Assembly (NCBI GenBank): GCA_964017195.1
Contig: OZ024892.1
Span: 8,041,866-8,105,865 of the forward strand
Direction: 5' to 3'
DNA length: 64,000 nucleotides
From: Siderastrea radians
Taxonomy: Eukaryota; Cnidaria; Anthozoa; Scleractinia; Rhizangiidae
The notes beneath the pieces were generated by a model. The model saw only the letters and a program-made list of their open reading frames with translations, searched no databases and was not told the origin of the DNA. Shown one piece after another: positions 1 through 64,000 of the stretch. The first letter of the stretch is position 1; each line of letters starts with the position of its first letter. Made by a program: the position numbers and the translations under genes.

Positions 1-463
1 CGTACAACGAAGCTAATGACATTGGAACAATGCCGTCCAATCAAAACAGATAACAAAGACTAAAAACTATGAGCGTTCATTTACAATTTGATGGGCACGG
101 GACACCATACAGTGTGATGATTATCAACAACTCAGGGCCCGTTTTCACAGGCCATTTTTGATTTGGTTTTAAAAGCAGTTGTGGTGATAATTTTGTAAGC
201 GATTTCAAATCGCCTTTGAACTACCAGGAAATTCCGCTGCAATTTTTCGATGATACAGTATTTGGAGTTTGTTGCGGTGATAACAGAGCGCGTGTGATGT
301 CAGCATTCAAGCTGCTTTGAATGACCCCAAGCTAGGGAATTTTTATGTTTTATGCTGTCAATCAGTAAGCACCTTACTCTCACAGCAACAGAATCGCTAT
401 CATGGATTCAAAGCACTGATTAATGAAATCCTACTTCTAAACTCTCTTCTCGTTGATTAACAG

Positions 464-3400
464 ATTGGTGCATACGCTGGGGGAGGTGGCCAGTCCTCTT
501 GCCCGGGAGGGAATGGAGGCGAAGGAGGAAAGGCAGGAGACTGGGCTCTAAACAAAGCTCCAAGGTGCTATGACAAGACTGCACAAGGCGGGAATGCAGG
601 CTCAACTGCCTTTGGCGGGGGAGGAGGTAATAATTGATTCATCATTAAAACCAAGCTAATGAATAGAAAGGTAACGCTTACCGACCAAGCTCAAGCTCCA
701 GGAATTAATGACAAAACAAAGTTGAGGATAATTAGTTTTAACAAAACAAAATACGACCGGTGCCTTTATACTACACATTCATCTAAACAACGAAGCGTAC
801 TTTTGTCACACTATAGAATCAACAGAAGACACTTACCAGAGAAAAAGATATAACATGAATTTACAATCTTAACGTTAATAATAGGGTATTTTCTCGACGG
901 CGTCATTTGACTACAAGAAAGAGAATTTCTCACCTTTTGTAGTTTTACGATGCACATTAGAGGCACAGTTATTTAAACCCCAGTAGAATTACAAAATTTT
1001 AATAAGAAAGAAGAAATGAAACGAATGCTGGTCAGTAGCCAAAAAACGCTATCGTGCAAGTCGTTTATTATATCTTAATCATCTCGATTATTATATGGAC
1101 TGGAGGCAGTAATGATTCATTCAAAATTCATGGTCTTCTTTAAAAAGCTTTCTCGTCACTACTTTAACTGATAAATGCTCGTAACAGCTCACTTCATTTT
1201 CAGGAGACTCTTGTGGAGGCGATTTTGGTGGTGGAGGTGGTGGAGGTAGGTCCACTTCTAATTTATGAGTAAAATGTTTTTTTCTCTGCTTTAGTCGCAA
1301 TGAGCATGGTTTAAGAACAGTTTAAACAGCCAGACTAAGTGTGATTTGTTTCACAAGTAGTCCTGAGCTAAACCTAGGTCATGATCTGTAGTGGTAAATA
1401 AATGAACTCAGCTTGGCATTCTATAAACTTTAACATGTTCAGAATCGGAGGCTAACCTTAAAGTCATTTAAGTTGTCTTAACAAAATTTCCTTTAAGATT
1501 CTGGAGTCAGGAAAGTAGTGTAAAGTTAGATCCATGGGAGAATTTCCGAGCAGCATTGTTTTTGAGTTTTTGAAATAATCCGCCTTAATCTTATTTTTCA
1601 ATAACACGTTTATTCGTACCTTTCGGATCCGAAATAGAAAAGGTGCAAATTCTGAAATCAATACCTTTTTAAACGAGTTTCAATTTTAACTGGTAGTTCA
1701 CAACCCGCAAAAAATTAACTGTGGAATTAAGAAGAAAGTCTTAACATGAAGTGAAATTGAATTACTTAATAGGTGGGCTTCAATTTGGCAGCACTGATTT
1801 TGAGTCAAGATTAAGTTACGGTGGGGGCGGTGGTGGTGGCGGCGGTAGCGCTTTCAGTGATGATCCCAACCCAGGGGAGAGAGGAGGAAATGGAGGAGGC
1901 CTGGTTTATTTGCAGCTCGACGAACTGACGTTGGATGGAAAGATTCTGGCAGAAGGTGAGGTAATAAATCCTGCAAGACGTTAGGGTTAGTATATTGGAA
2001 GGGGGAATGCGTGGAGAAGAAGACAGACTGGGTATTTAAAAAGCATATGCGTATGAACTGATTCAAAATAACCGTTTGTCTTAGAACTCAGGTGAAGTTA
2101 GGATTTTACACAGATGATCACTTAAAGCAGAAGGTCGCTTGCGAGATCTAGAGATTTGAAGTACACCGTTTGACTGATTTCAACATGATATCATAAGGAT
2201 GGTTAAGGACAAGGGAGCCGATCCTTAAGAGATCCTCAAAATACAGCGCATTCCATTCAAAAGAGACTCGGAAAGGTTTCATTGATTGCTTACAAGGCAT
2301 CCTAAATATTGTGTTAGGCTAAGATTAAACTGATTCTCACGTTATTTCAAGGTGAGGTTTCCGGAGGTGGTTCCTAACGAGAATTGCCACTCGTAATCAG
2401 AGAGTCAGATGAACTTTGCTAACGTCAATTATCGGACTGTAGCTGGAATGTAGCGTCTCTGCGCGCAGTTGCGTTAAGTTTTTCATACATTTGTCTGCAA
2501 AATCGAGTCAGTCCTCGTGAACAATGGTGTTTCACTTGGACAATGTAAAACTGTAAAATCGTGGGAAAAAACTATCATAATACCTAGAATACCTGACTAG
2601 TATTCCTCAAATTGAACCACTGAAATCTTTTATCTGGTATCTGTTTACTTTCTGAGAAAAAAATGGACCAAGTTGCACTTTGCTGCCTACAACGCCGTTA
2701 AAGGAAGTTTGGGTGGGAGTGTGCCACAGAAACCTTCAAACCCTCACCCTGTTTAAGACAACATCTGTTCATTTCGCTACCCTGTTTAAGACAAGAGACC
2801 TTTATATTTTGCTTTTGTTCTGCGTTTTTTGTCTACCTTGTTTTTCAATTCCCATACAGAAAGTATTTTTTTTAATGAATGACGTCATAGAATGACCACA
2901 TGTAGGGTTCAAGGCTTCCAGTCTGCTGAGAAAGAAATCCTGTTCAAGACGCCGACTAGTGAAATTGTACACCCTGTATAAGACGCAAGACCCTGAAAAC
3001 CATACCCTGTTGAGCAGCACATACCCCTTTAGGCCAAATAAAGGAGTGCCCCCCGGGCAACGCCCTTTTCGAAACGGGGAGAAAAAAAGCTGAACTATAA
3101 TCGCCATGTAAGTTTGAAGAAGGGCCTTAGCCTTCAGGGCGGTGGGTTAAGTTCCAAAGGTGATTTATCTCTTATTAGCCTAAGTGGCAAAAAGACTTGC
3201 TCAATCTTAAAACAAATCATTTTTGTTTTTCGTATATAATTTTAGCAGGTAGTAATATGTGTCCTTTTCAATTCCATCGATTGTTCGTGATCACGAAAAT
3301 TCGCATCTTTTCCTGTTTACAGGCCAATCGGGCCAGTGTTTAAACAAAAAGGCTCATAGATCTGCCCCCGGGGGGAGTGGTGCCGGTGGAAATGTGGTTA

Positions 3401-5802
3401 TCATAACCAAGAAACTTCACGGAAGTCCTGGGGGTAAAATCTCCATCTCCGGAGGGAAACCCGTCAAATGTGCTTTTGGTGCTGGTGGAGGTAAGATCTA
3501 ATAATATTATTTATTGCCAGCACTGACGTTAACATTTACATTTCAAATACATATATATGATATTAATATCGTCGTTAATCAGATCTTAACGTGAATTTGA
3601 ACGCAGAGGACGAAAAACGCATAAAATATTTTTCTTTTACATTTTTTGCTGCTGTTACCTACAGTTTTAGTACCTAATTCATGTCTAAAGGTCCCGTTGT
3701 CTTCACAAAATAAGGGATAACTACGTTTTCTAAGTTCACAAAAGCCTTGATACATTTAAATTTAATTCAGTTGGCTATCGAGTTTTTCCTTAAAATAAGT
3801 TGTTTTGCATGCTCTAAGAGTGTTTGAGTTTTCCAGCCGTACTAGAAGTAATGCCCAGTTCAGACGTCGTCCTTCTACGTTGCCGAACTCAATTGCAATT
3901 AGGCTCGACAGTAGCGCCAGAAGCACGACTCTGATTTCAGACGTCGTGCCAGAGTCGTACTTAATTCAGGATTTACTGAAGCGTCGTCATAATAAGTCAG
4001 TGGTATACAAATGCAATATGGCATATTCGAAACTACGGCGTAAACTCCTATTCGTAAAAATGTTTAAAACTACTCTTGCAAAACTCAAGTAAAAGAAAAA
4101 AACGAAATGCATGCAGGGCACCCTTTTCATATTACACTGTACAAGCAAGACGAATGTTGTTATCAGTGTTATTGCAAATTTGTTTTATAACTACACTGCT
4201 ATTTTCCGAGAACGTCACTGCTGATCGACCTTGCTGTCGGCTTCCCCGAAACAAGGGATAGTTCGAACAAGCGAGGAACACACTGACTCCGACGCAAGGT
4301 TCAAGAAAATACTCCGTGCGCCCTTTTCTTTCCAGGACTATCTTCTTCCAGCCTTCTTCTTCTTCTTTGCACGACAAGGGTTTCTGAAGACTTGCTAATT
4401 CAAATTCAGCGTCGCTAGCGTCTTGTTCATCGTGCCCCCTTGTAATCCCCATGGCCAGCTGGTGGAAAGTTTTCATCTAAAGGTGCTTCTTCATTCGATG
4501 ATAAATCATCATCCTTCTCAATAACAGCGGGCATTTTGTCCAAACGTCTCCCCAAAGCCGCCACGTAGGACAACAACACTCAATGCGCATACTCAGTAAA
4601 TGAAAATTGTCCTCGTAACTCCCATTCTCGTTCCCAGAGCCTACGATCTGTTCGGTCAGCGATGGAATCGTCGGGCTCTGGTATGAGCCATTACGGGATA
4701 TCGTGAAATTCGCGACATCCGGTGAAGCATTTCCGATTCGTTAAGGTGCTATTGCGCCTGCTCTATTCTAGTCCGTGGAGCTCTGGGCATGACAATTCTG
4801 GAAACGACCGAGAAATTTGAATTCTTATCGATCGAGTCATGGTGTGAGATCGACTAAAAGCTGTTCGGCGCTGTCTAAATCTCCTGCAATTAGTATAGCG
4901 GAAAACCTGGAGCTTTAAAAGGAACGAAATTAACTGGAAACTGCCTTTCGTGCCGTAGTTGTTAAGAAGAACGAGCGTCCCTGCATTTTGCTCACGGGTT
5001 TTGGTTTCTGTTTCGCTTGAATAAACATTTAGCTACAATCCCTTACACTATGAAATTTAACTAGGAGGTGCATTCTTACGTGCTTTACCAAACAGCAAAA
5101 TTTGGTCGCTTAATCTGTCCTAAGCCACATCCTTTGCGTTGGAATTGATCAAGTCAATATATCAATTAATGCCCTAATTAATTCAACCGAAAAAAAAAAC
5201 GTTATGCGTAGAAGCCAAGCAAAAAAATATATACAAAATTTTGGCCGTTACCAGAGCTACACGAGACGTAATTTTAAAAAGGCCCGCGTAGCTCTGGGGA
5301 CGAGAATGCGTAACTCCTCTCGGGATCCCGAACCCGCGAAAATACAGTTCTATGATTTATGACTTTAGTTCGGCACGGCAGAAGCACGACGTTTGAATCG
5401 CTGCCGTACCAGAGTCGCGTAGCACGGCAGAGCTTGTCGAACTTAATTCAAAAGTTTGATTCAGACACCGTGCTTCTGTCGAGCTTTTGTCGAACTTAAT
5501 TATTGAATTGAGTTCGGCACGGCACACGGAAGCACGACGTCTGAGCTGGGCTTAACAAAACGAAATTAACTGTATCAGCTAACATCAGGCAAAAAGAAAA
5601 ATAAACCAATAGCTGACAGTTGTATCATAATGCTCTTTTGCTAAAGTAGGGTAAAATTAATACTTGTTTCGACCGTTCATTTTTTTTTGGTCAACTCGGT
5701 TAGTTGTAAATTGATTTCCTACATGTTTTCTTTTGGCCAGGCGGTGGCGGCGGCGTTGGACGTTGGGTTGTGAAGCAGGGTCAAACCATTCACCAAGGTT
5801 GA
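464..5802 (+). CDS. Secreted glycine-rich protein, copy A (last five exons, 5' end outside window)
   Basis: Five exons are supported by GT..AG borders and by identical phasing in copy B: 464-626, 1204-1245, 1773-1955, 3323-3490 and 5741-5802 (stop TGA at 5800). Exon 464-626 starts in phase 0 and the following junctions all split a Gly codon after its first base. The peptide is built of Gly-rich runs alternating with Cys-containing segments (for example around CYDKTAQGG and GQCLNKKAH). It also has a GGSGAGG-x-VVIITKKL stretch followed by GGKISISGG, a pattern seen in Gly-rich secreted proteins predicted to fold as beta-helix-like repeats. The fold is inference and the function is unknown to me. 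All five exons are open and look functional. Alignment with exons 7-11 of copy B shows mostly silent or conservative differences plus a Gly-run length change in exon 9 (183 versus 174 nt). Confidence 0.7.
2735..3075. repeat. Dispersed repeat with CCTGTTTAAGAC motifs
   Basis: Intron 9 of copy A contains several imperfect copies of CCCTGTTTAAGAC / CCTGTATAAGACGC / CCTGTTCAAGACG. They end in a C-rich segment around GTGCCCCCCGGGCAACGCCC. The same block is present in copy B near 48033-48370, so it predates the duplication. No coding frame is conserved through it. Confidence 0.4.
3851..3968. mobile_element. MITE fragment with GTTCAGACGTCGT end
   Basis: The segment begins GCCCAGTTCAGACGTCGT and contains inverted copies of the CAGACGTCGTGC / AGAAGCACGAC words. 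It matches, in the opposite orientation, the end of the repeat at 5367-5552. Copy B has the equivalent at 49131-49250. This looks like a small non-autonomous element predating the gene duplication. The termini are approximate. Confidence 0.4.
5367..5552. mobile_element. MITE-like inverted repeat (GTTCGGCACGGCAGAAGC family)
   Basis: Words such as GTTCGGCACGGCAGAAGCAC and their complements recur across this 190-bp segment, and it ends in GACGTCTGAGCTGGGC, the complement of the start of the repeat at 3851. The copy B counterpart is at about 50778-50960. No coding capacity is visible. Confidence 0.4.
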
Positions 5803-5922
5803 AACCCAGAGGCAACGAGGCTCAACCGATGAACCAGAGTAGCATTAAATTTTAGTTTGCAACATTTTTTCTTTGCTATCGGGAACATTGGGTGCTAAAG
5901 AACGCAGTAATTTGCTGAATGG

Positions 5923-5928
5923 AATAAA
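5923..5928 (+). terminator. Polyadenylation signal of copy A
   Basis: AATAAA lies about 120 bases after the copy A stop codon. The same signal stands at the equivalent place after copy B (51346-51351). Confidence 0.5.
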
Positions 5929-6171
5929 GAAACATGCTACTTTGCAACAACTTGCTTTGTTTTGTTTTTGTTTTGTTTTTTAATCTATCGCATGAATGCA
6001 TGCACGCTATTATTTATGGTGGAGCACGATTTTACCTTGTTTCTAGTGCTCCTTCTTTCGCCCCGTTCGTTCGTTTCGGGGCAAGTAGTTAGAGCACCCG
6101 TCTCCGTTACGTTATCGAAATTAATTCATGCGACACGAGCTCAGCGATTTCGTGTAAAATCGCTAATTTAA

Positions 6172-9100
6172 AGTGCCACTGAGACGAAAATTCGTCGGTT
6201 TATTTCCGCCAAATTCTGTCGCAGAATATTGCGTTGTGTCTATATTTACCCAGAAAACTGAACAAGAAACCGTCCATCCTAATATTTTTCAGCTCCAAAG
6301 TTGCGTACAATGTGTCCGCCATTATTGAAAACGTGTTCCTGGGTGATTGCGCAATTTAATAGCTTGTGACGTCAGAGGCTCAGCTCAGTCGCGTTTCCTT
6401 GTGTTTTGACTCAAGATGCCTACCGTCGACTGCGAAACCTCCGAAGAGTATTTCTACGATTCGGAACAGTCTTTACTGGCTTCCGAAGCATCAGAGGATT
6501 CATTTAATTCGGCAAATGAAGAGCTTTTCTTACCGTACGATGTAAGAGCTGATGTCAGGAGAATTTCAGCTTATAAGCTTGTAAACAAACTGTTCAAAGT
6601 TGTTTTTCTCGCCTTATTGGCGGGAGTTCAAAACATGCGCGAAATAATGCTTATAATGTGATTACAGTTCAGGCACAAGTTGCTCAAAGAGCGGATAACT
6701 CTTGTCCAGCAGCGGATAAATGGCTGTCCAGCTATTCGAAAAACTGCTGTTCTAAGCTTTGGAAATTTAGACAAAACACCTATAAAAATTCTAGAATTTG
6801 ATGCTCGCGAATTCTCAAGCATCGGTCGATCGATTTTATTGATTGCTTCGTTGGAGAAATAAAAGAAGCTATATTTTGTTTGCCGTTGTTTATATTCATT
6901 ATATATTGTAAAGCATTGAGATTTTGGGCCATTCTTAGCATAGTATGGGAAACTTTCTTGAAGAGCCGTAATGCTGTAGTCATCTGGCAGTCAGCTCATG
7001 AAGCTTATCCCCTTGCACCAAGAGCCTGGTAAAACCAGGGTTTTACCCTGGTCCAAGCCTGGTTAAAAAACCAGGGTACCCTGGTTCTTAAACCAGGCTT
7101 ACCAGACTCAAACCCTATGTGCAAAAAAGTCTGGTAACCCTGGTTACCCTGGTTATTTAGAAAACCAGGGTTACCAGACGTACCAGGGTAACCAGGGTTT
7201 AACCAGACTCTGAGAAGTCTGGGCTAACCTAGGTTACCCTGGTTACCTTGGTAAGTCTGGTGACCCTGGTTTTCTAAATTACCAGGGTTACCCGGGTTTA
7301 ACCAGGCTCTTAAGGTCTGGGTTGACCAGGGTAACCCTGGTAAACATGGTTAGCACATTTTACTGAAAACCAGGCTTACCAGACTCGGACCCTATGTGCA
7401 AAAAAGCCTGGTTAACCCCAGTTTCCCTGGTAAGCCCGGTAACCGTGGTTGTCTGAATAACCAGGGTTACCCAGGTACATTATTTTTGACTATAACATCT
7501 GGGTCAACCCCGGTAACCTTGGTTTTCCTAAGAAGCCTGGTGATGCTGGGAAATTTCAAGAAAGCATTGGAAACCAGTAAACTGAGGTTTGTAGCCAATG
7601 TTCAAAAAGACTAAAAAGCACAGTATCCTTAACTATGGATAACATGGATATAGTCCTGGGCCCAGTTGCATAAAGCAACTTGAGATTAAAAGGGTTTTTT
7701 TGCAACAATTCCCTTTGTTCTGGAGGATTTCTTCGTGTTCTCTTTGTGTTTCCTAAAGTACTCTACTCTATACTCACTAATCTGTCTTCGGCCGAGTTAT
7801 CTGTGATACTGTGCCAAAAAGTCCTCCAGAACAAAGGAAATGGTTGCAGAAAATTCGCACTTAATCTTAAGTTGCTTTATGGAGCCGGGCCCTTGTGAAC
7901 TAAACGCAAATACCAGGAGTTACACAGTACATGTATCATGAAAGGCCCAAATGTACATGTGCACACACAATTACTTAAAGAGCCAGTGTCACCCAAAGTG
8001 CTTTACGCGCCGAGGTACATTTTTCATATATGAAAAATACACCATTTTCTTGATTGTCGTGAAGTCTGATTTGTATCTTCTTCCATCACTGCTGTTAGCG
8101 ATCCGAAAGCACTAGTGTGAATTTTGACTTGACGATTTCGTTGTATATTTCCGAATTCTGAGGTGTTTTCGCAGTGGGGAAGAAGATCTTTAAATTGGAT
8201 GCCTCATAGGGTTCAGGAAAGTTGAGGCGAAGACCGAGTCTTCCTTGTGTTCACTGTCTGTTTATGTTTTATTTTTACAAAAAGCGTAAGTGGCTATTCT
8301 GGTTTGCATCCATCGACATCAGTCAATGCGATCGATCGAGCAATCAATCGATCGGACTGTAATAGATCCATGTATATGCATTGAATGCAAACTCAGATCT
8401 TGAGTAGTCTTCTCCAGTGACATCTAGTACAGTGGTCGCTTAATGCATTGAAACACAAGTGCTTGGCGTTTCTAAATATTTTGAACAGTTTTGTAGAATT
8501 CTTAACTTGAAGAACTTTTTTTTTTGCGGATTCATTTCCAATTTTTTTCTCGCTTCTTTTGCTTTCCTTTTTCTCTCCCTTTCTTTTCTGTTTATCTTCT
8601 ACACTTTATCCCCTTTCTGTCCACTGGAAAAGGTTTGGCCTCAGTCCTTCAAAAAACCTGGAAATGGAACATTGATCAACTAGGTGACTTGGCCTATTTT
8701 ACCACCAACTTTGCACCTAAAATTGGACACGTTTTTTCTGGTATAGCTCTGCCAGAATTTGGTCGATATTCAAAATGGACACACCTATTGCTTGATCTGT
8801 CCTTGCTGTATTAGCTGCTTATCAAAACAATTTGGTGTCGTCAAAAATGATGACGACACAAGTGGTTCAATGGTTCCCGACGTTAACGTCGGGGAAATAC
8901 TAGTCTTGACGGGAAAGAGTTAAAAGAAAGAACATTGTAAAACCCTTAGACAAATAGTGGCGTGTGATATTTTTCCTAACTTAAATTTCCACGCAAGGCG
9001 AGCCGACCTATCGACATGACCGAAGCCTTTATATATTTCGAACAATAATATCAATCGACTCTTCAGCGACAGGGAATAAGGACAAAAGTTTCTCGAAATT

Positions 9101-10037
9101 CAGGATAGTATGCTATAAAATAACTGTCCATGCTTCTAAGCGATTACTGCTTTCAAATTAACACACGCAGAATTAAAAAAAAAAAAGCTAAGCAATACAA
9201 ACTATTGGCTTAATCGCGGCGGTCCTGCATTCGCCCAGGATGCATTTTATGAGGACTACGCCGAAGATCTTCGCGCTAGCAGACAGCAGAACTGAAAGGG
9301 TTTTCCACAAGCAAAATAAATTTTAAAATACGTTAAAAGAAAATAAGTATTGCACAATGGTGGATGCGTTGAAAAAGAAACAAACTATCACTTCAACTGC
9401 GTTAAGATTAGGTACCTTTTGTCTCGTTTTTTTCGGATCTTTCTTTCCATATAGTTGGAATGGACAATGGAATAATCGACCTCTGGGATCCTTTGACATG
9501 AACAGCCCTCTGGAAACACTTTCCGTGAAGTGATCAGAACAGCCGACAAAAATAACTCTCGGGTTGAAAGTTGCACTGTGTGTGAGTACGAACATTATCC
9601 ATTTTTCCATTGCGGGTCCGCTCGCAAGGCTTTGATGAAGCGAAATACCAGCTCGGTGGTTGGATTTATTGCTGTAGTATTGTACAACACAAGTAATACC
9701 CTTCATAACTGCTGCAGCAACGCAAATTTCAAGGCCGTACAGCAAACAGTTGGCACGAAATCTTCCCTCGACAACAGTTATATTTCCCGCGGCAAGTAAC
9801 CGAATGAAGCCTGACTTGGTTTGAGGTGAGCCTCTAACGTCACTTCCGCTAATTCGCAAGCCAGCTTCCGGAACAAGGGCCAGTAATGGCGGCCGTAAAA
9901 TCTCGTCAAAAACCGTCCGAAAAAAGCGACTTCCAGTCATCGTAATGAGTTGAAATTTGGCATGGTGACTAACAGCCACAGACTGTTTTCGAAAATGCAA
10001 AAATATGGAATACCAAAATTCTGGTCCCAGTGGCACT
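6172..10037 (-). mobile_element. TTAA-flanked, Kolobok-like DNA transposon relic (A-B intergenic)
   Basis: The ends are inverted AGTGCCACTG...CAGTGGCACT and are flanked by TTAA (6168-6171 and 10038-10041). The duplicated intergenic region between copies B and C has the uninterrupted site with one TTAA at 52210-52213, which proves insertion here. A decayed THAP-type zinc-finger ORF lies at the right end on the minus strand (9323-10051). TTAA duplication plus a THAP domain is the combination known for the Kolobok superfamily, hence the tentative class; piggyBac shares the TTAA but not the THAP. A second, inverted copy lies at 55096-57329. Compared with that copy, this one carries about 1.4 kb of extra DNA (roughly 6998-8425). 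No transposase catalytic domain was recognised. A short acidic ORF at 6416-6661 (81 codons, Ser/Glu/Asp-rich start) sits at the other end and is also present, in antisense orientation, in the second copy. Confidence 0.6.
7018..7560. repeat. Array of CCAGGGTTACC palindromic repeats
   Basis: About 540 bp are saturated with CCTGGTTACCCTGGT, ACCAGGGTAACC and similar words in both orientations, giving many overlapping hairpins. A longer period is visible: the segment reading ACCAGGCTTACCAGACTC then CCCTATGTGCAAAAAA occurs near 7095 and again near 7370, about 275 bp apart. The block lies in the part of the Kolobok-like element that the inverted copy at 55-57 kb lacks. Confidence 0.75.
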
Positions 10038-10051
10038 TTAAGTGTTCCCAT
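9323..10051 (-). pseudogene. Decayed THAP-domain ORF in the Kolobok-like element
   Basis: An open frame of 242 codons contains a THAP-like zinc-binding signature at residues 121-174: CVVQYYSNK, a WI motif at 151-152, then GCSDHF with Cys171 and His174. Canonical THAP is C-x2-4-C-x35-50-C-x2-H. The second cysteine is Tyr125 here, while the other copy (55.4 kb) retains Cys at that place but has lost part of the end. THAP proteins bind DNA through this C2CH module. The first 100 residues show no recognisable domain and the open frame may partly be fortuitous. The ORF starts just outside the element end, so the real product, if any, would begin within it. Confidence 0.45.
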
Positions 10052-11659
10052 AAAGATTTAGTGAAAATTAAATTTAAGCAATTAAGACGATTCTAAACGA
10101 TTCGATAGGCGTTTTTGTGACTAACCTTGTTTTTTCTTTGTGAGCCAGCAAAATACCGGTGGACAGGCGGGAAACAATTTCTTAAACGTCTTTCTTAAAT
10201 GAGAAACCATGAGGTGTTGAGCCTGGAACGGTTATTCGTTTACCAAAGATCCTGGCCTAGCTTGTATTAAGGTTCCCACTTTCTTGAAGGCCCTTCCTCT
10301 TCAACACCCCCATCCATTTTGGAACACAAAATTTATTATGTTCCTCCTGAGATTACCCTCTCCTCCTCGTCGTCCTTGCCCTGCTAGCAGAGTCTGGGCT
10401 CCTTTGTATATTGAAGCAGTTCCCACTTCCAAATTCTAGGGAAAAGGACCTTCCACCCTTGTTTGTAGAGAAGAAAAAAAGAAAAAGCCGAAAAACACTT
10501 CCGACCTGTTAAATTTTTCTCATTTCCGCTTTCTTTTTGCCCTTTTTATCCCAGAGGACCGTCTTCTACGTAGCCGTTATTAGTGGCCGTCACGCAGCGG
10601 GGGAGAAGTTAGGAGTTGCGTAACGACCCTTAACAGTAACGGCTGCATAGGAGATTACAGAGTTAAGGGGTTTTTGGTGGGCAGGTCACACGTTAGTATC
10701 AGTGACGTCACCAACATGAAACTTGCGAGAAAGCCAGATAAACTCAAGAAGTATTTGTGGGTGACAAAATTGAAACCGACAGAGCGCGTAGCTTAAAGTT
10801 GACTTGAAATTACGAAGATGATTGCACCTGAACTGTTTTCCACTCAGTCCAATTAATAATCATGTCGATAACAAGACTCGCGATAAAAATTCTTTGAAAA
10901 CTGTGTTAACACCATAGAAAACATGGATGTTATATGTTAGTTTTGCAGCATCCAAAAAGAACCCATTTAATGTGCACTTGGTTCACGTGACGCACAATTA
11001 CCTGAGCCCAATTCCGCCTTTTAAGCCCGTCTCGTGCTCAGCTTGTTTTTTTTTTTTTACACAAAGAAAAAGGAGAAAAGTTTCCTTGTGAAATTGACGC
11101 CAAACTTGGCCTTGGTACAGGTTGACACTTCTAGTTGAAAATTTCCTCCTTCCTGAAAGTTTAGGTAAAGTCGTTTGTCGTCCAAGGAAAGACTATCAAA
11201 TGGCCTTCAAACTCAAAGAAAAAATCCAATTGAGAAAGAGAAACAAAATTTTGAATTGTACGCATGCCTGATATCAAATTTGCCAAACAACCTTGGAAAT
11301 GGAAGAGAAGTTTAGTAAGCTGCAGAGGAAGTTATGGACGTTTGGACCGAGATTTGAGCAGACAGGACCCAAATAAAAGCCTTTATGGCTTAAAATGGGG
11401 GTTTTTCCGAAAAGGTTTTAAGTGAATGAGTTAATCAGCATTTTTTCAGACCCCTGTCCAATTCACACTATTTTAGCCTCAGAATAAAATCACCGGTCGC
11501 CCTCCCTTTGCCCATTTCCCTTCCAAAATTTGATTGGACGGCCTTTTAACCAGCACTATGCCCAGTCTGAGGACTGCTGTGGAGAACTCAGTATGGAATG
11601 TCTTCCAGTTTTTGATATGTGGTATACATGTATCACGTATGACAGGAACAACAACAGTT

Positions 11660-11745
11660 TTGTCATCGTCGTCATCATCGTCATCATCATCATCATCATC
11701 ATCATCATTCTCATTGCCATGATCATCATCGTCGTCGTCGCCATC
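11660..11745. repeat. TCA/TCG trinucleotide microsatellite
   Basis: An interrupted (TCA)n/(TCG)n run that is open in several frames by composition only. The next intergenic copy keeps just a short remnant near 54310-54360. Confidence 0.7.
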
Positions 11746-13270
11746 ACCAAATTTGAAAGTCCTCGCCTCACTGCTGTGATCTTAAGGGCTATCATTTTCA
11801 TCTGCACCGCCCCTTTTAGTTGAATTTGTGTCATAATGGCGAATCACTTTATCTCTTTTTTTTTCTTTTTCAAAAGGGATAATTAATAGTGCGCCAGTTG
11901 TTCTCAGCCGTAGTGGGTATATTCTTTCAGATCATGTCGAGCCGTTTCATTTTTCGTTTCTTTTTTGCTGTTGTTATACCGTTGCAGAAACAAAAGATGG
12001 TCCGTGAGATGTTCTCTGGGTTGGTTTTTGTCCAAAATGTAATTCTTACAAAATCTCCCAACGCTCGGCCGGGTAGACTATACGAAGACAAGAGAAGATA
12101 AAGGGGTACCCCTTTATCCTCTCTTGACGAAGACTACTATTAGAAAACGTCTTTTTAACTGAGTCCTTGGCAGGTAATCATCGATTTCACGAACTGTGTT
12201 CTAGCGCTTAACTAAGCTTGAAAGGAGGAAATTATGAAGACATCCTTGTCATGAAACATTGAAAATATGGAAATTATGAAGACAACTTTGTAATGAAACC
12301 TTGATAATTTGGAATAGTCTGGATAAGAATTTCAGCATTCCCTGAAATGGTTTGATGTACTTCTAACCAAGATTTGAGCAGAAATCACACTGGCCTCTAG
12401 TTGCTATCCGATATTTTTTCAAAACTTTGCAGACCCTGGAGTTTCAGAACGTTTATCTGATTTGTGCCCCATTATGCATAATTTCTAAATGTTGAAAGGA
12501 GTTCTGTAGGCGCAAAAATCTTAGCAACGCTAAGATGGGCCGCCTTTGGTTTCCGACGGATCCAAATATTTCCAAAGATCGTCCGAAAAAGGCCGAAGAC
12601 GAGGGCATTCCAACATAGGACAAGGTTACAGTTTTTAGCAGCGAATAATTATTCAATAATTCAATTACCGATTCACTAGTAGTCCCCGCTAAAATTAATT
12701 ATTTTTTGAAGACAAGCGTTGAAAGAAGTTAAAAATCCAAAGGATCACTAACTTAGCCTTATATTTGTAAGAAATTAAAGTACGCAAAGCAAGGCCATTT
12801 GGCTGCCAATAAATGTTGAAAAAAGCGACTAAATATTGACCAATTTATTGCACTGAGAACGAAAATATGGCATTTATTATTATAAATCAACTGACGCACT
12901 AAGGGTCAAACTTTTTGGAAAATTAACATGTTTGTCGTCGAGGTTTTCGTGTTTGCGATGTCACTGAAAAGTGACTAAGACTTGTTATCGTCTTCCGCCT
13001 CGGGAGAAGGAAGTACAAATCCTCTAGGTGTAGCTTGCATTTATAGCTTTATCGTTTCGAAGGCAACTTTTGGTATTTTTAACAAGCAAACAGGGCCAAA
13101 AGGTAACGTATTATGGATCAGCCCTTAATATCGGCCTTCTCAGGGTCAGTTTCTAATCGATCATATACCGCAGTGAGCTGTTCTTCTGAGCAGTAATTTT
13201 CGGTGTGGCCGCCATCGTTTTTTCAATAGTTCCCAATGTTAAATTGCAGCAAATTTGCTCGTGATTTTAG

Positions 13271-13701
13271 ACAGGGGCACCCAACTGAGTTCGTTACGGT
13301 AGAATATCTGTTTGGCGGGCCTAAATCGCCTGAGATATCAGGATTTAATTGCAGTAAAAACTAGAGAATTCTTTGACCAATATATATACAATAACATCAC
13401 CTTAGACTTTCGTAACAAGGGAACTGATTAATTCTCAGTTATTGTTTTCGGAGGAACAAGTATGTCGTTCAGAGTGTGAATATAAAGGTCAGCTAGCATT
13501 TTCGGACAGCCATTAGCAGCTCGGAAATTCGGCGGATAGGATTCCGTTTCCTAAAATTTTCTGCGGCCTTAAGTTTCAGCTAAAACGCCGAACAGATCAT
13601 TTTGTATAAGCTTACAAAAAACCTCTGAAACAATCTGAGAAACCGGAATATCACGGTTCAAGAATTTTGCTAAAATTTTCTTAATTGTTGGGTGCCCCTG
13701 T
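13271..13701. mobile_element. MITE with CAGGGGCACCCAAC terminal repeats
   Basis: The segment starts ACAGGGGCACCCAAC and ends GTTGGGTGCCCCTGT. Flanking TTTTAGa / TTTTAGg suggests a 7- to 8-bp target duplication with one change, and the CAGGGG start resembles hAT-type ends. The counterpart interval near 61.1 kb lacks it. No ORF inside. Confidence 0.5.
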
Positions 13702-13962
13702 TTTAGGTTGGAAGGACAACATTATTTCTACTCACCAGTCAGCAATTTTTTCGGGGAAATAAACCAGAGCTCATGCCTATGAGGTTTTTCGCTTGTTAAC
13801 AACTTTCATTGATATCCGAAAACAACTTAAGACGAAAACTGGCCCCTTGATTTGAAAGCCAATCACTTTTGTAGAAACTTAATTTCCACAAAATTTACCT
13901 GAATTAACCTTTATTTTTGTTAGTCTTGGTTGACAGGTTTCACTTCACAGCAGAGACGAATC

Positions 13963-16900
13963 ATGAATTTGCATCATTTTGCTCTTCTGCTGTTGTGGCT
14001 AACTTGCCAAGGAAAATGGGTAAGTTAAATAGCCATGTCTTGGAGTTAACTTACTTTTACAGAACAGCGATTATATTAAGTAACTAATTCCCTCTGCAAA
14101 ACCAATTTTTTAAATTTTCAATCGATGTTTTACGCAAACAATCCCCTTAATTATAGATACATTGTTGGCCAAGTCGATTGAGGTCTTGTTAAGGCCACGT
14201 CACCAAAACACACGCGCACATACATTCACAATACTTTCACCAATGTAGAATGATTTGTTACCCCTGTGTAACTATTCGTGCCGTGACAAATGTTCCTCTT
14301 ACCCTCTACCACAGGGAAATTTTGCCGGTACTTTGCTTTCACCGAAGATTCAAACTTACCGCGAGTGCCGTCATCGGAAATTTTGAATTTCCCTCGTGCA
14401 TTAGCTGGTCATTGTTTTCGCCGCTCTCAAAAATGACCAAATATGGCCAGTTTCTCACCAGTAAACAATACCTATTGTTTTCGAATTTGATCCTCTTTTC
14501 TTGATACGGTCAGATTATATATCACAAACCCGCTTGTCAATAAAAGGCCAGTTCCGTCCTCGCTTGTGGTGTCCGCATTGTAATCGGTGGTCGGTAACAT
14601 TTCGCATTTCCCTAAATGAAGAAATTTCTTATTCTTATGAGTTATACTCTCTCATATACGCGCATGTGTGGAAGCTCACCACACGCGTGTCACGTTTCCA
14701 CACGACAGGCGATTTTCGCGCACGTTCGCATGTTCTTGTGTATGAGAGAGTATAACTCATAAGAATAAGAATGAGACTACGAACAATATGTACAAACCCG
14801 CGCAAACGTTGTGTGGAAACGTGACACGCGTGTGGTGAACTCCCACACACACGCGTGTTTGTTGCTCGTAGTTTTATTCAGTTTAGGATAAGGTACACTG
14901 ATGAAGCGACAGCAGTAGTCTATTAGCGCGTGTAATCATGTTCAAAGGAAATGCATACTTCGCCCAATAAGCTACTTTTAATTCCTTTTTTTACTTCTCC
15001 AGTTCCTTTACCTATCCACAAACGTCATTCTACCCTTTCCATTTTTTATTCCCATGCTCGATTTATCGCTTTCCTGCCCGCTTCCTCTCTCGAACTTTCG
15101 CCTCCTTGCATCTTTGCTAGCTACATTTTTTCCTTTTGGCTTCTAAGCTAGCTCCTTTAGTATTCCTTTTCACGTTTTCTCTCTTCCTCGCTGGCTCGCT
15201 TCCTCATTTGAAATTTCAGTTTTTTGGCTCTTACTAGCTTCCCTCAACTCTTTTACTTGCTTTCAGTCTTCGCTCATTTACGTCGTCTAATTTGAATTTA
15301 TAACCCACTTCTAAATCCTAATGTTTTTGCTCGCTTGCTTGTATAATCAATGTTCTTTTTCTTCTTTGCGTCAATGTACTTCCTTGTATCGGTTTTGTCT
15401 TGTCTCCTACCTTGCTATCCCACTTCCTTTGTTCCTTTCTTCAAGTCAAGAGTACATTTTGAGTATACTAGCTTAGCATTGTGAATACTGTCACATTTTC
15501 TGTGCAGTGTGCTGGAAATGAGGCAGACCTGTTTTAAGCAATTTTATTCTCTGCAGGTAGTTCATGGATGTTCCCCGAATTGTACCGTAATCGAACCTGG
15601 TGGTAAGCAAGATATGTTTGCGTCACCTTCGTATTTATAACTATTTCTCAGTACCTATAGCCCCAGCTATTCCTTAAACTTATATTAAACTTATCTAATG
15701 GATAATTTTGTTTTTTTGGTTCGTTTGTTTGTTTTTTCGATTGTTTGCTTGGTTTTTCCTGGGAATACAGCCGGTGGACTTGAATGTGACGGTGCAACAA
15801 TCAATTTGTGTAAGAAGTATTCGCCATCTTGGAAAGCAGCTCGAATCGACTGGGATCAGTTGCAACTGTCTGGTTGTAAGGAAGGACAGCCTCAAGCAGG
15901 CGACCAGATGTTGTTGTTTGTGAGCCGCGGGAAGCTGTACAACTACGGAAAGTACGAGATAGTGACCATCAAGTTGGTGAACTCGACAATTGACAAAAAA
16001 GAATAAGAAAGTCCACAGCTCTACCCTTGCACTAAACGTTTCATGGTACGTGACCAAAACTAATGAAAACAACTCCAACTAGCACCACAGGAAAAATCTT
16101 AAAATCCTGTTGAGGATCATCAAGTCGCTTGTTATGCCAGTGGGTGCTCCTTTGGCTATCGAGGTGCTACAGAGTTTCCAATTTTGCCTCTCTGCTAAAA
16201 GCTTTTTCCAAATCTCTCTACCGTCAAGAATCCATGTGAGATCTCTGTGATGATTCTTGGTTTAATTCGACCATGCAGACGCTCACGTGCACTTATTTAG
16301 TTATCAAACAGCAACCACCACAAATTTTGAGTTTTTCTGAAAACTAGACTTGGTTTCTTCGTCTGCTTAATTTTCGTATACTTGTTCACTGCAACTTTAG
16401 TAAGGCGATCTTAACTGTAAGACGTCCAAATGGATTTTCACCTGGGACTCCCGCCAGCTCAACTAAATACCTCTCCCTATAAACCTCTGTTAAATTTTAG
16501 GTGATTCGAGTTGCAGATTCATTACTTTTATAGTATTCTGTTAGGTATCTGGCACATTTATTGATTTAGTCAAAGGCAAAGCACCAGGGACTCATCTTAC
16601 AGACGAAAAATGGAACTGCCAATCCCCCTCCCCCCCCCCCCCCGCTTTCGTTGACACTCGAATTAGTCGCAGCGACACAACTCCAATGAGATTTACAAAT
16701 GATATCCCAAAAAAGATGTGGGGAGAACTGACTCCAAGGTTCACGTAGTATACTAAGCAAGGCCGCGTCGAAAAAACCTCTATAAGCAACATTAAACCTA
16801 TGCAAGTTGAAAGTGGTATTTAGTGGTTCAAGATAAAGCCTTAATGCTCTATTTTCATTTTATTGGCTTTTTTTATAGGGCACCTGTCTGCCATGTCACC

Positions 16901-17585
16901 TTGGTGCAGCCAATCAGCTTCTTTCTGACGAGAGACCAACACACTTGCGTGATCGCCCAAACGATACCGTTTTTTGGTAAAGTGTCGTTACGCAACAAAT
17001 GCATCTTGACATGTGAAGAGCAAAAAGATGGACTCGGAGGAATCTTGGCTTTCAGGACCAGAAGCTTATCTATAGATAAGACCTCCAAAATAGACATGTC
17101 TGGAAAAGGTAATTACATGACACATGAGTTGAATTTCTTTCTGAAAGCGTTAAACGTGGACTGTCAAACTTTACTTAAAACCAGTTTTTTAACTGTAGGT
17201 AACTTGAATTATTAGAAAACGTCAATCTAATTACAATAAGTAAGCTTCTATGGCTTCACTTTTTGGGTTCACCTTGTTTCATAAGTTCGTTATTTGCTTT
17301 TTCGTTTATTTTCCCCGCGAACCTCAACCATGCATGAAGTTTGTAGTGTCAAGTTTAATTTTAAGCGTTCATCAACAAAAGAGCTTGTGACTTGCTTTTT
17401 AGGATTTCTGGGAGGTGATGGAGGCAATAACCGAGGGGGTGGAGGACATGGCGGAGAAACGTTCTTTTGTCCCGTGCAAGAACCAAATATGGGGAAAGGA
17501 GGAGACATTTCGGGTGCCGCATGGGCAAAGAACAAGAATGGAATCGGAGGAGGAGGGGCTGGGGATGGACCTTCTGGTACAGTTG
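13963..17585 (+). pseudogene. Secreted glycine-rich protein, copy B, exons 1-5 (probably broken)
   Basis: Exon 1 (13963-14019) starts at an ATG and encodes a 19-residue hydrophobic signal peptide (MNLHHFALLLLWLTCQGKW). Exon 2 is 15557-15602, exon 3 15771-16002, exon 4 16879-17108 and exon 5 17403-17585. Exons 2-4 encode a non-repetitive Cys-containing N-terminal region, and exon 5 begins the Gly-rich part. All borders are GT..AG except the exon 3 donor. Copy C reads GG|GTAAG there (donor at 63341), whereas copy B reads GA|ATAAG, which loses the donor and creates an in-frame TAA at 16004-16006. Without a cryptic donor the product would end after about 113 residues. Exons 6-11 follow after a 27.5-kb intron. 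Role unknown; secretion is inferred from the signal peptide. Confidence 0.6.
14628..14870. repeat. Inverted repeat in intron 1 of copy B
   Basis: TTCTTATGAGTTATACTCTC near 14630 is matched by its complement near 14745-14770. A second pair, around ACGCGTGTCACGTTTCCACA, is inverted near 14690 and 14820. Copy C keeps related but diverged sequence near 61810-62030. It may be one old MITE with internal rearrangement. Confidence 0.45.
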
Positions 17586-18016
17586 GTAAGCAGTCTTAAG
17601 GACCCACTGTCAATACAGAACCTTTCACAGCTTGCATAAAAATAGAGCATGTACCAAGAAATTTGAAACAAACATCTCCTTTATACACCTTTTTTCTGCC
17701 CTGTAAGCTCCTATAAATGTCTTGACATGGGTACAAGGCTCACGTTTTTGGTCCGCGTACTTTGATTCTATCTCAGGACGCATGTCGTCCCTTTCAATTA
17801 AACATAGTTGACGTTAGTAGTAACGGGCATTTCTGCTGATATTGCGATACAAAAACAACTGAAGTTTTACCTACTTCTTTCTGGCACAGAGGAGTAACAG
17901 CACAACCTGTTTACAGCAAAGATAGCAACGATTGCATGCACAAATAATTCTCATTCGCCAGTTTGTTTATTGTTTGTTTGATAGTTATCATTAAATCGAG
18001 AAGTCCACAAAACTGC

Positions 18017-18115
<99 letters not shown>

Positions 18116-18119
18116 CACC

Positions 18120-18185
<66 letters not shown>

Positions 18186-21170
18186 GTTGCTGCTGCTGCT
18201 GCTGCTACTACTACTATTACTACTAATATATAGATTTAGCCAAGCCTAAAAGCGAAGCTCCACATTTTTTTCGCTAGTTCTCATTGACCTCTGAAACTAC
18301 TCTCACTGAAGGCGGCGTAAGTTTTCAAGGGGAATAACTCGTAAACTCCAATTGCAAAAATGCTGTTTCTAGGTAACCTCCTTTTTGTCTGACCTCACTG
18401 AAAGTCGAAATTTCGCGTTATGGTTTCCTTTTGCTCTTTTTCGTTTGGCTAGATTGCCACCTGGCCATTTATGTCAAAATCGGTTACTCGTTTGCTTCAG
18501 TGCCAGTTTAGTCGACCCGGATTTCAATCCATCTGTTGCTGCAGTATATAACAGCTACTGACAATTTTCCAGACTGAGAGGAAGTAAGTTTTCTTTTGAT
18601 ATTTTATAGACCATCGACGTGGTTCTTAGGTGCCGTTTGTGTTTTTCTTCCAAGAAATTGCTGCACAATTTGCTTACTTCTAATCACTGAAGGACAAAAT
18701 AATTACAAATTAAAGGCCAGGAAAATGAAAGGTTTTTCATCAGTCTCCCTTCCCCCTTAAAGAAAATACCACATGCATGCGGAAAAGGGCAACGTGAAGT
18801 TAAAAATAGCAGTGATTACCTAATTTTATTGCAAAAGATCAGAATACAATACTGCTCCCGAGTGTCTGATCGACTGAAACTGCCGGTTTCATTTTAGGTT
18901 AAACGTTGGCTATATCTAAAACTAAACAGGTACTTTGCATCGACGTTATCCTCTATACAGTGTCTTTCTATGTGTTAAAAATCTAAAAACACTCGAATGA
19001 CTTTGATTCTGAAAGCATTCTAAAAGCGATCATAGAACTGATTTTTCTACTCGTGAATTGTTCTGCGTTTTTATCCTGGTCCTCCTAGCGCTCTTAAATT
19101 TCAAGATATTGCAGTGCATTTGTGGATTGTTAAGACGAAATTGAAACCTCTCTTTCATACTTATTGGCCCGTAAAATACATAACAATTTAATTGTGCAGT
19201 TATTCGCCTAAAAGGTGAAAAACAACATGGGAAAACAAGCGGACTGCTGAGTAAATAGCAAGTTGACTTATTTTTCTTCAAGAAGAAGACCTCAGCACGG
19301 CTTTCACCGACAGCTCTACTTGTAGCCTCTTTTGAAAGCTCAGTTCTAAGTTCACTAACGGTACTTGTTAAACTACAATGGCTCTAATGAACCGCTTAGG
19401 TAGCTCCCTGAAGCGACTCGACAGCCGGACTTTTTAATGTAAACACGCATTTCTCACTTATTCCTATGCATCCCTCTGGCTGTTTAGTTCTGTCAACCAT
19501 GAAACATTTTTGCCCAAATAAATAATGTTGTCCCGGCATCAACCAGTTTACTGACAAAAATTACCCAAAAATGTTTTCCGAAACTTTCAAGCACTTGTAA
19601 AATGATAGAGAGAAAATGGCACAACTTTTTCGCCCACGAAGTATTATTCGGGCGCTTTCACTGGAACACACACTGAACTAATTTTAGGAAGCTTTTATAT
19701 TTTTTTCATTCCGATCTGTAACTAGACAAGACAAGCTGAAATGGTTTAGAGGTTAAAAACAAAATGAACACGAAAACCTGCTTCACTGAACTCACTCAAT
19801 GAAATGTTTAAATTTAGTCGCTAAATTAGGACAGAAATGCCATTCACTTCAAATAAAGAAACTAAAAAATATAACAATATAAGGAAGATAAAATATTCCA
19901 CAACTGAAATAAAATACACCAGATGGGAAAAAAGAATTGCTCAAAGAAAAAAAATTGAGAATTCGGCACGGCTAAACTTCAAAAAACGCACATATCAAAA
20001 CACTTACTTTTTTTTATCAGAATATAATGCTCATTCATGAAAATTCCTTGAATGAACAAACACAGAAGAAGGGACTAGGAACCTTCAGAAATATGAAATT
20101 TTATTCAGATAAGCACTTTTTTGCCTAGGAAAGCAAAAAGCATTCAATTAATTTTCCCCTAAATCGAGTGAAGTTACTCGCAAGCAATTCCTTTCGAAGC
20201 AGGTTTCAAGGCTATTTTGAACACGTTTTTCAAACATTTCAAGAAAATTACTGTAAACATGTAAAGTCACTCAATTAATTAAAAACTTCTAGGACAATAA
20301 AATCCACAATTGCCCAAAGAGACGGACCCGACAGTCAAAATTCAAAACAATCTTTTGGCCGAAATCACCGAAGTGATGCTTGTGCAAATTAGATCAGTGC
20401 TGTTGTGTTGACAGTCCCTCACTGTGCTTTGACGAAATGTTCTGAGTAAACAAACACAAAATAATGGTCAGAGAAATCAGTTTTGAAAAAGTTTATTCGA
20501 AAACCCATCAGTTTATACTTATTAAAATGAAATTTGCGTCACATTTTCTTCCTCACTCCACGCATGTAAAATCGGCTAAGCACAAAATATTCAAGACTAC
20601 ATCTATCTGAAATCTGAGCCCGTTTTCTAACAGTTTTTTCAACGTCAACATAAATAAATCATAAACGACACAGATCTAATGACATAAACTAAATTCCCAT
20701 TTCAAATCGTAATTTCTTTGACCGTTATGCTCAAAATCATGTAAGTTAAATCCTTGAAAAATTTCACTTACTCGACTGTGTTTCGGAACAGGACAATCTT
20801 TCCGCCACGAAGCCGGAAAACAAAGATGAATCTGGAGGGCAATTTTCGTAACTTGAACTTCTCGCCTTCCACCACAAAGACAACTGAATATTCCTTTGAA
20901 CTGTTTCTTTCCATTTTATATAATTATAATATAAATGGACTTAACATGAAAAATGCAAAGCTCACGTCTGCCCCGTGAAAAGACTTTAACGTGATTCCTC
21001 GCACATCACTGGCTAGAAGCTGGGAGAAAATTGATCCATATAAGAATGTCATGTAATGCGACGTACGGAGGCACGGCGCACGCGCCCGCGAGTCATTCTG
21101 CTTGCCATGACCATGAAAAATTACCAGCATGGTTCTTATAGTATAGGTATGGAGCTCCGCTTGGAAGCTC
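17586..21170. other. First part of the giant intron 5 of copy B, no gene seen
   Basis: AT-rich DNA with stops in all frames between the exon 5 donor and the LINE. The open frames in it are short, carry no recognisable motif and cannot be checked against a second copy, because this intron is outside the window in copies A and C. The only structured feature is the microsatellite at 18016-18226. Confidence 0.5.
18016..18226. repeat. Palindromic AGT/ACT microsatellite
   Basis: About fifteen AGT units switch at 18063 to ACT units, which continue with a CCA-type block and a TGC block to about 18226. The two arms are reverse complements of each other, so the tract can fold into a long perfect hairpin. 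Confidence 0.85.
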
Positions 21171-21171
21171 A

Positions 21172-21172
<1 letters not shown>

Positions 21173-21215
<43 letters not shown>

Positions 21216-21290
21216 AATTACTACCACTACTGCTGCTACTACTACTATGACTACTACTGCTGTTACTACTACCACTACTACTTTGCGAAA
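21173..21290. repeat. CTA trinucleotide microsatellite at the LINE 5' side
   Basis: (CTA)n followed by imperfect ACT/GCT units immediately precedes the first recognisable LINE coding sequence. It is open by composition and not itself coding. Confidence 0.75.
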
Positions 21291-22390
21291 CACAGTCGGA
21301 AACTTAGAAGCCGAATTTACACAGTTTAAGATAACACACACGGGTAATATTGAACAACTAAAGGACAAAACTGTCCAGCAAGACCATCTTCTCAAAGTAC
21401 TAAAAACAACCCTAGGAGGTTTTGCTGATGACTTGCTTTGGCAAACATTAACAAGCTACTAAATGAACAATTACAAAAACACGCCGCTCTTGTCACAAAA
21501 TTACAGGACGAAAACCAGGCGTTACAGAAGAAACGCGTAAAAATACCGGAAGATAATGTAGCCACGAAAAGAAAACAAAGCCTACTGGAAGCAGAAGTCT
21601 TGTTTCTCAAAGATCAGGTTAAAGCCCGTTTGGAGAAATTGAATGTACACCCACCGGAAAAAGCCATTACGACAGATACGTGGCGCCAGACTTCCCCTCG
21701 CGTAGAGGTCGACAGCATAATTTGCGCAACGAATAAAGAATGTGAAAATCCGACTTCTACACCGGCATGCACCCAATGGAAAGATGACGAATTACTCGTT
21801 GTGAATCTACTAACATCTAACTCTTTCTATCCCCTCCAAGAACCCCCCACGTAACCTCTTGAAAATGGCATACAAGGCATTAAGGCAAAACAGCTAATCC
21901 CCAACACGCTACTACGTCCTCTGCTAGCAACAACAACACTCGTTCTAATGAAATGATTTTCCTGTGTGATTCCAATGGAAATGTTTTGGACACAAAGCAA
22001 ATGTTTTCATCGAAACACGAAGTCAAGTACATCAGAGCACAACTGATTGAACAAGCAAGAGCCTACTTACAAAATGACGTTCGCAGTCCTCCTCAACTGA
22101 TCATACTGAGAGACACTTATCTCTGAGGCTTCCACGAAATTCCCATCAAGCAAGATATTTTTCCCAACACTTCTTCCCCGCAACGACATCCCAACACCGA
22201 TAATCACCTCAATAAATGATCGATTAATTAATAGCTACTCAAGACTACCCAACGTACAGTTCATTAAACACGACAACCTGTTCGCGAATCAACACAATAT
22301 TGTCCACGATAACAAGCACATTCTTAAACGACACATAGAGCTTTTCGCCAAAAATCTGAAAGACGCCATTCACGGCCGTATCCAACCAAG
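21250..22390 (+). pseudogene. LINE ORF1-like: coiled coil plus SGNH/GDSL-type esterase
   Basis: A charged, Leu/Gln/Lys-rich coiled-coil region spans about 21290-21640, with one frame change near 21440. It is followed by a degraded SGNH-hydrolase-like domain. Its block I is the IFLCDSNGN segment near 21950. The C-terminal block is an HDNKHI segment near 22305, matching the catalytic Asp-x-x-His pattern. Esterase domains of this kind are known in ORF1 proteins of CR1/L2-type LINEs. Stops and shifts break the frame near 22120 and 22220. Confidence 0.55.
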
Positions 22391-22835
22391 AACGGCAGCA
22401 TCTTCAAATGCCCCGCCAATCCAAAGAGCATCTCCAAATCAACCGGCATCTCCCCAAGGTCCCACTACAGTGTTGCGGCATGCCCCATACAGCAATGCTG
22501 TCAAGAACACACTACCCTGGCCTTACCACCTTCAAACGCAGCCTCCCCCCATATCACTTGCCACACCACAACTACAGCAACGGATACCCCCAGGACCACA
22601 TCATATGCGTATCCAAACGCACCGCATCAAACGCTTGCGCACGCTGAAAAAAATGGAAACTGCCCGTGAAGAGACACCAATACCTCAGGAAATCATATCC
22701 TTTCTAAGATTTGTAAAATCATTTCTATAATTAACCAAGCAACCTGATTTATACCAGTATAATGAGTAAGAAATTTAGCAATCTATCATTGGTACCAAAG
22801 ATCACCCTGATATTTCAAGCAACCTGTCTTTTTGT

Positions 22836-23640
22836 GCTTGGAATATCAAGGGACTTACAAATACCTTGGAAACAAGTTAAAAGTATTGATTTTTTTTTAG
22901 CGTTATTGATAATTCTGATTTTATAGTACTAACCGAAATTGGCAATTGCTCCGATTTGGAAATAGCCGGATATAAATCTTTTGTTCAATGTTCCACTCCT
23001 AGCCAGTCGAGAAAAGGTGGTCGGAACTCTGGAGGAATAGCTTTATTTTACAAAAACAAACTCCAAAAAAATATTTCAATCACGAAAACAACTCAAAATG
23101 TTTTATGGCTCAAAATCAAGAAAAGTTTCTTAAATTCGGTGAAGGATATTTACGTTTGCGGAGTGTATATACCTCCGTGTAACTCAGAATATTTCGATCT
23201 CGAAATTTTTGATCAGCTAGAGCAAGACATAGTACACTTTTCTACAACAGGGCCAGTAATTCGTATGGAGGACTTTAATTCAAGATCCGGAAAATACTCC
23301 GATACTGTCTCACAAGAGGGAAACAGCATAATTATTAATGATCAGTCGGAATCAGCTTTTCAGCCAGCCCAAAGAAATAGTTTTGATAATGTATTAAATA
23401 GTCATGGAAAAAACTATTAGAAATTTGCAAAAACTTCGATCTAAGAATAGTTAATGGCAGAGTTAATGGAGATACCCTAGGCAGACCCACTTTTCATGGA
23501 AAAAACGGGACAAGCGTTATTCAGTTACATAATATGCGATCAGTGCACATTTCTAATCATTGCCAATTTTGTTGTTAAACAGCCGTCCTACTTGTCGGAC
23601 CACAGTGCCATCGTAGCATGGTTGAATCTAAACACCAGCT
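22836..23640 (+). pseudogene. LINE endonuclease domain (exonuclease-endonuclease-phosphatase fold)
   Basis: Recognisable APE-type endonuclease blocks appear in order: AWNIKGL near 22840, VLTEIG near 22925, GGIALFYK near 23030, CGVYIPPCNSEY near 23155, and a degenerate GDFN-type catalytic block reading MEDFNSRSG near 23265. A region matching the usual GDTLGRPTFHG...HISNH segment follows near 23470. The first catalytic Gly-Asp is Met-Glu here. At least three frame interruptions occur (near 22885, 23418 and 23570). The domain nicks target DNA in intact LINEs. Confidence 0.65.
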
Positions 23641-24115
23641 TACCAGCAAGCGAAACCCAAACTTCAAACTCCGCCAGTAGATTAATAAGTCTGCCACGCC
23701 AGTTTTGCTGGGAAAATGACTCTTACTTAAAATTCAGAAACGCATTACGTACGGAACCAATCCAAATTCTAATCAGAGAATGTATGGAACGAAACGCTGA
23801 AGATGTAAATGTGTCGTTGGACGATGCTGTGAACATTCTAACTGCGACATCAAAAATCTGCCTCAAGATTAAAACCAAAAGATCTCGTAAACGTATTAGG
23901 ATAACATCTAACAAAAAATGGTTTGTCCGTGAATGTCGACTGAAAAGACACGAATTACGAAAACTATCAAATCAAATTAAAAACATCGCGATCCCCTTAA
24001 CTCTGAGTTACGGGAGAAATTTCACAAAACTCTGAATGATTATCAAAAGCTCCTTGACTCAAAAAGGAAAGAATTTCAGAAAGAAAAACTCTGCAACTCG
24101 ACGAGCTAGCATTAA

Positions 24116-24421
24116 CCCTCGGACTTACAAGCAAAGTAAAATACGATATAATTAAACACTTTACTGCTTTTTGTATGCAATTTCTGCTTTTTTCATCTAA
24201 AAAAGGCGAAAAACACAGTTTTACCCAAAAATGGCTTGACCACCTGCTACTTATGACGTCATATCTCGTTACCATAGCAACCGATTCTCACCAAACTTGC
24301 CTGAAAATGTGTCTAAGGAATATGCCTACAGCTACTGAAAACAGCAGGTGCTGACATAAAAAAGCGTCTTGGAAAAATTGAAGAAAAACCTTACGGTCAC
24401 CCCCTCTTGTACGTCCGAGGG
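24116..24421. mobile_element. TTAA-flanked MITE inside the LINE
   Basis: The ends are inverted CCCTCGGAC-TACAAG repeats, and exact TTAA copies flank them (24112-24115 and 24422-24425). LINE coding sequence resumes directly at the right flank. The TTAA target and the lack of any ORF indicate a non-autonomous piggyBac- or Kolobok-type element that inserted after the LINE. Confidence 0.75.
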
Positions 24422-24425
24422 TTAA

Positions 24426-25595
24426 ACCCCGACAAAGCGCCGTTTTGGAGTTGTCTGAAATCGATGAACAATACTATCGACGAAAATTTTCCTGCCCCAA
24501 TCTCAGAAGAAACATGGCTCAACCAATTTCAATCCGGCTTACATTCCAATGACCCGAGAACTTCCACACATCATCAAGGAGTCTATGATGAGCAACTATC
24601 ATTAGAAAAAGAAAAAAGAACAGCTTAACTATTTAGATCAAGAGGTAACTGAGCAAGAAATACGTCAAGCGGTGAAGAAATTGAAGAATAAGAAATCGCC
24701 ATTTGTTGACAAAATAAGAAATGAAATGATCAAAGGGAGCCTCGCTTATGTCTATTTATATCAAACTTTTTAACCTCATTTTACAATCTGGAAAAATGCC
24801 AGATATTTGGTGTCAAGGCCTTATAACCCCAATCTACAAAACGGGTAACAAGAGTGATCCAACAAACTATAGAGGCATATGTGTATCTAGTTGCCTTGGA
24901 AAACTGTTTTGTTGCATTTTAAATCAAAGACTATACTTGTATTTTAAAGAAAACAAGATATTACACAATTCCCAAACTGGCGTTCTACCGGAAAATCGTA
25001 CTACAGACCATGTTTTCACTCTAAGGACCCTAATAGATAAATATGTCCACTACCATAAGGAAAAAGTCTATGCTTGTTTCGTAAATTTTCGTAAAGCTTT
25101 CGACTCTGTTTGGCACGAGGGATTGGTTTTACAAGCTGCTCAAAATCAACATAGGAGGACATTTCAACAATCTGATCAAAAGCCTTTATTGCAATTCTAC
25201 ATGTTCCATAAGAATCGGAGAAAAGAAAACTCGATCTTTCTCATACTCAAGAGGTGTACGTCAAGGATGTATTTTAAGTCCCCTTTTATTTAACCTCTAT
25301 ATAAACAATTTACCGTATTTATTCGAAAACACACCTTCTGATCCATTTGTTCTTCCAAATGGAACAAAAATAAATTCACTATTGTATGCAGATGATTTGA
25401 TTATCCTATCAAGATCCAAAACAGGATTAAAATGAAACTGCTTAAACACTCTCTCTTCATGTTACGAAACATAAAATATTAAAAATCAATCCAAAGAAAA
25501 CAAGAATAATGATATTCTAAAAACGCTCAAGGAGATCCGTTGACATCAACTTCAACATAGGCACCGAGCCAATTGAAATTGTTCAAGAATTACAC
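24426..25595 (+). pseudogene. LINE reverse transcriptase, broken
   Basis: The clearest continuous frame is 24748-25293. It contains GLITPIYKTGNKSDPTNYRGI (RT motifs 1-2), a QTGVLPENRTTDHVFTLR segment, and motif A reading CFVNFRKAFDSVWH. The first catalytic aspartate of motif A is Asn here (canonical F-x-D-x-x-K-A-F-D). The catalytic YADD box survives in another frame near 25386, followed by a stop. These changes make the polymerase inactive. Confidence 0.75.
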
Positions 25596-25898
25596 CTATT
25601 TAGGTTCCCTGCTAGCAGAGGCCCCTTTTCCTTTGTATTCGCTAAGCTGACGGACGGGACGAAAAGGGTCCTCTGCCATGGGTCGAAACTGTGTTGAGCA
25701 TGCGCCACGGTTACTTAGCGACCGAAACGTCACGTGATGCTTTTAGCACGTGATCACCTGACGACTCCCACCTTTCTCAACTAGCGCGCCAAAAAACACC
25801 TGCACAGTTTTGTTGTCGTGAATGGCGAGTTCACCAAAACCATAAAAGAAATAGACAGCTCGTCTAGAGATAGTTGTTGTCTAATCTACGGTATTAAG

Positions 25899-26168
25899 AG
25901 TAGTTATGAAAATGAGGGTATTGAGCCATTTTCTCAAATTTCAGTCAAATCTTCTGTTAAATTTTAGCAGAGAAATTTTTCCAGTCAAACAAAAATTCAC
26001 CACCAATTTTTCCAACACTTTTACCAAATTTGACTGAAAAAATTCCCAGTCAAATTTTTACCGTATTATACCCAAAAAATTTCACTATTTTCAAAACCAT
26101 ATGCATAACTTGTCACGCCATTTTCATGAATATATCTCTTATCGTCAAAGCAGCTGAGCGATATTTTA
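25899..26168 (+). repeat. Maverick left terminal inverted repeat
   Basis: 270 bp, reverse complement of 42051-42320 with about two mismatches (an A/G and a C/T near the inner end). It contains the stop codon and last 33 codons of the polymerase gene. Confidence 0.95.
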
Positions 26169-29100
26169 TCCACCACATAGCTACCAATTTGATGTTTTTC
26201 ACTTTTGATTAGTCTCATCTCGTGATGCATCTTCTTTTTATTAAAAAGTACGTCCTTGTACTTATCATGTCCTAACTGTTGTTTTATCACATTCTTTTTT
26301 ATTCCCTTTGCTGTGCAACTACCCTGTTCATTGTCTTTCATGTAAGAATACATTTTTGACCTCAAACCAACAAACTCCACAATTGGCATTCCCGCTGCTT
26401 CATCCTTGAATTTTCCAATGACTTTCTTGTTTGTGCTATCAAAAAATGGGCTATTCTTTGGATAATCACTGTTATCAAATAGATGTTTGTCTTTCCAAAA
26501 ATCTTGGTAAACATCATCTGCTTCAATTTCATACATTAAACTGTCAGTATCTGTGAACAGCAACCGAGCTTTGTCAACATACTTACTTTTGATGTAATTG
26601 TAATGAAAATCATACATTAATGTTTTTGACAAGTCTAGGATGCACATTCCAACATATGCCGGTCTGTTTAATGTTAAAGTTGTTTTGGTTTTATGAATGG
26701 CAACTAAATCCTCATTAAATATTTTACGGCTTATGAAACTCGGTTTGCTAGACCACTTTAATAGTTGTTCTTCATCAGTTACAAGTTTGACGTCCTGTCG
26801 CTTTCTCAGATTCTCCATCGTCTTTCCGAACACCGAATTGTTCATCAACTTGAAAAAATCTTTTTCAAAAGAGTTCTTTGCCTTTGCTCTCTTTTTTGTG
26901 TTAAAATCGATATAAGGTTTCAACCATGGACTCTGATTGAATTCGAGTGCTCTATGAATCTTCGTCAATTTCAACCCCAAAGACATATAGAGTTGCAAGT
27001 TGTGGTAATGCAAAACATATCTCTCTTTATTAAACAACGTTGGCACCAACTTTTCAACCAGTCCGATCTTTACTCCAAATTTTTCAGCAATTTCTCGACA
27101 ATAAGGTGACAACATACCTTCAGTTACTTTGATTTTTTCTGGTGCTAGCGGATAGTCGTTGTGGAGATCATGCAACTCCTCTGGATATTCCAAATCAACC
27201 TCCAATATCAATCCTTTTTCAGACTCATCATTATACTTGGATAAATTTACCTCTTCTTCCATCAACCATTTAAACCCACCTGTTGGAAGATGTTGACTCA
27301 TTGCCCAACCATATAAATTGTTTGCGTCCAAATACATAATGTATTTTGATACCTCCTCTGGATTATAGTTTTTCATATACTTGTTATTCGCTTTTCCATA
27401 TCTGTTGGCAATGTAACTGATTCCACCGCGCATACCTTTTTCAATGAATTGAAACATATCAACATCACTCATCAGCTCCAATTCAGTTTCTGTCGTTTTC
27501 AACATTGCGTCCCAACTCAAACCAGGTGTTGTGAAATAATGAGCAGGATCCAATTCATAGTATTGTTGGCATGCTTTGCGAAAATTTTCAAAAACATCGG
27601 TCAGCAATAAAATATCCGATTTGAGATATAGATCGTGATACTCCCCCATTGATGATAACCCAAATTTATTCCAAACATTCTGTGCATGTTGATACTCTTC
27701 ATCTGTGATATGTTTATTATTCATAATACTGAAGAAATCTTCTTTTTTCGGCAACTTGTCATCTTCAAACTTTTTGAAACTATCCATATAGTCATAAGGA
27801 TAGACACCTTTCTTTATCATTAATCTCAATTGCTCGCCTTCAAACTCTTTTGGGGTATATATTAAATTGTCATGATTTAGTTTCATACATGATTTAGAAC
27901 TATTTTTACAATTTATGCATTCACCACATGAAAAGCTTGTTTTATGTTGCATTACATGATCTTCACTATCAACAATTCGTTTTATACAATTACCAGGGTT
28001 ACACGTATTACATTTCCCACATTTGGTAATATTTTTAACAAGATTTTCCAAACTACTGCTCATAAATTGAAAGCTGTCAATGAACATAAGATGTGGACCC
28101 AACATAAAGGCCATGTATTTCTCCATGTTATGGGGAATGACATTTATTCTCATCTCATGTTCCCTTCCTTTTTCATCAACATATACATTCTTTTTCGCAA
28201 TATTACCAATCTCTTGCATTATAAAGTGACTGTCATATCCCTTGAGATTGTGAAACACCACAGGTATTTTATCGGTTAATTTAAAATTTAGATTACAACT
28301 TGCGTGTGCTGCGCCTCTGTATTTACCGGTGACATGACAGTGATCCCTTACTTTGACATTTTTTATTTTAATCTTTTTAATATTTCTTCCTCCAACATTT
28401 CTTACTCCATTCTCATTTTTACCAAAAGGTTTCTTGCAGATGTGGCATTCTTTAGCTCTTTGGAAACTTTCCTCATCCTCATCTGTCATTTCGAGAGGTT
28501 TTGTAAAGTGGTTTTCCACAACCTCTTTACAGTATTCAACTTCAGCCAACATGTCTTTCATAAACTTGTGAATGGTCATTTCTCCTCTGTAAATTTTGAT
28601 TGGTTTTGAAAATTTATCGTCATAACAGCAAACAACTTTATAACCATATCCACAAGCTGTATGTTTTTGATATTGCTCGGTGTTAGATTTTTTTTGTGAA
28701 ACTTTTTCGGTGATGGCTTCAAAATCAGCATAAATCACAAAAGGTGCTGGTAACTGTTTGCGATAATTTGTGAATGCAATTTTTGATCCAGGTTCTGGCA
28801 TTTTAATGGCTTGTTTCCCATTAATTATAACACAATCGACTGTATGATTATTTAATACCCTTTCAGAGCTAAAACATTGAAAACAGTACATACAGAAATG
28901 CTTTCTTCCCTTGTGCTTCGTTTGATTGTACATGAATTTATTAAAGTCCTTTAATAAACAATAATGTCCCACCTCTCCTTCGGTTATTAAGAGTAGATTC
29001 AAACAAGAGTTAAACTTTTCTTTTGAAACGTAAATTGGATACGGTTGATTTTCTTCATAACCGAAGACATTAACACGAATATTATTCTGTTTCTCTATTT

Positions 29101-30076
29101 TGTTGTATTGTTTTACAGAAACGGGGAACTCAATTCCTGAGTAATCCAATTTTTCCACATATTTTTTATCACACTTTTTTATTCTCTCTGGATGTTCATT
29201 CTGTGGCAAGAGGTGACGAATGTGGCACCAACGAAAACATTCATTGTCATTATTTTTCATGTTTATAATCCCTTTGGCTGGGTGCTGCAACTCTTTGGGT
29301 AATGGAATATATGAAAAACCTCTGAGTGGTCTGTACTTTATAACATTGATGAAATGACCATCAACTGATTTGATAGTCCATCCTGATCCTTTTGAAATCC
29401 ATTTCTGAATCTTATTTAGAATCTGTTGTTGTGTTATCTGCAACAATTCTGCAATCTCTGCGTCGTTTGTTACTGTTTGTTTTTCTGCATTCAAATAAGC
29501 GTTCTCTTCAATCAACTCATCTCCATTCTGTTTTTCAAACTTAATCTTCAACGTTTCATTGAATTTCAAGCCTTTCATTTCATTTAAAATCTTTAATAGA
29601 TTGTTCTTAATTACTGAACGGGTCTTCTGAAGTTGAATTAATGGGTCTTGTTTGTTTTTGAGACCAACTTCATATGATCTTGTATACCCTCGAAGGGCTT
29701 TTTCTTTCTGTTTGAAAGTTGGTTCAACTGATTTATAAATATTTTCCAACCACTTTTTCCATTTGATATTTTTTTTATTTTGCTCTTCAATGACTTTATC
29801 AGCATTTTCCAACCACTCTTCCCAATTAATTACGTTTTCAGTTGTTTTTTGAATCACATTTGGTAGCTTATTGAGTGTTGTTTTGACAACTGTTGGTTTG
29901 AGGATGGGGATGTTAATCTCAGGTACTTTACCAAATAAGCTAGGGTGTTGTCTTGGTGTTGGTATTGGTTTGGTATCATCTGCTATAATCTTCTCAAGCT
30001 TTCTTTTATTTTGGTCTCGAAGCATTTTAATAAACTGATTTGATCTACTAATTTTCTTCAAACTAGCTTTGTTCAT
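26066..30076 (-). CDS. polB: Protein-primed family B DNA polymerase
   Basis: 1336 residues, the Maverick replicative polymerase. Exonuclease motifs: ExoI YADFEA (Asp451/Glu453), ExoII NLKGYDSHF (Tyr614-Asp615) and ExoIII YLKSDILLL (Tyr817/Asp821). Polymerase motifs: A YLDANNLYG (Asp917), B KLMNNSVFGK (1076-1085), C FTDTDS (Asp1176/Asp1178) and KMY (1241-1243). Between the N-terminal region and ExoI there is a C2H2-like finger (Cys395, Cys398, His411, Cys415). Residues 544-594 hold an HNH/endonuclease VII-like cluster (CHICKKPFG ... DHCHVTGKYRGAAHASC). A Cys-rich patch spans 686-730. The N-terminal 350 residues are Lys-rich with no recognised domain; a terminal-protein function there is possible but unproven. 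The stop codon lies inside the left TIR. The upstream AATATTGCATTCAATAA motif is shared with the next gene. Confidence 0.95.
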   Translation of the reverse strand: MNKASLKKISRSNQFIKMLRDQNKRKLEKIIADDTKPIPTPRQHPSLFGKVPEINIPILKPTVVKTTLNKLPNVIQKTTENVINWEEWLENADKVIEEQNKKNIKWKKWLENIYKSVEPTFKQKEKALRGYTRSYEVGLKNKQDPLIQLQKTRSVIKNNLLKILNEMKGLKFNETLKIKFEKQNGDELIEENAYLNAEKQTVTNDAEIAELLQITQQQILNKIQKWISKGSGWTIKSVDGHFINVIKYRPLRGFSYIPLPKELQHPAKGIINMKNNDNECFRWCHIRHLLPQNEHPERIKKCDKKYVEKLDYSGIEFPVSVKQYNKIEKQNNIRVNVFGYEENQPYPIYVSKEKFNSCLNLLLITEGEVGHYCLLKDFNKFMYNQTKHKGRKHFCMYCFQCFSSERVLNNHTVDCVIINGKQAIKMPEPGSKIAFTNYRKQLPAPFVIYADFEAITEKVSQKKSNTEQYQKHTACGYGYKVVCCYDDKFSKPIKIYRGEMTIHKFMKDMLAEVEYCKEVVENHFTKPLEMTDEDEESFQRAKECHICKKPFGKNENGVRNVGGRNIKKIKIKNVKVRDHCHVTGKYRGAAHASCNLNFKLTDKIPVVFHNLKGYDSHFIMQEIGNIAKKNVYVDEKGREHEMRINVIPHNMEKYMAFMLGPHLMFIDSFQFMSSSLENLVKNITKCGKCNTCNPGNCIKRIVDSEDHVMQHKTSFSCGECINCKNSSKSCMKLNHDNLIYTPKEFEGEQLRLMIKKGVYPYDYMDSFKKFEDDKLPKKEDFFSIMNNKHITDEEYQHAQNVWNKFGLSSMGEYHDLYLKSDILLLTDVFENFRKACQQYYELDPAHYFTTPGLSWDAMLKTTETELELMSDVDMFQFIEKGMRGGISYIANRYGKANNKYMKNYNPEEVSKYIMYLDANNLYGWAMSQHLPTGGFKWLMEEEVNLSKYNDESEKGLILEVDLEYPEELHDLHNDYPLAPEKIKVTEGMLSPYCREIAEKFGVKIGLVEKLVPTLFNKERYVLHYHNLQLYMSLGLKLTKIHRALEFNQSPWLKPYIDFNTKKRAKAKNSFEKDFFKLMNNSVFGKTMENLRKRQDVKLVTDEEQLLKWSSKPSFISRKIFNEDLVAIHKTKTTLTLNRPAYVGMCILDLSKTLMYDFHYNYIKSKYVDKARLLFTDTDSLMYEIEADDVYQDFWKDKHLFDNSDYPKNSPFFDSTNKKVIGKFKDEAAGMPIVEFVGLRSKMYSYMKDNEQGSCTAKGIKKNVIKQQLGHDKYKDVLFNKKKMHHEMRLIKSEKHQIGSYVVDKISLSCFDDKRYIHENGVTSYAYGFENSEIFWV

Positions 30077-30080
30077 TTCT

Positions 30081-30104
30081 TATTTATTGAATGCAATATT
30101 TTTT
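30081..30104 (-). promoter_or_regulatory. Upstream motif of polB (AATATTGCATTnAATAA)
   Basis: Read on the minus strand, AAATATTGCATTCAATAAAT stands just before the polB ATG. The NUMOD1-like gene has AAATATTGCATTAAATAAAA at the same place (30461-30484). No capsid gene carries it, so it may mark an early class of genes. Confidence 0.45.
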
Positions 30105-30145
30105 AAACTATTTTTTCATTTCGTAAAACGTGAAATGAAAAAAGT

Positions 30146-30457
30146 TCAAGCAAAAGACAATCTGACTTTATTTCCATCCTTATCCACAAATGCATTTCCA
30201 CAATTTGCGAAATACTGAATCGAACCATGCTTTTTTCCCAACACTTTTGCACACTGATAAATGCTTTTACATTTTGTAACAACCTGTGTATCAACATTAG
30301 TAATCAGCACCTCCTTTGCGTTACTTGGTCTGTTATACAATTCTTCATCAAGATTTAATACTTTTCCCAGTTCTGCTTTTGAGAGCTTTTCAGCATTTTT
30401 TATTTTTTTACTCACAGCCATTCTACGCATTTCTTGATAAGTTAAAAATTTTGTCAT
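30146..30457 (-). CDS. NUMOD1-like DNA-binding protein
   Basis: 103 residues. The C-terminal half (about 48-100: KEVLITNVDTQVVTKCKSI ... YQCAKVLGKKHGSIQ) follows the NUMOD1/IENR1 layout, a beta-strand then a helix-turn-helix found in homing endonucleases and some viral regulators. The N-terminal 45 residues are Lys-rich and helical. No nuclease motif is present, so a DNA-binding or regulatory role is the inference. It lies between integrase and polB on the same strand, 48 bp after the integrase stop, and shares the polB-type upstream motif. Confidence 0.65.
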   Translation of the reverse strand: MTKFLTYQEMRRMAVSKKIKNAEKLSKAELGKVLNLDEELYNRPSNAKEVLITNVDTQVVTKCKSIYQCAKVLGKKHGSIQYFANCGNAFVDKDGNKVRLSFA

Positions 30458-30505
30458 TTTATTTTTATTTAATGCAATATTTTTTTAAATTTTTTAAATT
30501 TATTT

Positions 30506-31459
30506 TCACATCAGATCGTTAATATCTACCCATGAATTAAATTTTTCTGGGTAACCGCTCCACTTTACCAAAGCTTTACCTTTTCGAGCGTCTCGTCGAA
30601 TTACTTTCTCAATACGGTAAACGTCTTGAACAGCCTTTTGCATCTCCTGTTCATAAAAAGAACCTGATATCTCCTCACCACTGAGATCTTTGAGTCTGTA
30701 AGTGATCGGATTGGTGTATTGTATCTTGTCAACTGTAAAAACTTCTTCTGTCCAATTGGCTGTGTATCCTTTGTCAAAAACAGGACGTTTGTACTTAGAT
30801 ATTCTAACCTTATCACCAACTTTGAACTTTGACTTTGTTGAAATTGGCTTCATATCACCGAAAAGGTTAAAGTAAACAACTCCTTCATTTTTCTTTTTGC
30901 TTGCTTCTGTAGGTGTCATCTTTGTGCTTGAATGTCTGGTATTGTTATACTCTTTCACTAATTTAGGTAACATTTCAAGATACTGTGTATTCCCCTGAAC
31001 AGTAAACTGCTTCCACATATTAGTTTTGATTGTACGGTTCCATCTTTCACAAACTGACGACTTTTCCTCATTCTCAGTTGAGTACAAGGTTATTTCATTC
31101 TTATCAAGTAGTTCCTTAACATGTTTGTTGTAATACTCTTTTCCTTTATCTGTCCAAAGATATTGTGGTTTACGCCCCTCTTTGAATATTGTTTTGAATG
31201 CTTGAGCAACAGTTTCACCCTTTTTATCCTTCAATGGGACAATCCAACCATATTTACTAAACACATCGAGTACCATGAGAAGATATCTGTAACCCTTATT
31301 CCATCGACTGAATTTTTGCATCTCAACGATATCTGAACACCATATCCCGTCAATATGGTTTACAATTACCCGCCGCCGGGTGAAGTTGCGCTTTATCGGT
31401 TTATGAAGCTCATCAGCTAATTTTTCTTGCCAGTTTTCTTCACTCGACGGCCTTTTCAG
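30506..31459 (-). CDS. Retrovirus-like integrase with chromodomain (-1 frame ORF)
   Basis: 317 codons are open from the frameshift site (31459) to the stop at 30506-30508. The rve catalytic triad is Asp43 (CSDIVEM, codon 31331-31333), Asp104 (WTDKGKEYY) and Glu138 (CERWNRT), with 33 residues between the last two as in other Polinton integrases. A chromodomain (YRIEKVIRRDARKGK ... VKWSGYP ... SWV) occupies the last 40 residues and may guide targeting to marked chromatin. The first ATG in this frame is at 31321, four codons after the first catalytic Asp, so a protein starting there would lack a metal-binding residue. The frame overlaps the end of the phospholipase ORF, whose stop is immediately preceded by a slippery heptamer. 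Production as a -1 frameshift fusion is therefore inferred. It inserts element DNA with the 6-bp duplication seen at the ends. Confidence 0.92.
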   Translation of the reverse strand: MKRPSSEENWQEKLADELHKPIKRNFTRRRVIVNHIDGIWCSDIVEMQKFSRWNKGYRYLLMVLDVFSKYGWIVPLKDKKGETVAQAFKTIFKEGRKPQYLWTDKGKEYYNKHVKELLDKNEITLYSTENEEKSSVCERWNRTIKTNMWKQFTVQGNTQYLEMLPKLVKEYNNTRHSSTKMTPTEASKKKNEGVVYFNLFGDMKPISTKSKFKVGDKVRISKYKRPVFDKGYTANWTEEVFTVDKIQYTNPITYRLKDLSGEEISGSFYEQEMQKAVQDVYRIEKVIRRDARKGKALVKWSGYPEKFNSWVDINDLM

Positions 31460-31465
31460 TTTAAA
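31372..31465 (-). promoter_or_regulatory. Predicted -1 programmed ribosomal frameshift signal (PLA2 to integrase)
   Basis: On the minus strand the zero-frame codons GGT TTA AAC TGA contain the canonical heptamer T TTA AAC (31459-31465), with the stop right after it. A 7-nt spacer (31452-31458) leads to GCCGTCGAGTGAAG (31438-31451). This pairs with CTTCACCCGGCGGC (31372-31385): 14 positions, one A-C mismatch and one G-U, around a 52-nt loop that holds a small AGCT-AGCT hairpin. After a -1 slip the reading frame is the integrase frame, open for 317 codons. Not tested experimentally here. Confidence 0.8.
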
Positions 31466-32148
31466 CCAAGACCAAGTTTTTCCTTTGTGTTAATAATATT
31501 TCGCGCCATCCAATGACCCCATTGTCTCTCATTATAAGGAACAGAATCCAACGCTTTGACCATTTTCCTGTCGGCTTTATTCTTACATTTTTTATCATCT
31601 TTGCAAACTGAATAATCAACGTCATGTTGCATGGCTATAGCATCGGTATTACCAGTTGGTTTGTCATATATCTCTAGTATCTCTCCTGTTTTTGGATCCC
31701 ATTTAACCTGATTTTCAAGATCGTTGTAGGGGCCTGTGTATTTATGCCCTGGAAGAGTCCAACCCCCCTTTGGTTTAGGGAGTTTTCCAATGGCTTTATG
31801 AATGTCAATCCCAGCTCCGTCAAGTTCTTTTCTATCGGTTTTATATTTTTTATTGGGTCGTATCTTTGTTGATAGTTGATCAAGCATTTCCGATCCTGTT
31901 TTTTGAACAAAGGGAGCCGCTCTTTCCAAAGCATAATCGAGAGCCTTTTTCTGCAGTTTTGGGTTCCTTAGTGCTTCACTACTGTAATATCTTCCCATTT
32001 CAACTGCTTTTTTTCCAAGCCAAGGAATACCATGATGAATTAACATATCAGCCCCTGTGGATGCCATCGTATCCAAAATGCCCGCCCCTTCAGACGGGCT
32101 AATTAGTTTCCCGTTTGTTTCACGAATCTTGTTTTTTTTATTCCACAT
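31456..32148 (-). CDS. Parvovirus-type phospholipase A2 domain protein
   Basis: 230 residues. The PLA2 core lies in the C-terminal half. A Ca-loop-like YTGPYNDLE (138-145; the parvoviral form is YxGPGN) is followed by the catalytic pair QHDVDY (His175-Asp176) and a supporting Asp193 in NKADRKMV. In parvoviruses this enzyme breaches endosomal membranes, and similar domains occur in some adintoviruses. The N-terminal 100 residues contain a short Gly/Ala-rich hydrophobic part and amphipathic helices. An in-frame stop directly before Met1 fixes the start. The start overlaps the small Cys-rich gene by 46 bp, and the end overlaps the integrase frame at the frameshift signal, so about 230-aa and about 547-aa products are predicted. 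The loop change GPG to GPY is unusual and could affect calcium binding. Confidence 0.85.
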   Translation of the reverse strand: MWNKKNKIRETNGKLISPSEGAGILDTMASTGADMLIHHGIPWLGKKAVEMGRYYSSEALRNPKLQKKALDYALERAAPFVQKTGSEMLDQLSTKIRPNKKYKTDRKELDGAGIDIHKAIGKLPKPKGGWTLPGHKYTGPYNDLENQVKWDPKTGEILEIYDKPTGNTDAIAMQHDVDYSVCKDDKKCKNKADRKMVKALDSVPYNERQWGHWMARNIINTKEKLGLGLN

Positions 32149-32255
32149 TCAGCACATGTGCAAAAGAACATTAGTCGACCGTTTTTTGCATATTTATATC
32201 CTGAGGGTTCTACGCACTCAGTTTCTTTTCTTTGTTTTACGCAATACGTTTTCAT
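32103..32255 (-). CDS. Small Cys-rich (zinc-ribbon-like) protein
   Basis: A 50-codon frame starts MKTYCVK, has a CTCAECG cluster in the second half and ends RFVKQTGN. The pattern (YCVK-x ... Arg-Leu-Met ... C-x-C-x2-C-G-x-K-K-x-R-F-V) resembles the short DUF5679-type zinc-ribbon proteins of Polintons, although the second Cys of the first knuckle is Gln here. The start codon abuts the stop of the preceding protease gene, and the end overlaps the phospholipase start in another frame. Its first seven codons were copied onto the front of the upstream protease (see 32256-32732), which supports this as a real gene. Confidence 0.6.
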   Translation of the reverse strand: MKTYCVKQRKETECVEPSGYKYAKNGRLMFFCTCAECGIKKTRFVKQTGN

Positions 32256-32732
32256 TTACAATATAGCAGGATTTTTAAAATATTTTTCCATAAATTTTTC
32301 ATTTTTCATCATATCATGAAGATCAAAGGGTTTTAAAAGGTCTAAATATTTATTACCCTTATTCATTTCATTCAAAAAGTATAAACAAAAATATCCACAA
32401 GTGGTGGTACCCAAATCTTGTATCTGATTACTTAGGTAAATCACATTGAGTTTATTTTTTCTTGCATAATTGAAGATTTCTTTAAAAGGGGGCAACCCAA
32501 AACTATCGAAATAATTAATCACTCCATCCTTTACAAATGTTGCAACCCAATGAATTCCACTAATATATGACGGCTCGAGATTGTATATGAAAAACGCCAT
32601 TTTATGATTATGTGGGACAGTTTGATTCCTTGAAAACACTCCACCCATATCAATTGGAATTCCTAGATATTCACACCATTCAATCAAATCAAAATTACTA
32701 ATTGGAACATTTTTTACGCAATACGTTTTCAT
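32256..32732 (-). CDS. Adenain-like cysteine protease, copy 2 (hybrid N-terminus)
   Basis: 158 residues, adenovirus-protease (C5/Ulp1-like) family. Catalytic residues are His61 (HWVATFV), Asp76 (YFDSFGLP), Gln103 and Cys112 (TTTCGYFC). It should mature capsid proteins in the particle. It is a tandem paralogue of the gene immediately upstream, matching through most of its length. The first seven residues MKTYCVK do not belong to the protease. They are identical to the start of the next gene (32255), and the nucleotide match covers the start codon and the preceding stop context. The duplication therefore carried the beginning of that neighbour and fused it to the second protease. All catalytic residues are intact. 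Confidence 0.9.
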   Translation of the reverse strand: MKTYCVKNVPISNFDLIEWCEYLGIPIDMGGVFSRNQTVPHNHKMAFFIYNLEPSYISGIHWVATFVKDGVINYFDSFGLPPFKEIFNYARKNKLNVIYLSNQIQDLGTTTCGYFCLYFLNEMNKGNKYLDLLKPFDLHDMMKNEKFMEKYFKNPAIL

Positions 32733-33203
32733 TTACAATATAGCGAGATTTTTAAAATATTTTTCTATGAATTTCTCATTTTTCATGGTATCATGTACAT
32801 CAAAGACTTGCAAAAGGTTGAAATACGATGAACCTTTGTTCATCTCATTCAAAAAGTATAAACAAAAATATCCGCAAGTGGTCGTGCCCAAATCTTGTAT
32901 CTGGTTATTTTGATGAAACAGAGTGAGATTCTTTTTCTCTGCATGATTCACAATTTCTTGAAATGGTGGCAACCCAAAACTGTCGAAATAATTGATTCTA
33001 CCATCCTTTACAAATGTTGAAACCCAATGGCTTCCACCCATGTATGATGGTTCAAGATTATAAATGAATAGCGCCATTTTGTGGCTATGTGGAACAGTTT
33101 GATCTCTTGATAAAACACCCCCTTTGTCAATTGGAATTCCTAAATGTTGACACCATTCTATCAAATCAAAATTACTCATTGGAATTCTTTTGTGGAATTT
33201 CAA
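32733..33203 (-). CDS. Adenain-like cysteine protease, copy 1
   Basis: 156 residues, with His59, Asp74, Gln101 and Cys110 (TTTCGYFC) in the adenain order. The start MKFHKRIPMSNFDLIEW overlaps the last few bases of the upstream 271-codon gene by 4 bp. The stop abuts the start of protease copy 2. Adenain-type proteases cleave (M/I/L)xGx|G or (M/I/L)xGG|x. Such sites occur in the neighbouring 271-aa protein and in the small basic protein, making those its likely substrates. Confidence 0.9.
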   Translation of the reverse strand: MKFHKRIPMSNFDLIEWCQHLGIPIDKGGVLSRDQTVPHSHKMALFIYNLEPSYMGGSHWVSTFVKDGRINYFDSFGLPPFQEIVNHAEKKNLTLFHQNNQIQDLGTTTCGYFCLYFLNEMNKGSSYFNLLQVFDVHDTMKNEKFIEKYFKNLAIL

Positions 33204-34015
33204 AGTATGGTTCCCAATAATGGAATCCCATTGAACGGACTGTTTTTTCCAAGGAGCAATCCTTCCCCGATTTTTTTTTTTTTTTTCTTATTTCCTTTAC
33301 CCATTTGTTCCCATGTTCCATAAAATGGGGGTGGTGGTTGGTATCTTCCCATTCTCGGAGCGGCTCCACCCGACAAAGGAGTGGGGGCTTTTCCAATTCT
33401 TGGAACTCCTGAACCACCCACCATCTTTTTGAAAGCTTCAAGAGCGAGTGGAACACCAATTGAGGCAAGAAGTGTACCAAGAAAACCACCACTTTGTTTT
33501 TGTGTTGGTTTTATATGAACACCGGAACCAGTTTGCAAGGCATTGAGAATATCTTTTTTCTGTTTTTCACTCAAGAGATGTTTATTTTCGATGAGTTTAT
33601 TTATTTTAGAATTTGGAATGAGGAAACCACCTGTCTGTAAACCTTTTCCAGATATCTTTTTTACAATTTGAGATGCTCCTTCGGAAGCAGCTCCCGCAAG
33701 AGCTGATAACCCCACTGTTTTTGCTAATGTTGGTCCAAAAGTTCGAGCGAGTGATAATATTGAAGTTAAAAGTGAACCACCCACTTGTTTTCGAATGTTG
33801 GTTTTAGCCAGTTTTATTTCCATTCCTTTTCTATCAGTACGATTTTTTTCCAACCTTTTTACAACAGTTGAAGGAACTAAAAGAGTATCATTTCCAATGA
33901 GGGCGTCACTTTTCAACCTCAGCTTGATTGTTTCACGTTCGTGATAAGCTTTACTGAGTTTCTTTTTCTGAGAATCTGAAAGTTTAACATTTATTTCATA
34001 TAATTGTGTAGACAT
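33200..34015 (-). CDS. Virion core/membrane-active protein (pX/pVI-like), precursor
   Basis: 271 residues in three parts. An N-terminal module (1-75: EINVKLSDSQKKKLSKAY ... GNDTLLVPS) is shared with the next gene upstream. A hydrophobic, Gly/Ala-rich segment follows (79-118), which could insert in membranes. The tail is Gly/Pro-rich with a Lys run (NKKKKKK) and ends GIPLLGTIL. Three adenain consensus sites are visible: ISGK|G (121-125), MVGG|S (198-202) and LSGG|A (214-218). Polintons and adintoviruses usually carry such a protein near the major capsid gene; the comparison with adenoviral pX/pVI is by character, not strong sequence identity. The upstream TTTCGTTAAATAAAAT motif is shared with other structural genes. 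Confidence 0.7.
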   Translation of the reverse strand: MSTQLYEINVKLSDSQKKKLSKAYHERETIKLRLKSDALIGNDTLLVPSTVVKRLEKNRTDRKGMEIKLAKTNIRKQVGGSLLTSILSLARTFGPTLAKTVGLSALAGAASEGASQIVKKISGKGLQTGGFLIPNSKINKLIENKHLLSEKQKKDILNALQTGSGVHIKPTQKQSGGFLGTLLASIGVPLALEAFKKMVGGSGVPRIGKAPTPLSGGAAPRMGRYQPPPPFYGTWEQMGKGNKKKKKKIGEGLLLGKNSPFNGIPLLGTIL

Positions 34016-34065
34016 TTTATTTTATTTAACGAAATAAAATAAAATAAATTCATGAATTTTTTGAA
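34016..34065 (-). promoter_or_regulatory. Upstream motif of structural genes (TTTCGTTAAATAAAAT)
   Basis: Minus-strand ATTTCGTTAAATAAAATAAA lies directly before the ATG at 34015. Variants precede the genes starting at 34416 (ATTTCGTTAAAATAAAAT), 37922 (CTTTCGATTAAATAAAATG) and 36922 (TTCCGTTTAAATAAATG). The polymerase-side genes lack it, so a late-promoter or leader role is plausible. Confidence 0.45.
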
Positions 34066-34416
34066 TTAATGGCAGTTGGCACCACATTCCATAAGTTTTT
34101 CTATATTCCGTGCAACAGAATTTTCCGTTGAGTCATTTATTAATGAATAATCCATTACAATTTTCATTCCTTTCTCTTCCTTTCGTTTAGTTTCCAAATA
34201 ATCAACAACCGTAAACATGGAAATTTCTCTTCCATCATAGGGGTGAATAAATTTCGACGGCATTTTGATTGAAGGAACAAGAAGAGTATCACTTCCTCTG
34301 AGGGCATCATTATTAAACCACAGAAAGATTGATTCACGGTTTATAAAAGCATTACGAATTTTTTCTTTCTGATATCTTGAAAGCGTTACATTTATTTCAT
34401 GTAGTTCAGATTTCAT
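34066..34416 (-). CDS. Paralogue of the core-protein N-terminal module
   Basis: 116 residues. The sequence HEINVTLSRYQKEKIRNAF ... GSDTLLVPS aligns with the first 50 residues of the adjacent 271-aa protein, then has a roughly 25-residue insertion (IKMPSKFIHPYDGRE...). It ends without the hydrophobic or basic parts. It arose by tandem duplication, as also indicated by near-identical upstream sequence (GAATTTATTTTATTTCGTTA). Its role is unknown; it may partner with, or compete with, the full-length protein. Confidence 0.7.
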   Translation of the reverse strand: MKSELHEINVTLSRYQKEKIRNAFINRESIFLWFNNDALRGSDTLLVPSIKMPSKFIHPYDGREISMFTVVDYLETKRKEEKGMKIVMDYSLINDSTENSVARNIEKLMECGANCH

Positions 34417-34462
34417 TTATTTTATTTTAACGAAATAAAATAAATTCACGATTTTTTTTGAA

Positions 34463-35752
34463 TCAAGCAATCATGAGCTCATTTCCAACCTTGTCGACAA
34501 TGAGCTCATCTTCGTAAAATACAATAGCATGAGCTATCACATCAGCTGCTGGTGCTAGATTCAATTTGTATTTTATAAACAGTTTTTTAGGATCTCGAGT
34601 AGGAGCCTCTTTTTGGTAGGTTAAATTGAAATAAACAAGACCGTAAATAGATGAAAAATTATGTGGATTCAGCTGCGTTCCTGTCTTCATATCATAGTCT
34701 CTAAAAGCATAAGACATTAGATCGCCAAAAATAACCATTTTTGAATCAACATCATACTCTATTTCAGGATAAAAAGTATTTGATCCATACTCCAAACGGC
34801 ATGAAGCAAGAGAGCTGTTGTTATCACCTGCATTCAGCTTAAAAGTATCAAAAATATAAGGAGTTCTTTCAGATTCATCATTGTTGGGACCATTATTTCT
34901 CTGTAGATAAAAAAATACGTGCTTTACATTATCAATAGATGGACTAATTCGAAACTCGTTTTGAACTATCCTTGTTTCAGCACTTTGAACATACATATCT
35001 TGCATGTACGTCCATTTGACTGGTTTTAGAAAATCTTTCACATATTCACCATATTCACTATCTTTTGGAACCATTTTTGGAACCCAAAGATAAAATTTCT
35101 TTAAAACCACCCGCCCAGGGTCTGTGCCATTTGCCATGTGAATCAATTCATTATCTTCATTTAAATCAATTTCGAACTCGAGTTGCATGGGAGGGAGCAT
35201 TTTATCTTCCAATTCCTCAAAGAAACTATATCTATTCAATGGAATGATCTCATTTATGCTTTTAGCACCACCCCCTCCATTATTCTGGTTTGCTTGAGTT
35301 AAAATTCGCCTTGCTTCAAAACCTAAATTCGTGTTTGCTGTTGAATTTTCCGTGTCAAGATACCAAAAACTTTTTTTCGCCACTGACCTAGTAAAATTAT
35401 CACTATACTCCAACAAATTTTTAACATTTGTAATTCTATGAAGGTTGTCACTAACATATACTACTTTACCAGCTGATTTGATGGTCATGCGCTTAATGAG
35501 GGAATGTGACCCATTAATTATCGTAATTCGATCGGCAGCCGCATAACCAGATCCATCAGCTTTCTTTTGAAGCTCAAAAGTCACTTCAAAATATCCTTTG
35601 AAAAAATCAAAAAAAATAGATCTATCGGTTATTGTGAATTTATATGATGTTTTTTTCTGAGAGCTGTTGTTTCCAGGTTGTTCAATTAAATTATTAGGGG
35701 AGAATCTAACCCTTTCATATCTTTGCAGTTTATCACTTGTTCTGAAACTCAT
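34463..35752 (-). CDS. Major capsid protein (double jelly-roll, hexon-like)
   Basis: 429 residues. The sequence follows the Polinton/adintovirus MCP pattern: an N-terminal strand region (KFTITDRSIFFDFFKGYFEV), central VFFYLQRNNG, PYIFDTFKLN, RLEYGSNTFYPEIEYD, the conserved RDYDMKTGTQLNPHNF ... YGLVYFNLTY stretch, and a C-terminal HAIVFYEDELIVDKVGNEL. It would form the trimeric capsomers of an icosahedral shell. The frame is full length for the family. It lies between the small basic protein and the core-protein pair, and a different upstream sequence (TTTTAAACATATAATAAAAG) precedes its ATG. Confidence 0.9.
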   Translation of the reverse strand: MSFRTSDKLQRYERVRFSPNNLIEQPGNNSSQKKTSYKFTITDRSIFFDFFKGYFEVTFELQKKADGSGYAAADRITIINGSHSLIKRMTIKSAGKVVYVSDNLHRITNVKNLLEYSDNFTRSVAKKSFWYLDTENSTANTNLGFEARRILTQANQNNGGGGAKSINEIIPLNRYSFFEELEDKMLPPMQLEFEIDLNEDNELIHMANGTDPGRVVLKKFYLWVPKMVPKDSEYGEYVKDFLKPVKWTYMQDMYVQSAETRIVQNEFRISPSIDNVKHVFFYLQRNNGPNNDESERTPYIFDTFKLNAGDNNSSLASCRLEYGSNTFYPEIEYDVDSKMVIFGDLMSYAFRDYDMKTGTQLNPHNFSSIYGLVYFNLTYQKEAPTRDPKKLFIKYKLNLAPAADVIAHAIVFYEDELIVDKVGNELMIA

Positions 35753-35766
35753 CTTTTATTATATGT

Positions 35767-36153
35767 TTAAAACTTTTTTATTTTTTGTTTTTTTTTATAA
35801 CCCTCTCCAGAAATCATTCTATTCAACAAAACGTTGTAATCTTCTTCTTTTTGGGGATTAGATTCTTTCTGAAGGTCTTTAATTAAAAGATGACCTGATT
35901 TTTGAACAACTTTTTTACCCAGTTTATCACCAGCTTTTTTAGCAACCGATTCCACAATTTTTTTACCCAGTTTATCACCAGCACTTTCTATTCCAGATTT
36001 CAAAGCTTTTTTAGCAACCGGTTTCAAAACTGATTCCACAATTTTTTTCATTGGTTTGAAAATATTATCGACAATTAAACCTGATCCTCTATGTTTAAAA
36101 ACAAATTTTCCAAAACTCGGATGATAAATTTCTCTGTATTCATTCAACTTCAT
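35767..36153 (-). CDS. Small basic virion protein (pVI/pX-like)
   Basis: 128 residues, strongly basic. After GSGLIVDNIFKPMKK comes a predicted amphipathic helical region with an internal repeat of about 20 residues (SAGDKLGKKIVESVAKK / KAGDKLGKKVVQKS). Near the C-terminus ISGE|G (114-118) fits the adenain cleavage rule. The gene sits between penton and major capsid genes, where Polintons place a minor virion protein. DNA condensation or membrane disruption, as for adenoviral pX or pVI, is inferred. Confidence 0.65.
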   Translation of the reverse strand: MKLNEYREIYHPSFGKFVFKHRGSGLIVDNIFKPMKKIVESVLKPVAKKALKSGIESAGDKLGKKIVESVAKKAGDKLGKKVVQKSGHLLIKDLQKESNPQKEEDYNVLLNRMISGEGYKKKQKIKKF

Positions 36154-36169
36154 TTATAATTATCTTTTT

Positions 36170-36922
36170 TTATTTTTTCTCTCTCAAAATCAGAGCAAAT
36201 GATGTATCAGCGTTGTTTAAATCAATAATTCGTCTTTTTCCATCAGTAATGTATATCCGTATTGTGTCAATTAAATACTTATTCACTGGATAAAATCGGA
36301 CTCTTAAAGGATCTTTAGTAAAAGTATAAGAAGGGACTAAATTATTTGTTCCGAATGTGTAAATAATATCCGTTTCATGTTCATCAACAAGACTCCCTGA
36401 AATAAGATCACAATGTATGTTCAAAATCTCTCTATCTTGACTGAGATTTGGCATGTATTCACCATCACTTGAACTGGTTAAAATTTGTTTGTTAAAACCA
36501 ATTAGATCTCCAAAATTCGATGACCTCAAGTCCATTTGATAGTTTGTTGTTAAAGTTATTCTTGTTCTTAAAGTTATTTCATTAAATTTTAATGTAATAG
36601 GATATATAGCTGAGTTGGAAGTTGTTATTTTTGTTTGTTCCTTAAAATAATCATTCAAACCAGTATAATTCCATATACCCGGTGGAAAGATTAAATCTTT
36701 CCAAGTTTTTCCGCCATCTGAAGAGTATTTTATTTTTTGGTTATTCAAATCCGATGTGATATTAGACCATGTGAAAGACATGGATATAATCTCACTTAAA
36801 CCAAGTTCATACTGTTTGTTTTTATCAAGTTTTAGTGCTTGATTGTATCTAATTGTGAAATCACTCGGTTTGTTTTTTTTGTCTTTCTTACTTACGTTGT
36901 GAGAAGATAAAATTATGTCCAT
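36170..36922 (-). CDS. Penton (minor capsid, single jelly-roll) protein
   Basis: 250 residues. It contains the conserved SDFTIRYNQALKLDKNKQYE ... SMSFTWSNI N-terminal block, a KIKYSSDGGKTWKDLIFPPG segment and FGDLIGF in the middle, which together are typical of Polinton penton homologues. The protein would occupy the fivefold vertices and is the expected anchor for a fibre. It is adjacent to the 331-aa gene, with 4 bp between them. Confidence 0.88.
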   Translation of the reverse strand: MDIILSSHNVSKKDKKNKPSDFTIRYNQALKLDKNKQYELGLSEIISMSFTWSNITSDLNNQKIKYSSDGGKTWKDLIFPPGIWNYTGLNDYFKEQTKITTSNSAIYPITLKFNEITLRTRITLTTNYQMDLRSSNFGDLIGFNKQILTSSSDGEYMPNLSQDREILNIHCDLISGSLVDEHETDIIYTFGTNNLVPSYTFTKDPLRVRFYPVNKYLIDTIRIYITDGKRRIIDLNNADTSFALILREKK

Positions 36923-36926
36923 TTAT

Positions 36927-37922
36927 TTAAACGGAAAAAAAGTTTTTGTAAATTTTGTTGTATTTATCTTTGCTAATTATGTGATTTTTCAACAAAATAT
37001 CGAGAATGGCAACACCAGTGTTTCTGAGTTCAATGCTATTGTTTCCAGCATCAATTGAAGCAACAATTAATCCCAATTTTTTAACAGCTTCTTGGGGATT
37101 GATGAAAACGGCAGCCGCATTTCCACCTCGTTTTGTTTTCTTTCCTTTGAGACCGGAACCTTTGAAAATCTTCAACTTATTTTTGTTAAAATTAATATAA
37201 TCATTGAGAACTTTTCGTGCGTCGTCGATAATCTTTCTTCTGTATTGTGCCTCAGATGAGCTTATCAAACCTTTATTCAACTGCTTGGTAATTTGTGTTT
37301 TGTACCCTGGAAGTTGTTGTCTTTTTTTGACTGCATTTTCTATTTTCTTTGATAAGAAAGAACGTCTTGTTTTTTCTGTCATATCTTCTCTTTTGAGTTG
37401 TGCTTCAATGTCATCATAGTTGGTCAATCCAAGTTGATCTAAAGTCTCGTTTATTCTATCTTCTTCCAAAATCTCATAATCTGGAACTTCATCTTCTTCA
37501 TATTCTGGTGGGTCTTCAAGTTCTAGCATATACTCAGGATTGACATATATTTTCTTTTCCCCCGTTTCCAAATCTTTAAGAACATCATCATAAGAGGGGG
37601 GTTTTGGAACAAGTTGTTTAGTATTTTCTGGTAAAACTTGATCACCAAATAGATCTTCCAATTCATAATCAGGCACTTCATCATCAATAGCTATTCCATA
37701 ATCGGGAACCTCTAGTTTTTTCCTTTGCAACCGTTTTTTAATAGGTTGAGGTTTTGCTAACTCTTTTAAACCGGATGTTATAGGTTTGAAAAGCTTCTCT
37801 GCTTCAACATTACTCATCATATCAGTTATTTTCTTTTGTTCTATCGTTTCCCTGATATTATTAACAACTTGACCTGTTTTCAATCTTTTCGCAGCCATTT
37901 CTTTCCACTTTAAGAGACTCAT
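36927..37922 (-). CDS. Acidic virion protein with PPxY motifs
   Basis: 331 residues, the first gene of the leftward late block. The middle is acidic and holds PPSY (108-111) and PPEY (138-141), each next to acidic residues. It also has three VPDY repeats (72-75, 83-86, 146-149). PPxY motifs bind WW domains of NEDD4-type ubiquitin ligases, and adenovirus protein VI uses a PPSY motif during entry. The C-terminal 100 residues are basic then hydrophobic/helical (GSGLKGKKTKRGG ... ISKDKYNKIYKN), a tail common in Polinton structural proteins. The exact role is unproven. Confidence 0.7.
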   Translation of the reverse strand: MSLLKWKEMAAKRLKTGQVVNNIRETIEQKKITDMMSNVEAEKLFKPITSGLKELAKPQPIKKRLQRKKLEVPDYGIAIDDEVPDYELEDLFGDQVLPENTKQLVPKPPSYDDVLKDLETGEKKIYVNPEYMLELEDPPEYEEDEVPDYEILEEDRINETLDQLGLTNYDDIEAQLKREDMTEKTRRSFLSKKIENAVKKRQQLPGYKTQITKQLNKGLISSSEAQYRRKIIDDARKVLNDYINFNKNKLKIFKGSGLKGKKTKRGGNAAAVFINPQEAVKKLGLIVASIDAGNNSIELRNTGVAILDILLKNHIISKDKYNKIYKNFFSV

Positions 37923-37981
37923 TTTATTTAATCGAAAGGAAAAATATTTTTTTCATTTCAGTTGAACAGAATAAAGCTCGC

Positions 37982-38029
37982 ATAGCGTGTTGCATAGCGT
38001 GCCGAATAGCGTGTTGCATAGCGTGCCGC
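37982..38029. repeat. 12-bp repeats in the divergent promoter region
   Basis: Four copies of ATAGCGTGYYGM (two near-identical 24-bp units) lie in the gap between the leftward late block and the rightward ATPase gene. They happen to be open and extend the ATPase frame upstream. They may be binding sites for a regulator of both directions. Confidence 0.6.
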
Positions 38030-38049
38030 ATAAAATTATTGAAAAAATT

Positions 38050-38712
38050 ATGTTGAGAATTAATAAAATGAAACTGCTAAACTATGACGTTGAAGGTGAT
38101 GAAGACAGTAATTTCACTCAGTTGTATCCTTTCATGCCTGATAGATGCTTCAGAATGTTGATCTGCGCTCCGAGTGGGAGTGGTAAAACTAATCTTTTAC
38201 TTAACATGATAAACAAACCCCTATTATTTTTTGATAAGATTTATCTATATGCTAAAAACTTACAGCAAAACAAGTATCAATATTTGTTGAAAAAATTTGA
38301 ACCTCTTTCGAAAAAATATGGTTATAATATCATTGAAGCTAGCAATGGTGAGATAATTCCTTTAGATAACATGGATGGCGGAAACCAAAAGTTAATCATT
38401 TTCGATGATTACCTGAACACCGGAACCAAAAATGATCAAGAAATACGAAACTATTTCACAAACTCTAGAAATAAAAATTTCAGCTGTATCTATCTGTCTC
38501 AGTCTTTTTACAATACAGACAAAACCATCAGATTGAACTGCTCCCATCATTGCATTTTCGATTTTCCAAGCAAGAATGAACATAGTAGGATATGCCAAGA
38601 ATTGAACATCAACAAAGACGACTACCTCTCAGCAACAAAAGAACCATATACTTTTCTATATCTTGATAAGCCACGAAAATTCAAAGCAAAAAATTTTAAT
38701 GAAAAAATCTGA
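38050..38712 (+). CDS. DNA-packaging ATPase (A32/FtsK-like)
   Basis: 220 residues from the ATG at 38050. An in-frame ATG at 37987 lies inside the 12-bp repeats and is less likely, because the family normally begins just before the LLNYDVEGDEDSNFT-type segment. Walker A is APSGSGKTN, Walker B is LIIFDDY, and the following CIYLSQS is the usual sensor region. The enzyme pumps element DNA into capsids. It is transcribed divergently from the late block and is followed 11 bp later by the fibre-like gene. Confidence 0.92.
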   Translation: MLRINKMKLLNYDVEGDEDSNFTQLYPFMPDRCFRMLICAPSGSGKTNLLLNMINKPLLFFDKIYLYAKNLQQNKYQYLLKKFEPLSKKYGYNIIEASNGEIIPLDNMDGGNQKLIIFDDYLNTGTKNDQEIRNYFTNSRNKNFSCIYLSQSFYNTDKTIRLNCSHHCIFDFPSKNEHSRICQELNINKDDYLSATKEPYTFLYLDKPRKFKAKNFNEKI

Positions 38713-38723
38713 ATAGTTAATAA

Positions 38724-40403
38724 ATGAGTTTTAACAACGGAGTATTAACTTCAACTAATTCAATAGGTCTACGAGGTTTACCGGGTATTGGATTCAAATT
38801 AGATGCTAATAATGATTATGATATGCAGAATAAAAAATTGGTAAATGTGGAAAAAGGAACTAATAATGATGATGTGGTTACAAAAAGTCAGTTGGATAGT
38901 GAAATAGCTAATATTTCAATTCCGGATACGTCTCAGTTTGTAAAAAAATCAGGGGCAACTATGACTGGAGATCTAATTTTACAACCACAATCATATCCAA
39001 TTCATGGAAACACGAATAAAGCCATCTCTTACAGAACGGCTAGGATTGTATTTTTGAGTAAAAAAGAAGGCGGGTCTATGCTACAATCTTTAGACATGAA
39101 CAACCATTTCATAACAAATATCAAAGACCCGGTAAATGCAGACCATGGAGCAAATAAAAAATATGTTGATAATCAGCTTGCTAAAAAATTGGACAAAAAC
39201 GCCGCTATTGATATGAAAGATAAGGCAATCACCAATGTTAAATTTCCAGTGAATCAAAAAGACGTTGCCACTGTTGAATATATCACTCAGAGAATCACTA
39301 ACTCACAAAAAAATTATCTCAAACATGATGGAACAACAAGTATGTCAGGAGACTTGAATTTGAACAATAATAAAATCATTAACTTACAAACCGATTCAAA
39401 AAATTCGAAATCCGCAGTTAATGTTGAGTTAATGGAAAATGAAATAACAGATTTGAGAAATCTTGTCACTCAAAAAATTCATGAATCTCAGATTATTAAT
39501 TCAGGACAAAAAAAAGACGCCTTCAGATACTTGATGGAAAACGACGACGAATCTTCAAGTGAATCAAATATTCAGGTTTTGGGTATTGTTGATTTTTCCA
39601 ATTCTCCACATCAAATTAATAAAAAAGCTTACCAACTTAAACTCCTGTTTCAAAAAAGCTCACCAAACCAGTACCAATCACGCCTCGGTTTTAACCTTTT
39701 TAAACTTCCAGTCGGTTACTATACTTTGGTAGTTGAATGGTTTCCGCCGGAAATGAATGAGTTGAGTGTGACAGTGCAAGGCACTACGATTTCAATTTCC
39801 AATTATGTAACAAAAACATTCGAAAACTATACCAAAACAGTTATCAATTTTCACCGATGGAGTAGCTCGCCTCCGCAATTTATTTATATCAATCTAAACG
39901 GTACAGTTACTTTTCCATCACTTTTAACAATTGGACATCTTATTGTTTATGGTGTAAAAGAAACAATTTCAAACGTTGACCCAAGTGTTTATGACACCTC
40001 TTTTGCTATTGAGAATGGTAAGATGGTGATGGAAACGGATTTATCTTTAAACGGTCATCATTTGAGTGGTTCAATTCACTATATACATGGGTATTTATCA
40101 ACGAAAAATGATAGAACACTTTTTGAATTAAATGGTAATTCAGATATACTCATTCCAGCAAACAGTAATTTATTAAATGCGACGGTATTATTTAAAAACA
40201 TTGTGGGCCCATTTCCAGCTATTACTTTAAGAGTAGTTACTAGTGGTTTTCCTCCATTAAGTTTTGCTTCAAAAAAAGCAATTCAAAAACAAAAAATAGA
40301 TATTAATTTGAAATTACCAAGTGGTTTTTTTCAGGTTTTTTTGTTATCTCCAAAATTTAAAAATAAAGATTTCTTAATGTTGATTGAATATAGAGTGCCA
40401 TAG
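38724..40403 (+). CDS. Fibre-like (tail-fibre-type) attachment protein
   Basis: 559 residues. It starts with a short collagen-like GLRGLPGIGFKL. It then has repeated units of the phage tail-fibre type: MTGDLILQ, SLDMNNHFITNIKDPVNADH-GANKKYVD, AIDMKDKAITNVKFPVNQKDVATVEY and SMSGDLNLNNNKIINL (about residues 30-240). The remaining 300 residues are beta-rich and non-repetitive, with a likely head domain and SLNGHHLSG followed by a C-terminal strand region. This layout suggests a trimeric shaft with a receptor-binding head attached at the penton. Homology to adenovirus fibre is not claimed. It is co-directional with the ATPase. Confidence 0.7.
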   Translation: MSFNNGVLTSTNSIGLRGLPGIGFKLDANNDYDMQNKKLVNVEKGTNNDDVVTKSQLDSEIANISIPDTSQFVKKSGATMTGDLILQPQSYPIHGNTNKAISYRTARIVFLSKKEGGSMLQSLDMNNHFITNIKDPVNADHGANKKYVDNQLAKKLDKNAAIDMKDKAITNVKFPVNQKDVATVEYITQRITNSQKNYLKHDGTTSMSGDLNLNNNKIINLQTDSKNSKSAVNVELMENEITDLRNLVTQKIHESQIINSGQKKDAFRYLMENDDESSSESNIQVLGIVDFSNSPHQINKKAYQLKLLFQKSSPNQYQSRLGFNLFKLPVGYYTLVVEWFPPEMNELSVTVQGTTISISNYVTKTFENYTKTVINFHRWSSSPPQFIYINLNGTVTFPSLLTIGHLIVYGVKETISNVDPSVYDTSFAIENGKMVMETDLSLNGHHLSGSIHYIHGYLSTKNDRTLFELNGNSDILIPANSNLLNATVLFKNIVGPFPAITLRVVTSGFPPLSFASKKAIQKQKIDINLKLPSGFFQVFLLSPKFKNKDFLMLIEYRVP

Positions 40404-40587
40404 ATATTTTTTCATTTATTATATATCACAATGTGGAACATATCAACCAAACACTTCAAAGCTGACCGATGTTTCGGCATCGTTTACAGGATGAGAACAG
40501 CTATTTTAATTGATTAAAAACATCAGAACATTATACTCCAATATTAAAGTGTCATTCGAAAAGAAAAAATGTGGTCATATAATATAA

Positions 40588-41079
40588 ATGGATAGACGTG
40601 AAAGCATATTCAATTGGAACCATGTTTCAGAAAAATTAACGGAAGATCAAATATTTGAGTTGAAAGCATTGTACAAATTCTACCATAAGAAATACTGGCT
40701 TGCTAAAATGACTTACAAATATTACAAAAAGGCAGAACTTGCATGTAATATTGGATCCGCTTTATTGGTAGTTACGGGGACAGTAGTTGGCGGTGTTACG
40801 CTAAACCCTGTTGTTCTCGGAACAATATCTGGTTCTGGTTTATTGCTTAAAACATATTCAGAAATCAAAAATTATAAAAGGAAGATTGAGATGTGTAAAT
40901 TTGCATACACTTCATATGAAAAGGTTTTAACTGATTTACGGTCCTTTATGAGAGGGGTGAAGTATGATGAAAAAGAATTCCTTGATTATGTTAAAGTTAT
41001 AGATGACATAATCATTGATATGTGTCCATTAACTGACAAATTTGAAAAGAAATACAACAAGGTATTCATCCAAGAATAG
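40588..41079 (+). CDS. Two-hydrophobic-segment membrane protein of Mavericks
   Basis: 163 residues. An N-terminal charged helix (ELKALYKFYHKKYWLAK) leads to two close hydrophobic stretches (about 54-70 IGSALLVVTGTVVGGVT and 71-86 LNPVVLGTISGSGLLL). A helical soluble tail with SEIKNYKRKIEMCKFAYTSYEKVL follows. The layout recalls 2TM proteins such as the SLATT group, but that is only a topology match. Membrane modification or a holin-like role is speculative. CATATAATATAAATG precedes the start. Confidence 0.6.
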   Translation: MDRRESIFNWNHVSEKLTEDQIFELKALYKFYHKKYWLAKMTYKYYKKAELACNIGSALLVVTGTVVGGVTLNPVVLGTISGSGLLLKTYSEIKNYKRKIEMCKFAYTSYEKVLTDLRSFMRGVKYDEKEFLDYVKVIDDIIIDMCPLTDKFEKKYNKVFIQE

Positions 41080-41101
41080 ATCTCATTTTTCCGTTCACTG
41101 T

Positions 41102-41360
41102 AAACTTTGTCGGCAAAGTTTACTTCAAAATACATGACCCATCGGGAAAGAACCGTCCAACACGTTAGACAGACAATTGAAAAACTTTGTCGACAAAGTT
41201 TACTTCAAAACAAAAGAACTGTCTAACATGTTAGACAGACAATTGAAAAACTTCAAATACAAGTTCATCTAATATTGCATGACAATTTGATGACTCATTT
41301 CCTCGGGAAAGTCCCTGTGGTTTTCAAAACAAAAGAACTTTCTAACACGTTAGACAGACA
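41102..41360. promoter_or_regulatory. Cluster of palindromic direct repeats near the right end
   Basis: AAACTTTGTCGACAAAGTTT (41182-41201) is a perfect 20-bp palindrome, with a one-base variant at 41102-41121. GTCTAACATGTTAGAC (41221-41236) is a perfect 16-bp palindrome, with variants at 41155-41170 and about 41340-41355. Each of the three is followed by AGACAATTGAAA. The region has no gene and separates two convergent ones. Confidence 0.7.
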
Positions 41361-41410
41361 ATTGAAATGGCTTGAATATATAAGTTTCATTATAGGCAAA
41401 ATAATGAAAC

Positions 41411-42028
41411 TCATGTAATTTTACGTAACTTTTCTAAATATTTTTCCCAATTGTTGGCCATGCATTTTTTATCAACAAAAATACATGATGCGGAACTTAA
41501 ATTTATATTCCATAAGTTTTGCGTTATTATTACTTGGTTTTTTGAAAAATTAATCCCATTAATTTTGTTTATACAACCATTACTGTAATCAATATCTTTA
41601 GCCGTAATTACCTTGAATACCATTGCAATTAAAATGGTAGACAGAAGATGGCGTGCCTGTTTTATTGACAGAGAGTAATTGGTTCTCATTTTGGATACAT
41701 AAAGTTCAATCAAGGTCTCTTTTATTTTTTTCTTGATATCATTCAAATTTTCAATATCATTTATCTTTCCTACTTTGTCTTGATGGGAAAAAACACCCAA
41801 ACGATTTCTTAACAATGAATAAACTTCTTTAAATAAAGTTTCACTATCTTTTTCTTCTATTCCGTAAATGAACTCTTTTTGATTAAGACTACAACATAAA
41901 AAATCTTGGGAAATATAAGTTCCACAGGGGGGTATTCCAAATGCAAGATTAAAAAAAAGATTTTCCCAAAAAATATTATCAGTGTATTGACAACAGTCTA
42001 GGAAAAATGGGTAAACAAGGTTATACAT
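41411..42028 (-). CDS. Uncharacterised Maverick protein with FW-x-A-x-G motif
   Basis: 205 residues, ending the element's right side just inside the TIR. The N-terminal 45 residues read DNIFWENLFFNLAFGIPPCGTYIS. This is a pattern I associate with unassigned proteins of large DNA viruses (FW followed by an Ala/Gly-rich step and a Pro-x-Gly turn), a weak resemblance only. The rest is helical with a Cys at 178 and a basic tail. Located like an early or regulatory gene, opposite in direction to its plus-strand neighbours. Function unknown. Confidence 0.55.
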   Translation of the reverse strand: MYNLVYPFFLDCCQYTDNIFWENLFFNLAFGIPPCGTYISQDFLCCSLNQKEFIYGIEEKDSETLFKEVYSLLRNRLGVFSHQDKVGKINDIENLNDIKKKIKETLIELYVSKMRTNYSLSIKQARHLLSTILIAMVFKVITAKDIDYSNGCINKINGINFSKNQVIITQNLWNINLSSASCIFVDKKCMANNWEKYLEKLRKIT

Positions 42029-42050
42029 TTTTCATTATTTCTTATTTCTT

Positions 42051-42320
42051 TAAAATATCGCTCAGCTGCTTTGACGATAAAAGATATATTCACGAAAATG
42101 GCGTGACAAGTTATGCATATGGTTTTGAAAATAGTGAAATTTTTTGGGTATAATACGGTAAAAATTTGACTGGGAATTTTTTCAGTCAAATTTGGTAAAA
42201 GTGTTGGAAAAATTGGTGGTGAATTTTTGTTTGACTGGAAAAATTTCTCTGCTAAAATTTAACAGAAGATTTGACTGAAATTTGAGAAAATGGCTCAATA
42301 CCCTCATTTTCATAACTACT
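42051..42320 (-). repeat. Maverick right terminal inverted repeat
   Basis: Mirror of the left TIR. Because the polymerase gene runs into the left TIR, this one holds an orphan copy of the polymerase C-terminal codons on the plus strand (about 42051-42152, ending TAA). Confidence 0.95.
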
Positions 42321-42326
42321 ATTAAG

Positions 42327-43375
42327 TTATCTGGACAAGGAAGCTTTTTTAACATGACCACAACTCCAGGAATCAAAGAGAATTTAACCCATTGAACGGT
42401 GCGTGTTTTATGATCGCCTCACTAAATTAGCAGTTGGTAATAAACAACCCATGTGCAGCACGAAAGGACAATTTATTGGTTCGAAAAAACAACACTCACT
42501 TGATCTAGAGTAGTTAAAACTTCTTACTTTTAAATAAAATACACCAGTTGTCAATTAAGAATTAGCCGAAAATACAATCTCAGAGTCAAAATTTTGAAAA
42601 TTTCCGCAAGAGATTTCTCATGTTGTCTCGCGCGTGAAATCAAACCACAACAGAGCATTTGTGTCTGTTTAGGTCAGATTACTACTTTTCGAAAAAGGTA
42701 CACAGAAGAAGAGACAGTAAGCTTTTTTAAATAATACATTTATTAAAACACGCCTTCACTTGTTTCTGAAGACCAAACGCGTTCAATTCTTTCTTCGAGG
42801 GAAGCTACGCGCAAGCGATTTCGCTCGATGTGCAAGTTATTTTGAAGAGCATTTGGTAATGCGAACTGTGCACGTTTTTCAAAACTTTTACGAAAACTGT
42901 AAGGAATATGAAGAATCCCTCAATTAGAAAGCGATTTCGATACAAATTTACAATCAAATGTGTAATTTACTCTACCGTAGACTCGTAGAAGTGCTGGAGC
43001 ATTTCACAGAAAGTCCACAGCTCGAAAAATCTTTGGAGGTAGAAGGTTGTCCTTCGCCTTGACAGATGTTTTCTTCGCGCTAAATTCCATTCCTTAACTT
43101 GTCGAGTGTTTCTTAGAGCTTCTTCTTTCGATTGTTTATCTTTCCCGTCGTCGATGTTAACAAAAACGAGAGTAAGTAAACGTTGTAACTCTTCACGAGT
43201 TTAGTTCTCTTTCCAGGACGGCATGTTACTATGCGGGCTCACTAAATGACAGCGGAACAACTGTAAAGGAATGCGCGAGATACCGTGGGCTCAAGTCACG
43301 GTCAGCAAACAATACAGGGAGCATGCGTTTCGGAAACCGCCGTCCACGACCATGGACGGCGGTTAAATCAAAGGG
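42327..43375. other. Interior of the Mutator-like element, no gene seen
   Basis: About 1 kb between the Maverick's right target duplication and the right 86-bp TIR. It contains no significant open frame. A short palindrome, CCGCCGTCCA...TGGACGGCGG, lies at about 43338-43363. Confidence 0.5.
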
Positions 43376-43461
43376 AGTTTCGACCCATGGCAGAGGTCCC
43401 TTTTCGTCCCGCCCGTCAGTTCAGCGAATACAAAGGAAAAGGGGCCTCTGCTAGCAGGGAA

Positions 43462-44600
43462 CTATTTAGGTACACGTTTAACTCCAACGGGAAACTTTAC
43501 TCTTGCACCCGAACAGTTAAAAGGAAAAGCCCTGCACGCCTTCTGTAGTATACGAAAACATACACTTTTTAGACTTTTTACACAATGATATGTCCGGTCT
43601 TAAGCTACAACAGTGAGATATGGGGGATGTACACTGAGCAGAATTTCAAAACATGGGATAATTCCTGCCCAACAGAAAAAATTCATCTCCAATTTTGTAA
43701 ACGCTACTTAGAAGGTAGCAATAAGGCCTCTAACGTAGCTTGCAGAACCGAACTTAGAAGATTACCACTAATTATCCCAATTAATCAGGAAATTAAGAAA
43801 TATTTTGTTTACCTAAACAACAAAGATAATGACTAATAGCCAAACAAACTTTTCTTATGTCGAAGAATCTACATGTCATTAACAATTCCGGATTTTATTC
43901 CATTTTTATGAACTTGATAGAACAATACCATCTGTCCAATTAAATGTAGATCCTGAATCTTTAAACAATGAAAGAATTAGGCGATATACAACTCATATAA
44001 AAGAGAAATATATATCCTTCTGGCGACACAGCCTTGAACATTCAAAGAAACTAGAATTTTATAAAGTTTTTAAAGATGAATACTTTACATCTGATTATTT
44101 AAACCAGTTAAGAAACTTTAATGAAAGACGACATTTGGTGAAGTTTAAAATAAGTAACCACAAACTTACGATTGAACTGGGTCGATTTCAGAACGATCAT
44201 ATGCCGAGAAAAAGTAGATTATGCCCATTGTGTAAGACAAATCAAGTAGAAAATGAAACTCATTTCTTATTTCAGTGTAGCAAATACTCTTTGCAGAGTA
44301 TTAATCGAGTCAATGAAATGATACCTGACATTGAAAGGAAATCAACCTTAGAAGGCATAAAACTTCTCATGAACTCTAACGACTTAAACGACTATCATGT
44401 AAATAAGCTAGTAATGAAGTCTATCTCCTCAAGTATGAATATATGTGATACATTGTTATTATCAAGTGAAAGTGATGTAACTTAAGTTCATTAGTATAAT
44501 ATTAGAGTACTATTAGTCTCGTTTTGTTATTAATTACTATAGATGTGCTTTTGCAATACTGTAAAATCTTGCGGTCGTGCAAATAAATCAATTTACTATA
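43462..44600 (+). pseudogene. LINE 3' part with C-terminal Cys/His motif
   Basis: After the 9-bp duplication the LINE frame resumes with YLGTRLT-type residues (43462-43530). It continues through an SYNSEIWG block (about 43600) to a terminal frame at 44135-44485. That frame carries CPLCKTNQVENETHFLFQCSKY, a C-x2-C...H-x4-C zinc-binding motif typical of LINE C-termini. A short 3' UTR ends near 44600 with an AAATAAATCAATTTACTATA tail. Two frame breaks lie between 43540 and 44135. Confidence 0.65.
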
Positions 44601-44714
44601 ACTACTAGTAAGAGTGATTTTACTTAACCCGTGATGAAGTGAATACTACAGTATTAGGCACTATTCCACACTAATTCCATTGTCCCTTTGTTTAATTTGA
44701 CTTTTGGAGAGTAA

Positions 44715-45024
44715 AGCTTGGTTCTCAAACGCCGCCGAACTACCTGCGACATACCTGCCGGTACTGCTTGGGATACTTCAAGAGCCGGATACTGTTTCGA
44801 TACATGAGAACATACGCCGCCGGCGACAACAACCATCACAGGCCTCTACGCCGGCAAGCCTGCGAAGTTGACTTGAGTTCAACCGACTTCGCAGGCACGT
44901 CGGCGGTAAAGGCCTGCGATGGTTGTTGTTGCCGGCGGCGTATGTTCTCATATGTCGGAGGGGTATCCAAGGCAGTACCGGCTGCTATGTCGCAGGTAGT
45001 TCGGCGGCAAATAAGAACCAGGCT
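44715..45024. mobile_element. Harbinger-like MITE with long inverted repeats
   Basis: The two halves are near-complete inverted repeats starting AGCTTGGTTCT / AGCCTGGTTCT. They are flanked by TAA (44712-44714 and 45025-45027), the TWA-type 3-bp target of PIF/Harbinger elements. It contains no ORF beyond chance frames. Confidence 0.7.
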
Positions 45025-45132
45025 TAATTGTTAGATCTTGTTTCACAGTTTCAGTAAAACCATTCTATAGCTAAGATCCGGTCATAGTTACCATTAAATG
45101 ATAAATGGCATTTACTTACTCTCCTTCTTTAG

Positions 45133-48100
45133 GCTTTAAAGGCGGTCCAGGAGGCTACAACGCTGGAGGAGGTGGAGGAGATTCCACCATTAACAACGAT
45201 GATGGAGCAGCCGGTGGGGGAGGTGGTGGACATTTCTCTGGCGGTGGGGGAGGGGCAGTGGCGGAAAAGATGGTGGAAAAGGAGGAAATGCTGGAAAGGT
45301 ATGTTTAAGCTTGGTTTCGTTTTCCTCACAAGGCAATCGTATTGGGTAATAACACACAAAAATTTACCAATCAGGACAGTAACCAAAGACTAAACAACGT
45401 AAACTCAATTTAACTGTTGACCATCTCTCCCCGGGTTCTGCCGAAGGTGTCGAAATTTCCGACAGTGTACGTCACCAACAACTCAAGGGCCGTTTCTACA
45501 TACTATTTTTGTTTTGGTTTAAGTAGCAGTTTTGGTGATAGTCTTAGGAGTGATTTTAAATCGCCAGCTAATTATCAACTTTCTTGGTAATACAGGACTG
45601 GGAGTTTGTTGTGGTAGCAACAGAGCGCATGTGATATCATGCATAAAAGCTGCTTTGTATGACTCCCAAGCTAGGGAATTTTAATGTGTTATATGCTGAC
45701 GTTGCCAGTGCCCTACTCTCGTAGCCACAAAATCGCAATGAACTCGTCATATCAAATTGAAGGTCATAAATTCAAAGCATTAACTAATGTAATCCTTGTT
45801 CTTAACTCTCTTATTTTTGATTAACAGATTGGTGCATACGCTGGGGGTGGTGGCCAGTCCTCTGTGCCGGGAGGAAATGGAGGCGACGGAGGAAAGGCTG
45901 GAAACTGGGCTCTAAACAAAGCTCCCATGTGCTATGACAAGACTGCACAAGGAGGGAATGCAGGCTCAACTGCCCTTGGCGGGGGAGGAGGTAATATTAA
46001 ATTGATTCATCATCAAAATAGAGCTAATGTATCGAAATGTAACACCATGCTTACAGACCAAGCTCGAGCTCCAGGAAACAATGACAAAACAAAATGAAGG
46101 GGGATTAGTTTTAACAAAATAAAATACGGCCGATGTCTTTATACTATACACACATCTAAAGAAAGAAACGTACTTTTATCACACTGTACAATCAACAGAA
46201 AACACTTACCAGAGAACAGAATGATGAAACATGAATTTACAATCTTAACGTTAATAATAGGATATTTCACGATGGCGTCAGAATCTCTCACTTTTTTTGC
46301 AAATTAGAGGCATAGTTATTTAAACCCAGTGGAATTAAAAAATTTTAATGAGAAAGGAGAAACAAAAGGAATGCTGGTAATTGTAGTCAAAAGACGCTAT
46401 CATGCAAATCGTTTATTATATACTAATCATCTCGTTTATTATAAGGAGGCTTAATGATTCATTCAAAATTCAAGGTTTTCTTTAAAAAGCCTGCTCGTCA
46501 CTACTTAATTTAACTGATAAATGCTCGTAACAGCTCACTTCATTTCCAGGAGACTCTTGTGGAGGCGATTTTGGTAGTGGAGGTGGTGGAGGTAGGTCCA
46601 CTTCTAATTTATGATTGTAATGTTTTGTTCTCTGCTTTAGTCGTATTGAGCATGGTTCAATAACAGTTTACACAGCCAGACTAAGTGTGATGTCTCTCAC
46701 AAGTAGTCCTGAGCTAAACTTTGGTCGTGATCTGTGGTGGTAAATATATGAACTCAGCTTGGCATTCTATAAACTTCCAACATGTTCAAAATAGGGGGCT
46801 AACCTTAAAGTCATTTAAGTTGTCCTAACAAAATTTCCTTTAAGATTCTGTAGACGTCAGGAAAGTAGTGTAAAGTTAGTTTCATTAGAGAGTTTTCGAG
46901 CAGCGTTGTTTTTGAAATAGTCCGCCTTAATCTTATTTTTCAATAACAAGTTTATTCATACCTTTCGGATCCGAAATAGAAAAAGGTGCAAATTCTGAAA
47001 TCAATACCTTTTTAAACGACAAAAAATGAACTGTGGAATTAAGAAGAAAGTCTTAACATGACTTGAAATTGTATTACTTAATAGGTGGGCTTCAATTCGG
47101 CAGCACTGATTTTGAGTCAAGATTAAGTTACGGTGGGGGTGGTGGCGGGAGCGCTTTCAGTGATGACCCCAACCCAGGGGGGAGAGGCGGAAATGGAGGA
47201 GGCCTGGTTTATTTGCAGCTTGACGAACTGATGTTGGATGGAAAGATTCTGGCAGAAGGTGAGAAAATAAATCCTGCAAGACGTTAGGGTTAGCATGTTG
47301 GAAGGGGGAATGCGCGGAGAAGAAGACAGACTGGGTATTTAAAAAGCATATGCGTATGAACTGATTCAAAACTACCGTTTGTCTTAGAATTCAGGTGAAG
47401 TTAGGATTTTTCACAGATGATCACTTAAAGCAGAGGGTTGCTTGCGAGAGATTTGAGGAACACCGTTTGACTGACTTCAACATGACATCATAAGGATGGT
47501 TAAGGAAAAGGGAGCCGATCCTTACGAGATCCTCAAAATGCAGCGCATTCCATTCAAAAGAGATTTCGTAAAGGTTTCATTGATTGCTTACAAGGCATCC
47601 TAAATATTGTGTTAGGCTGAGATTAAACTGATTCTCACGTAATTTAAAGGTGAGGTTTGCTTAACGGAGGTGGTTTCTAACGAGAATTGCCACTCGTAAT
47701 CAGAGAGTCAGATGAAGTTTGCTAACGTCAATTATCGGAATGTCGCTGGGAAGCGTCTCTGCAGTTGCGTTAAGTTTTTCATACATTTGTCTGCAAAATC
47801 GAGTCAGTCCTCGTCAACAATGGTGTTTCTCTTGGACAATGTAAAACTGTAAAATCGTGGGAAAAAACTATCAGAATACCTAGAATACCTGACTAGTATT
47901 CCTCAAATTGAACCACTGAAATCTTTTATCTGGTATCTGTTTACTTTCTGAGAAAAAAAAATTGACTCAGTTGCACTTTGCTGCCTACAACGCCCTTAAG
48001 GGAGGTTTGCGTGGGAGTGTGCCGCAGAAACCTTCAAACCCTCACCCTGTTTAAGACAACATCCGTTCATTTCGCTACCCTGTTTAAGACAAGAGAACTT

Positions 48101-51100
48101 TATATTTTGCTTTTGTTCTGCGTTTTTTGTCTGCCTTGCTTTTCAATTCCCATACAGAAAGCATTTTTAATAAATGACGTCATAGAATGACCACATGTAG
48201 GGTTCAAGGCTTCCAGTCCGCTGAGAAAGAAATCCTGTTCAAGACGTCAACTAGTGAAATTGTATACGCTGTATAAGACGCAACAGCCTGAAAACCATAC
48301 CCTTTTGAGCGGCACATACCCCTTTAGGCCAAATAAGGGAGTGCCCCCCGGGCAACGCCCTTTTCGAAACGGGGAGAAAAAAAGCTGAACTATAATCGTC
48401 ATGTAAGTTTGAAGAAGGACCTCAGCCTTGAGGGCGGTGGGTTAAGTTCCAAAGGTGACTTATTTCTAATTAGCCTAAGTGGCAAAAATCAATCTTAAAA
48501 CAAATCATTTTTGTTTTTCGTAGATAATTTTAGCAGGTAGTAATATGTGGCATGTTTAATTCCATCGATTGTTCGTGATCACGAAAATTCGCATCTTTTC
48601 CCGTTTACAGGTCAACCGGGCCAGTGTTTAAACAAAAAGGCTCATAGATCTGCCCCCGGGGGGAGTGGTGCCGGTGGAAGTGTGGTTATCATAACCAAGA
48701 AACTTCACGGAAGTCCTGGGGGTAAAATCTCCATCTCCGGAGGGAAACCCGTCAAATGTGCTTTTGGTGCTGGTGGAGGTAGGATCTAATAATATTATTT
48801 ATTGCCAGCACTGATATTAACATTAACATTTCAAATATATATATGATATTAATATCGTCGTTAATCAGATCTTAACATGAATTTGAAAGCAGATGACGAA
48901 AAACGCATAAAATATTTTTCTTTTACATTTTCGTTGCTGTTACCTACGGTTTTAGTAATTCTTGTCTAAAGGTCCCGTTATCTTCACAAAGTAAGCGATA
49001 ACTACGTTTTCTAAATTCACAAAAACCTGAATACATTTAAATTTAATTCAGTTGGCTATCGAGTTTTTCCTTAAAATAAGTTGTTTTGCATGCTTTGAGA
49101 GTGTTTGAGTTTTCCAGCCGTACTGGAAGTAATGCCCAGTTCAGACGTCGTGCTTCTACCTTGCCGAAATCAGTTGCAATTAAGCTCGACAGTAGCGCGC
49201 CAGAAGCACGACTCTGATTTCAGACGTCGAGCCAGAGTGGTACTTAATTCAGGATTTACTGAAGCGTCGTCATAATTAGTCAGTGGTACATGATGCAATA
49301 AGGCGCATTCGAAACTTCGGCGTAAACTCCTAGTCGTAAAAACTTTTAAAACTACTGTGGCAAAACTCAAGTAAAAAAAAAAAACGAAATACATGCAGGG
49401 CACCCTTTTCATATTACACTGTACAAACAAGACGAATGTTCTCCGTGTTATTGCGAATATTTGTTTCATAACTACACTGCTATTTTCCGAGAACGTTGCT
49501 GCTGATCAACCTTGCCATCGCTTCCCCGAAACAAGGGATAGTTCGAACAAGTGTGGAACACAAAATCCGACGCAAGGTTCAAGAAAATACTTGGTGTGCC
49601 CTTTTCTTTCCAGGACGATCTTCTTCCAGCCTTCTTCTTCTTCTTTGCACGACTTGGGTTTCCGAAGACTTGCTAATTCGGAAACAGCGTCGCTAGCGTC
49701 TTGTTCATCGTGCTCTCTGTAATCTCCATGGCCAGCTAGTGGAAAGTTTTCAACTAAAGGTGCTTCTTCATTCGATGATAAATCATCATCCTGTTCAACA
49801 ACAGCGGACATTTCGTCCAAACGTCTCCCCAATCCGCTCATTGCGCATACTCAGTAAATGGAAATTGTCCTCGTAACTCCAATTCTTGTTGCCAGAGCCT
49901 ACGATCTGTTCGGTCAGCGGTGGAATCGTCGGGCTCTGGTATCAGCCATTACCGGATATCGTGAAATTCGCGACATCCAGTAGCGCATGTCCTATTCGTT
50001 AAGGTGCTATTGCGCCTGTTCTATTCTTGTCTTTGGAGCTCTGGGCATGACAATTCTGGAAACGACCGAGAAATTTGAATTCCCATCGATCGAGTCATGG
50101 TGTGAGATCGACTAAAAGCGGTGCTCTCTAAATCTCCTGCAATTCGTATAGCGGAAAACCTGGAGCTTTAAAAGGAACAAACTTAAGAAACTGCCTTTTG
50201 TTCCGTAGTTGTTAAGAAGAACGAGCGTCCCTGCATTTTGCTCACGGGTTTTGGATTTCTTTCTCGCTTGAATAAATCCAGAAGCATTTGGCAGCCAAGT
50301 TTTTAAACATCGTCATCAAGAGCTCATTACAAAAGTTGATGAGACAATTACATGAAAGTTTATTTCTGGTCAGGCTGAAGTTTTGTAGGAAATGCTGTAG
50401 CGAGAAAAGAATCTCTGACATTTAGCGCAATCCGTAACTAACACTTTGAAATTTAGGAGGTGCATTCTTACTTGCTTAACCAAACGGCAAAATTTGGTCG
50501 CTTAATCTGTTCTAAGCCACATGCTTTGCGTGGAAATTGATCACGTCAATATATTAATTAATGCCCTAATTAATTCAACCGGAAATAAAACGTTATACGT
50601 AGAAGCCAAAACATTTTAATGTTATTGCGCATACAGTTTGAACCGGCCAATCCAAAAAATAAATAAATAAAATTTTGGCCGTTACCAGAGTTACACGAGA
50701 CATAATTTAAAAAAAGGCCCGTAACTCCTCGCGGGATCCCGATCCAGCGAAAATACAGTTGTATAGTTTATGAATTTAGTTCGTCACGGCAGAAGCACGA
50801 CGTTTGAATCGCTGCCGTGCCAGAGTCGTGTAGCACGGCAGAGCTGGTCAAACATAATTCAAAAGTCTGATACAGACATCGTGCTTCTGTCAAGCTTTTG
50901 TCGGACTTAATTCTTGAATTGAGCTCGGCACGGCAGAAGCACGACATCTGAACTGGGCTTTATAACAAAACGAAATTAACTATATCAGCTAACATCAGGC
51001 AAAAAGAGAAGTAAACCAATAGTTGAAAATTGTATCATAACGCACTTTTGCTGAAGTAGAGTAAAATTAATACTTATTTCGAACGTTCATTTTTTTGGTG

Positions 51101-51227
51101 AACATGGTTAGTTGTAAATTGATTTCACTTAAGTTTGATTTCCTACATGTTTTTTTTTTGGCTAGGCGGAGGCGGCGGCGTTGGACGTTGGGTTGTGAAG
51201 GAGGGTCAAACTATTCACCAAGGTTGA
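45133..51227 (+). pseudogene. Secreted glycine-rich protein, copy B, exons 6-11 (frameshift in exon 6)
   Basis: Exons: 45133-45298, 45828-45990, 46550-46591, 47085-47258, 48611-48778 and 51166-51227 (stop 51225-51227, AATAAA at 51346). Exons 7-11 match copy A in length and phase apart from a 9-nt shorter Gly run in exon 9. Exon 6 is 166 nt where phase demands 167. The Gly-rich frame is clear up to GGHFSGGGGG, and the Gly/Lys-rich continuation (SGGKDGGKGGNAGK) lies in the neighbouring frame. A base is therefore missing in the G run near 45241-45257. An assembly error in this homopolymer is the main alternative. Together with the lost donor of exon 3 this suggests a dead copy. Confidence 0.6.
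49506..49841 (-). other. Antisense open frame in intron 10, partly conserved
   Basis: 111 codons, acidic then Lys/Glu-rich (DDDLSSNEEAP ... CKEEEEGWKKIVLERKG). The equivalent in copy A (about 4132-4540, minus) keeps most residues but has a one-base shift near 4440. Probably a remnant of a transposon ORF; no domain recognised. Confidence 0.3.
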
Positions 51228-51424
51228 ACCCAGAAGCAACAAAGCTCAACCGATGAACCAGAGTAGCATGAAATTTTAGTTTGCAACATTTTTTCTTGCT
51301 ATGGGGAATATTGGGTGCTAAAGAACTCAGTTATTTGCTGAATAGAATAAAGAAACATGCTACTCTGCATCAACTTGTTTTGTTGTTTTTAAAACTATCC
51401 CATGAATGCATGCACGCTATTATT

Positions 51425-52049
51425 CCCGACGTGGGCAATCGATAAAAATCGATATCGGAAAACCGTTACCGATTGTATCGATCAATCGATAAAAATCGAT
51501 ACTCACAACTCTTCTGGTAATTACTGTTATCGATTTTATCGATTTTATCGATGGATGTCTATCGTTCATGTCTTTAATTTAAGGCTGTAATTTCTGACAT
51601 TGATTTTGTTTTTAAAAGACGTTTAATCGCAGTAAAATTATTGTGGTGACTTTATTCACCAATAAGACTGGATTTTGCATTTCAGTAAATGTAGTTTATT
51701 AAGCTGACAGGATAACTGTGCTGTATCGACCCAAGTATCCGCGAAAGCGACATCTCGGCTATTTACCTATCTAAGCAACCGCCAAGCAAAACGTTTAACC
51801 CGATATTAGAGCTGGTTATAGAGGTTGTCGTTATTATTAAAGCTCACATATTTTCGACGCAAAAAATGTTACCGATAAAATCGATAATTTTCGATAAAAT
51901 CGATAAAACTGATTGAAAAATCGATAATTACCGATTTCTCACAACAAATACGTTTATCGATTTTTATCGATTTCTGATACAATCAACTGATTTTGTCGAT
52001 TGTTATCGAATGTTATCGATTATCGATTTTATCGATTGTCCAGGTCAGG
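51425..52049. mobile_element. ATCGAT-rich MITE between copies B and C
   Basis: Termini CCCGACGTGGGCAATCGATA and, inverted, CCTGACCTGGACAATCGATA are flanked by the 7-bp direct repeat TATTATT (51418-51424 and 52050-52056). The A-B interval shows the unbroken site near 6008-6014. Both ends are packed with ATCGATAAAA / TTTTATCGAT repeats. Confidence 0.8.
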
Positions 52050-52728
52050 TATTATTTATGGTGGAGCACGATTTTCCCTTGTTTCTAGTCCTCCCTCTTT
52101 CGCCCCGTTCGTTCGTTTCGGGTCACGTGATTAAAGCATTCGTCTTGGTGACGTCACCGACACTAATTTATGCGACACGGGCTCAGCGATGTCGTGAAAA
52201 ATCGCTAATTTAAGTGTCCCCCACAAAGATTTAGTGAAAGTTAAATTTAAGCAATTTAGACGCTTTTTAGAGGATTCTTAACGATTCAAGAAGCGTTTTT
52301 ATGACTAACGTGCGATCACATTTTTTTTCTTTGTGAGAAAAATACCGGTGGACTGGCGGGAAAAAATTTCTTAAACATCGTTCTTAAATGAGAAACCATG
52401 AGATGTTGGGCCTGGGACGGTTATTCGTTTACCGTAGATCATGGCCTAGCTTGTATTAAGGTTCCCACTCTCTTGAAGGCCCTTCCTCTTCAATAAGAAT
52501 TAACACCCCTTCCATTTTGGAACAAGAAATTAATTATGTTCCCCCTGAGATTACCCTCTCCTCCTCCTCGTCCTTGCCCTGCTAGCAGAGTCTGGGCTCC
52601 TTTTGTATTTTGAGGCTGTTCCCGCTTCAAAATTCTAGGGAAAAGTACACTCCACCCTCGTTTGTAGAGAACAAGGAAAGATAAAGCAAAAAAAACTAAA
52701 GCACCGTTAAATTTTTTTTCATTTTTGC

Positions 52729-52858
52729 TAGCCTGTTCCAGGCGTTCAGATAGTGGAGCGCGAGCGAAAAAGAAAGCGAGCGAAAGAGAGGCAAAAAACG
52801 AGGGGAGACTGCTTTTTTTTCGCTTGCTCTCCACTATCTGAACGCCTGGAACAGGCTA
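52729..52858. mobile_element. 130-bp hairpin MITE
   Basis: Inverted ends TAGCCTGTTCCAGGCGTTCA are flanked by CATTTTTGC / CATTTTCGC. The A-B interval lacks it (near 10525). Confidence 0.75.
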
Positions 52859-53371
52859 CATTTTCGCTTTCATTTTGTCTTTTTATCCCAGAGGAAAGTC
52901 TTCTACGTACCCGTTATTAGTGGCCGTCACGCAACGGGGGAGAAACGTTGCGTAACTTAATAACGCCTGTGTAGGAGATTACAGAGGTGAGGGGTTGGTG
53001 GTGGGCAGGTCTCATGTTAGTATCGGTGACGTCACCAACATGAAATCACGCGCAAGACCTGGGGAAAGCCAGATAAATTCAAGGAGTATTTGAGGGTGCC
53101 AAAATTAAAACCGACGAAGCGCGTAGCTTAAGGTTGACTTGAAATTACGAAGATGATTGCACCTGAACTGTTTTCCACTTAGTCCAATTAAGAATCATGT
53201 CGATAACAAGGCTCGAGATAAAAAGTTCTTTGAAAATAAAAGACATTGATGCTTTACGCTAAGTTTGCAGCACACAAAAAGAACCTATTTAAGGTGCACT
53301 TGATTCACGTGACGAACAATTACCCGCGTGAGCCCAGTTCTGCCTTTTAATTCTATCTCGTGCTCAGCTTT

Positions 53372-53810
53372 TTTTGTCTATTTTTTGTTTTTTGTTTCTG
53401 TGTTTAATTCGTTTTTCTTTTGTTTGTTTGTTTGTTTGTTTTTTCGCAAGAGGTCGCACCCTCATAGGCAATGTATTTTCTGTAAAGCAGGAAGGCTATA
53501 GCTCCTCTTTTTCCTGCAGTCTGTCCCCAAGGCAAACAAGTGGGTTCAAGTCTTACCTTTGCTTTAGGCTGCAATCATTATACCACCAAGGGCAGGGTAT
53601 GGGGCGGTGTTGGCCGAAGGTTTCTGTTTTACCCATTGACTTCCGTGCAGCCCAAAACAGCCCCTAAAGGACCATTGTGTTTGTTCAGTTTCTGACGCGT
53701 GATCACTTTGAGTGACAGCAAATGTTTTTGATAAACAATTGATGCATCGGGCACACTTCTAACAAAATGTGCCTAAACTGAAGGACTCACTTAAAATAGA
53801 CGAGAGTTAC
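53372..53810. other. About 440-bp insertion in the B-C interval
   Basis: Extra sequence relative to the A-B interval (junction near 11055). It holds a (GTTT)n tract and GGGTTCAAGTC, which resembles a pol III B box, but no convincing A box. It may be a SINE-like insertion or a deletion from the other copy. Confidence 0.3.
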
Positions 53811-55095
53811 ACAAAGAAAAAGAAGAAGAGTTTCCTTGTGAAATTGATGCAAAACTTGGCCTTGGTACAGGTTGACACTTCTAGATGAAAATTTCCTCAT
53901 TCCTGAAAGTTTAGGTGAAATTTTTTCGCGTCGAAGGAAAGACTATCAAATGGCCTACAAACTCAAAGAAAAAAATCCAATTGAGAACCAAAAACAAAAT
54001 TTTGGATTGGACGCATGCCTGAACTCAAATATGCCAAACAACCTCGGAAATGGAAGAAAAGTTTAGTTTCTATGCTGCAGAGGAAGTTGCATGTATAGAG
54101 GTTTGGACCAGGATTTAAGACGACAGGAGCCAAATTAAAGCCTTCATGGCATAAAATGGTGGGTTTTTTTTCTGAAAACCTTGTAGTGAATGGTTTAATC
54201 AGCATTTTTCAGACCCCCCCCCCCCGTGCAATTCGCACTACTTTTAGGCAACTGCTTTCTAGCCTCTCGCCGCTCCCCCTCCCTTGGCCCCTTTCGCTCC
54301 CAAATTTGATCATCTATTATCATCACTGCCGTGATCAACATCGTCGCCGTCGCCATCACCAACTGTGACAGTCCTCAGCCTCATTGCTGTGATCTGAAGG
54401 GCTATCATTGTCATCTGCACCGCCCCTTTTAGTTAGATATGCGTCATAAGGACGAAGCGCTTTACCTTTTTTCTGTTTTAAATGGGATAATTGATAGTGC
54501 GCCAGTTGTTCTCAAACATAGTGGGTATATTCTTTCAGATCATGTCGAGCTGTTCATTGTTCGTTTCTGTTTTTGCCGTTATTATACCGTTGCAGAAACA
54601 AAAGATGGTCTAGATATTCTCTGACATGGTTTCTGTCGAAAATGTAATTCTTACAAAATCTTCCAACGCTCGGCCGGTCTAACTATACGAAGAATACTAT
54701 TAGAAAACGTCTTTTTTTTAACTGGGTCCTTGGCGGTAATTATCGATTTCACGAACTGTTTGCTAGCGCTTAACTAAGCTCATGGCGAGAAATTTGGGAC
54801 AGGCATGCGCAATGACAGTTGACACTTAGAAAATATTAGGGCATTTGACAATACAGACAATTGACTGAGAAAAGAATAAAAATCGAAAAAAGCTGTCCTC
54901 AAAACATTCGCATGCCTCAGTTTCTATCAGATTCGATTAGTACTGCTGTTCCTTCAACTGAATTTGCTTTAATTCTCACCTTGCAAGTTGTATCCTTTGC
55001 GGTTTTGAGATAAACAGTAAGCATAATTTTTTAACAATCGATAACAAGCTTTGTGTGACTGTCCTCTCCAAAAGGCCAAATGATACCCTACTTAA

Positions 55096-57329
55096 AGTGC
55101 CACTGGGAACAGAATTTTGGTATTCCATATTTTTTCATTTTCGAAATTAGTCTGTTGTTTTTAGTCACCATGCCAAATTTCAACTCATTACGACGACTGG
55201 AAGTCGCTTTTTTCGGACGGTTTTTGTCGAGATTTTACGGCCGCCATTACTGGCCCTTGTTCCGGAAGCCGGCTTGCGAATTAGCGGAAGTGACGTTAGA
55301 GGCTCACCTCAAACTTAGTACCTTCCATACGGTTACTTGCCACGGGAAATTTAACTCTCGTCCAGGGAAGATTTCTTGCCAACCGTTTGCTGTACGACCT
55401 TGAAATTTTCGTTGCTGCAGCAGTTATAAAGGGTATTACTTGTGTTGTACAATGCTACAACAATAAATCAAGCCACCGAGCTGGTATTTCGCTTCATCAA
55501 AGCCTTGTGAGCGGACCCGCAATGGAAAAATGGATAATGTTCGTACTCACACACAGTGCAAATTTCAACCCGAGAGGTATGTTTGTCGGCTGTTCTGATC
55601 ACCACGGACGAGCCAGAGGGCTGTTCATGTCGAAGGATCCCAGAGGTCGATTATTCCATTGTCCATTCCAACTATATGGGGAAAAAAGATCCGGAAAAAA
55701 CGAGACGAAAGGTACCTAATCTTAACACAGTTGAAGTGATAGTTTGTTTCTTTTTCAACGTATCCGCCATTGTGCAAAACTTATTTTCTTTTAACGTATT
55801 TTAAAATTTATTTTGCTTGTGGAAAACCCTTGCAGTTCTGCCGTCTGCTGGCGCGAAGATCTTCGGCGTAGCCCTGATAGAATGCATCCTGGGCGAATGC
55901 AGGACCAATAGTTTGTATTGCTTAGCTTTTTCTCTTTTTTTTTAAATTCCGCGTGTGTTAATATATTTCAAACCAGTAATCGCTTAGAAGCATGGTCATT
56001 TATTTTATAGCATACCATCCTGGATGTCGAGAAACTTTTCTCCTTATTCCCTGTCGGTGAAGAGTCGATTGACATTATTGTTCAAAATATATAAGGGCTT
56101 CAACAGGTCGCTCGTCTTGCGTGGAAATTTAAGTTGGGAAAAAATATCACACACCACTATTTGTCTAAGGGGTTTACAATGTTATTTCTTTTAACTGTCA
56201 TAGCAATCTTAGTAAATGAACTACCCTGAAAAATGATTGGATATCAAGTTATTATTTTTACGCAATGAATAAAGCAAGTGAAAGCTTCGTTTCCTCGACG
56301 GTCCGCATGTTGTTGTTGAGCAGCAGAAGATTTTCCTTGTAGCTTTGATTTGCACTACAAATATTTAGATTCCGGTCACACAAGACCTCCAGTTCTTAAA
56401 AAAAGGTCTTGGTTTATTTCACTTTTTTCGGCTCAAGTTAAGAATTCTACAAAAACTTCAAAATGTTTAGAAACGCCAAGCACTGTGTTTCAATGCATTT
56501 ATTGACCACTGTGCTATGATGGACACGATCTTCATCAGCTGACTGCCAGATGACTACAGCATTACGGCTCTTCAAGAAAGTTTCCCATACTATGCTAAGA
56601 ATGGCCAAAAATCTCAATGCTTTACAATATATAATGAATATAAACAACGGCAGACAAAATATAGCTTCTTTTATTTCTCCAGAGAAGCGAACAATAAAAT
56701 CAATCGACCGATCAATCGATCGCGAGGATCGTGAGCATCAAATTCTAGAATTTTTATAGGTGTTTTGTCTAAATTGCCAAAGCTTAAAACATCGGTTTTT
56801 CGAATAGCTGGACAGCGACTTATCTGTTGGAGAAGAGTTATCCGCTGTTATCACTGTATAAGCATTATTTCGCGCATATTTTGAACTCCTGCCAATAAGG
56901 CGAGCAAAACAACTTTGAACAGTTTGTTTACAAGCTTATAAGTTAAAATCTCCTGTCATCCATTTTTACATCGTACGGTAAGAAAAATTCTTCATTTGCC
57001 GAATGAAATGAATCCCCCGATGCTTCGGAAGCTAAAGACTGTTCCGAATCGTAGAAATACTCTTCGGAGGTTTCGCAGTAGGCATCTTGAGCCAAAACAC
57101 AAGGAAACGCGACTGAGGTTAGCCTCTGACGTCACAAGCTATTAAATTGCGCAATCACCCAGGAACACGTTTTCAGTAATGGCGGACACATTTTACGCAA
57201 CTTTGGAGCTAAAAAATATTAGGATGGACAGTTTCTTGTTCAGTTTTCTGGGTAAATATAGACACAACGCGATATTCTGCGACAGAATTTGGCCGAAATA
57301 AACCTACGAATTTTCGTCTCAGTGGCACT
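55096..57329 (+). mobile_element. Second Kolobok-like relic, inverted relative to the first
   Basis: Ends AGTGCCACTG...CAGTGGCACT, with TTAA at 55092-55095 and TTAT at 57330-57333. The content is colinear, in reverse, with 6172-6997 plus 8426-10037. The THAP-like segment (about 55430-55660, plus strand) keeps the second Cys (VVQCYNN) but has a shortened CSDH end and frameshifts. Confidence 0.6.
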
Positions 57330-57734
57330 TTATAGGTCCACCTTCACCCAAACGGCCTTGCGACCGTTTGTTATTGTTTTCAAATGGTTGTATTGTTTTT
57401 CTCGCGATCTGATTGGTTGCCAGAATATTCCTGCGAGCGAGAAAATTGTCACGTAAATTCAAAACAAATCGGAGGAGCCATGTCGCATCGATTTACTTTG
57501 CAAAGTTGCCCCAATCTACGGCCTCAATTCAAATCTTTAGGCTTTTATGAAAGGCATTTACTCCCCCAAAATGTTGGAATTATCTGATGTTCGCCATGTG
57601 AGAGTTTCAATTACAAAGAAAGCGAGAAGTCAGTTTGTTATGTTTGCATTTCTAAGCGCAAGCAAGCGATCTCGGCAGAAGACTCAAACAGTTACTTGGA
57701 CAGTCGATTGTTTTAGTTTGCAGATTGCATTCTC

Positions 57735-58300
57735 ATTGTCTTGTAAGGTAACAGTGATTTTAAACCCGATCCTGACACCAAGGATATTTTTCAACCCGTC
57801 CGTATCTTGTGCGCGTACCGCCGCGACAATAATTTACGTGACATTTTGGTAAAGAGCAGCCTTCAAACAACAGGACCTACCGATGGAGAATCAGGGACTT
57901 TCCCTTGTGGCCGTCCCCGCTGCGTAACCTGCGCCCATACCAACCCTTCGCAGACCCTCGACGCCCCGGGCGGTCAACTCATATTCGATCGAGGGCAAGT
58001 TCACTTGCACGACCAGTAATTTGATTTACGTCCTTTCGTGGGCAAATGTCCCAAGCTCTACATCGGGGAAACTGGGAGACGCCTCGGCGACAGATTCCGC
58101 GAGCACCTACGATCAGTTGGCGCGAATACTGACCTCCCTGTTGGGAAACATCTCTCGTCCCCAGGACACAGTGTGGGCGATATGCTAGTGTCCGTAATCT
58201 GTGCGGGGTTCAGGACAACGATGGTGCGACGCAGCAACGCAACGATGGTGCGACGCAACTTTACAACCAAATGGAATGAACATTGACTTTGCATTTCTCT
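57735..58300 (+). pseudogene. Penelope-like element C-terminus with GIY-YIG endonuclease
   Basis: Translated pieces read RILCAYRRDNNLRDILVKSS, then PCGRPRCVTCAH, then KLYIGETGRRLGDRFREHLR and a PVGKHL-type segment. This is the order found at the end of Penelope-like retroelements: the linker, a Cys-rich CxxC region, then the GIY-YIG nuclease. Two frame breaks separate the parts and no reverse transcriptase is present, so it is a 5'-truncated relic. Confidence 0.75.
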
Positions 58301-60446
58301 GATTGTTACTTTTTAGCGCGCGCGCGTGTCGTAGATACATTTTTGACGTTCAAAATTAACCGACGCGCGTTACTGCTTAACGGCATTATTTCTCACTGAA
58401 GAAGAGACAGCAGTCTCGAAACGTCTGAGGATTTTCCCCCATTTTCTATTTCAAGCGCAGAGACACTAATTTTAATTTACCTTAAGAATATCTCGATTTA
58501 CATGCGCTACACAGTTTTAATGCAATTTTCCGTTTTAAGTGATTTTAAAGGCCCCTCCTAGCCATTATAGAGGTTGGTCTGAAGGGAAATAAACAGCGTA
58601 TACGACTAAATAGCAACTCACTGATTATCGCTCGCAAAATAGCACTTGTCCGGTGACTCCCGCATTACAATTTTAACCTTTAAAAGCCAGCCGTACGTGT
58701 GTACTAATCGATCAAATCTCGCTGAACCTATGGTTGACTGAGAAACGAATTATTTTAATTCAATCGTACGACGATAGCTACAGAGGAGGAAAAAGAAAAC
58801 AGTCTTGCAAAACCATTCATTTATTACACTCGCGAGCCGCTCTGTTTACATCGCGCGAATAAAATCAAATCAAACGAAACAAACTTACTTGCCAAGGTCC
58901 CGCATCCAATACAATCAGGAATTCAAACAACATCACTACAAGAGATTTATAAAATATCTGTTTCTGTTCTTCATAACACAAGCTCCTCTGAGACGAATAC
59001 TGACAACATTTTCCTTCGGCATAACCGTGCAGTATCTTTAACTGCGAGGTATCATTTGGCAGGAAACATATTGGACGAAGTAAGAGAGAAAAAAAATACG
59101 TTTGGCCGTCTCAGTCACAAAATAATTCCAGGAAACAACAGCCTGATAATTGAAGAATAAATTCCTGCATGCTTGTGGACAATTTTCGACAAGATGGCTC
59201 CGGAGGAAACGGATTTTGAAAGAAACCCCGCTCAGAAACAATTGCCTGTTACACGAAATTCATAAAACAGCAAGCGCGGCGCGCATGGCCTTTTGGGTAA
59301 AGGTGGGCCTTTAAGCGTTCCAGTTCGCGTCAGAATTCATCGTGCACACCAGTTTCCATCTCTTACGTGAACTCGAAGGCGCTTTCTTTCAGGTCGAAGT
59401 ACATTTAACATTCGCCAATTTGAATCCTCTGCGGTATCCAGAAGGAAAAACATGGTAAATTTCAGTAAACATCCCACGGCTAATATCTACCGTCTTCGAT
59501 CTGCAATATTTCCACTGAAAATTATCCAAATTTCCTGCAGAACATCTCGTTCGGAAGAAAATTTATTAATTTTTCTGTTGCTTTTCAAATTTTGGGCAGT
59601 ATTTTTGGTCAGCAGCTTTTATTTAAGAGTAAACATCGTTGTGTTTCACCCTTCCATCTGTATCGTGACTATGAGCCCGTGTCACACCGCTTTTAACAGC
59701 GGCTTATGCCATTTTAAAGAGGTTTCAATGTAAGCTGCACGGAAAAACATGTCTCAGATTTCTCGCCATGTTGAAATAAGGAAATTATGAAGACATCCTT
59801 GTCATGAAACCTTGACAATATGGAAATTATGGAGACAACTTTGTGATGAAACCTTGATAATTTGGAATAGTCTGAATAAAAAGTCGGCAACCCCTGAAAT
59901 GGTTTGATATACTTCTAACCAAGATTTGAGCAGAAATCGCACTAGCCTCTAGTTGTTATCCAATATTTTTTCAAAACTTTGCAGTCCCTGGAGTTTCAGA
60001 ACGTTTATCTGATTTGTGCCCCATATGGATAATTTCTGAATGTAAAAAGGAGTTCTCAGGCGCAAAAATCTTAGCAACACTAGCGAAGATGGGCCGCTTT
60101 TGGTTTTCGACGGATCCAAAGATTTCCAAAGATCGTCCGAAAAAAAGCCGAAGACGATGGCATTCCAACAGAGGACAAGGTTACAGTGTTTAGCAGCCAC
60201 TAAATTCCATAATTCAAGTATTGATTTACAGCAGTCCCCGCTAAAATTAATTATTTTTTTTAAGACAAGCGTTAAAAGAAGTTAAAAATCCAAAGAAACA
60301 CTAACTTAGTCGTGTATTTGTAAGAAAGTACGCCAAGCAAGACCATTTGGCTGCCGATAAATGTTGTAAAAAGCGACTAAATATTGACCAATTTATGGCA
60401 CTGTGAACAAAATTATGGCATTTATTATTATAAACCAACCCTGAAC

Positions 60447-60746
60447 AAAACTGAATGCAAGGCTGGCACTACGGCAAAGGGCTGATTTATTTAAGGCCAA
60501 TATTTCGGCTAACAAAATTGGCCTTCCTCAAGGCCAGAGCTATACAGAAGGAAAATGTTAGCTGAAATATTGGCCTTAAATAAATCAGCCCTTTGCCGTA
60601 GTGCCACCCTTGCATTCAGTTTTGTTCAATTACACTTCGAGTGACATCTGGCCCCAGCATCTCTACACCAGAGATCCGGCGGCAAAACCGAACCAGTGCG
60701 GTTTAATTACGCGTCGTGTGGACCTCTGCATTCAAATGTTATATAT
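60447..60746. mobile_element. 300-bp insertion with long hairpin
   Basis: Flanked by AACCCTGAAC direct repeats (60437-60446 and 60747-60756) and missing from the A-B interval (near 12890). Its first 190 bp fold into a hairpin with arms of about 70 bp containing GGCCAATATTTCGGCTAAC and its complement. Confidence 0.65.
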
Positions 60747-61362
60747 AACCCTGAACACACTAAGGGTCAAAGGGTTAGTCATAAACGGTTTAGAAAAATT
60801 AACATGTTTGTCGTCGAGGTTTTCGTGTTTGCGATGTTTACACTGAAAAAAAGCCAACCAGTGTCTAAGAGTTGTTATCGTCTTCCTCATCGGAAGAGGG
60901 AAGTACAAATCCTTTAATTACTGGTGCAGCTTGCATTTCTAGGATCATTGTTTCGAAGCCAACATTTGGTATTTTTTTTAAACGCAAAGAGGGCCAAAAG
61001 GTAACGTATTATTGACTAGCTGTTAATTTCGGCCTTCTCAGAGTCAGCTTCTAATCGATCTTATACAGTGAGCCGTTCTACTGAGCAGTACTTTCGATGT
61101 GGCCGTCATCGTGTTGTCAATATTTCTCAACTCACCATTCAGTAATTTTCTCAGTCGCAAAAATAAACCAGAGATCATGCCGATAGAGTTCTTCGCTTGT
61201 TAAAAAATTTCAGTGATGTCTAAAAGCAACTTACGACTAAAATACTCCGTGTAAGCTGAAAGCCAACTCTGTACAAATTTAATCTCTATAAATATGATGT
61301 GACCTTTTTCATTTTTGTTAGTCTTGGTTGACAGGTTTTCACATAAACAGCAAAGAAGAATC

Positions 61363-64000
61363 ATGAATTTGCATCATTTTGCTCTTCTGCTGTTGTGGCT
61401 AGCTTGCAAAAGAAAATGGGTAAGTTAAACATACCACATCTTGGAATTTATCTACTTTTACAGAACAGCGTTTTATTTTAATACTAAATAACTCGCTCAC
61501 TCCGCAAAACCAATTTTTAAAATTTGAAATCAATATTTTACGCAAACAATCCACTTAATTTATCTAGATACCGATTTTTGGCCAAATCGTTTGAGATCTT
61601 CTTAAGGCCACGTCACCAAAAAATATAAACACATTTACACACACTTTGCTATAAATTTAGAATGGTTCGTTATCTCAGCCAAAATATGCATCACAAGCGT
61701 GCTTTTCAAGAATAAAATCCACAAAAAGCCAGTTCCGTTCACGGTTTCGGTGTCCGCATTGTAAGATGGTTGGTGACATTCCGCATCTCCCTAAATAAAG
61801 AATTTCTAATTTTTATGAGTTGTACTCTCTCATCCCATGTATACTCACTTTTATGAAAAGTTTTGTTGTTGTTGTTATTGTTGTTGTTTTGCACAAAGAA
61901 GCAGATCCAGCTTCCGCTTAGGGATAGTCGAGTGAGAAGAATATGCTAACATGCACGAAATTCGCCTATCGTGTGGAGACGTGGCAAGCGTGTGGTCAAC
62001 ACACGCGTGTGGTCAACATACACGCGTGATTGTTATTCGTTAACAGAAGTGTTAGGTTCTAAAAGACCATGGTGCCCCGTCGGTTAGGAAGTAAAACACA
62101 AAAATTTGGATTTATCAACTGAGTTGATAAGGTAAATTGGCCGCCATAGAGAAATTGAAGGTTCTCGTTTCGAGCGTTCTTCTGAGCTCGTAGTCTCATT
62201 CAGTTGATAATGAGGTACTCTGATAAAGTGAGCGACAGCAGTAGTCTATGAGCGCGCGTAATCATATTCAGTGGCAATCTCGCCCCATTAGCTGCTTTTC
62301 TTATTTTCCTGTCTTGCTTATTTGCCTCCCAACAGATATAGACCATTTCCATTTATGTTCCTTTTCCGATTTCTTGCTTGCATGCCCGCTTAGAACTTCA
62401 CACGATCTTTCGCCTCCTTGCATCGCTTGCTAAATATTTCCTTTTTTGGCTTCTAGGCTCCCTTTTCTCCTCTCTTTTATCCTTCCTTTTCAGGCTTTTT
62501 CTCTTCGTCGCGACTCCCTTCCTCTCTTGAAATTTCGGGGCTCCCTTTCCCCTTAACAGCTTGTCTTCTTACCTTTCCCTCAACTGACCTTTTCACTTGC
62601 TTTCATACTTTACTTCTTTCCGTTCTCTAATATGAATTTAAAACCCACTTCTTCCTAGTTTTGTTGCTTCCTCGCTTATAATCAATGCTCTTTTGCTTCT
62701 TTGCGTCAATTTACTTCCTTGAATCTTAGTTTTGGTATCTTCAGTGTTTGTTCCTTGCTATCCCACTTCCTGTGTTCCTTTCCTCAAGACAAGAGTACAT
62801 TTGAGTATACTAGTTTAGCATTGTGTTTACTGTTGCATTTTCTGTGCAGTGCACCAGTTATAGGCAGACCTGTAAAAGGAAATGCAATTTTTTTTCTCTG
62901 CAGGTAGTTCGAGGATGTTCCCCGAATTGTACCGTAATCGAACCTGGTGGTAAGCAAGATATCATAGTTCCATGAATTTTTGTAAGCCTTCTCTTCCTAG
63001 ACCCAGCTATTCAAAGAACTTATAATTATACTAAACTTATCTAGTGGATTATTTCGTTCTTTTTGTCTCTTTGTTTGTTTGTTTGCTCGGTTTTTCCTGG
63101 AAATACAGCCGGTGGACTTGAATGTGACGGTGCAACAATCAACTTGTGTAGGAAGTATTCTGCATCTTGGAAAGTAGCTCGAATCGACTGGGATCAGTTG
63201 CAACTGTCTGGTTGTAAGGAAGGACAGCCTCAAGCAGGCGACCAGATGTTGTTGTTTGTGAGCCGCGGGAAGCTGTACAACTACGGGAAGTACGAGATAG
63301 TGACGATTAAGTTGGTAAACTCGACAAATGACAAAAAAGGGTAAGAACGTCCACGCACTTTATCCTTCCACTTAAAAATTCATGATACGTGACTACAGGG
63401 ATAAAAAGAAAAAGAATCAGCACCACAGGAAAGTTCTAGAAGTATTGTTGAGGATCATCCAGTCGCTTGTTATGTCAGCGAATGTTCCTTCGTCTATCAA
63501 GATGCTGTTAAGATTCGAATTCTTCCTTTCTGAAAAAGTCTTCTTCTAACTCTCTCTCTTAACTGTCAAGAATCCGTGTCAGTATAATGCCCTTGACCCT
63601 TCGAGGCTTAATTCAACCATGCAGGGGCTCACTTACGTAGTTATTATATAGAATACACAAAGCTTGAGGCTTTCTTCAAATTTGACTTAGTTTCTTCGTC
63701 TGCTTAATCTTCGTGTACTTCATAAGCAAGGCGGCGGGCAAGAGCTTGACCAACCTACATTTCACTGCCCTGCACCGGTGCAAGTTGTAAGTGGTATTTA
63801 GCGGTGCAAGACAAAGCTTTAATGCTCTATTTTCATTTTTGTGACATTTTATAGGGTACCTATCTGCCATGTCACCTTGATCCAGCCAATCGGCTTCTTT
63901 CTGACGAGAGACCAACACACTTGCGTGATCGCCCAGACGTTACCGTTTTTTGGCAAAGTGTCGTTACGCAACAAATGCATCTTGACATGTGACCAGCAAA
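61363..64000 (+). CDS. Secreted glycine-rich protein, copy C (exons 1-4, 3' end outside window)
   Basis: Exon 1 61363-61419 (signal peptide MNLHHFALLLLWLACKRKW), exon 2 62904-62949, exon 3 63109-63340, exon 4 from 63855 to the window end. All borders are canonical. The exon 3 donor is intact here (GG|GTAAG at 63341), so the reading frame passes into exon 4. Sequence identity to copy B exons is high, with a few substitutions (such as VVHGC to VVRGC in exon 2). Cys residues of exons 2-4 are conserved. As the only copy whose start is intact within the window, it is the best guide to the real protein. Function unknown; secretion is inferred. Confidence 0.75.

What the first reader, a model, noticed from the sequence alone, without database searches (positions are those of the whole stretch)
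31372..31465. Canonical -1 ribosomal frameshift signal fusing phospholipase A2 to integrase in a Maverick
Seen: heptamer T TTA AAC in the correct phase, a zero-frame TGA straight after it, a 7-nt spacer, then a 14-position stem (one mismatch, one G-U) with a 52-nt loop. Seen: the -1 frame is open through the whole integrase. Known: U UUA AAC with a structure 5-9 nt downstream is the strongest class of -1 signal (coronavirus type). Inference: the element makes a 230-aa PLA2 protein and a PLA2-integrase fusion of about 547 aa. That would set the integrase ratio and could place integrase in the particle, much as retroviruses do with Gag-Pol. I know of no description of this in Polintons or adintoviruses.
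Basis: partly seen in the sequence, partly recalled or inferred. Interest (0 to 1): 0.95.

Follow-up and report, generated by a model that had tools for sequence, protein, structure and literature searches.

The report
Double frameshift relay in a Maverick
A virus-like mobile element in an animal genome (likely a coral's) holds two conserved "slip back one base" signals joining three of its genes, so its ribosomes are predicted to make a zinc-ribbon protein, a phospholipase and the DNA-inserting integrase as one chain, a layout that retroviruses use and that my paper searches did not turn up for such DNA elements.

Summary
The signal is as described: T TTA AAC in phase, TGA directly after, 7-nt spacer, 14-position stem, integrase open in the -1 frame without a usable ATG before the first Asp. 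The element is complete (16.4 kb, identical 6-bp target duplications). In the window's own genome 120 of 126 close copies keep the -1 arrangement (4 fused in frame, 1 +1, 1 not settled). In 142 scripted -1 copies of two subfamilies a slippery heptamer sits exactly 7 nt before the stem: T TTA AAC in 113 of 116, A AAA AAC in 26 of 26; 58 of 59 departures from the commonest base pair still pair. In some other records PLA2 and integrase are fused in one open frame. Beyond the finding, a second signal lies upstream (32112-32080): G GGA AAC, TAA, 6-nt spacer, 8-bp hairpin, joining a DUF5679 zinc ribbon to PLA2; 49 of 52 readable -1 copies keep its heptamer. The element thus appears to use two successive -1 frameshifts (zinc ribbon > PLA2 > integrase), like retroviral gag-pro-pol. 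Shifting itself is untested: no RNA, reporter or peptide data. Ten paper searches found frameshift predictions for other adintovirus genes only.

The parts
25899..42320 (.). complete Maverick/Polinton element; identical 6-bp target duplications ATTAAG at 25893-25898 and 42321-42326; terminal inverted repeats about 270 bp, 98.9% identical
32103..32255 (-). zinc-ribbon ORF (DUF5679), 50 aa, first frame of the relay
   Evidence: PF18930 E 9.6e-06, 26.1 bits, just under its cut-off of 27; the same domain leads the fused proteins P0007 and P0045
32106..32112 (-). site 1 slippery heptamer G GGA AAC, in phase
32103..32105 (-). site 1 zero-frame stop TAA; first half of the 6-nt spacer 32105-32100
32080..32099 (-). 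site 1 hairpin: 8 bp (32099-32092 with 32087-32080), loop GAAG
   Evidence: fold -17 kcal/mol for 50 nt, z -2.7, 2 of 200 shuffles; synonymous null z -5.3, 1 of 3000
31456..32148 (-). phospholipase A2 ORF, 230 aa from its ATG; -1 relative to the zinc ribbon
   Evidence: PF08398 E 8.8e-11
31459..31465 (-). site 2 slippery heptamer T TTA AAC, in phase
31456..31458 (-). site 2 zero-frame stop TGA; first part of the 7-nt spacer 31458-31452
31438..31451 (-). site 2 stem, 5' arm
31372..31385 (-). site 2 stem, 3' arm, made largely of CGG codons (CGG is 5 of 155 Arg codons in the other ORF stretches counted)
30506..31459 (-). integrase in the -1 frame relative to PLA2 (rve core plus chromodomain), 317 codons after the shift
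   Evidence: PF00665 E 1.7e-12, PF00385 E 1.4e-06

Best explanation
In this Maverick the zinc-ribbon, phospholipase A2 and integrase genes lie in three successive -1 frames, and each frame change carries an in-phase slippery heptamer with a zero-frame stop directly after it and a stem 6-7 nt downstream, so ribosomes are predicted to slip back one base at each and would make zinc ribbon-PLA2 and zinc ribbon-PLA2-integrase chains. Shown: the anatomy, its conservation in two subfamilies of the same genome, and natural in-frame fusions of the same domains in the same order. Inferred: that shifting occurs, its rate, and that most ribosomes stop after the zinc ribbon or PLA2 while a minority make the integrase. 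Speculative: that PLA2 (recalled as a membrane-active virion protein in other viruses) carries the integrase into the particle, as Gag does for Pol in retroviruses.
For: Own genome, site 2: of 126 close copies 120 are in the -1 relation (116, 4 more), 4 fused, 1 +1, 1 (L096) not settled though it has the heptamer; of 30 copies read out of 126 of a second subfamily 28 are -1 and 2 fused. In the 142 -1 copies scripted for both arms the heptamer ends exactly 7 nt before the 5' arm: 113 TTTAAAC, 2 AAAAAAC, 1 TTTAAAA of 116; 26 AAAAAAC of 26. Stem: 58 of 59 cells departing from the commonest pair still pair; third codon positions that cannot change synonymously without breaking a pair changed in 1 of 710 cells, those that can in 44 of 710. 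Site 1: 60 copies examined, 53 readable: 52 are -1, 1 fused; GGGAAAC in 49 of the 52, hairpin of 7-8 bp at 5-6 nt in 48 of those 49. Other records: 22 of 120 listed hits carry PLA2 and rve domains together (domain order); 110 of 121 PLA2 tails fit T TTA AAY or A AAA AAY. Of 152 proteins tried, 16 could be read in two frames with a PLA2 tail; 10 of these reach at least 9 codons into the PLA2 side, and 8 of the 10 force a canonical in-phase heptamer; the +1 relation gave 0 and one residue shuffle 0. The two tail types swap on the PLA2 tree (10 changes for the T type, at least 6 forced by well-supported branches; bootstrap not settled).
Against: No RNA, ribosome-profiling, reporter or peptide evidence. 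P0062 and P0085 imply C TTA AAY, not canonical. Short two-frame matches are weak: with a lower minimum length, fused proteins match -1 tails too, because they share the integrase side. In 28 of 116 and 15 of 26 copies an integrase-frame ATG precedes the first Asp; in 1 of 116 and 4 of 26 it lies close to the integrase core (13 and 6 codons before it) and could start a nearly full integrase. PLA2 has its own ATG above site 1 in 46 of 46 copies checked. At site 1, 3 of 30 close copies lack a canonical heptamer. A AAA AAC can also follow from Lys-Lys-Arg codons that fused relatives share. The site 2 stem is only moderately better than shuffles, and six third positions in the loop next to the 5' arm are as invariant as the arms (0 of 630 cells in S1). 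As distinct kinds, pair-keeping changes are 7 of 8, which alone is modest. Copies are related, so counts are not independent events.
Confidence: 0.86

Rival explanations
1. Integrase (and PLA2) are started separately at internal ATG or near-cognate codons; the -1 overlaps are incidental.
For: PLA2 has an ATG above site 1 in 46 of 46 copies; 28 of 116 S1 and 15 of 26 S2 copies have an integrase-frame ATG before the first Asp, 5 of these 43 close to the core.
Against: 88 of 116 and 11 of 26 copies, the window included, have none usable; the window's ATG at 31522 runs into TAA at 31492; the codon after the heptamer is CTG here but CGT or CGG in the three S2 copies printed, so no near-cognate start is shared. 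It does not explain why heptamer, spacer and stem are kept.
Confidence: 0.07
2. A spliced transcript joins the frames.
For: Some deposited Stylophora gene models (P0103, P0106) join PLA2 and integrase pieces in ways that look like predicted introns.
Against: Of the 11 AG listed between 130 nt upstream and 95 nt downstream of the integrase anchor in the window, none has more than 60% pyrimidines in the preceding 20 nt; vertebrate Mavericks are reported without introns (PMC8097293, passage); conserved slippery sites would be unexplained.
Confidence: 0.03
3. The element is a decayed fusion gene and the frame changes are damage.
For: In-frame fusions exist in other records and in 4 of 126 close copies.
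Against: Complete element with identical target duplications and open ORFs; 120 of 126 copies share the -1 relation while 1 is +1; only 1 of 126 and 3 of 126 scored integrases have an internal stop; the 4 fusions among close copies show one and the same junction that lacks the stop and the 5' arm, as a deletion between two AAACTG repeats would give.
Confidence: 0.02
4. RNA polymerase, not the ribosome, slips at the A runs, giving mixed mRNAs.
For: A AAA AAC in the second subfamily contains a run of six A.
Against: T TTA AAC and G GGA AAC hold only runs of three; a stem 6-7 nt downstream is typical of ribosomal frameshifting (spacer 5-9 nt, PMC7618472, passage).
Confidence: 0.02

Closest known systems
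Retroviral gag-pro-pol double -1 frameshifting (MMTV, MPMV, HTLV-1; recalled)
   Same: Two successive -1 sites in one mRNA, heptamers of the same kinds, structure a few nt downstream, integrase at the end of the longest chain (recalled).
   Different: A DNA element; the leading domains are a zinc ribbon and a phospholipase, not Gag and protease; the three relay ORFs contain no reverse transcriptase.
Coronavirus ORF1a/1b signal (U UUA AAC; recalled)
   Same: Same heptamer, similar spacer.
   Different: Here a stem with a 52-nt loop; no convincing pseudoknot found.
Predicted -1 frameshifts in adintovirus Penton and Hexon-Adenain (PMC11071296; passages read)
   Same: Same virus group, -1 shift proposed by a prediction program.
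   Different: Other genes; the passages seen name neither PLA2 nor integrase and call the shift hypothetical.
Maverick/Polinton and adintovirus integrases, e.g. Stylophora coral adintovirus (P0092)
   Same: A named relative, 73% identical integrase.
   Different: Deposited as a separate 355-aa integrase; I saw only its name and sequence, not its record.

Membership tests
-1 programmed ribosomal frameshift signal | in-phase X XXY YYZ heptamer in the overlap of two frames | tested here: met
   site 2; site 1:
-1 programmed ribosomal frameshift signal | structure 5-9 nt downstream (range from PMC7618472, passage) | tested here: met
   7 nt and 6 nt; predicted folds
-1 programmed ribosomal frameshift signal | conservation beyond coding need | tested here: met
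   copies are related, so support is partly non-independent, and part of the loop is as invariant as the arms
-1 programmed ribosomal frameshift signal | measured shifting above background | not testable with these tools
   needs a reporter or ribosome profiling
Retrovirus-like double-frameshift polyprotein | two successive -1 sites feeding one chain | tested here: inconclusive
   anatomy met; but PLA2 also has its own ATG and no chain was seen
[quoted passage not shown]
Maverick/Polinton (adintovirus) element | rve integrase with C-terminal chromodomain | tested here: met
Maverick/Polinton (adintovirus) element | packaging ATPase | tested here: met
   Pox_A32 E 1.9e-10
Maverick/Polinton (adintovirus) element | protein-primed DNA polymerase B, jelly-roll capsid protein, adenain protease | tested here: inconclusive
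   no relevant Pfam or PDB match for the 1336-aa and 429-aa ORFs; adenain-like match below cut-off; names rest on recalled motifs and gene order

The most novel reading that the evidence does not exclude
Animal Mavericks of this group have converged on the retroviral Gag-Pro-Pol plan: two successive -1 frameshifts append first a phospholipase and then a retrovirus-type integrase to a leading structural domain, setting a fixed integrase dose and carrying the integrase into the virus particle.
Probability: 0.5. Interest if true: 0.95.

Novelty: new variant of a known kind. Interest (0 to 1): 0.9.

Why it matters
[quoted passage not shown] Two stacked signals ending in an integrase, in an element with at least 126 scored close copies in this one genome, would be a striking convergence with retroviruses, would explain why integrase ORFs of these elements often lack a start codon, and would make a question testable: how the integrase of a Maverick is dosed and whether it travels in a particle. 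It also means that gene predictions for such elements can be truncated or falsely spliced.

Tried and rejected
Viral and bacterial contig collections held no close relative: none; one distant integrase (L001, 38%); the DNA pattern gave 22 loci, none with a relative by tblastn at E 1e-3 (two PLA2 matches near E 0.9). The pattern gave nothing in the window. Rfam found nothing. A structure model of the integrase was poor (mean pLDDT 53) and is not used. A pseudoknot between the loop and downstream sequence was looked for; the best was 6 pairs with one G-C. The heptamer count printed at the end mixed strands (the stem arms are each other's complement) and is not used; one search is. Several haplotype rows took a wrong downstream GGGAAA; one search replaces them. 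A first tree with other labels is not used for counts. My first view that the zinc-ribbon/PLA2 junction had no conserved heptamer (note) was wrong and rested on one guessed sequence; searches corrected it. Considered and rejected: near-cognate start at CTG, decay, +1 relation.

Full report
What was checked. The described signal is present exactly as stated. On the minus strand, PLA2 ends GGT TTA AAC TGA; the seven-base spacer TGAAAAG is followed by a 14-position stem (31451-31438 with 31385-31372) with one A.C mismatch and one U.G pair around a 52-nt loop. The integrase is open in the -1 frame. Without a shift, the first ATG gives a 271-aa ORF that lacks the first Asp of the core: its rve match starts at profile position 19, against 5 for the -1 reading.

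The element. It is complete: inverted repeats of about 270 bp at 98.9% identity, the same ends AGTAGTTATG on both sides, and an identical ATTAAG duplication, 25899-42320. PLA2 (PF08398), integrase (rve plus chromodomain) and the packaging ATPase (Pox_A32) are supported by Pfam; the polymerase, capsid and protease names rest on recalled motifs because no library matched them above cut-off. A named relative is the integrase of Stylophora coral adintovirus, 73% identical.

Is the stem more than chance? Against dinucleotide shuffles the fold is only moderately good (11 of 200). But the integrase codons that make it are unusual for this element: three CGG in a row, where CGG is 5 of the 155 Arg codons counted elsewhere. 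Resampling synonymous codons by the element's usage, 3 of 3000 fold as well and none makes a 13-pair stem at the right spacing; with G+C matched, 125 and 8 of 3000.

Relatives as proteins. Three searches gave 272 proteins; the first two were capped at 120 listed of 7343 and 2156. In one search, 22 of the 120 carry both PLA2 and rve domains; P0007 (550 aa) has DUF5679, PLA2, rve and chromodomain in one open frame. Where an integrase ORF runs upstream in its own frame it can be matched to a PLA2 tail only if one DNA can encode both. Of 152 proteins tried, 16 matched over 14-38 codons in the -1 relation; the +1 relation and one residue shuffle gave none. In 14 of 16 the implied DNA holds an in-phase canonical heptamer; P0062 and P0085 imply C TTA AAY. 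Six of the 16 hardly reach the PLA2 side, and with a lower minimum length fused proteins match as well, so I rely on the 10 that reach at least 9 codons into PLA2: 8 of 10 force T TTA AAY or A AAA AAC. The paired pieces come from different records. Of 121 PLA2 tails (window included) 110 are compatible with one of the two heptamers (40 and 70), 3 end or begin LK, 5 fit none and 3 could not be read. On a tree of 106 tails the two types swap repeatedly (10 changes for one type, at least 6 forced by well-supported branches; bootstrap not settled); these labels show compatibility, not DNA.

Relatives as DNA in the same genome. The tool scored 126 copies for the window's integrase, of 2934 candidates, and 126 for P0016, a second subfamily, of 2884; the two lists were not checked for overlap. 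I read the junction in all 126 of the first (S1) and in the 30 of 126 of the second (S2) that were given as loci. S1: 116 are -1 by the first script and 4 more by a second with wider anchors, 4 fused, 1 +1 (L176), 1 (L096) not settled though it shows the heptamer. S2: 26 plus 2 are -1, 2 fused. Among the 142 -1 copies scripted for both arms the heptamer lies exactly 7 nt before the 5' arm in all: 113 TTTAAAC, 2 AAAAAAC and 1 TTTAAAA in S1; 26 of 26 AAAAAAC in S2. So both frames' amino acids differ between subfamilies while slipperiness and spacing stay. In the 105 S1 copies that line up without gaps (11 of 116 dropped by the filter), the heptamer departs from the window in 1 of 735 cells, the TGA in 10 of 315, against 441 of 6300 in the 60 nt upstream and 162 of 5460 in the loop.

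Stem conservation. Of 59 cells that depart from the commonest pair, 58 still pair, including U.G to C-G, U.G to U-A, and the A.C mismatch turned into A-U or G-C. As distinct kinds this is 7 of 8, which alone is modest. Third codon positions in the arms that cannot change synonymously without breaking a pair changed in 1 of 710 cells; those that can, in 44 of 710; ten loop third positions in 86 of 1420. That loop count leaves out one highly variable site and the six loop third positions next to the 5' arm, which are invariant in S1 (0 of 630 cells), so invariance is not confined to the arms. The copies share descent, so these are not independent events.

Alternatives to shifting at site 2. No integrase-frame ATG precedes the first Asp in 88 of 116 S1 and 11 of 26 S2 copies. 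In 27 of the 28 other S1 and 11 of the 15 other S2 copies the ATG is 33-40 codons upstream of the integrase anchor, in the PLA2 region; in 1 S1 and 4 S2 copies it is 13 or 6 codons upstream and could start a nearly full integrase. In the window the upstream ATG (31522) runs into TAA at 31492. The AG dinucleotides near the junction lack strong pyrimidine tracts, and intact vertebrate Mavericks are reported intronless (PMC8097293, passage). The 4 fused S1 copies share one junction that lacks the stop and the 5' arm, as a deletion between two AAACTG repeats would give; fused S2 copy L063 keeps the heptamer and spacing.

A second signal, not in the finding. Upstream lies a 50-aa DUF5679 zinc-ribbon ORF (32255-32103, just under cut-off), a domain that fused relatives carry at the start of the same chain. 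It ends ACG GGA AAC TAA: heptamer G GGA AAC (32112-32106) in phase, stop directly after, spacer of 6 nt, then the hairpin GCCCGUCU-GAAG-GGGCGGGC (32099-32080). Fifty nt fold at -17 kcal/mol, 2 of 200 shuffles as good, and in synonymous resampling 1 of 3000 (z -5.3). PLA2 is the -1 frame. Of 60 copies examined, 53 could be read: 52 are -1 and 1 fused (7 lacked an anchor); 49 of the 52 have GGGAAAC and 48 of those 49 a 7-8 bp hairpin at 5-6 nt. The three without are S1 copies L027, L031 and L047. The stop is immediate in S1 (27 of 27) and 30 nt downstream in S2 (22 of 22). Among other records, 40 of 44 proteins picked as starting in this -1 reading have Gly-Lys followed by Leu (27) or Arg (13), as GGG AAA C would give; of the 4 others P0157, P0209 and P0260 are not proper cases and P0229 is a true exception. 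PLA2 also has its own ATG above this site in 46 of 46 copies checked, so site 1 may not be the only source of PLA2.

Reading. The simplest mechanism is a relay: zinc ribbon alone, zinc ribbon-PLA2 after one shift, zinc ribbon-PLA2-integrase after two, plus whatever starts at the PLA2 ATG. In fused lineages the same order is hard-wired. The layout equals retroviral gag-pro-pol with two -1 sites (recalled), with integrase last. That PLA2 would bring integrase into a particle is a guess from the recalled role of PLA2 in other viruses.

Literature. Ten searches, read as listings, with passages from PMC11071296, PMC12721341, PMC8310308, PMC11071308, PMC7618472, PMC12220804 and PMC8097293, showed no report of frameshifting at a Polinton integrase or PLA2. 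The nearest is a prediction for adintovirus Penton and Hexon-Adenain (PMC11071296). Other listed papers that hold both words (such as PMC11089739 and PMC12567637) were not opened. Subscription papers and, as I recall it, the founding adintovirus paper (not held) were not seen, so absence from print is not shown.

Noticed in passing
32080-32148, minus strand: Second -1 frameshift signal (G GGA AAC, TAA, 6-nt spacer, 8-bp hairpin) between the zinc-ribbon and PLA2 frames; not in the finding, now part of the main explanation.
   Followed up: yes
32235-33184: Two adjacent copies, 83% identical, of a small ORF with a weak adenain-like match: a tandem duplication inside the element.
   Followed up: no
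L114, L118, L127, L128: Four own-genome copies fused in frame at one and the same junction, without stop and 5' arm but keeping TTTAAAC.
   Followed up: partly
L001 (JAAXJP010000107.1): A contig binned as the bacterium Rubrivirga encodes a Polinton-type integrase (38% identical); perhaps a mis-binned eukaryotic or viral contig.
   Followed up: no
G000: 2934 and 2884 first-look candidate places for two integrase queries in one 805-Mb genome; only 1 of 126 and 3 of 126 scored places have an internal stop: apparently very high copy number.
   Followed up: no
1708-5025 with 47020-50276, and other pairs: Long repeats of 77-92% identity lie on both sides of the element, direct and inverted; perhaps a local duplication of the host region.
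   Followed up: no
   Followed up: no
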